A stretch of DNA of 24,625 bases from a virus: positions 1-24,625 of IMG/VR virus record IMGVR_UViG_3300044701_001332. One strand, written 5' to 3'. Numbering within the stretch: position 1 is the first letter of the stretch; every line of letters begins with the position of its first letter. Below the pieces are notes generated by a model. The model saw only the letters and a program-made list of their open reading frames with translations. It did not search any database and was not told where the DNA came from. The translations under genes and the position numbers were made by a program. Below are positions 1-24,625 of this stretch, piece by piece.

Positions 1-210
1 ATTACCTGATATAAATAATCCGTTTATAAAAACATCGAATCTAGCATCAGGTTTTCTGATACCTTCTAATTTTGGAAACAAAGTTTTAACTCTAACACCA
101 TCTACTTTAAATACCCAATATAGAGGATGCTGCAAATCAAACGCATCTAAAAAAAATTCGTTAGGTTCGTTCACCTCTTTCATAATATTTTTAAGTTGTC
201 TAATATTCAT
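1..210 (-). CDS. Partial virion-associated protein, 5' end only (cut by window edge)
   Basis: An open frame of 70 codons starts with ATG at 210 and runs off the left edge without a stop. The start lies one base after the stop of the gp15-like gene, the same tight spacing seen elsewhere here, so it is probably co-translated with that gene. The N-terminus (MNIRQLKNIMKEVNEPNEFF) is helical and charged. The last visible residues, FDVFINGLFISGN, resemble the segment FRIYINGSFISSGN in the C-terminal domain of the neighbouring gp15-like protein, so the two probably share a small beta-rich module. I do not recognise the family. A role at the head-tail junction or tail is inferred only from position. 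Confidence 0.6.
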   Translation of the reverse strand, partial: MNIRQLKNIMKEVNEPNEFFLDAFDLQHPLYWVFKVDGVRVKTLFPKLEGIRKPDARFDVFINGLFISGN

Positions 211-211
211 A

Positions 212-1303
212 TTATATTTGTTCAAATTTTCCAGTTATCTCTATTTCATCATCATCCTCCAATGGAAAAGATAATCCGCTAAAAGTAAAAATTATTTCGT
301 TAGTATTATTATTAAAACTATATGAATAATTAGGAGTAAACACACCATTAATATAATTACCGCTTGAAATAAAACTTCCGTTTATATAAATTCTAAACCA
401 ATTGTTTGTATCAAATACTCCAATTAGTTCGGATGGAAGTACAGGCTTTCTTACGCCTGTTAATTTTAGTGTTGTTGCATTTATAAATTCTGCTCTTTGT
501 ACACTCTTTAATCCTATGAAATTTACAACTTGCGCATATTCATTATACAAAGATGCTCCAGAAAAAGTATCTCCACTTAAATCAGTTTCAACACCAAATT
601 GAACTCTTTTTGGTGATAATGATTTTTTTACAATTGGTTTTGCATTATATTTTTCAGGTAAAAGGTATGCATTTACACTAATAGTAAATGTTGTACGAAT
701 TAATCTTTCAGTACCTTGTCCAACTTCTTGCTGATTTTCAAAGGATTCCAACGATGTTTTAAAGCGGTATCCATTTTCAGTACCCCAGTATTTATCGTTT
801 GCATATTGAAAAGCTTCTACGATTTTATTCATGTGTTCTGTAAAAGATGTCCAAATCATTATCTCATAAGCTATCGTTACATAAGATGGTACTGCTACAC
901 TATAATTTTCATACGCAGGTCCAGCTACACCACTTTGTAAATTAAATCTTTCATATCTATTTTTTGGTGAATATTTTCTTACAGCTGGTATTGTGTTTTG
1001 TTCTCTGAATGGTTGGAATGTTGCGTTTCGTTCAATCGAATTTCTTTTAAACATTATTAAAGGTATTTGTATTCTACCTCTTGCATCTTTTAAATATCCA
1101 TCCTTTCTAGCACCTTTCCATCTTTCAGCATTTCCGTATATTAGAGGAACTTTTACCAAATTACCATTTTCTTCCAAATCAGGAACGATAACAGAAGACA
1201 TGTATTCTGCGATAGTAGTATCTACATCTATTAGAGATACTCCTTTTACATATTGAGAATCTATTGGTAATTGTTTGGCTCTATTTGTTTCTCTTTTATC
1301 CAT
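212..1303 (-). CDS. Tail terminator / tail completion protein, T4 gp15-like, with extra C-terminal domain
   Basis: This 363-residue protein is probably the factor that caps the contractile sheath and tube and presents the tail to the neck. The evidence is a pattern I recall from T4 gp15: VKVPLIYGNAERW (about 50-62), then IQIPLIMF (78-85), then VTIAYEIMIWTSFTEHMNKI (142-161), where gp15 has a similar order ending in a YELSIFTRYEDDMFQIVEQI-type segment. T4 gp15 is 272 residues. The surplus here is a beta-rich C-terminal domain (about 265-363) with the segment FRIYINGSFISSGN, also found in the next, truncated gene. The start ATG overlaps the stop of the upstream gene by one base (TAATG). The gp15 assignment is by motif order and position next to neck genes, without alignment. 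Confidence 0.65.
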   Translation of the reverse strand: MDKRETNRAKQLPIDSQYVKGVSLIDVDTTIAEYMSSVIVPDLEENGNLVKVPLIYGNAERWKGARKDGYLKDARGRIQIPLIMFKRNSIERNATFQPFREQNTIPAVRKYSPKNRYERFNLQSGVAGPAYENYSVAVPSYVTIAYEIMIWTSFTEHMNKIVEAFQYANDKYWGTENGYRFKTSLESFENQQEVGQGTERLIRTTFTISVNAYLLPEKYNAKPIVKKSLSPKRVQFGVETDLSGDTFSGASLYNEYAQVVNFIGLKSVQRAEFINATTLKLTGVRKPVLPSELIGVFDTNNWFRIYINGSFISSGNYINGVFTPNYSYSFNNNTNEIIFTFSGLSFPLEDDDEIEITGKFEQI

Positions 1304-1770
1304 TATAATACTCTCATTTCAGTTTGTATAGAACTTCTTCTAGTCATAAATGTTGAACATATAATAGAGAATGCCTCACCATCACCAGTTTCAACTCTGC
1401 CACCTATTAATTGGTCTTCAGTAACATTATCTATTTCAAAATATCCATTATTATGAAAAATAATATCACCAACTTCAGGATAAAATCCAGTTTCTTTTAG
1501 TGTAAATCTATTGAAACGGAATTGTACATTTTGTGAAGTATCAGCGCCAAATCCTTCATATTCACTTGCAGTTGGTTCTCTTTCTATTACCGCAGTTGTT
1601 TGTACACCTTGATAATATGTTTTATTTAACGATTCACCATACAAATTAGTTTTACTATCTTCAATTATTAATTTATATAATACAACAGTAGTTTCAATGA
1701 CAGCATCTACCAATTCTCTGGATATTCCTTCGAAGAATTTTATATCTCTTGCTAATGTAAATCTTGCCAT
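1303..1770 (-). CDS. Neck / head-tail connector protein (gp14 position)
   Basis: The 155-residue product lies between a gp13-like neck protein and a gp15-like tail terminator, the place of T4 gene 14. It is shorter than T4 gp14 (256 residues). Visible features are the segment KTNLYGESLNKTYY near residue 40 and, later, FYPEVGDIIFHNNGYFEIDNV, which looks like the beta-barrel core of small head-tail adaptor proteins. No catalytic motif is seen. The stop codon overlaps the ATG of the gp15-like gene and the start lies one base after the previous gene's stop, so the three are translationally linked. The role as a connector is inferred from position and fold-like pattern. Confidence 0.5.
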   Translation of the reverse strand: MARFTLARDIKFFEGISRELVDAVIETTVVLYKLIIEDSKTNLYGESLNKTYYQGVQTTAVIEREPTASEYEGFGADTSQNVQFRFNRFTLKETGFYPEVGDIIFHNNGYFEIDNVTEDQLIGGRVETGDGEAFSIICSTFMTRRSSIQTEMRVL

Positions 1771-1771
1771 A

Positions 1772-2938
1772 TTATCCGATGTATATTGCTAATGGAACTT
1801 TTCTTAACATTTCTTGGTGTTGGTTAGCTTCATTATTACGATTTTCAAATTGAACTTTTCTACTCAATTCTTCCAATGTTTCTCTTAATTGAGTCATCAG
1901 AGCTTCCTTTTCAGTTTGAGCTTCACTTCTCAATGCAGCTCCATCTAAACTTACTTCAGAACCAGGTATTGGAATTGATGAATATTTTTCTCTAATTGCT
2001 CCTAACAACTCTTTTACCAAAGCTAATGAGTATTTTCTAATCCACTGCTTACCTACATCATTAATACCACTATATTCCATAAAATCATAAGGAATATCAG
2101 AATAATCTGAAATTACATTTGGTGTTACAGTTGTAGAATTTTCAGTAAATTCATCTTTTACATAATAATCAAAATATAATTTACCATACAGGTTTATATT
2201 TTGAGAGGTTGGCATTGGGAATATTTTCATCTTACCATTTACAATATTAAATGTAAATGCTGATTTTCTGAATTGGTCATTAAATTCAATTGCTTGTATT
2301 CTAAGAAGGTCTTCAAATACCGGCATCAATATAAATTGTGCTGCTGGTGAATATGAACCAAATCCAAACTCATCAATTAAGTTTAACGTACCTTGTCCAG
2401 AAACTGAATAAGGGTCAAAGAATCTATTAATTGCCGGTACTGGTTCATGGAATACTTTAACCACTTCAATACGTTTTCCACTTTCACTAACAGCCGAAAA
2501 TAGTGTATCTAAATCATATTCTTGTTGGCCAGGAATTAAATTAATATGTCCTTTCTTAATATCAGTATTACCACCAACTCCTGCTAATGTACCATACGCG
2601 TCTGAAATTGCGATTAGATTAGGTAAATTTGAACCCTGAACTAATTTGCTTGTAAGATTTGTTGATTTTGATTTGCCCTTAACCGAATCCAAATTATTAC
2701 GAATATTGAATTGATTTACTTGTGCTCCATATTCCGATACGGATTCTTCAAAGCATGCATAGAAGTTTTCATCTATTAATTCTATGTTTTGAATAGGATA
2801 CCCCAATCTTCTAGCACACCAAAGTGCCACTTTTGGAGCATCTTCTTGAAACTCATAATCATTATCATAAATTCCAAAAGGAGTCTGACCTGGAAAGAAT
2901 GAAGATGAACCAGGATATATTAATGTTTCTAATGCCAT
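1772..2938 (-). CDS. Neck protein, gp13-like head completion protein
   Basis: This 388-residue protein probably closes the portal vertex after packaging and receives the tail. Its N-terminal part contains a helical segment, with VALWCARRLGYPI followed by ELIDENFYACFEESVSEYG (roughly 37-71), a pattern I associate with neck or connector proteins of T4-like marine and Bacteroidota phages. The middle is beta-rich and the C-terminal 80 residues are a charged helix with many Glu, Arg and Gln. T4 gp13 is 309 residues, so this version is longer. It begins a transcription unit: a promoter-like box (AATATTTATA on the coding strand) lies about 26 bases upstream, followed by genes in the gp14 and gp15 positions. 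The gp13 name rests on order and partial pattern. Confidence 0.6.
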   Translation of the reverse strand: MALETLIYPGSSSFFPGQTPFGIYDNDYEFQEDAPKVALWCARRLGYPIQNIELIDENFYACFEESVSEYGAQVNQFNIRNNLDSVKGKSKSTNLTSKLVQGSNLPNLIAISDAYGTLAGVGGNTDIKKGHINLIPGQQEYDLDTLFSAVSESGKRIEVVKVFHEPVPAINRFFDPYSVSGQGTLNLIDEFGFGSYSPAAQFILMPVFEDLLRIQAIEFNDQFRKSAFTFNIVNGKMKIFPMPTSQNINLYGKLYFDYYVKDEFTENSTTVTPNVISDYSDIPYDFMEYSGINDVGKQWIRKYSLALVKELLGAIREKYSSIPIPGSEVSLDGAALRSEAQTEKEALMTQLRETLEELSRKVQFENRNNEANQHQEMLRKVPLAIYIG

Positions 2939-2963
2939 TATAAGTACTTATTTTATCGTTACC

Positions 2964-2973
2964 TATAAATATT
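2964..2973 (-). promoter_or_regulatory. Putative late promoter box, neck gene unit
   Basis: The coding strand reads AATATTTATA, 26 bases before the start codon of the gp13-like gene. It matches the TATA(T/C)TTATA box found before most transcription units here. No TTG-type upstream element is visible at the usual distance. Confidence 0.5.
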
Positions 2974-3014
2974 AAGAATCAAAAGAATAGTGTTTAGAAT
3001 GAGATTATATAAAA

Positions 3015-3353
3015 TTATGCGATTGAACCGGTCACTAGCCATTTCCAATTAGAGCCATCGTACATATATAAATTTGTTTTACCATACGATGCTGATGCTA
3101 CTAACATTCCAGCTTGTCCGTTTGGGAAAGTTGTTATGGGTGTTAATTTAATAACATTATCAATATTAATCGAACCAGTTACATTTAGTGAACCCGTAAT
3201 TGTTTGATTTCCTATAAAAGTATTAGAACCAGTTGTTGCAAATGAACTACTATCTATTGAAAATCCAGATGTACCAGATGTACCATTTCTACCAGCTACA
3301 CCGGTCGTTGATATAGTTACTTGCGTAAGATTTTTAGTTATTTCTATTGCCAT
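3015..3353 (-). CDS. Small fibre-like virion protein with collagen-like start and GSL repeats
   Basis: This 112-residue protein has a short Gly-X-Y stretch (GVAGRNGTSGTSG, about 18-30). It is followed by the fibre-shaft pattern TGSNTFIGNQTITGSLNVTG (about 41-60) and a C-terminal tip ending in NLYMYDGSNWKWLVTGS. Such segments are typical of trimeric phage fibres, in which Gly-rich repeats form a shaft and the end forms a cap. It follows the 126-residue protein by four bases. Position between capsid and neck genes matches T4 wac, so it could be part of a neck whisker or head fibre, but it might also belong to a tail fibre. The product name is from repeats and position only. Confidence 0.55.
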   Translation of the reverse strand: MAIEITKNLTQVTISTTGVAGRNGTSGTSGFSIDSSSFATTGSNTFIGNQTITGSLNVTGSINIDNVIKLTPITTFPNGQAGMLVASASYGKTNLYMYDGSNWKWLVTGSIA

Positions 3354-3357
3354 TTTA

Positions 3358-3738
3358 TTATCGTGTTACATTTTTGGAAAGTTTCACCTTACCTTCTAAT
3401 AGTCTTGTAACTTCATTATCTTTTACCAATTCTAAATCGTAAAATGCTTCACCAAAATTTAATGCGGATGAAGATGCTGCTGAAATATATATCCCAATCG
3501 AACCACTTGCCAATGGAGTTGTGAAATTTGAACCACTTAAATTGATTCCAGTATTATCTGCTGAAAGTGATGATGATAGAGATAGAAAAACCTCCGATGA
3601 ATCAATATTAGGTCTGATTTGCATTCTTGCTTGATAACCACTCAAATCAATCGCAGAACCCGATTCATCGTTCCAATTGATTTGAAAATTTGTTGTTGCT
3701 CCTTGCTCTATTATAAAAGAGTATTTTCCTGCTGCCAT
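3358..3738 (-). CDS. Virion protein, beta-sandwich fibre-anchoring domain (BppU N-terminal-like)
   Basis: The 126-residue sequence has the pattern of a small beta-sandwich seen at the N-terminus of phage baseplate or fibre proteins. It opens with YSFIIEQGATTNFQINWND, followed by DLSGYQARMQIRP, later FGEAFYDLELVKDNEVTRLL and a terminal TR. I associate this with BppU-type N-terminal domains that attach receptor-binding fibres; that comparison is from memory. It is the first gene after a strong terminator and a promoter-like box 23 bases upstream, and is followed closely by the collagen-like fibre protein, so the two probably form one appendage. Confidence 0.55.
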   Translation of the reverse strand: MAAGKYSFIIEQGATTNFQINWNDESGSAIDLSGYQARMQIRPNIDSSEVFLSLSSSLSADNTGINLSGSNFTTPLASGSIGIYISAASSSALNFGEAFYDLELVKDNEVTRLLEGKVKLSKNVTR

Positions 3739-3760
3739 ATATAATTCGGTTTAATACTCT

Positions 3761-3770
3761 TATAAATATA
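3761..3770 (-). promoter_or_regulatory. Putative late promoter box, small fibre unit
   Basis: The coding strand reads TATATTTATA, an exact match to the recurring box, 23 bases before the ATG of the 126-residue virion protein. It lies directly downstream of the terminator at 3791-3822, which makes a new transcription start here plausible. Confidence 0.6.
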
Positions 3771-3790
3771 AAATTGTTAGAAAGGGGTAA

Positions 3791-3822
3791 AATAAAAAAA
3801 GGGAGAACGTTTCCATTCTCCC
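3791..3822 (-). terminator. Rho-independent terminator after large fibre gene
   Basis: On the coding strand a perfect 7-bp stem, GGGAGAA and TTCTCCC (3816-3822 and 3801-3807), with an 8-base loop is followed by seven T residues and an A/T tail. It sits 28 bases after the stop codon of the 644-residue fibre gene and just before a new promoter-like box. Confidence 0.88.
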
Positions 3823-3849
3823 AAATCAGTTATGAAGGCTGATTATTTC

Positions 3850-5784
3850 TTAACCTACTTGAGTTGCAGTTAATATTACCGATGGTGTTGCTGGTCTTGT
3901 TGGAGTTGATTGAGTTCCTTTTGCTAAAATTTGTCCATCTATGGTAGTTTTGGAATAATATATTTGAGCATAACTACCACTACTTATTGGCATTAGATAA
4001 TTTAATGTTGCCAACATATAACCCCCACCTGATATTTTTTCAAGAGTAATTTCAGTATTAGAATTAGCAACATTAGAACCCGTTATAGAATACCAAATTG
4101 AAAAATCAACTGCTTCGTTTACAGTAGTGTGTAATTGTGCTGCAATTTGGAAATTATAGATTCCTGTATTTTTTACATATATTTTACTACTATCAGCTAT
4201 ATAAATTGCTCCGTTGTTTGTCACTGTTGTATCAGTACCATTAAATTGAATTGGATATGCGGTATTTGCAGAACCAGATTGTGTTGTAGTATTGTAAAAC
4301 TGCCCTCTATTAAATAATTTATTTCCTTCGTAATAAAAACCACTTCCACTTGCCACATTTATATTACCCTTTATATCAAATGAGCCAGTTGTTTCTTGGT
4401 TTCCTACTAATATTGTATTACCAAATCTTTCGTAGTTACCCACTTGCTTCAATGAGCCACTAATATATTGGAATGAACCAGTTTGTGCTATAAATGATGC
4501 AGACCCTACTAATCTCATACCACCTGCTGAAACTAATAAGTTACCACCAATATTTGATATAGAAGTATTAGGGTCACCAATTGCATCCGATGCTATATTG
4601 ATGGATGCCGATTGAATGTAAATATCTCTAAAAGGTCTTTCCAATGTTCCTAATGTTGCTCCTCTTTCTGTCTTTGGAACTAAATCACCACCAAATTCGG
4701 TTGCTCCACTTATGAATAAAGAACCACTAATTTTATAATCCCCAATTAAAGTTTTTGAATTAGTCCAAACACTTCCACTTTTCATTAAAAGGTCACCATA
4801 AGTGGAATTAGTTGAAGTATCTATTGTATCGTGCAATCCCTTTATTGTTCCTCTCAAATGTGGTCTAACTAAAAATGTTATATTAACACCATTTATAGAT
4901 GTAATTACACATATTGAAGATTTTAAGTTTGGTGCGGTTGGTTGTACATTTGTTAAACCACCTGCTCTCGTTGGGTGTGGATATAGTATTTGTCCTTCTG
5001 TCCAAGTTTCGGAAGGGTCTTTTAATCCTGCACTTTCTAATTCCGTTCTACTAACATTTCTAACATATCCAAACCAAGTTGCAAATCCTTCTTGATTTAT
5101 TGCAACATCTTCGGTCAGAATACCTACAATATAATCGGCAGGATATGTTCCATCTGAAACACATTTTATTACTGCAATTCTATTACCTTGTGTTGGGTCT
5201 GCGGGATTGAACATAACCAAACAACCATTTGGTAAGTTACCGCCACTTTTATTTACAATTGGCGGATAGTATAATTCTTGTCCTAATTGTAAAGTTGCAT
5301 CACCACCCATTCTCAAATCCAAAGTTTTATCCGTTGTATTTGCTTGTAACATATAACTCTGGAATGGTGAAGTTGATGATGAATCAAAAACTATATAATC
5401 TAATTTACTAAAACCATTTACATCCAACGAACCTGTTATGGAAATTGAACCTGTAAAGATATGTACATCATCTAATGAATCTCCCAATATTGTTGAACCA
5501 GATGAAAAAAGTATTGATGATGAATATATAGTTACTCTATATTCATTTGCGGTAAGTGTATTAAATGATGCATTAAGAGTACCATCCGTTAAATCCGTAT
5601 CCTTTGCATATCCTTGTGTGTATTTTAATGAACCAGAATCAACCAATTCATCTAATGTTCTTGTATCATCAATCATTACGGGCTTTGTACCCATATCTCT
5701 GTTATCTCTACCAGTGTTTGGATATAATGTTTCATATCCCTGATTTTGATACGATGGTATTGGATTACCCTTTTTCTGCCCCAT
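3850..5784 (-). CDS. Large fibre-like virion protein (wac-position), mosaic with C1q-like tip
   Basis: This 644-residue protein looks like a trimeric appendage. After a short MGQKKGNPIP start it has shaft repeats rich in TGS/SGSL: TGSISITGSLDVNG (111-124), ISGSLFISGATEFGG (352-366), TGSFQYISGSLKQVGN (435-450) and TTGSFDIKGNINVASG (465-480). Between them, residues about 170-310 form a beta domain (NKSGGNLPNGCLVMF, then GILTEDVAINQEGFATWFGY) that I know from other phage fibres. LGTLERPFRDIYI (378-390) is another common fibre motif. The last 130 residues resemble a C1q-like jelly roll (NTGIYNFQIAAQL at 539-551, then FSIWYS). It ends at a strong terminator. Position matches T4 wac, but it is larger than fibritin (487 residues) and has a different tip, so head fibre or tail fibre remain possible. 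Confidence 0.65.
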   Translation of the reverse strand: MGQKKGNPIPSYQNQGYETLYPNTGRDNRDMGTKPVMIDDTRTLDELVDSGSLKYTQGYAKDTDLTDGTLNASFNTLTANEYRVTIYSSSILFSSGSTILGDSLDDVHIFTGSISITGSLDVNGFSKLDYIVFDSSSTSPFQSYMLQANTTDKTLDLRMGGDATLQLGQELYYPPIVNKSGGNLPNGCLVMFNPADPTQGNRIAVIKCVSDGTYPADYIVGILTEDVAINQEGFATWFGYVRNVSRTELESAGLKDPSETWTEGQILYPHPTRAGGLTNVQPTAPNLKSSICVITSINGVNITFLVRPHLRGTIKGLHDTIDTSTNSTYGDLLMKSGSVWTNSKTLIGDYKISGSLFISGATEFGGDLVPKTERGATLGTLERPFRDIYIQSASINIASDAIGDPNTSISNIGGNLLVSAGGMRLVGSASFIAQTGSFQYISGSLKQVGNYERFGNTILVGNQETTGSFDIKGNINVASGSGFYYEGNKLFNRGQFYNTTTQSGSANTAYPIQFNGTDTTVTNNGAIYIADSSKIYVKNTGIYNFQIAAQLHTTVNEAVDFSIWYSITGSNVANSNTEITLEKISGGGYMLATLNYLMPISSGSYAQIYYSKTTIDGQILAKGTQSTPTRPATPSVILTATQVG

Positions 5785-5793
5785 TTTATTTTA

Positions 5794-6135
5794 TTATGAA
5801 TTTTTATCTGCCCACATTACGGCTTCGTTAAAAGTCGAACCAGTTGATAATGCATAATTCAATTGATATTTTTTATACAAATCAGGATTTAATCTCCTAT
5901 CATACAATCCTATAATTTCAGATACATCCAATGATGATGAACCTGCATTTATTAATTGAGTAGTTAAAGAATTTGCATTTGCAACATAAGATATACCACC
6001 ACTAGCATACGTTTCCGTTTTTAGTGATGCGGATGTTGGGGTTAATCCGAATGCTTTACTTCCCACAGTCATATAACTAAGGAATTGTGATACATTACTA
6101 CCACTTAATATTTGATGTGTTGGTTGCTTGCTCAT
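5794..6135 (-). CDS. Small virion-associated protein of unknown function
   Basis: I do not recognise this 113-residue protein. It is Ser/Thr/Ala/Gly-rich with no Cys, no signal peptide and no membrane segment. It ends with a more helical part containing YDRRLNPDLYKKYQLNYALS. It lies two bases after the preceding Ser/Thr-rich gene and nine bases before the large fibre gene, all in one unit driven from about 6800. A structural or fibre-accessory role is inferred from neighbours alone. Confidence 0.5.
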   Translation of the reverse strand: MSKQPTHQILSGSNVSQFLSYMTVGSKAFGLTPTSASLKTETYASGGISYVANANSLTTQLINAGSSSLDVSEIIGLYDRRLNPDLYKKYQLNYALSTGSTFNEAVMWADKNS

Positions 6136-6137
6136 TA

Positions 6138-6752
6138 TTATTGATTTTTAGGAGATACTAATGCACCTTGTGTTTCAACATAAGACCAATTAGTTTTATC
6201 AGTTGGGTATTTAATTTCAAAAGCTGCGTTAGAGCCTGTTGTATTTGTTGGCCTTGTGTTTGTTGTTGACCTATTTTGAGTTGTTCCTAAACTAATTACC
6301 AATGAGTTATTTACAACACTTCCCATATTAGCTTTAGATGCTGATATGTGCATTACTACAAATGATTCTGTGAAATTGTTAAAAGTACTACTACTAAAAT
6401 CGTTATATCCTGCTATTGTTGATATAACACCATTATAATTTAATACACCAAACTTTTTTACATCATTTGAATCATTTATATTTGAATTAAAAAATGGTGT
6501 AAAATAAGAAGATGTTATTGATACTTTTGCCGATGTGTTTATCGGTCCTAATCCTGTTGATGACGTTACAAAGAAAGACCCAGTATTTAATGCAGATGCT
6601 GGAATAATTGTACTTCCTGTAATCCAATAGTTTGTACCATTTCTTTTATTATCAGTTGTTGGATATTGAGCCATACTAGCTGATGCTTCTAAACTATATC
6701 CCCAACTAGGTGACCATGTACCTGTTTGTATGGTTGTTTTCTTTTGTCCCAT
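6138..6752 (-). CDS. Ser/Thr/Asn-rich virion protein of unknown function
   Basis: The 204-residue product is rich in Ser, Thr, Asn and aromatic residues, with alternating beta-like stretches (NYWITGSTIIPASALNTGSF; FVVMHISASKAN) typical of virion surface proteins. It begins MGQKKTTIQ, sharing MGQKK with the large fibre protein two genes later. That suggests a common N-terminal attachment tag or a duplicated gene start. No enzymatic motif is visible. It is the first gene of a unit that starts after the capsid-gene terminator, with a promoter-like box 40 bases upstream. A head-decoration or fibre-base role would fit its place after the capsid gene, but this is a guess. Confidence 0.5.
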   Translation of the reverse strand: MGQKKTTIQTGTWSPSWGYSLEASASMAQYPTTDNKRNGTNYWITGSTIIPASALNTGSFFVTSSTGLGPINTSAKVSITSSYFTPFFNSNINDSNDVKKFGVLNYNGVISTIAGYNDFSSSTFNNFTESFVVMHISASKANMGSVVNNSLVISLGTTQNRSTTNTRPTNTTGSNAAFEIKYPTDKTNWSYVETQGALVSPKNQ

Positions 6753-6791
6753 TTTTATTTTATTATTTTATTAAACTATAACCAATACATT

Positions 6792-6801
6792 TATAAATAT
6801 A
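6792..6801 (-). promoter_or_regulatory. Putative late promoter box, fibre unit
   Basis: The coding strand reads TATATTTATA, an exact match to the recurring box, 40 bases before the ATG at 6752 and directly after the capsid-gene terminator. Confidence 0.6.
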
Positions 6802-6825
6802 AGAATGTTTGAGAAACCTATAAGC

Positions 6826-6854
6826 ATAAAAAAGGGGAAGAATTTCTTCTCCCC
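6826..6854 (-). terminator. Rho-independent terminator after major capsid gene
   Basis: On the coding strand GGGGAGAA pairs with TTC(T)CCCC across a short loop, an 8-bp stem with one bulged base, followed by six T residues (complement of 6828-6833). It begins 30 bases after the capsid stop codon and separates the scaffold-capsid unit from the fibre unit. Confidence 0.85.
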
Positions 6855-6883
6855 CAATTTTATTATCTAAGAATTACTTTAGA

Positions 6884-8518
6884 TTAGATAGATGCTAAAT
6901 CTTTAACATAAATCTTACCATAGTATTCAGGACGAACCATTTTCTTAGCGTAACGAGTCATCACACCTCTACGTGGAGTAAAGTTTTGTGGGTCATACAC
7001 TAATGGAGTCATAATCAATGGTACATAAGGAGCGTAAACAGCACCAGTCTCTAAGAAGTTGTTACCTCTATAACCCATCAAGATTTCGTTAGAAGTCATG
7101 TAAGGGTTTTTGTAAACTGTGTATCTATTGCTCATAGAACCTACTGCAGTAACACCAGCAGCGAACTGCATAGCATCTTTATCTGCATTTACAACGAATC
7201 CAGGAATTGATTCTAAGATAGTACAAACATCAGGAGATGCAACGATGAAGTTAGCACCACCACGAAGTGTTAATTGATGAATCTTGTTAGAAACTTTGTT
7301 CAATTTAACACCTAATGTTTGAAACCATGCATTCTTAGTGTATGCATTTGAAGAACCACCAATGTTAGACCAAGCTCCACCTACATATTCCTCACCAACG
7401 TTAGTTGACCAGTATTCAGTAGTTAATGCGTTGCTCTTTAACATATCTAAGATTTCTAAATCAATCTCTAAAGAGATATAATCAGATAACATAGAAGTTA
7501 ATTCAGCTTCTGCATCAATTGAGTGGTAAGCGTTCAAGTCTTGCGCTAATTCAGGAGTCCATACTGCTTTCAACTTACGAGTCTTAGCAACGATAGCCTC
7601 TGATTTTAATTCAAGATCGATTTCAGGAATATCCAATGCAGTTGTTGTGTTACCAGCAGAATTTGCAGTTGAATCTTCGAAATCACCTCTATCGTAAGCT
7701 ACAGGAACTTCAGAATAAGTGATAGTTGCAGCACCTGCGTCTGCTAATGCAGCTCTTTGAGTTAAAGATGCAGATACGAATAATACAACGTTAGTACCAG
7801 ATACATAGTTGAATTGACCTAAAGTAGAGTGTACACCAGCCACTTGGAATGAACGTACAGCTTCAGTATCAGCAGTTGCTGAAATGTTAGCTTTAGGGAT
7901 AGTCAACTTAACGATTTGGCGACCTGTTGCTACAACGTTAGCTACTGATTGAGAGTAGTTAGCGTCAAATCCTAATTCAACCCAAGAAGCTGAAGCTTGT
8001 GCGGTTGTATTAGCTGCTACAGATGCATCGTTTACAGAGTATCCGTAACGTCCTTCACCATAAAGACCGTTTACAGCTGCATCAGTTCTACCGAAGTTAG
8101 CTGCTGAACCAGTTGCGTTAGTACCACCGAAAAGTGATTTACCACCAAACTGTCCTGCACCACCTTGAGCTGAACCATATTTGAAATCTAAGAAGAAGAT
8201 AAGACCTGAAGGTAAGTTCATTGGTTGTACACTAACGAATTCCTTTGCAGCGATTTCTCCGAAGATTCTTCTTACTAATGGTAACGCAACACCAGACCAT
8301 TCTTCAGAACCTGAAGAAGTACCAGTTTGAGTTGCCTCATCAAGCAATTGTTTTGCTTGGTTTTCTAACAATACAGCCATGCTGTGTTGTTCTCTTTCTT
8401 TCATACCTTCTAAAAGGCCAGTTTTCTCCCATTTAGCTTTCAATTGGCGAGTTTCTGCCAACATTACCGCTTGTGGGTTTTTGCCTTCCATAAGTTTGCT
8501 TAAATCAAAATTTGCCAT
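6884..8518 (-). CDS. 23: Major capsid protein, T4 gp23-like
   Basis: This 544-residue protein forms the hexameric shell of the head. The N-terminal region has the gp23-type pattern MAVLLENQAKQLLDEA (47-62), followed by GVALPLVRRIFGEIAAKEFV and then VQPMNLPSGLIFFLDFKYGS. The C-terminal part has RYTVYKNPYMTSNEILMGYR and a final PRRGVMTRYAKKMVRPEYYG. Length is close to T4 gp23 (521). T4 gp23 is cut by the prohead protease after an LxE/IxE motif at residue 65; here LDE at 59-61 followed by Ala is the matching candidate, giving a mature N-terminus at A62. The gene follows the scaffold gene and ends at a strong terminator. It is visibly less AT-rich than its neighbours, as expected for a very highly expressed gene. 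No gp24-like vertex paralogue is in the window. Confidence 0.95.
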   Translation of the reverse strand: MANFDLSKLMEGKNPQAVMLAETRQLKAKWEKTGLLEGMKEREQHSMAVLLENQAKQLLDEATQTGTSSGSEEWSGVALPLVRRIFGEIAAKEFVSVQPMNLPSGLIFFLDFKYGSAQGGAGQFGGKSLFGGTNATGSAANFGRTDAAVNGLYGEGRYGYSVNDASVAANTTAQASASWVELGFDANYSQSVANVVATGRQIVKLTIPKANISATADTEAVRSFQVAGVHSTLGQFNYVSGTNVVLFVSASLTQRAALADAGAATITYSEVPVAYDRGDFEDSTANSAGNTTTALDIPEIDLELKSEAIVAKTRKLKAVWTPELAQDLNAYHSIDAEAELTSMLSDYISLEIDLEILDMLKSNALTTEYWSTNVGEEYVGGAWSNIGGSSNAYTKNAWFQTLGVKLNKVSNKIHQLTLRGGANFIVASPDVCTILESIPGFVVNADKDAMQFAAGVTAVGSMSNRYTVYKNPYMTSNEILMGYRGNNFLETGAVYAPYVPLIMTPLVYDPQNFTPRRGVMTRYAKKMVRPEYYGKIYVKDLASI

Positions 8519-8544
8519 TTTATTTTATTTTTTTTATGGGTTGT

Positions 8545-9633
8545 TTATTTTATGATACCAGCTAATTGCTTAAAGCGATTTGCTAATTCATTTGTACTTT
8601 CTGCGATGATTTCCTTTTTTGGAGCTGTTGAAGCTTGTACTTTAGAAGCAAACCCTTCGGTTACTGTCTTCTTAGCTGCAACTTTTCTTTCAGTTCCAGT
8701 GAATTTCATTGATTCAGATAGTGTAGCGTAAACTAATTTTACTTCTCTTACAGAAGTTGTTCTGTCTAAGTTCTCTACAACTTTAACTTTTTGCTCATTT
8801 GTAAGGTTGTAACCTCTGAACAATTTGTTAGCGTAAAGTAATTTAGCGTTTAATAGATTTACTTCGTTGATTGTACCTCTTAAAGATTTGATAGCATCCA
8901 TAGCTTCTTTCAATTCAGCTTCAAGTTGTTTAACTTTTGCTTCGTTAGCTTCTGCAGCTGGTGCTTCTTCTTCAGCTTCATCATCTCCGTATCCCATTTC
9001 TCTTAGAATTTCGTCTAAGTCGATTTCTTCATCGTCAGCTGCTGGTGCCATAGCATCCATTTCAGCTTCCATAGCTGGTGCTTCAGCAGGAACTTCTTCC
9101 TCAGCTTCTTCACCTTCCATAGCTGGTGCTTCAGCAGGAACTTCTTCCTCACCTTCTTCACCTGCGATTTGAGCTTCTAACTCACGGATGATAGATTCTA
9201 AATCTAACTCATCTTCGTCAGTTGTCATTTCATCTTCACCTTCCATAGCTGGTTCTTCTGCAGGGATTTCTTCTTCTGCTCCGAACTCATCTTCGCCTTC
9301 GGTAAGGTCTTTAACTTTATCGTAATCTTCAACTTCAGCACCTACTTGTGCGCTTTGGTTTGCGATTCCGCTTAAGTCAGTGTCATCATCATTTGCCTTA
9401 GTTGCTGGCATTTTGTTATCACCACCACCAATTTCGCTTGATACATCGTTATCTTCGTTAATATCTGCTTCTTCTTCTTCGCCTTCCATTTCGGCTTGCA
9501 ATTTCTTAGAAAGAATAGATTGTAAACGAGGAGTAAACGCTTCTTCAAGAGCGATTTTAGCGTTAGCAATAGCAGTTTCACGAACAGCTTTAGCATCTGC
9601 GATGGCTTCTTTCAACAATTTTGAACTTGCCAT
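8545..9633 (-). CDS. 22: Prohead core scaffold protein, T4 gp22-like
   Basis: This 362-residue protein probably forms the temporary core on which the capsid shell assembles and which the prohead protease then destroys. A helical N-terminus (ALEEAFTPRLQSILSKKLQA, 27-46) leads into an extremely acidic middle (about 50-225, long runs of Glu, Asp, Ala and Pro). The middle contains a 16-residue repeat, EEEVPAEAPAMEGEEA, encoded by a nearly perfect 48-bp tandem repeat. The C-terminal helical part includes LLNAKLLYANKLFRGYNLTN and EQKVKVVENLDRTTSVREVK, the pattern I know from gp22-type scaffolds. Several LxE sites for the protease occur. T4 gp22 is 269 residues; the excess is the acidic region. It is first in the scaffold-capsid unit and has an unusually long leader. 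Confidence 0.85.
   Translation of the reverse strand: MASSKLLKEAIADAKAVRETAIANAKIALEEAFTPRLQSILSKKLQAEMEGEEEEADINEDNDVSSEIGGGDNKMPATKANDDDTDLSGIANQSAQVGAEVEDYDKVKDLTEGEDEFGAEEEIPAEEPAMEGEDEMTTDEDELDLESIIRELEAQIAGEEGEEEVPAEAPAMEGEEAEEEVPAEAPAMEAEMDAMAPAADDEEIDLDEILREMGYGDDEAEEEAPAAEANEAKVKQLEAELKEAMDAIKSLRGTINEVNLLNAKLLYANKLFRGYNLTNEQKVKVVENLDRTTSVREVKLVYATLSESMKFTGTERKVAAKKTVTEGFASKVQASTAPKKEIIAESTNELANRFKQLAGIIK
9066..9161. repeat. 48-bp tandem repeat in scaffold gene (two copies)
   Basis: Positions 9066-9113 and 9114-9161 are two copies of a 48-bp unit differing at one base (G or C). A third, degenerate copy begins near 9240. The unit encodes 16 residues of acidic repeat in frame, so copy-number change would not break the gene. 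Confidence 0.85.
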
Positions 9634-9657
9634 TTTTTTCCTTATTTATCGGATTTC

Positions 9658-9683
9658 TGAAGTCATTAGAATTTGGGACTTCA
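9658..9683 (-). promoter_or_regulatory. Leader hairpin upstream of scaffold gene
   Basis: TGAAGTC (9658-9664) and GACTTCA (9677-9683) form a perfect 7-bp stem with a 12-base loop. It ends 24 bases before the scaffold ATG and lies in the putative long leader. There is no T run, so it is not a typical terminator. A role in translation control or mRNA stability is possible but unproven. Confidence 0.4.
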
Positions 9684-9775
9684 ATAGAATTTTTTAATTG
9701 GCGTTTTGGTCACTACACATAAAGGTGAGTATTCATTACCAATGTAAAAACGCATATAAAATACGTTATTGTATC

Positions 9776-9785
9776 AATAAATATA
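9776..9785 (-). promoter_or_regulatory. Putative late promoter box, scaffold-capsid unit
   Basis: The coding strand reads TATATTTATT, one base from the exact box. It lies about 140 bases before the scaffold ATG, much farther than at other units, and would give a leader of roughly 130 bases. Confidence 0.45.
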
Positions 9786-9823
9786 TAAAAGTTAGAGAAA
9801 ACGATAAATTTCTAAAAAAATCT

Positions 9824-11146
9824 TTAGAAAAGATAAATAAAATCAGTATGCTTATCTGATTTAAGCTTTTGGCGGATACGCTCATCTGAACAACCAAAGT
9901 GATTGGCTGCATCTACCATTGAATAAAATTCTATACCATCACAACTAATGATAGGTAATTCTAAACGGATATTGTTTCCCCACAAATCTTGCATTTCTTC
10001 ATAGGTAATATCCCAACCATCTACTTTTTTCCAATGACGATATTTGGGATTGTTTGATTCTATGTAGTTCCTAACCATTGATTCAGTCATATCACCACCA
10101 ATCAACTCTGCTATTTGTTTTGGATTCTCAAAAGGAATACCATCAACTTCGTATTTAATTTGTGGTTTTGTTTCCTCACCAATGATTTGCCACTCTTTGT
10201 ATTTGGATTTAGTTGAACGACATCTCCTCTCAACTTCAGTAGCCACTAATGTATTTGGGTCTATTGAAATAGCTGCTTCTCTAAATGATTTGTATTGTAC
10301 ACCATCTACCACACATTGATAAGTTCCATCAAATTCAATATCTTCTGCAGCAATATCAGGATTTCCTTTTACAAATACTAATATGTTTTGATGGACAGAT
10401 GCTACCTTACGATTTCGTTTGAAGTAAGTATCAACCACTCTAGCAGCCTGATGTTGTGAGTTGAATAGAATCATATCGTTGTAGAAATGTAGTCCAGCTT
10501 CCTCACATGCTTGAATAGTTTTGGATACTAGTCCTCTATACTTTCCTATTTTGTAATTACCAGTTAGGGATTGTTCTCTTACTTCCGATACTACTACCGC
10601 AAAGAATCTATTATTCTTTAACTTTTTTGCAGCCTTTCCTAAGATACTGAAATATTTCTCATCGAACTTATCATCTTCCATTGTTGATATATCCAATGGA
10701 TTATCACTATAAACTTCTAAATCATAATAAGGAGGACAAGTAAAAACAAAATCAAATTGGTCATCACCCAAATAATCCAACATCTCATCACTATCACCAC
10801 TTACCCACTTTGGTTTTGATGATTGCTTTCGGTTTTCTTCTATTTGTTGTTTGGATAAATCGATACCCATATATTCATATCCCATTTCAGTTGCCACAAT
10901 ACCTCTAACACTTCCGCCGGCAAATGGGTCTAAAACCTTACCTTCTTTTGGAGTGAACCATTGATACATATTCTCACAAAGGGTTGCATCGAATATTGAA
11001 ATTGTATTATCTTCCCAGAAACGGGCTCTACTTTCAGCATCTTCTCTACCTAATTCTGATTGAATATTGTAGGTTTGTATCCAGTACCTCTTACGGTCCT
11101 GCCATTCTTTAGTTCGGGTATCTAATATTGAGAAAGGCTTAATCAT
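9824..11146 (-). CDS. DNA methyltransferase with three C-terminal NUMOD/IENR1-like DNA-binding repeats
   Basis: This 440-residue protein should transfer a methyl group from S-adenosylmethionine to an amino group of adenine or cytosine in DNA. The cofactor motif DPFAGGSVRG is at 73-82 and the catalytic motif TCPPYYD at 136-142. Motif I before motif IV with a short gap fits a gamma-type order. The C-terminal 160 residues hold three repeats of the pattern DGxxxxSxxxAA...R...K.W: DGVQYKSFREAA (281-292), DGIPFENPKQIAELIGG (335-351) and DGIEFYSMVDAANHFGCSDE (403-422, then RIRQKL). This is the pattern of homing-endonuclease modular DNA-binding domains, here probably acting as target recognition. I chose ATG at 11146; an upstream TTG at 11152 is less likely. 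It interrupts the head gene cluster and is probably accessory. Confidence 0.85.
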   Translation of the reverse strand: MIKPFSILDTRTKEWQDRKRYWIQTYNIQSELGREDAESRARFWEDNTISIFDATLCENMYQWFTPKEGKVLDPFAGGSVRGIVATEMGYEYMGIDLSKQQIEENRKQSSKPKWVSGDSDEMLDYLGDDQFDFVFTCPPYYDLEVYSDNPLDISTMEDDKFDEKYFSILGKAAKKLKNNRFFAVVVSEVREQSLTGNYKIGKYRGLVSKTIQACEEAGLHFYNDMILFNSQHQAARVVDTYFKRNRKVASVHQNILVFVKGNPDIAAEDIEFDGTYQCVVDGVQYKSFREAAISIDPNTLVATEVERRCRSTKSKYKEWQIIGEETKPQIKYEVDGIPFENPKQIAELIGGDMTESMVRNYIESNNPKYRHWKKVDGWDITYEEMQDLWGNNIRLELPIISCDGIEFYSMVDAANHFGCSDERIRQKLKSDKHTDFIYLF

Positions 11147-11147
11147 A

Positions 11148-11157
11148 TACAAATATA
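11148..11157 (-). promoter_or_regulatory. Possible promoter box touching the methyltransferase start
   Basis: The coding strand reads TATATTTGTA, containing TATATTTG, a perfect match to the Bacteroidota -7 consensus TAnnTTTG and one base from the phage box. It ends one base before the ATG at 11146, so if active it would give a leaderless transcript. That problem keeps confidence low. Confidence 0.3.
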
Positions 11158-11186
11158 CGAAAAAAGCTTGGAATAACCAAGCTTTT
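11151..11186. repeat. 36-bp direct repeat, copy 1 (contains terminator hairpin)
   Basis: It matches 11513-11548 at 34 of 36 bases, in the same orientation. The two copies flank the 92-residue orphan gene exactly. The differences are one base in the promoter-like part and one in the hairpin loop. Confidence 0.85.
11158..11186 (-). terminator. Terminator after orphan gene
   Basis: AAAAGCTTGG (11162-11171) and CCAAGCTTTT (11177-11186) form a perfect 10-bp stem with a five-base loop. On the coding strand it continues into TTTTTTCG, and it begins 12 bases after the orphan gene's stop. The A and T runs on both sides would also allow termination on the plus strand. Confidence 0.8.
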
Positions 11187-11197
11187 AACTATGTTTT

Positions 11198-11476
11198 TTA
11201 ATCCACTGGATAAAATTTTATACTCAATATCACATTATCAGGTTTTGTAGCCAATAGAGATTCTACATAATCATTAGCTCTCTTTCTAGCACCAAAGTGT
11301 CCGAACTCCATCACATCGTAATAAGCTAAAGTGACTTTATATATGTGAGTAGGAAACTTACCACTACCATAGTGAACCCTATGTTCAATGTTACTACGTT
11401 TTACATTAGGTAACTTCATTAGAGAAGTGATTCGGTTAGAAGAAGCGTTGACGGTGAAGAAATCAAAATCGTTCAT
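11198..11476 (-). CDS. Orphan 92-residue protein in accessory cassette
   Basis: I do not recognise this protein. I chose ATG at 11476 over an in-frame GTG at 11500, because ATG is used by its neighbours and the GTG adds only eight residues. It is basic in the middle (SNIEHRVHYGSGKFPTHIYK) with a beta-like segment VTLAYYDVMEF and a short helix (ARKRANDYVESLL), then ILSIKFYPVD at the end. The alternation of strands and one helix suggests a small alpha/beta domain. There is no Cys, signal or membrane segment. It stands alone between two copies of a 36-bp repeat, each with a terminator hairpin, so it is expressed separately from head genes. A regulatory or anti-host function would fit such a place but is speculation. 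Confidence 0.6.
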   Translation of the reverse strand: MNDFDFFTVNASSNRITSLMKLPNVKRSNIEHRVHYGSGKFPTHIYKVTLAYYDVMEFGHFGARKRANDYVESLLATKPDNVILSIKFYPVD

Positions 11477-11509
11477 ATTATTAGGGGTTAGGTTGAACAC
11501 TTATTACAG

Positions 11510-11519
11510 TATAAACATA
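11510..11519 (-). promoter_or_regulatory. Putative promoter box for orphan gene
   Basis: The coding strand reads TATGTTTATA, one base from the TATATTTATA box, 33 bases before the chosen ATG and directly after the upstream terminator hairpin. It is part of the 36-bp repeat. Confidence 0.45.
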
Positions 11520-11548
11520 CGAAAAAAGCTTGGAAAAACCAAGCTTTT
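11513..11548. repeat. 36-bp direct repeat, copy 2 (contains terminator hairpin)
   Basis: This is the second copy of the repeat at 11151-11186 (34 of 36 bases identical), 362 bases away. It marks the boundary between the prohead-core operon and the accessory genes. Confidence 0.85.
11520..11548 (-). terminator. Terminator of prohead-core operon
   Basis: AAAAGCTTGG (11524-11533) and CCAAGCTTTT (11539-11548) form a perfect 10-bp stem with loop AAAAA. On the coding strand it ends in a TTTTTT run. It starts 30 bases after the stop of the last core gene (11578). Confidence 0.82.
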
Positions 11549-11577
11549 ATCAAAAAATATTTTACTTTTTTTATTTA

Positions 11578-12132
11578 TTATTCACCTTCATATTCCGCAT
11601 CAGCGTATAATCCAGTAACATACTTATCTTCAATTGCAGCTAAGTTTCTTCTATATGATGCTAATTGTTCCGTACCTTTTTTCAAGTCCTGCAACATTTT
11701 ACTTTTTTTATTTAATTCCTTTTCTGCAAAATACTTAGCAGCCATTTCTTTTTGTTTAGCCTCCAATTCATTAACCTTCTTTTGTACTGCCATATACTTT
11801 ACATACATTTTTGGTACTCTACCAGCTTCATTTATTGATTCGTTTGTTCCGTATTCGTGGTAGTTTCCAGCTGCTTGAGAAATGTAGTTTTCTGCTTTAG
11901 AAATATGGTCTTGAATCCAAGCCGGTATTTCTTTTTCATTCTCACCCATTTTAGCTTTCAATTCAGTTGCCATTTTAATAATGGTATCTAATTGATTTTG
12001 TCCCATAGAAACTTCATGGTCTTCACCTTCTGCTTCATTAACAAATGCTTTTGCAAATGGATTAGAAATTACTTTACCCATTTCAAATTTACCAAATGCT
12101 TTTTGTGATACCAATCCTCCTAAACGAATCAT
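11578..12132 (-). CDS. Prohead-core-associated helical protein, unknown function
   Basis: The 184-residue protein is strongly helical and charged. A central segment EIPAWIQDHISKAENYISQA (about 68-87) resembles a helix I have seen in other phage core proteins. The C-terminal half is a likely coiled coil (VQKKVNELEAKQKEMAAKYF onward). It contains NESINEAG near residue 100, a peptide whose INE-Ala fits the LxE/IxE rule of T4-type prohead proteases. Related NESVNE peptides occur in two other core genes. It is last in the core operon, two bases after the previous gene, and is followed by a terminator. I infer an internal head or scaffold-accessory role from place and composition; no T4 counterpart can be named. 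Confidence 0.55.
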   Translation of the reverse strand: MIRLGGLVSQKAFGKFEMGKVISNPFAKAFVNEAEGEDHEVSMGQNQLDTIIKMATELKAKMGENEKEIPAWIQDHISKAENYISQAAGNYHEYGTNESINEAGRVPKMYVKYMAVQKKVNELEAKQKEMAAKYFAEKELNKKSKMLQDLKKGTEQLASYRRNLAAIEDKYVTGLYADAEYEGE

Positions 12133-12134
12133 AA

Positions 12135-12683
12135 TTATTTCTTTTTATTTCCTAATCTTTCATGCATTGTATCCGTAGATATATCTGCTATTTCATAGTA
12201 ACGATTTAAGATGTGACCCATATCTTCATATAAAGAATGTAATCTCTCATCCATTGCTTTTGCTTCCATAGCGAATTTATCGAATGATTTACCCATCTTA
12301 TCCAATTCCTGCATATTTCTTTTTACAGTCACTGCATCAAACCAATCACCACTTTCTCTTAGGGTCATTTCCTTTGCAGCCTCAACAATAGCACCTAATG
12401 TATTTGCAACCTCTGTCATATCAGATTGTCTTTTCATTTGGTCTTGGAAAGTATTGTAAGTAGAAATGATTTCTAAGAAGTGTTTTTTAACTTCAGTAGA
12501 TAACTTTCTATCTTCTAAGTTTTCAGCAATACTGAATTTACCATTAACTATCTTTACTTCTTTCAAGTTAGTTTTACGGATGTCATTGTATGCTTTAGCT
12601 ACAGAAGTTCCTTTTGGTCCATCAACTTTCAAAGTCATTTTGTTGTTGTGAACATAATCGTATATGTCAAATGGTTTGCTCAT
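12135..12683 (-). CDS. Prohead-core-associated helical protein, unknown function
   Basis: I do not recognise this 182-residue protein. It starts with a small beta-like part (KMTLKVDGPKGTSVAKAYND; VKIVNGKFSIAENLED) and continues as long helices rich in Met, Glu and Lys (about 65-175). No Cys, catalytic motif or membrane segment is visible. The ATG lies one base after the protease stop, and its own stop is two bases before the next gene, so it is translated with the protease. Place in the core operon suggests a scaffold accessory, comparable in position only to the small T4 core proteins gp67 and gp68. Confidence 0.5.
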   Translation of the reverse strand: MSKPFDIYDYVHNNKMTLKVDGPKGTSVAKAYNDIRKTNLKEVKIVNGKFSIAENLEDRKLSTEVKKHFLEIISTYNTFQDQMKRQSDMTEVANTLGAIVEAAKEMTLRESGDWFDAVTVKRNMQELDKMGKSFDKFAMEAKAMDERLHSLYEDMGHILNRYYEIADISTDTMHERLGNKKK

Positions 12684-12684
12684 T

Positions 12685-13281
12685 TTATGCTATTTCAGTT
12701 ATTATTTCTCTCATTAAATCCTGTGCTTTGCAGTAATCACCACAAACATCAGTTCCTATTTGTTGTAAACCTCTATTTACGGATTCGTTTACAGGCACCA
12801 TAAATGCTCCATGTGTTGATGGATTTGAAACAAAGTCCCAACCAATCAATTCAAAATCATCCTGCACCTTTACCTTACCTTCTCCGATATTAGTTACCGA
12901 ACCCATACCTCTTGATGAGATACCTAATAGGATACCAGCTTTCAACAATTCTTTTAAGATATTGCCTGATGGAGTTGGTAGAATTTCTACTGTTCCACAT
13001 AGGTCTTCACCTTCCCAATGTATTTCTCTCACATTATGAGATACGTTTTTCAGATTGATTACAGTTGAATCTGGGTGGTCTAATTCTCCTAATGCTCTAC
13101 GTTCCTTAATAAGTACTTCGTATTTCTTAGCTTCTCTCATTAAGATTTCTTTAGGATATACTCTACCATTTTGGTTTTCCGCAGATGCTCTTTGTAGAAT
13201 ACCCTTTACCAAAGTTCTTCCACCTTCATCTTCTTTTACCTTACCTTCAAAGAGGTTTGTTTCTATTAGTAATGATTTCAT
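12685..13281 (-). CDS. 21: Prohead maturation protease, T4 gp21-like
   Basis: This 198-residue serine protease should digest the scaffold and trim capsid and internal proteins during head maturation. The family His motif is GELDHPD (65-71, His69) and the nucleophile region is GISSRGMG (120-127, Ser122 or Ser123). Both fit the herpesvirus-assemblin-like fold of phage prohead proteases. VSNPSTHGAF (151-160) is another recognisable segment. Length is close to T4 gp21 (212). The N-terminus has LIE (5-7) and LFE (10-12), possible self-cleavage sites. It sits in the middle of a core operon upstream of scaffold and capsid genes, as in T4 apart from the accessory insertion. Confidence 0.9.
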   Translation of the reverse strand: MKSLLIETNLFEGKVKEDEGGRTLVKGILQRASAENQNGRVYPKEILMREAKKYEVLIKERRALGELDHPDSTVINLKNVSHNVREIHWEGEDLCGTVEILPTPSGNILKELLKAGILLGISSRGMGSVTNIGEGKVKVQDDFELIGWDFVSNPSTHGAFMVPVNESVNRGLQQIGTDVCGDYCKAQDLMREIITEIA

Positions 13282-13294
13282 GTTATATTCTTAT

Positions 13295-14686
13295 TTAAGC
13301 TGGTACACAATTTGGAACTTGCTTACCGCCCTTATCTTTCATACCAACTTGCTTATATCCTTTCCAACAAGGTGATTCTTCTTTTATAGAAGATTCTTTT
13401 TTAACAGGAGCTTCTATACTTCCTTTTAGTCTGGATGACATTTTGTTAAATTCGGTTTTATCCACTCCTAAACTATCCATCACCTTTCCAATTACTTGAA
13501 CTTTTTGATTAAAATTTAAATTAGTATCTTTTATTTTATCAATAGCCATTACTAATTTTGATTTTACTGAACCAGGAAGTGTTGCTGCTGGTAATTCTGC
13601 TTCGGTTTTAAGCGATTCCATTTTGCTTCTAATTCTAGTAGCTATTGTACCTAATTGTGTTTTATCTACACCCAATGCATCAACTACTTGTGCTACTAAT
13701 TGTAATTTTTGAACATTACTAAGTTTAGCATCTTTGATTTTATCAATAGCCATTCCTAATTTTTGTTTAACTGCTGATGGAATTGAGGCCTTTGGTAATT
13801 CAGTTGCAATATCTTCGTTTACAGATTCGTTAGTTAAGATGTTTACTATTTTAATTAACTCCGAATCACTAACACCTTTAGTACTAATACCACTATCTTC
13901 TATTATTTTTCTAAGTTTATCAGCGTGGTCTTTTCTAACAGCATCTTTAATTCCTTTATTTTGAAACAACATTGCTATGGTTTTTAAATTTGCAGCTTCG
14001 TTTACCGATTCTATTGCATATTTGGATTCTCTCTCATCCCACTGCTTTTTACTCATTATACCCACACTCTCAACATTAGCACCACCCAATAGTTTATCAA
14101 CATTTTTACTTAAAAATTGTTTAGCACCTCTAGCGGTATTAAAAGTGTTTAATAACTTTTTACCACGTGTCATTGATAAATATGCTACCCAAGCTCCAGG
14201 TTCAGATATTGTATTTGCTTCATCTACTTTTTTACCAGCTCTTAAATCTGCTAAATCATCTCCTTCAATATCACCATCTTTATCAACATCCAATTTATGC
14301 TGACCACCAGTTAGTTCTTCGTTTTTCTCACCTTTACCATTCCAAGCAGAATCAACTTTATTGAAGAATGCTTTCTTTTCATCATCTGACATATCATTAA
14401 TACCTTTACCTGCTTTATCTAAAGCCTTTTGAAAGAAAGCTTGATATTCAGATTCCTCTGTCATTACTTCTTTAACTAATTCTTTTAGTCTTTCTCTAGT
14501 GATTTTCATATTTTCCTTTTTATTTGGTAAACCCTTATGTGATGTAGAAGCAAAATCTTTAGCATCTTTATCACTCATAGAGTCAGCTGCTTTTTCAATT
14601 TCTTTAGATGGGGCTTCCATATCGCCCTTTTGTACAGCATGAACCATACCCATAAATCTTTGTTGTGCTTTAGATACTGCTGGCAT
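13295..14686 (-). CDS. Mosaic prohead-core protein: DUF3008-like start, EF-hand-like loop, duplicated domain
   Basis: The 463-residue protein is a string of modules. Residues 1-25 (MPAVSKAQQRFMGMVHAVQK, then GDM) match the small DUF3008 family as I remember it. From 60, MKITRERLKELVKEVMTEE looks like an independent core-protein start. LDVDKDGDIEGDDL (132-145) is an EF-hand or dockerin-like calcium loop with Asp at 133, 135, 137 and 144. Residues 296-361 and 364-428 are two copies of one helical domain (AIDKIKDAKLS versus AIDKIKDTNLN, 68 residues apart). The end, CWKGYKQVGMKDKGGKQVPN followed by CVPA, is a tail motif I know from other T4-like phage proteins. It also holds ESVNEA and NESVNE peptides. 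Position in the core operon suggests an internal head protein. Confidence 0.65.
   Translation of the reverse strand: MPAVSKAQQRFMGMVHAVQKGDMEAPSKEIEKAADSMSDKDAKDFASTSHKGLPNKKENMKITRERLKELVKEVMTEESEYQAFFQKALDKAGKGINDMSDDEKKAFFNKVDSAWNGKGEKNEELTGGQHKLDVDKDGDIEGDDLADLRAGKKVDEANTISEPGAWVAYLSMTRGKKLLNTFNTARGAKQFLSKNVDKLLGGANVESVGIMSKKQWDERESKYAIESVNEAANLKTIAMLFQNKGIKDAVRKDHADKLRKIIEDSGISTKGVSDSELIKIVNILTNESVNEDIATELPKASIPSAVKQKLGMAIDKIKDAKLSNVQKLQLVAQVVDALGVDKTQLGTIATRIRSKMESLKTEAELPAATLPGSVKSKLVMAIDKIKDTNLNFNQKVQVIGKVMDSLGVDKTEFNKMSSRLKGSIEAPVKKESSIKEESPCWKGYKQVGMKDKGGKQVPNCVPA
13403..13801 (-). repeat. Internal domain duplication in mosaic core protein
   Basis: Two adjacent copies of about 66 codons (13604-13801 and 13403-13597) encode related helical domains. 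They share IDKIKD, then a QK.Q pair, then a LGVDKT segment at a 68-residue offset. DNA identity is partial, so the duplication is old. Confidence 0.75.
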
Positions 14687-14687
14687 A

Positions 14688-15251
14688 TTATAGAGTTCTT
14701 AATTTTTCAGTTATTCCCATTAACCTTTCTCTGATTTTATATAAAGATGCATTTGTTCTTTTCCAGTAATCTTCTTTCTTAAGCCCGTTTTCGTTCTTAA
14801 TTTTAGAATACCAATTAACAAACTTCTCTATTTCAGAAAGTTGTTTTTGTATATTAGAAACTCCTCTACCAACTTTTGCTTTTGGTGAGGATTCTTCTCT
14901 TTTAAGTTCTAACCAACGATTTTCAGCCATCATCATACCACTAATATCTGCAATTTCTGCACCTGGTTTCTTTTTAGCTGCGGTTGGTTTAATTGGTAAT
15001 GCTTCATCTCTACTAGCTGGTACATCACCTAAAGCCCAAGCTTTTTCACCTTCTTCTAAATTATCAACAACAGTTCCACCAGTTACACTAGCCAATCTAT
15101 TGTTTTTCTTTTTAGTTTGACCTGGCTTTGAAAATGCAGCCGGAGTATCATATCCAGCAACCGCACCAGTTCCAGTCATTTCATCCAATTCTTTTTCAGA
15201 TTGAATTTCTTTAACAATAGTTCTGATTATTTCTTTTAATCTAGCTTCCAT
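14688..15251 (-). CDS. Prohead-core protein with GTGAVAGYDTPAAF motif
   Basis: The 187-residue protein starts with an amphipathic charged helix (MEARLKEIIRTIVKEIQSEK). ELDEMTGTGAVAGYDTPAAF (21-40) follows, a segment I associate with core proteins of T4-like phages. LDE at 22-24 followed by Met could be a protease site that removes the leading helix. The middle is low-complexity and basic (KPTAAKKKPGAEI). The C-terminal 70 residues are helical with a WYSKIKNENGLKKEDYWKRT segment. The ATG overlaps the stop of the upstream gene by one base (TAATG) and its stop is one base before the next start. The function is unknown; an internal, protease-processed head protein is the likeliest reading. Confidence 0.6.
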   Translation of the reverse strand: MEARLKEIIRTIVKEIQSEKELDEMTGTGAVAGYDTPAAFSKPGQTKKKNNRLASVTGGTVVDNLEEGEKAWALGDVPASRDEALPIKPTAAKKKPGAEIADISGMMMAENRWLELKREESSPKAKVGRGVSNIQKQLSEIEKFVNWYSKIKNENGLKKEDYWKRTNASLYKIRERLMGITEKLRTL

Positions 15252-16120
15252 TATTTTACTTTAGATTTAAGTTCTTTGATTAACTCATAAGAAAGCATAA
15301 TCGATGAAACTTGATTATCAGATACACCCTTACCCATTTTCATTTTTTCTAAAACGGAAATAGTTTCTGCTAATTTAATAGTAGTAACTTTATCTTCCAC
15401 TTTTGATTTAATAGATTTTAATTCTGCTACTATTTTTGGAAGTTCGGATGCAACATAATCTTTAAATTTAGTAGTATTTGTAATATTATTAATATATTCT
15501 TTTAATAAATTCTTTTGAGAATCATCTAAATTTGTATATTTTTTATTGAAAGTTTCTACTAAAATCTTATAAGTAAGTAATCTAAGGTCTTTGTCTTGTT
15601 GTTTATAGGCTTCAATCAACTTTTTATCTTCGGTTGGTTGAGTTTTTAGGGATGGTTTTGATGTAATATTTTCTATTAGGGTAATTTTAGAATTAAAAAT
15701 ATCTTTAATATCATATCCACTCTCTCTCTTAGATTCAAATACTTTATATATTGATGCTAGAACTTTATAATTAGTTATAGGTGATGATAGGAATTGTTCA
15801 ATATCAAATTTAGCAGAAACCTCTTTAATAAGATTAAATTTCTCCTTTGATAGTGCTGATTGATTTAATTTAGCATGTGCATCACATACTGTTTCTACCA
15901 GTCTATCTGCTTTTGTTTCGGAACTATACTTTTCCTTTAACAATATATCATATAGACGTAATTCTTTGTTTAACTCTGTGTTTGGACCAAAGAATTCTCT
16001 TACGATGTTTTTAGCGTTTTCAGTTTTATCGCCATTAAGAACTTCTAATGTTATTTGTCTTACTAATAATTCAAATAACACCCCAGTGTTCTTAAACTTG
16101 GAATGTTTAATTTTTTTCAT
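15251..16120 (-). CDS. Helical protein downstream of portal, conserved in T4-like head modules
   Basis: This 289-residue protein is almost entirely helical and very Lys-rich. The N-terminal segment KFKNTGVLFELLVRQITLEV (8-27) is one I recall in uncharacterised T4-like phage proteins next to portal genes. No enzymatic motif, Cys-rich centre or membrane segment is visible. It is the first gene of the six-gene core operon, with a promoter-like box 41 bases upstream. T4 has the small core genes 67 and 68 between portal and protease; this gene occupies the same interval but is longer than both. A scaffold or portal-vertex initiation role is inferred. Confidence 0.6.
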   Translation of the reverse strand: MKKIKHSKFKNTGVLFELLVRQITLEVLNGDKTENAKNIVREFFGPNTELNKELRLYDILLKEKYSSETKADRLVETVCDAHAKLNQSALSKEKFNLIKEVSAKFDIEQFLSSPITNYKVLASIYKVFESKRESGYDIKDIFNSKITLIENITSKPSLKTQPTEDKKLIEAYKQQDKDLRLLTYKILVETFNKKYTNLDDSQKNLLKEYINNITNTTKFKDYVASELPKIVAELKSIKSKVEDKVTTIKLAETISVLEKMKMGKGVSDNQVSSIMLSYELIKELKSKVK

Positions 16121-16160
16121 TTAATTACCCTATATTTAATCTACCCTATAAACTAACACA

Positions 16161-16170
16161 TATAAATATA
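16161..16170 (-). promoter_or_regulatory. Putative late promoter box, prohead-core operon
   Basis: The coding strand reads TATATTTATA, an exact match to the recurring box, 41 bases before the ATG at 16120 and just after the portal stop at 16187. It would start the operon that ends at the 11520-11548 terminator. Confidence 0.6.
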
Positions 16171-16186
16171 AACAAATTTTTCTTTA

Positions 16187-17965
16187 TTAAATTTTAGTGT
16201 CATCTAATAGGTTTTTTTCATCCAACATATCAGTTTTTTCGCTCAAAATCTTCTTTTTTGCTGAAATTCCGTTGATATATTCTCTTGCTAACTTTTTTGC
16301 GTTAGCATTTAAGTTCCTGTCATCTCTCTTTCGCTCCTTATGATTCTCCATATCTCCTAATGGGTCTCTACCATAAGGATGCTTATCTTTACCATAAGTG
16401 TTTCCTTCTTTCGGCCTTCCAACACCTCTATTTAATTCAATTTCGGTTTTAAGTTTACCAATTTCCTCCTCCACATTTTGTTGTTGTGGTGGATTTGCCG
16501 GGTCTTGTCCTTGTTGTTCAATCGAAGTGTGTCTGAATCTATCTTTAAGGTCTAAGATTACTTTAGCTCTTTCAATATCAACTTCATCTTGTGATAATCC
16601 GAATATATTATGATATGACCAATCAGATGATAACATATTAAGTGCTTTTGCATCTGATGCTAATCTTACCTTCTCACTCCACAAATTAACTTTCTCCTGC
16701 TCATAAATTGTAGAAGCGTTAGTAAGAGTTAATTCAAAGTTTGTCATTTCCGAATCTTCAATTCCCTGAGCCGCTAGGTGTACGATTGCTATTTTAGTTA
16801 ATTCACTAACAACTGTTCTTTGAATTCTTTCGATAGTTCTAGCAAAACGAACATCTTCTGCAGCTAGAGTAGCTTTACCATTAACATTCTCATCATAAGA
16901 TAAGTAAGCCTTTGGTACTCTCAATGCTGCAAATAACTTACCTCTTAAATACTCAATATCCTCAATAGCCGCATATTCTAAACCTTGTAGGTTTTCAATA
17001 TTTGTACCACTATCACTACCACGCACAGGTAAGAAAAAATCTTCAGTAAGGTTTTGTATATTATATTTTAAATTATAATCACCAGTATCTTTATTAACAA
17101 ATGGAGTTTTTTTCATTTTGTTAATAATTTTTTGCATGTAGTTATCAACTTCTACCGGTGGAATATTACCAATATCAATTTTAAAGATTCTTTTTTCAGG
17201 TGCTCTCATAATACGATGAATTAACATCGCATCTTCCATAAGAGATAATTGTTTCCAAATTCTTCTAGCTCCTTCTACCATTGATTTACCATAAGGTAAG
17301 AAGTTTGTGTCTGATAACATACGAAAGTGAGCCATCTCATATTGCTCATATTCTTTTTTACCAAAACGGTCCATCTCCACCTTATATTTAACGTAATTTG
17401 CATTGTTAGGGTCAGTACCTTCCAATCTCTCAACATTATATGTTGAATGTGGCATACAATTTATAACACCCTTACCTTCTGCAATTTCCAATGCTAAGAA
17501 AGCATCTCCGTATTTCACTAAGTTTCTAACCCAAGGCCATAAATTAAATTCTATGTTCATTATATCATAGAATAAATTATGAAGTAGTTCTCTTACGTTT
17601 TCGTTTGTAGATTTAATTTGCAGTACATCACCATATTCATTCTTTGTAGTAGATTCATCAGCGTATATATCTAATGCAGATGATATAATTGGGTCACTAT
17701 CCATAGCATCATAATCTCTAAAAAGTTCTCTACGAACTTGATGATATGCCATTGATTGTGCACCTTGACTGGTTTCATAATAAGACCTTTGTAATTTAGT
17801 ATATCTATCTCTAAGATTTACAAAGTTTGTATTATGCTGACGGTCTTCGGTATCTACAACTTTTCGTTTGCCATCTTTATCAACCGTTACAATTGCATTG
17901 GTTGAAAATAGTTTTTTAAGTCTACCAAAGAAACTTCTGTCATCTAATTGTTGTTCGTCTGCCAT
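16187..17965 (-). CDS. 20: Portal protein, T4 gp20-like
   Basis: The 592-residue product forms the dodecameric ring at one head vertex through which DNA enters and leaves. It also starts prohead assembly and binds terminase. Distinctive gp20-type segments are DAMDSDPIISSALDIYADES (about 86-105), RAPEKRIFKIDIGNIPPVEV near the middle and NGKATLAAEDVRFARTIERI later. T4 gp20 is 524 residues. The extra length is a charged C-terminal tail rich in Lys, Arg and Asn with Gln/Pro runs before it, perhaps inside the head. ATG at 17965 lies seven bases after the stop of the small Cys-containing gene, so both share one promoter-like box near 18440. Confidence 0.95.
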   Translation of the reverse strand: MADEQQLDDRSFFGRLKKLFSTNAIVTVDKDGKRKVVDTEDRQHNTNFVNLRDRYTKLQRSYYETSQGAQSMAYHQVRRELFRDYDAMDSDPIISSALDIYADESTTKNEYGDVLQIKSTNENVRELLHNLFYDIMNIEFNLWPWVRNLVKYGDAFLALEIAEGKGVINCMPHSTYNVERLEGTDPNNANYVKYKVEMDRFGKKEYEQYEMAHFRMLSDTNFLPYGKSMVEGARRIWKQLSLMEDAMLIHRIMRAPEKRIFKIDIGNIPPVEVDNYMQKIINKMKKTPFVNKDTGDYNLKYNIQNLTEDFFLPVRGSDSGTNIENLQGLEYAAIEDIEYLRGKLFAALRVPKAYLSYDENVNGKATLAAEDVRFARTIERIQRTVVSELTKIAIVHLAAQGIEDSEMTNFELTLTNASTIYEQEKVNLWSEKVRLASDAKALNMLSSDWSYHNIFGLSQDEVDIERAKVILDLKDRFRHTSIEQQGQDPANPPQQQNVEEEIGKLKTEIELNRGVGRPKEGNTYGKDKHPYGRDPLGDMENHKERKRDDRNLNANAKKLAREYINGISAKKKILSEKTDMLDEKNLLDDTKI

Positions 17966-17972
17966 ATTTTAT

Positions 17973-18410
17973 TTACCATTTTCTACAAGACCAATATCTT
18001 GCTTTTGTTCTAGGACCGGGATTATCACAATTGTGTCTTGCTCTAAAACTAGCCCTTCTATCAGGATTATTTTTCTTAATCTTTACTCCCTTTTGACCAA
18101 AGTTTACTTTAATAACTTTACCAGTCTTAGGATTTTTTACATATACCTTAAACTTTTTAACATCACCTGCAGTTGGTTTACCTAATTTAACTTCTCTACC
18201 CTGATATTCTGCTTCGAATACACAAGGACAATTAGCTTCAGTTAGTTCGTTTGAGTAAGATTTAAGATATGCTATAAAATCATCCATATCTTCTTGCTCA
18301 ACATCCAATTCATCATAATCATCAATTGGATTGTCTTGTGGAGTATCTCCCATAGAATATGCATTATCTACATACTCATCTTCATTTAAGATATTTGTTA
18401 ATCTAATCAT
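17973..18410 (-). CDS. Small protein with basic Cys-containing C-terminal domain, upstream of portal
   Basis: The 145-residue protein has an acidic first half (MIRLTNILNEDEY, then DDYDELDVEQEDMDDF) and a basic second half ending SFRARHNCDNPGPRTKARYW, then SCRKW. This C-terminal domain, starting around KVYVKNPKTGKVIKVNFGQK, is one I recall in several T4-like phage proteins, without a known function. Four Cys (two in NCPC, one in HNC, one in SCRKW) could bind a metal. The first ten residues end in ILNE, resembling the capsid-targeting peptide of T4 internal proteins, with Glu at position 10. It precedes the portal gene by seven bases. A DNA-binding internal head protein is a reasonable guess, no more. 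Confidence 0.6.
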   Translation of the reverse strand: MIRLTNILNEDEYVDNAYSMGDTPQDNPIDDYDELDVEQEDMDDFIAYLKSYSNELTEANCPCVFEAEYQGREVKLGKPTAGDVKKFKVYVKNPKTGKVIKVNFGQKGVKIKKNNPDRRASFRARHNCDNPGPRTKARYWSCRKW

Positions 18411-18436
18411 AGAATTTCTATTTTGACATTATATAA

Positions 18437-18446
18437 CATAAATATC
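18437..18446 (-). promoter_or_regulatory. Putative late promoter box, portal unit
   Basis: The coding strand reads GATATTTATG, keeping the ATATTTAT core, 27 bases before the ATG at 18410 and inside the 52-base gap after the terminase gene. Confidence 0.4.
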
Positions 18447-18462
18447 GTAATTTATCAAAACC

Positions 18463-20058
18463 CTACAACCACTGGGTTAAATCCTCCATACTATCACCAA
18501 TTTGCATTTTCCAAGGGTTATCATCTATATTACTTCCACCATATACACCAGAATGCTGCATGTTTGATGAAATACCTCCCATAGCCCTTTTGGTTAAATC
18601 AATACCTTCCTGTTTTAATCTAAGTGCGGTATCCCTAACCCACAATCCAATACAAAATGCCATCACTAAGTCATCGTTATATCCCTTCATAGCCTCAGCT
18701 CTACCATTCATAAATATAAATGTAAACAATTCATCTATCAAACGATTAGAACGAACTGTAACTGCTTTTTCTCTAAAATATTCATCTAATTTAGATACAA
18801 TCAAAGGTCTAGTCTTAGATGTAGTTGAGAATCCAGCAACCATCTGTCTTTCATCGGCTCTATATTTATTTCTCATTTGGTTTTCAACATCTACATACTT
18901 CAAATCCTTACTCATATAGAATAAGTTTTTGTATCCTCTATCTATTACTTGCTGAATAGCTGCCCAACCAATATTTGCGTTCTCTATTACAAGTAATGCA
19001 TCATTGTATTGCGTAGATAATTCAACTAAGAAGTTTCCAAAATCTTTAGTATCAACCTTTCCTTTGTATTCAGCTACTTGAGTACAACTATTGATTTCCA
19101 TAACATGAGCTGCGGAGTAATCCGAACCATCTCCTCTAGCCACATCGGCAATTACCATATAAGAACCACCTGGTGCTGGGTATTCCCATCTCCAAAGGTT
19201 TCCATCAAATCCAGTCTTCTCTAATGGGTCTTGGCAATAACTTTCTTTATAGAACATCAATAGTTCTGGGTCAATAACAGTATCACCAGAAGATACAAAG
19301 TCACAATCACATTCCTGTGCTGCTTTTTTTGCTCCTAATAATTTTTCTTGTTCCTCTCTCCAGGCTTCACCTCTTTCAGGGTGTACTGTCCAATGTAATC
19401 TGATTGTATTAAATGGGTTAGTACCTTCTTCAGCTGATAACCAAGTTTTATGAAACCAATTACCCACACCATTTGGAGTAGAAAGTGCAATACAACTACC
19501 ACCCGTTGAAAGTGTTGATTGTGCGGATGTCCAAATTTCATCAATATCACCAATGAAGGCGGCCTCATCAAATATTAGAAGTGATAAGGCTTCCGAACGT
19601 CCAGCATCAGGAGATGATGCAATAGCCTTAATTTGAGAACCATTTTGTAATTTAAGTGAAAGTTTATTATCTTCTAAAGAACCACCCTTTAGCCAACTAG
19701 GAAGTAATTCATGCATTACTCTTACCTTAGTTACTAAGTTCTTTGCTACATCTTGCTTTGTTGCAATAACCAATACGTTGAAATCACTATTGAACAACAT
19801 TCTCCATAGTGCATATCCAGCTGAAAGAGTTGAGATACCCGTTTGACGGGATTTGAGTACTATATTAAAACGATTTCCTGCAAATTGTGTTAGGGTACTT
19901 TCCTGAAATGGGAAAAGATGAAAAGGTATCTTACCTCTCACCGGATGCTGAATCATACAATACTTCTTCATAAAGTGAATCGGGTCTACCGCACACTTTT
20001 TGTATTCATCTGCTATAATCTCTTTAAGAGATTTCTTTTGTGTTATACCAGTACTCAT
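18463..20058 (-). CDS. terL: Terminase large subunit, T4 gp17-like
   Basis: This 531-residue motor uses ATP to pump DNA through the portal and cuts the concatemer. The ATPase part has Walker A SRQTGIST (70-77), Walker B LLIFDEAAF (160-168, Glu165 likely catalytic) and the coupling motif STPNG (193-197). The nuclease part has acidic residues in VIADVARGDGSDYS (302-315), VIEN (357-360) and NDDL (461-464), matching an RNase H-like metal site. T4 gp17 is 610 residues. I start it at ATG 20058, one base after the upstream stop; a TTG at 20067 would overlap that gene. It is the second gene of a two-gene unit. Confidence 0.97.
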   Translation of the reverse strand: MSTGITQKKSLKEIIADEYKKCAVDPIHFMKKYCMIQHPVRGKIPFHLFPFQESTLTQFAGNRFNIVLKSRQTGISTLSAGYALWRMLFNSDFNVLVIATKQDVAKNLVTKVRVMHELLPSWLKGGSLEDNKLSLKLQNGSQIKAIASSPDAGRSEALSLLIFDEAAFIGDIDEIWTSAQSTLSTGGSCIALSTPNGVGNWFHKTWLSAEEGTNPFNTIRLHWTVHPERGEAWREEQEKLLGAKKAAQECDCDFVSSGDTVIDPELLMFYKESYCQDPLEKTGFDGNLWRWEYPAPGGSYMVIADVARGDGSDYSAAHVMEINSCTQVAEYKGKVDTKDFGNFLVELSTQYNDALLVIENANIGWAAIQQVIDRGYKNLFYMSKDLKYVDVENQMRNKYRADERQMVAGFSTTSKTRPLIVSKLDEYFREKAVTVRSNRLIDELFTFIFMNGRAEAMKGYNDDLVMAFCIGLWVRDTALRLKQEGIDLTKRAMGGISSNMQHSGVYGGSNIDDNPWKMQIGDSMEDLTQWL

Positions 20059-20059
20059 A

Positions 20060-20743
20060 TTAATCAACCGGTGGTTTAACTAAATCGTAACCTTTATCTT
20101 TTAATTTATCCCAAGCTTCGTTTCTTAGTTTAATTGCTTGTTGAATTTCTTCTTCAAAACGAGTTATATCTGCTAAGATTTCTGCTTTTAATTCAGTTAC
20201 ATCTCTCTCCATACTCCACTTTTCAATCGTACCATCTTCGTTTACAACTTCATATTCTTGCTTAGCATCATTGTATGCTTGTTGGAATTGAGAAACTACA
20301 TCTTTACCATAAGAAATCATATTATTAAATATCTTATAATCTTCGTATGCTTCCCACAAACCATCATATTTTATTTGAGCTTCTCTTATAGTAAGACAAT
20401 GTAAACAATAACCTGTTTTGGATATTAATTTTTTATCAACCCTTCCGTATTTTATTGTTTTACAATTATCAGATTTACAAGTATTTAATGCTGCTAAATA
20501 AGCTCTTGTTTCAGCCATTATATCACCCAATTCCGATACTTCTATTTTACCACCAGCATGCTGTTCCCAAGACTTTCCAGTCTCATCAGTCCACCTTTCC
20601 CCAACTTTTCTTTTTACCTCTTGTTTATCAGCTCCTGCAAATGATACAAACGCTTCTTTTTGATATTCACCACCAGTCAATACCATATCTACCAACTTTC
20701 TACGCGTTGGATGCATAAACTTTTTATTGAATTCCTTTGCCAT
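20060..20743 (-). CDS. Putative terminase small subunit (gp16 position), with four-Cys motif
   Basis: The 227-residue protein directly precedes terL with a one-base gap, the place of the small terminase that recognises DNA and regulates the motor. It has a basic N-terminus (HPTRRKLVDMVLTGG), then a probable zinc ribbon or knuckle with Cys 89, 94, 113 and 116 (NTCKSDNC and GYCLHC). It ends in a long charged C-terminal helix (about 170-220) likely to form coiled coils, as expected for oligomeric small terminases. T4 gp16 is 164 residues and, as far as I recall, lacks such a Cys cluster. The assignment is by position and coiled-coil character only; a zinc-binding DNA-recognition protein of other kind is possible. 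Confidence 0.55.
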   Translation of the reverse strand: MAKEFNKKFMHPTRRKLVDMVLTGGEYQKEAFVSFAGADKQEVKRKVGERWTDETGKSWEQHAGGKIEVSELGDIMAETRAYLAALNTCKSDNCKTIKYGRVDKKLISKTGYCLHCLTIREAQIKYDGLWEAYEDYKIFNNMISYGKDVVSQFQQAYNDAKQEYEVVNEDGTIEKWSMERDVTELKAEILADITRFEEEIQQAIKLRNEAWDKLKDKGYDLVKPPVD

Positions 20744-20766
20744 ATTACTTATAATATATTTGTATA

Positions 20767-20776
20767 TATAAGTATA
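20767..20776 (-). promoter_or_regulatory. Putative promoter box, terminase unit
   Basis: The coding strand reads TATACTTATA, 24 bases before the ATG at 20743. The surrounding 18 bases (TTGTATATATAAGTATAT on the plus strand) recur exactly before the coiled-coil gene at 23910, so this C-variant of the box is a distinct subclass. Confidence 0.5.
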
Positions 20777-20794
20777 TCAAAATTCAAAAAACGA

Positions 20795-23479
20795 TTAACT
20801 ATCGAAGAAAATACCTAAAATTTGATTTAGGGGTGCGAATGCACCTGTTAATTTGTAAGTGTTACCACCATATACGAATACAATACCTTCATTTGGTACA
20901 ATCTTATCAAATCCACCCAAAGCGTTAAGTCTTTCTAACTCTAATTTTAATTTTGCAATCTTCTTAGGGTCACCGCTTGCTTTTACTTGAGCGATTGTTG
21001 ATTCCAAACGAGCTACCATTTGTCTTTTAGCACTATCAGGGTTTGCTGTAAGAACAGATTCCATAAAAGATAGTACATCAGCACCAACTCCTAAGAATAT
21101 CTCCTCAAATCTCATTAGATTTTGTTTTGATATTTTTTGTTGGTCTTGCTTATCAATTTTTTCAGCCCAATCTTTTAATTTTAAATCCTGTATTGTATTG
21201 ATACGGAATGATTTATCGTTAAATGCCCACCTCTTAACCAATCCTATTTTTTGTTGAGTATCTAATTTTTTTGCACCCTTTTCTACAAAATTAGTCCACC
21301 ATGCTTGGTGATAATCAGCTACACCATCCGAATCATTTAAACTAAATTCGTTTTGAAGTTTAGAAATCATTCCTAAATATTTTCCTTGTAATTTAGAAAG
21401 GTCTTCTGATTTAGGAAGTTTGTTTATTGGAGGTCCCTGAATTGTGTACTTAGATTGTACATGTGCATTTACTTGCTTAATCATACCACCTAATATACTT
21501 GCTGCTTGTTGATTTTCTCCGATAATGACACCATCTATATCATACTCAAACGTACCATGAAATACTAATAGTGGTTGATTATATGGAATTACGTTTACGG
21601 ATGTTGGATATATTACTTCCAAATTCATAAAACACGCACCATCCTTAAAAATCTTTTGTCTTTGTGGTTCGGATAATGCCCCAATTGCTTTTGATAAATC
21701 TTGCATAGCAAAGTTATATGCATCTGTCAATCCACCTCTATTTGCAAACTTTTCAGCTACCTGTCCTATTGTCATAGCACCCTCACCTTTATTCTTTAGA
21801 TGCGATTTATTACGAGCAGCAACTAATCTACCATTTACCCAACTAACCGCTAGTGCCTGTCCATCTGTTTTTTCTCTTGCTAATTCCAAATCACCATTAA
21901 GAGCTTTTATTACAATTTGCTTTAAATCACCAAATGTAAGATTCATCTCAATATCAAATGGATGGTTCATGTGACCATAAGCCCCACCTTCTACTAATAG
22001 CGATTCGTTAATATTTTCGTTTTTTAACTTATCAATTTGTTTTTTAAGTTTATCTATCTCAGCTCTAACTTTCATTTGTGCCGGAGACATTGGCATCATT
22101 TTAAAAGCCTTATTATATAGTACTACAAGTTCTTTCTCTAAATCTTTTAATCCTTCTTTTACTGGAGTATATTCTTCACTACCATCGTTATCTAACTTAG
22201 ATTTTAATTTCTTAACATCTTTTGGATTTGGTGCTCCGTTAATATATCCACCAGGTAAAGATAATCCTACACCTGCCCCACCACCAAGTCCCATTTCATC
22301 CAATAAATTATCAAAATCTTCAACTATTTCCTTTATATCTTCTTTTGAAATTATTTGAGGTTTTTGATTTTTAGGAAGTTCCCAAAATCTTTTAGGTTTT
22401 TTAATTGATTTTTTTGGTTCAGTTTCTTGCCAGTTTTCAACTGTATGAGGGTCATCAGCTGGATTCAATGTACTCTGAACTACATTTTTTACTTTATATA
22501 CTGCTTTTCTAAATTGGGTTTCGGTATCTTTTGATTTACCTCTACCTCTCATAGTATCTGCTTTTGGTTCTTCCAATTGAACATACCCACCCTGCTTATA
22601 CCAATTTTCAGGTTTAGCTTTATTTAAAATTCTTTTTTGTCCATCTGCTACAAATGATGTATCAGGTTCATCGCCTGCAGTCATACCAGCATTGCTAGCA
22701 GCTTCTTTTAAATTTTCTTTCTTAGGTATTCTGAACGTTACTGCTTTCTTACCATTAATTGTTGGCATTCCCCATTCATCTTCACCTATTGATTTAACAA
22801 CTACTTTTTTGTTTTTGAATTTACCCATTAATAGAGTATCTCCAACCTTTACATTTAATTTGATTTCCTCATTAATACACTCTTTAAGTTTTTTCAACTT
22901 AAGAGTAATCATTTTGAATATTTGGTCATCAAACTTTGGATATGCTTTTGTAAAGTTTTTCTTTCTTTCTTCTTCATCACCAGCACTTAACCAATAACGA
23001 ACATCAGTACCACTAATAGCATTTGGTTGTGCAGGCGCCGCATACACATATCCTTTATCTAAATAAGGTTCTTCTACTTTACCTTTATATGGAGTAAAGT
23101 ATTTACCACTTAGACGTGATGAATCCTTTTCACCCACAACAGTTATAAAACCAGTTGTATCTGAATCAAACTTATTAAGTATTTCTTGAGGAGCGTATGG
23201 GTTTTTAATTTGTACAATTTTATTTGATGAGATACCAAACATCTTCATCATTATTGCTTTCTTTTCTTTAAACCCAAATGGAGATTTTTTATTATCGGTT
23301 ACATCGGAAGTTCCTATATAAACACTATCCCTTCCAAATTTCCTAACCAAATGGTCATACGTTGCATAATGACCCTTATGAAATGGTTGAAAGCGGCCAG
23401 AATAGACAACAACTACTTTGTCCATTTCTGCCGCTTCTCCCAATATTGCTTCCAATAAAAATTTTGCTAATCCTTTCAT
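20795..23479 (-). CDS. Fusion of NMNAT-like adenylyltransferase and ligase-like covalent nucleotidyltransferase
   Basis: This 894-residue protein joins two nucleotide-transfer enzymes. Residues about 21-165 are an HxGH nucleotidyltransferase: SGRFQPFHKGH (27-37) and SGTDVR (156-161). GRFQPFH is typical of NMN adenylyltransferases, so NAD synthesis is a candidate activity. A small beta module follows (VGDTLLMGKFKNKKVVVKSI, then GMPTINGK, 212-244), then a long linker. Residues about 498-894 carry the ligase-superfamily motifs in order: KTDG (537-540, Lys537 to take AMP), NLEVIYP (619-625), LLVFHG (637-642), EGIVF (864-868) and YKLTG (875-879). A roughly 220-residue helical insertion separates the last two. 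The N-terminus MKGLAKFLLEA resembles T4 capsid-targeting peptides. LVE at 495-497 sits just before the ligase domain. Substrates are unknown. Confidence 0.75.
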   Translation of the reverse strand: MKGLAKFLLEAILGEAAEMDKVVVVYSGRFQPFHKGHYATYDHLVRKFGRDSVYIGTSDVTDNKKSPFGFKEKKAIMMKMFGISSNKIVQIKNPYAPQEILNKFDSDTTGFITVVGEKDSSRLSGKYFTPYKGKVEEPYLDKGYVYAAPAQPNAISGTDVRYWLSAGDEEERKKNFTKAYPKFDDQIFKMITLKLKKLKECINEEIKLNVKVGDTLLMGKFKNKKVVVKSIGEDEWGMPTINGKKAVTFRIPKKENLKEAASNAGMTAGDEPDTSFVADGQKRILNKAKPENWYKQGGYVQLEEPKADTMRGRGKSKDTETQFRKAVYKVKNVVQSTLNPADDPHTVENWQETEPKKSIKKPKRFWELPKNQKPQIISKEDIKEIVEDFDNLLDEMGLGGGAGVGLSLPGGYINGAPNPKDVKKLKSKLDNDGSEEYTPVKEGLKDLEKELVVLYNKAFKMMPMSPAQMKVRAEIDKLKKQIDKLKNENINESLLVEGGAYGHMNHPFDIEMNLTFGDLKQIVIKALNGDLELAREKTDGQALAVSWVNGRLVAARNKSHLKNKGEGAMTIGQVAEKFANRGGLTDAYNFAMQDLSKAIGALSEPQRQKIFKDGACFMNLEVIYPTSVNVIPYNQPLLVFHGTFEYDIDGVIIGENQQAASILGGMIKQVNAHVQSKYTIQGPPINKLPKSEDLSKLQGKYLGMISKLQNEFSLNDSDGVADYHQAWWTNFVEKGAKKLDTQQKIGLVKRWAFNDKSFRINTIQDLKLKDWAEKIDKQDQQKISKQNLMRFEEIFLGVGADVLSFMESVLTANPDSAKRQMVARLESTIAQVKASGDPKKIAKLKLELERLNALGGFDKIVPNEGIVFVYGGNTYKLTGAFAPLNQILGIFFDS

Positions 23480-23494
23480 ATAGTTTTCTTACTA

Positions 23495-23504
23495 TATAAA
23501 TATT
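23495..23504 (-). promoter_or_regulatory. Putative late promoter box, fusion enzyme gene
   Basis: The coding strand reads AATATTTATA, 16 bases before the ATG at 23479, within the 29-base gap after the coiled-coil gene. The short distance leaves a very short leader. Confidence 0.45.
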
Positions 23505-23508
23505 AGGA

Positions 23509-23910
23509 TTATTCTTTTACAACTTTCATACCGTTACCATTGGATTCGGTTGTTTGTTGTCTTTGCATTTCAGCTAATTGTTTTCTAGTTGGTGCACCAG
23601 GTTGGTACTGAATAGTTCCCTCTTGAATATTAATTCTACCTTGTGGGTATTTTTCATCAAGTCCATCAATTACCTCTCTTAATTCAGAATTTAATACTTT
23701 GAATTCATCTTCTCCTTTTTCTAAAAAATCATCCATTCTTACCATTTCTTCGTGGATTTCTTTTTTACGAATATGGATTTGTCCAAATTCGATAATTAAA
23801 GAATTGATTTTTTGATTTAAATCATTAATTGATTTTAAAACATCTGCTTCAATTTTAGCAGTTTCAATAGTAATTTGTTGTTGTTGCGGTATGTTATCTA
23901 AACCTGCCAT
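23509..23910 (-). CDS. Small coiled-coil protein, unknown function
   Basis: I do not recognise this 133-residue protein. After a Gln-rich start (MAGLDNIPQQQQITI) it has a heptad-like helix from about 18 to 85 (IEADVLKSINDLNQKINSLI and on). NIQEGTIQYQPGAPTRKQLA follows near 98-117, and the tail is Gln/Asn/Lys-rich. No signal, membrane segment or Cys is visible. It has its own promoter-like box 28 bases upstream and lies before the fusion enzyme gene. A structural or assembly-chaperone function would fit its form, but nothing in the sequence decides this. Confidence 0.55.
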   Translation of the reverse strand: MAGLDNIPQQQQITIETAKIEADVLKSINDLNQKINSLIIEFGQIHIRKKEIHEEMVRMDDFLEKGEDEFKVLNSELREVIDGLDEKYPQGRINIQEGTIQYQPGAPTRKQLAEMQRQQTTESNGNGMKVVKE

Positions 23911-23937
23911 AATATTATGTTTTTATTGTTTTGTATA

Positions 23938-23947
23938 TATAAGTATA
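23938..23947 (-). promoter_or_regulatory. Putative promoter box, coiled-coil gene
   Basis: The coding strand reads TATACTTATA, 28 bases before the ATG at 23910. It shares 18 identical surrounding bases with the terminase box at 20767-20776. Confidence 0.5.
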
Positions 23948-23955
23948 TTATTTTT

Positions 23956-24625
23956 TTATTTTTTAAACACAGAAACTCCTTTTTCTTTCACAACCTCACC
24001 TGCGCAATAGTTTCCCCATTTAATTGATTCACCTACATCATTAGAATCTAAATATTTTGCGGTAAATCCTGCTACAAAGGTATCACCAGCACCACTTACA
24101 TCTGCGTTTTCTATTGGAATAACCGGATATGTTGTATGTTTGTATGCCGTTCCTGTTTTGTCAAGTGTACATATAATTTTATCAAACAACCATTCGTTAT
24201 CTCTTATTACATCTTTACTAAATTCCCACTCTGCTCGGTTTACTTTAATGAATTTTAAATTTGCACACCAATCACCTAATTTCTTTTTAGTATCAGCAAT
24301 AACTAAATTATGCATAGAGGCTATTGTATTAATATCTTCTTCGGTTAAAAATCCTTTACAATAATCAGATATTATAATTGCGGAATATTGTGTCAAATCA
24401 GGTAAATCGTTGATATTAATTCTATTAACAGAATCGTTCTCGTCCACTCTTAAATACAATTCATTTGTATCTTCATTAACATAACGAGTTTTTATTATAT
24501 TACCATTATCAGAAAACATATCAACATCGATACCCATAGCTGATAAATTATTTGTTGTGTTAGCTGCCATACCAACTCCATACTTTTCATACGTTGGAAT
24601 AAATACAGGACCTTTTCCCTCTGGG
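23956..24625 (-). CDS. PfkB-family sugar kinase, partial (5' end beyond window), HldE kinase-like
   Basis: The frame is open to the right edge. Codons beyond the internal ATG at 24570 read PEGKGPVFIPTYEKYGVGMA, then ANTTNNLSAMGIDV, matching the glycine-rich N-terminal part of PfkB kinases, so the true start lies outside. The C-terminal signature DVSGAGDTFVAGF holds the catalytic Asp of the GAGD motif. The enzyme should phosphorylate a sugar or nucleoside using ATP. The N-terminal pattern is nearest to heptose-7-phosphate kinases (HldE/RfaE), which make surface-sugar precursors, but the substrate cannot be read from the sequence. At least 222 residues are present; the family is usually about 300-330. 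It is followed by the coiled-coil gene after 45 bases, without a visible hairpin terminator. Confidence 0.75.
   Translation of the reverse strand, partial: PEGKGPVFIPTYEKYGVGMAANTTNNLSAMGIDVDMFSDNGNIIKTRYVNEDTNELYLRVDENDSVNRININDLPDLTQYSAIIISDYCKGFLTEEDINTIASMHNLVIADTKKKLGDWCANLKFIKVNRAEWEFSKDVIRDNEWLFDKIICTLDKTGTAYKHTTYPVIPIENADVSGAGDTFVAGFTAKYLDSNDVGESIKWGNYCAGEVVKEKGVSVFKK

Follow-up and report, generated by a model that had tools for sequence, protein, structure and literature searches.

Which role could a gene that joins two nucleotidyl-transfer enzymes in one frame play among the head genes of a phage? The question is raised by a locus in a virus record of 24.6 kb (the window, that is, the whole stretch of DNA analysed, 24,625 nucleotides), for which the original prediction described a single open frame in a head gene cluster, with HKGH and SGTDVR motifs at its start and ligase motifs about 375 residues later. 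This description was borne out: the frame is intact and encodes a protein of 894 aa (P0001), the motifs lie where they had been placed, and the gap between them extends from residue 161 to residue 537. The gene is read on the minus strand from 23479 down to 20795, the plus strand of the same interval being full of stops, and its neighbours, all on the same strand, include the terminase large subunit, the portal, the prohead protease, the major capsid protein and neck/tail genes of a T4-type phage:

20795..23479, minus strand: whole gene, 894 aa, an intact frame without stops; relatives match end to end in many contigs
20060..20743, minus strand: downstream neighbour gene, 227 aa, present after the gene in 141 of 144 loci
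18463..20067, minus strand: terminase large subunit (phrog_2), downstream of the gene in 142 of the 144 loci with room to show it
12685..13281, minus strand: prohead protease, the presumed processing enzyme (phrog_207 head maturation protease, E 3e-50)
6884..8518, minus strand: major capsid protein (phrog_138, E 1e-74)

Relatives of the gene are encoded in at least 349 viral contigs, and in at least 545 when a looser search was applied. The pairing of the two domains, which had been thought unfamiliar, is thus by no means unique; it occurs as a fusion in hundreds of contigs, and a cytidyltransferase gene adjoins a DUF6267 gene in most cyanophages examined. The two catalytic ends of the protein are conserved, and between them small modules have been gained, lost, repeated and reordered into a mosaic. 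Two such modules in the window protein are:

22715..22873, minus strand: residues 203-255, small conserved movable module VGDTLLMGKFKNKKVVVKSIGEDEWGMPTINGKK, found at other positions in relatives and also in an unrelated phage record
22154..22291, minus strand: residues 397-442, linker module GLGGGAGVGLSLPGGYINGAPNPKDVKKLKSKLD..VKE; homology blocks often stop exactly at the end of VKE

The linker module is also found inside a relative of 2401 aa (L155), in which a P-loop kinase, a CCA-adding enzyme and an HD domain all precede the NMNAT-like and ligase-like domains. Further modules in other relatives are DUF5661 (L071), a ParB-like N-terminus (L081), GNAT (L152) and a CCA-adding nucleotidyltransferase (L250). 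Two far relatives are stand-alone ligase-like proteins, one of 421 aa (L154), whose adjoining next gene ends in an NMNAT-like domain, and one of 430 aa with 26% identity (L254). A search of viral contigs for relatives of the C-terminal domains of L081 and L082 returned little. Phage records with the ligase-like domain are those of Microcystis phage Mel-JY01 and of two metagenomic phages.

The first indication of where the protein might act comes from its N-terminus:

23447..23479, minus strand: residues 1-11, MKGLAKFLLEA, capsid-targeting-sequence-like, of the same pattern as MKTYQEFIAEA of T4 IpII/IpIII

In the T4 record, both IpII and IpIII start with MKTYQEFIAEA. Formulated as M-x(4-6)-[FY][ILV]xE, the pattern is present in 56 of 59 members in which the NMNAT-like domain is N-terminal, against a background of one in 201 ORFs in Mel-JY01 and, among 59 ORFs of T4, of IpII and IpIII only. 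Judged by this pattern, the window protein carries the N-terminal capsid targeting sequence of a T4-type head-internal protein. On the contig that encodes L254, where a protease-like gene lies nearby, 8 of 16 ORFs fit the pattern, the ligase-like one among them. The tag is also borne by the cytidylyltransferases of the cyanophages P-RSM4 (MKKFNAFLIEA), S-CAM8 and syn9 (gp184) and by the DUF6267 protein of phage DLP6. A further tagged cytidylyltransferase (MKNFSSFLTEA), gp154 of S-CREM2, is a distant relative without the ligase domain that falls into the same superfamily (N-domain profile E 7e-8, in a small sequence set); this protein was detected by mass spectrometry of purified virions, and its encapsidation was suggested by the authors (PMC10665884).

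The T4 protease strips such N-terminal peptides from internal proteins (PMC9958956), and Alt of T4 is trimmed at both ends (PMC5694885). In the window protein, a second candidate cleavage site (the hyphen marks the putative cut) lies ahead of the ligase-like domain:

21983..22012, minus strand: residues 490-499, junction INESLLVE-GG, a prohead-protease-like site kept despite differing upstream modules

The sequence (L/I)xE-GG precedes the ligase-like domain in nearly all members, whatever the upstream module; in the Mel-JY01 protein WWT39297.1, it reads IIAE-GG. Stand-alone ligase-like relatives begin at the position of the junction (MIRLGKLLNEVLLKEGG, MKFLKSYEEFLNENLILEGG). Of 211 deduplicated ends of homology blocks in the middle region, 20 carry [VILMF]xE, compared with a background of 2.6% (binomial p 8e-7, for sequences that are related). 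This enrichment can be taken as supportive only, because the ends are not fully independent; an excess of Glu, seen at the starts of homology blocks too, also clouds the junction statistics. The (I/L/V)xE motif, moreover, has few residues and occurs commonly. In the major capsid protein, LLDE-AT is found at the place of T4 gp23 FLTE-AE, the cleavage position having been judged by eye from the sequence.

Taking into account the fusion, the T4-style head-loading tag and the family of hundreds of members, the phage probably injects these enzymes together with its DNA, repairing damage inflicted by bacterial defences. On balance, we favour the interpretation that the gene encodes a virion-packaged, protease-processed modular polyprotein of T4-like aquatic phages for RNA repair or NAD metabolism, akin to polyvalent proteins. 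The tag MKGLAKFLLEA would direct the polyprotein into the prohead core, and the gp21-type phage protease would cut it at (I/L/V)xE sites, including FLLE-A and LLVE-GG. The products of cleavage would be a NadM-type adenylyltransferase and an enzyme of the ligase type that takes up AMP on Lys537, and both would leave the capsid together with the ejected DNA and be active ahead of early gene expression. The notion of two fused enzymes thus holds for the reading frame, which encodes both; as proteins the two halves may not stay joined, because the mosaic that links them is hypervariable and contains a conserved protease-like junction.

Alternatively, the same two enzymes might be made late and act unpackaged inside the infected cell, in NAD salvage and nucleic-acid ligation, the position among head genes reflecting co-transcription only. 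NadM/NadR salvage enzymes and RNA ligases that simply work inside the cell are indeed encoded by phages (PMC9503650, PMC7824862), but this explanation does not readily account for the capsid-targeting-like N-terminus in 56 of 59 members, the position ahead of the terminase in 142 of 144 loci, the protease-like junctions or the tagged cytidylyltransferase in S-CREM2 virions (PMC10665884), and we regard it as unlikely, if still the most serious competitor of the packaged polyprotein.

What the two catalytic ends of this putative polyprotein might do can be approached from their sequences. The N-terminal part was predicted to be NMNAT-like, and this assignment stands:

22880..23416, minus strand: residues 22-200, NMNAT/cytidylyltransferase-like domain (Pfam PF01467; PDB NadM 2qjt)
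23369..23380, minus strand: residues 34-37, HKGH; the last His of HxGH is invariant
22997..23014, minus strand: residues 156-161, SGTDVR; S156, G157, T158 and R161 are invariant

Residues 25-161 match Pfam CTP_transf_like (PF01467) with 33 bits, above the cut-off of 21, and the domain also matches PHROG cytidyltransferases. In the PDB, it comes closest to NMN adenylyltransferases of the NadM type (2qjt, family profile E 1.6e-6). Both signatures of the HIGH-motif nucleotidyltransferases are present, (H/T)xGH as HKGH and ISxTxxR as ISGTDVR, and 18 diverse N-terminal domains all keep GRFQP, the last His of HxGH and SGTxxR. On these sequence grounds, membership in the HIGH-motif superfamily is secure, and NMN is the likely substrate. 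With NadM-type NMNATs, including the phage NadM/Nudix proteins, the window domain has GRFQPFHKGH and ISGTxxR in common, and NadM provides its top PDB, NCBIfam and many of its phage matches. In contrast to these enzymes, it misses the NadM NCBIfam equivalog cut-offs by far (29.5 versus 397 bits and 22.5 versus 181), NadM still being the nearest family, lacks a Nudix domain and is fused to a ligase-type domain. A PfkB/RfaE kinase is encoded at 23956-24624. It had suggested an HldE-like N-terminal domain, a candidate that was discarded because NadM models matched best and HldE was absent from the matches.

The C-terminal part contains the following features:

20798..21988, minus strand: residues 498-894, RNA-ligase-type nucleotidyltransferase-like domain (AlphaFold2 model, structure comparison, alignments)
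21860..21871, minus strand: residues 537-540, motif I KTDG; Lys537, invariant and aligned with catalytic lysines, is the predicted AMP-accepting lysine
21806..21814, minus strand: residues 556-558, RNK, at the motif Ia position; R and N are invariant
21605..21625, minus strand: residues 619-625, motif III NLEVIYP; E621 is invariant
21554..21571, minus strand: residues 637-642, motif IIIa LLVFHG, conserved
20900..21511, minus strand: residues about 657-860, insertion of about 200 residues between motifs IIIa and IV, all-helical in the model
20876..20890, minus strand: residues 864-868, motif IV EGIVF; EGxV is invariant
20843..20857, minus strand: residues 875-879, motif V YKLTG; K, T and G are invariant, with a single lysine (KxT, not KxK)

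The spacing of some 220 residues between motifs IIIa and IV that had been pointed out was recovered (residues 642 to 864). In an alignment of nine diverse members, which reaches down to 26% identity, E536-K537-x-D539-G540, R556-N557, E621, E864-G865-x-V867, K876, T878 and G879 are unchanged, as is an HxxHPF sequence upstream of motif I. Because they are kept invariant among relatives of 26-50% identity, the motifs are not due to chance. The invariant positions are those expected of a ligase or capping-type covalent nucleotidyltransferase: KxDG with Lys537, the motif III Glu (E621) and EGxV of motif IV. The exception is the second lysine of motif V, where YK(L/F)TG retains the first, invariant lysine and has Thr in place of the second; the domain is therefore not filed as a classical Rnl1/Rnl2 member. 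Residues 485-894 have no significant Pfam, PHROG or PDB sequence-family match. Pfam RNA_ligase (PF09414) did not match the window domain and reached only E 0.027 in relative L251, and PHROG RNA ligases stayed under the threshold (best phrog_562, E 0.05, seen in 2 of 14 members). Matches of the helical insertion to PgdA_N and ribosomal S6 were under the cut-off and were dismissed as helical noise.

An AlphaFold2 model of residues 484-894, built from 27 sequences, is of moderate confidence (pLDDT 75.6, pTM 0.63); the full-length model, with a mean pLDDT of 47, was left out of the fold comparison. When the domain model was compared with the PDB by VIA-align, the 19 best rows were all RNA ligases (Z 4.9-6.1), including T4 Rnl2 (6.1), NgrRnl (6.0), Rnl1 (5.4), Trl1 and archaeal ligases. 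Core-restricted alignment rows mostly begin at model residue 54, which is Lys537, and place it on Rnl2 K35, Rnl1 K99, NgrRnl K170, Palaeococcus ligase K92 and fungal Trl1 148 and, lower in the list, on LigD K481. The catalytic lysines of NgrRnl (K170), Palaeococcus (K92) and Rnl1 (K99) are named by K-to-A/M mutants in PDB entry titles; Rnl2 35, fungal Trl1 148 and LigD 481 we take to be catalytic as well. Foldseek also ranked RNA ligases first in the PDB, where significance was not reached (best E 0.35), and among predicted viral structures (BFVD) the domain's own family came on top, followed by the first named RNA ligases at E 7e-3 and weaker. An RNA-ligase-like fold with Lys537 in register is thus the best match of the model at moderate Z, in agreement with the proposed ligase-type half and its lysine at an ATP pocket.

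The same motifs are common to the whole superfamily of ligases and capping enzymes, and the domain might charge itself with a nucleotide and then transfer it elsewhere, capping RNA 5' ends or nucleotidylating host proteins. Such a non-sealing activity would be in keeping with the altered motif V, the approximately 200 helical residues between motifs IIIa and IV and the lack of a recognised ligase accessory domain in the family, but we consider it improbable because the structural neighbours are RNA ligases, with a capping complex first appearing in the Foldseek comparison with the PDB at E 7.9, and because relatives carry RNA end-repair modules. That the domain is no nucleotidyltransferase at all, its motifs being an accidental resemblance or the domain a dead descendant with a structural role in head assembly, would fit the lack of a significant HMM match to Pfam RNA_ligase or PHROG and of significance in Foldseek against the PDB, but is very hard to reconcile with catalytic-motif residues belonging to the small set that stays invariant at 26% identity and with RNA ligases in the top structural rows, the lysine in register.

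In the favoured packaged polyprotein, the ligase-like part would most probably serve RNA repair, to judge from its structural neighbours, which are RNA ligases, and from the RNA end-processing modules that relatives have added; most likely it would seal RNA that nucleases of the host defence have cut, as in tRNA repair. DNA end-joining, also contemplated originally, is disfavoured because these neighbours are not DNA end-joining enzymes. Mel-JY01 has an additional annotated RNA ligase gene, so that repair would be partly redundant there. For the NMNAT-like part, restoration of NAD+ is the likeliest job, and the enzyme would restore NAD+ or make a related adenylated nucleotide. Its partner NadV (PF04095) is absent in 10 of 11 family records, several of which are partial, and is present in just 1 of 11 cyanophage-type records; self-contained NAD salvage was therefore rejected, and the NMNAT-like part would need host NMN or act on another nucleotide. 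RNA ligases use ATP. With NadV missing from most records, the proposal that one half makes NAD for the other finds no support.

An unfused counterpart of the gene might exist in cyanophages. A DUF6267 gene lies directly ahead of a cytidyltransferase-type gene in S-RSM4, S-CAM1, S-PRM1, P-HM2, P-RSM4, S-CAM8, S-SZBM1 and syn9 (annotated gp183/gp184 in the latter); in DLP6 one small gene lies between the two, and in P-SSM2 and S-CRM01 the adjacency is absent. Phage records, mostly of cyanophages, contain DUF6267 in 468 cases and the cytidyltransferase in 511. DUF6267 (PF19782) shows HxxHxxD, KxDG, VFH, EGxV and K in the same order as the C-terminal domain; unlike in the fused gene, the two are separate genes in reverse order, often away from head genes. 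Three motif segments alone align with DUF6267 (E 0.017, 0.0034 and 0.0004), having been cut around the expected motifs. The window domain has no Pfam match to DUF6267, and the full-length hhalign probability is 0.5-1.7%. Despite the agreeing motif order and gene adjacency, DUF6267 was thus rejected as the family of the C-terminal domain, and its homology is a lead only, because the full-length profile comparison is not significant and the segments were chosen around expected motifs. Tentatively, and with less conviction than for packaging as such, one may picture a protease-cleavable capsid repair kit of an NAD(+)-making enzyme and an RNA ligase, joined in relatives by a kinase, a CCA-adding enzyme and an HD domain, that would serve tRNA repair and NAD+ restoration from injection on, with DUF6267 and the neighbouring cytidyltransferase as its unfused pair in hundreds of cyanophage genomes.

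Head-packaged enzymes that act ahead of phage gene expression are known for T4 (Alt, IpI) and have been proposed for polyvalent proteins. With T4 IpI-III and Alt, the window protein has in common the MKxxxxF(I/L)xEA start (IpII, IpIII), the prohead-protease type of site and enzyme or anti-defence cargo; T4 cargo proteins, however, are short or single enzymes, whereas the window protein is a multi-enzyme mosaic predicted to be cargo from its sequence. T4 Rnl1/Rnl2, the Naegleria RNA ligase and the Trl1 ligase domain resemble the C-terminal domain in the order of motifs I, III, IIIa, IV and the first Lys of V and are its best structural matches, with Lys537 in register; in contrast to them, the domain remains under sequence family thresholds and has a KxT motif V, the helical IIIa-IV insertion and HxxHPF ahead of motif I. 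The window protein resembles the polyvalent proteins, which Iyer et al. 2017 (PMC5512222) describe as large mosaic phage proteins of unrelated enzyme domains thought to be injected with DNA, in that a single polypeptide, whose gene lies among head genes, unites a number of unrelated enzyme domains. In that description, release is by embedded peptidases, and RNA ligases figure as phage proteins of their own; for the window protein, the prohead protease is the presumed cutter, and the constant core is the NMNAT-like and ligase-type pair. The kind of protein, packaged polyvalent or internal, is therefore already known; a packaged pairing of RNA-ligase-type and NMNAT-like domains as a conserved core with prohead-protease-type junctions was not found in the literature searched, which included few subscription papers and excluded preprint servers.

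If the proposed function is correct, these phages would defend tRNA and NAD+ from time zero of infection. A widespread phage domain that lacks annotation would gain a function, and DUF6267, with its hundreds of phage records, a lead; prohead-protease processing of multi-enzyme polyproteins would be directly testable in an isolate, the Microcystis phage Mel-JY01.

A PfkB kinase gene lies upstream of the 894-aa gene, and the neighbouring head cluster contains a DNA methyltransferase and two small proteins of note:

9824-11152, DNA methyltransferase (phrog_12517/498), within the head cluster
11578-12132, small head-cluster protein beginning MIRLxxL
17973-18410, small head-cluster protein beginning MIRLxxL
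23956-24624, PfkB kinase, incomplete, running past the window end

The nearest match of the kinase is domain I of the heptose-7-phosphate kinase RfaE/HldE, and a homolog is present in 36 of the 80 related loci with upstream room. The C-terminal stretch of the methyltransferase weakly resembles homing endonucleases. The MIRLxxL start recurs in the stand-alone ligase-like relatives of the viral contigs L147 and L150 and is possibly a second packaging tag. Two adjoining structural proteins (3015-5784) share repeated S/T/G-rich segments of the TGSLNVTGSI type.

In two contigs, relatives of the 894-aa protein are giant polyproteins:

L155, 34-7236, 2401 aa in one frame
L250, 835-6558, 1907 aa in one frame

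Both carry a CCA-adding enzyme ahead of the NMNAT- and ligase-like domains, accompanied in L155 by a P-loop kinase and an HD domain, likewise before these domains. The L250 relative was binned as Flavobacteriales; because, in addition, the leader before the 894-aa start codon (23480-23510) is A/T-rich and lacks a Shine-Dalgarno-like GGAG, there are hints of a Bacteroidota host for the window phage.

In most T4-like cyanophages examined, a cytidyltransferase gene adjoins, and often overlaps, a DUF6267 gene (S-RSM4, L255 3814-5570; P-RSM4, L260; S-CAM8, L263; S-SZBM1, L264; and others), and the cytidyltransferase of these pairs frequently has a start resembling the capsid-targeting sequence (CTS). 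On L254, a 410-kb contig binned as rumen Firmicutes, the products of a run of eight ORFs (185-7595) begin with MK(S/D)(I/L)xx(Y/F)(I/L)xE, which resembles the T4 CTS; they probably represent a head-packaged protein set of a jumbo phage.
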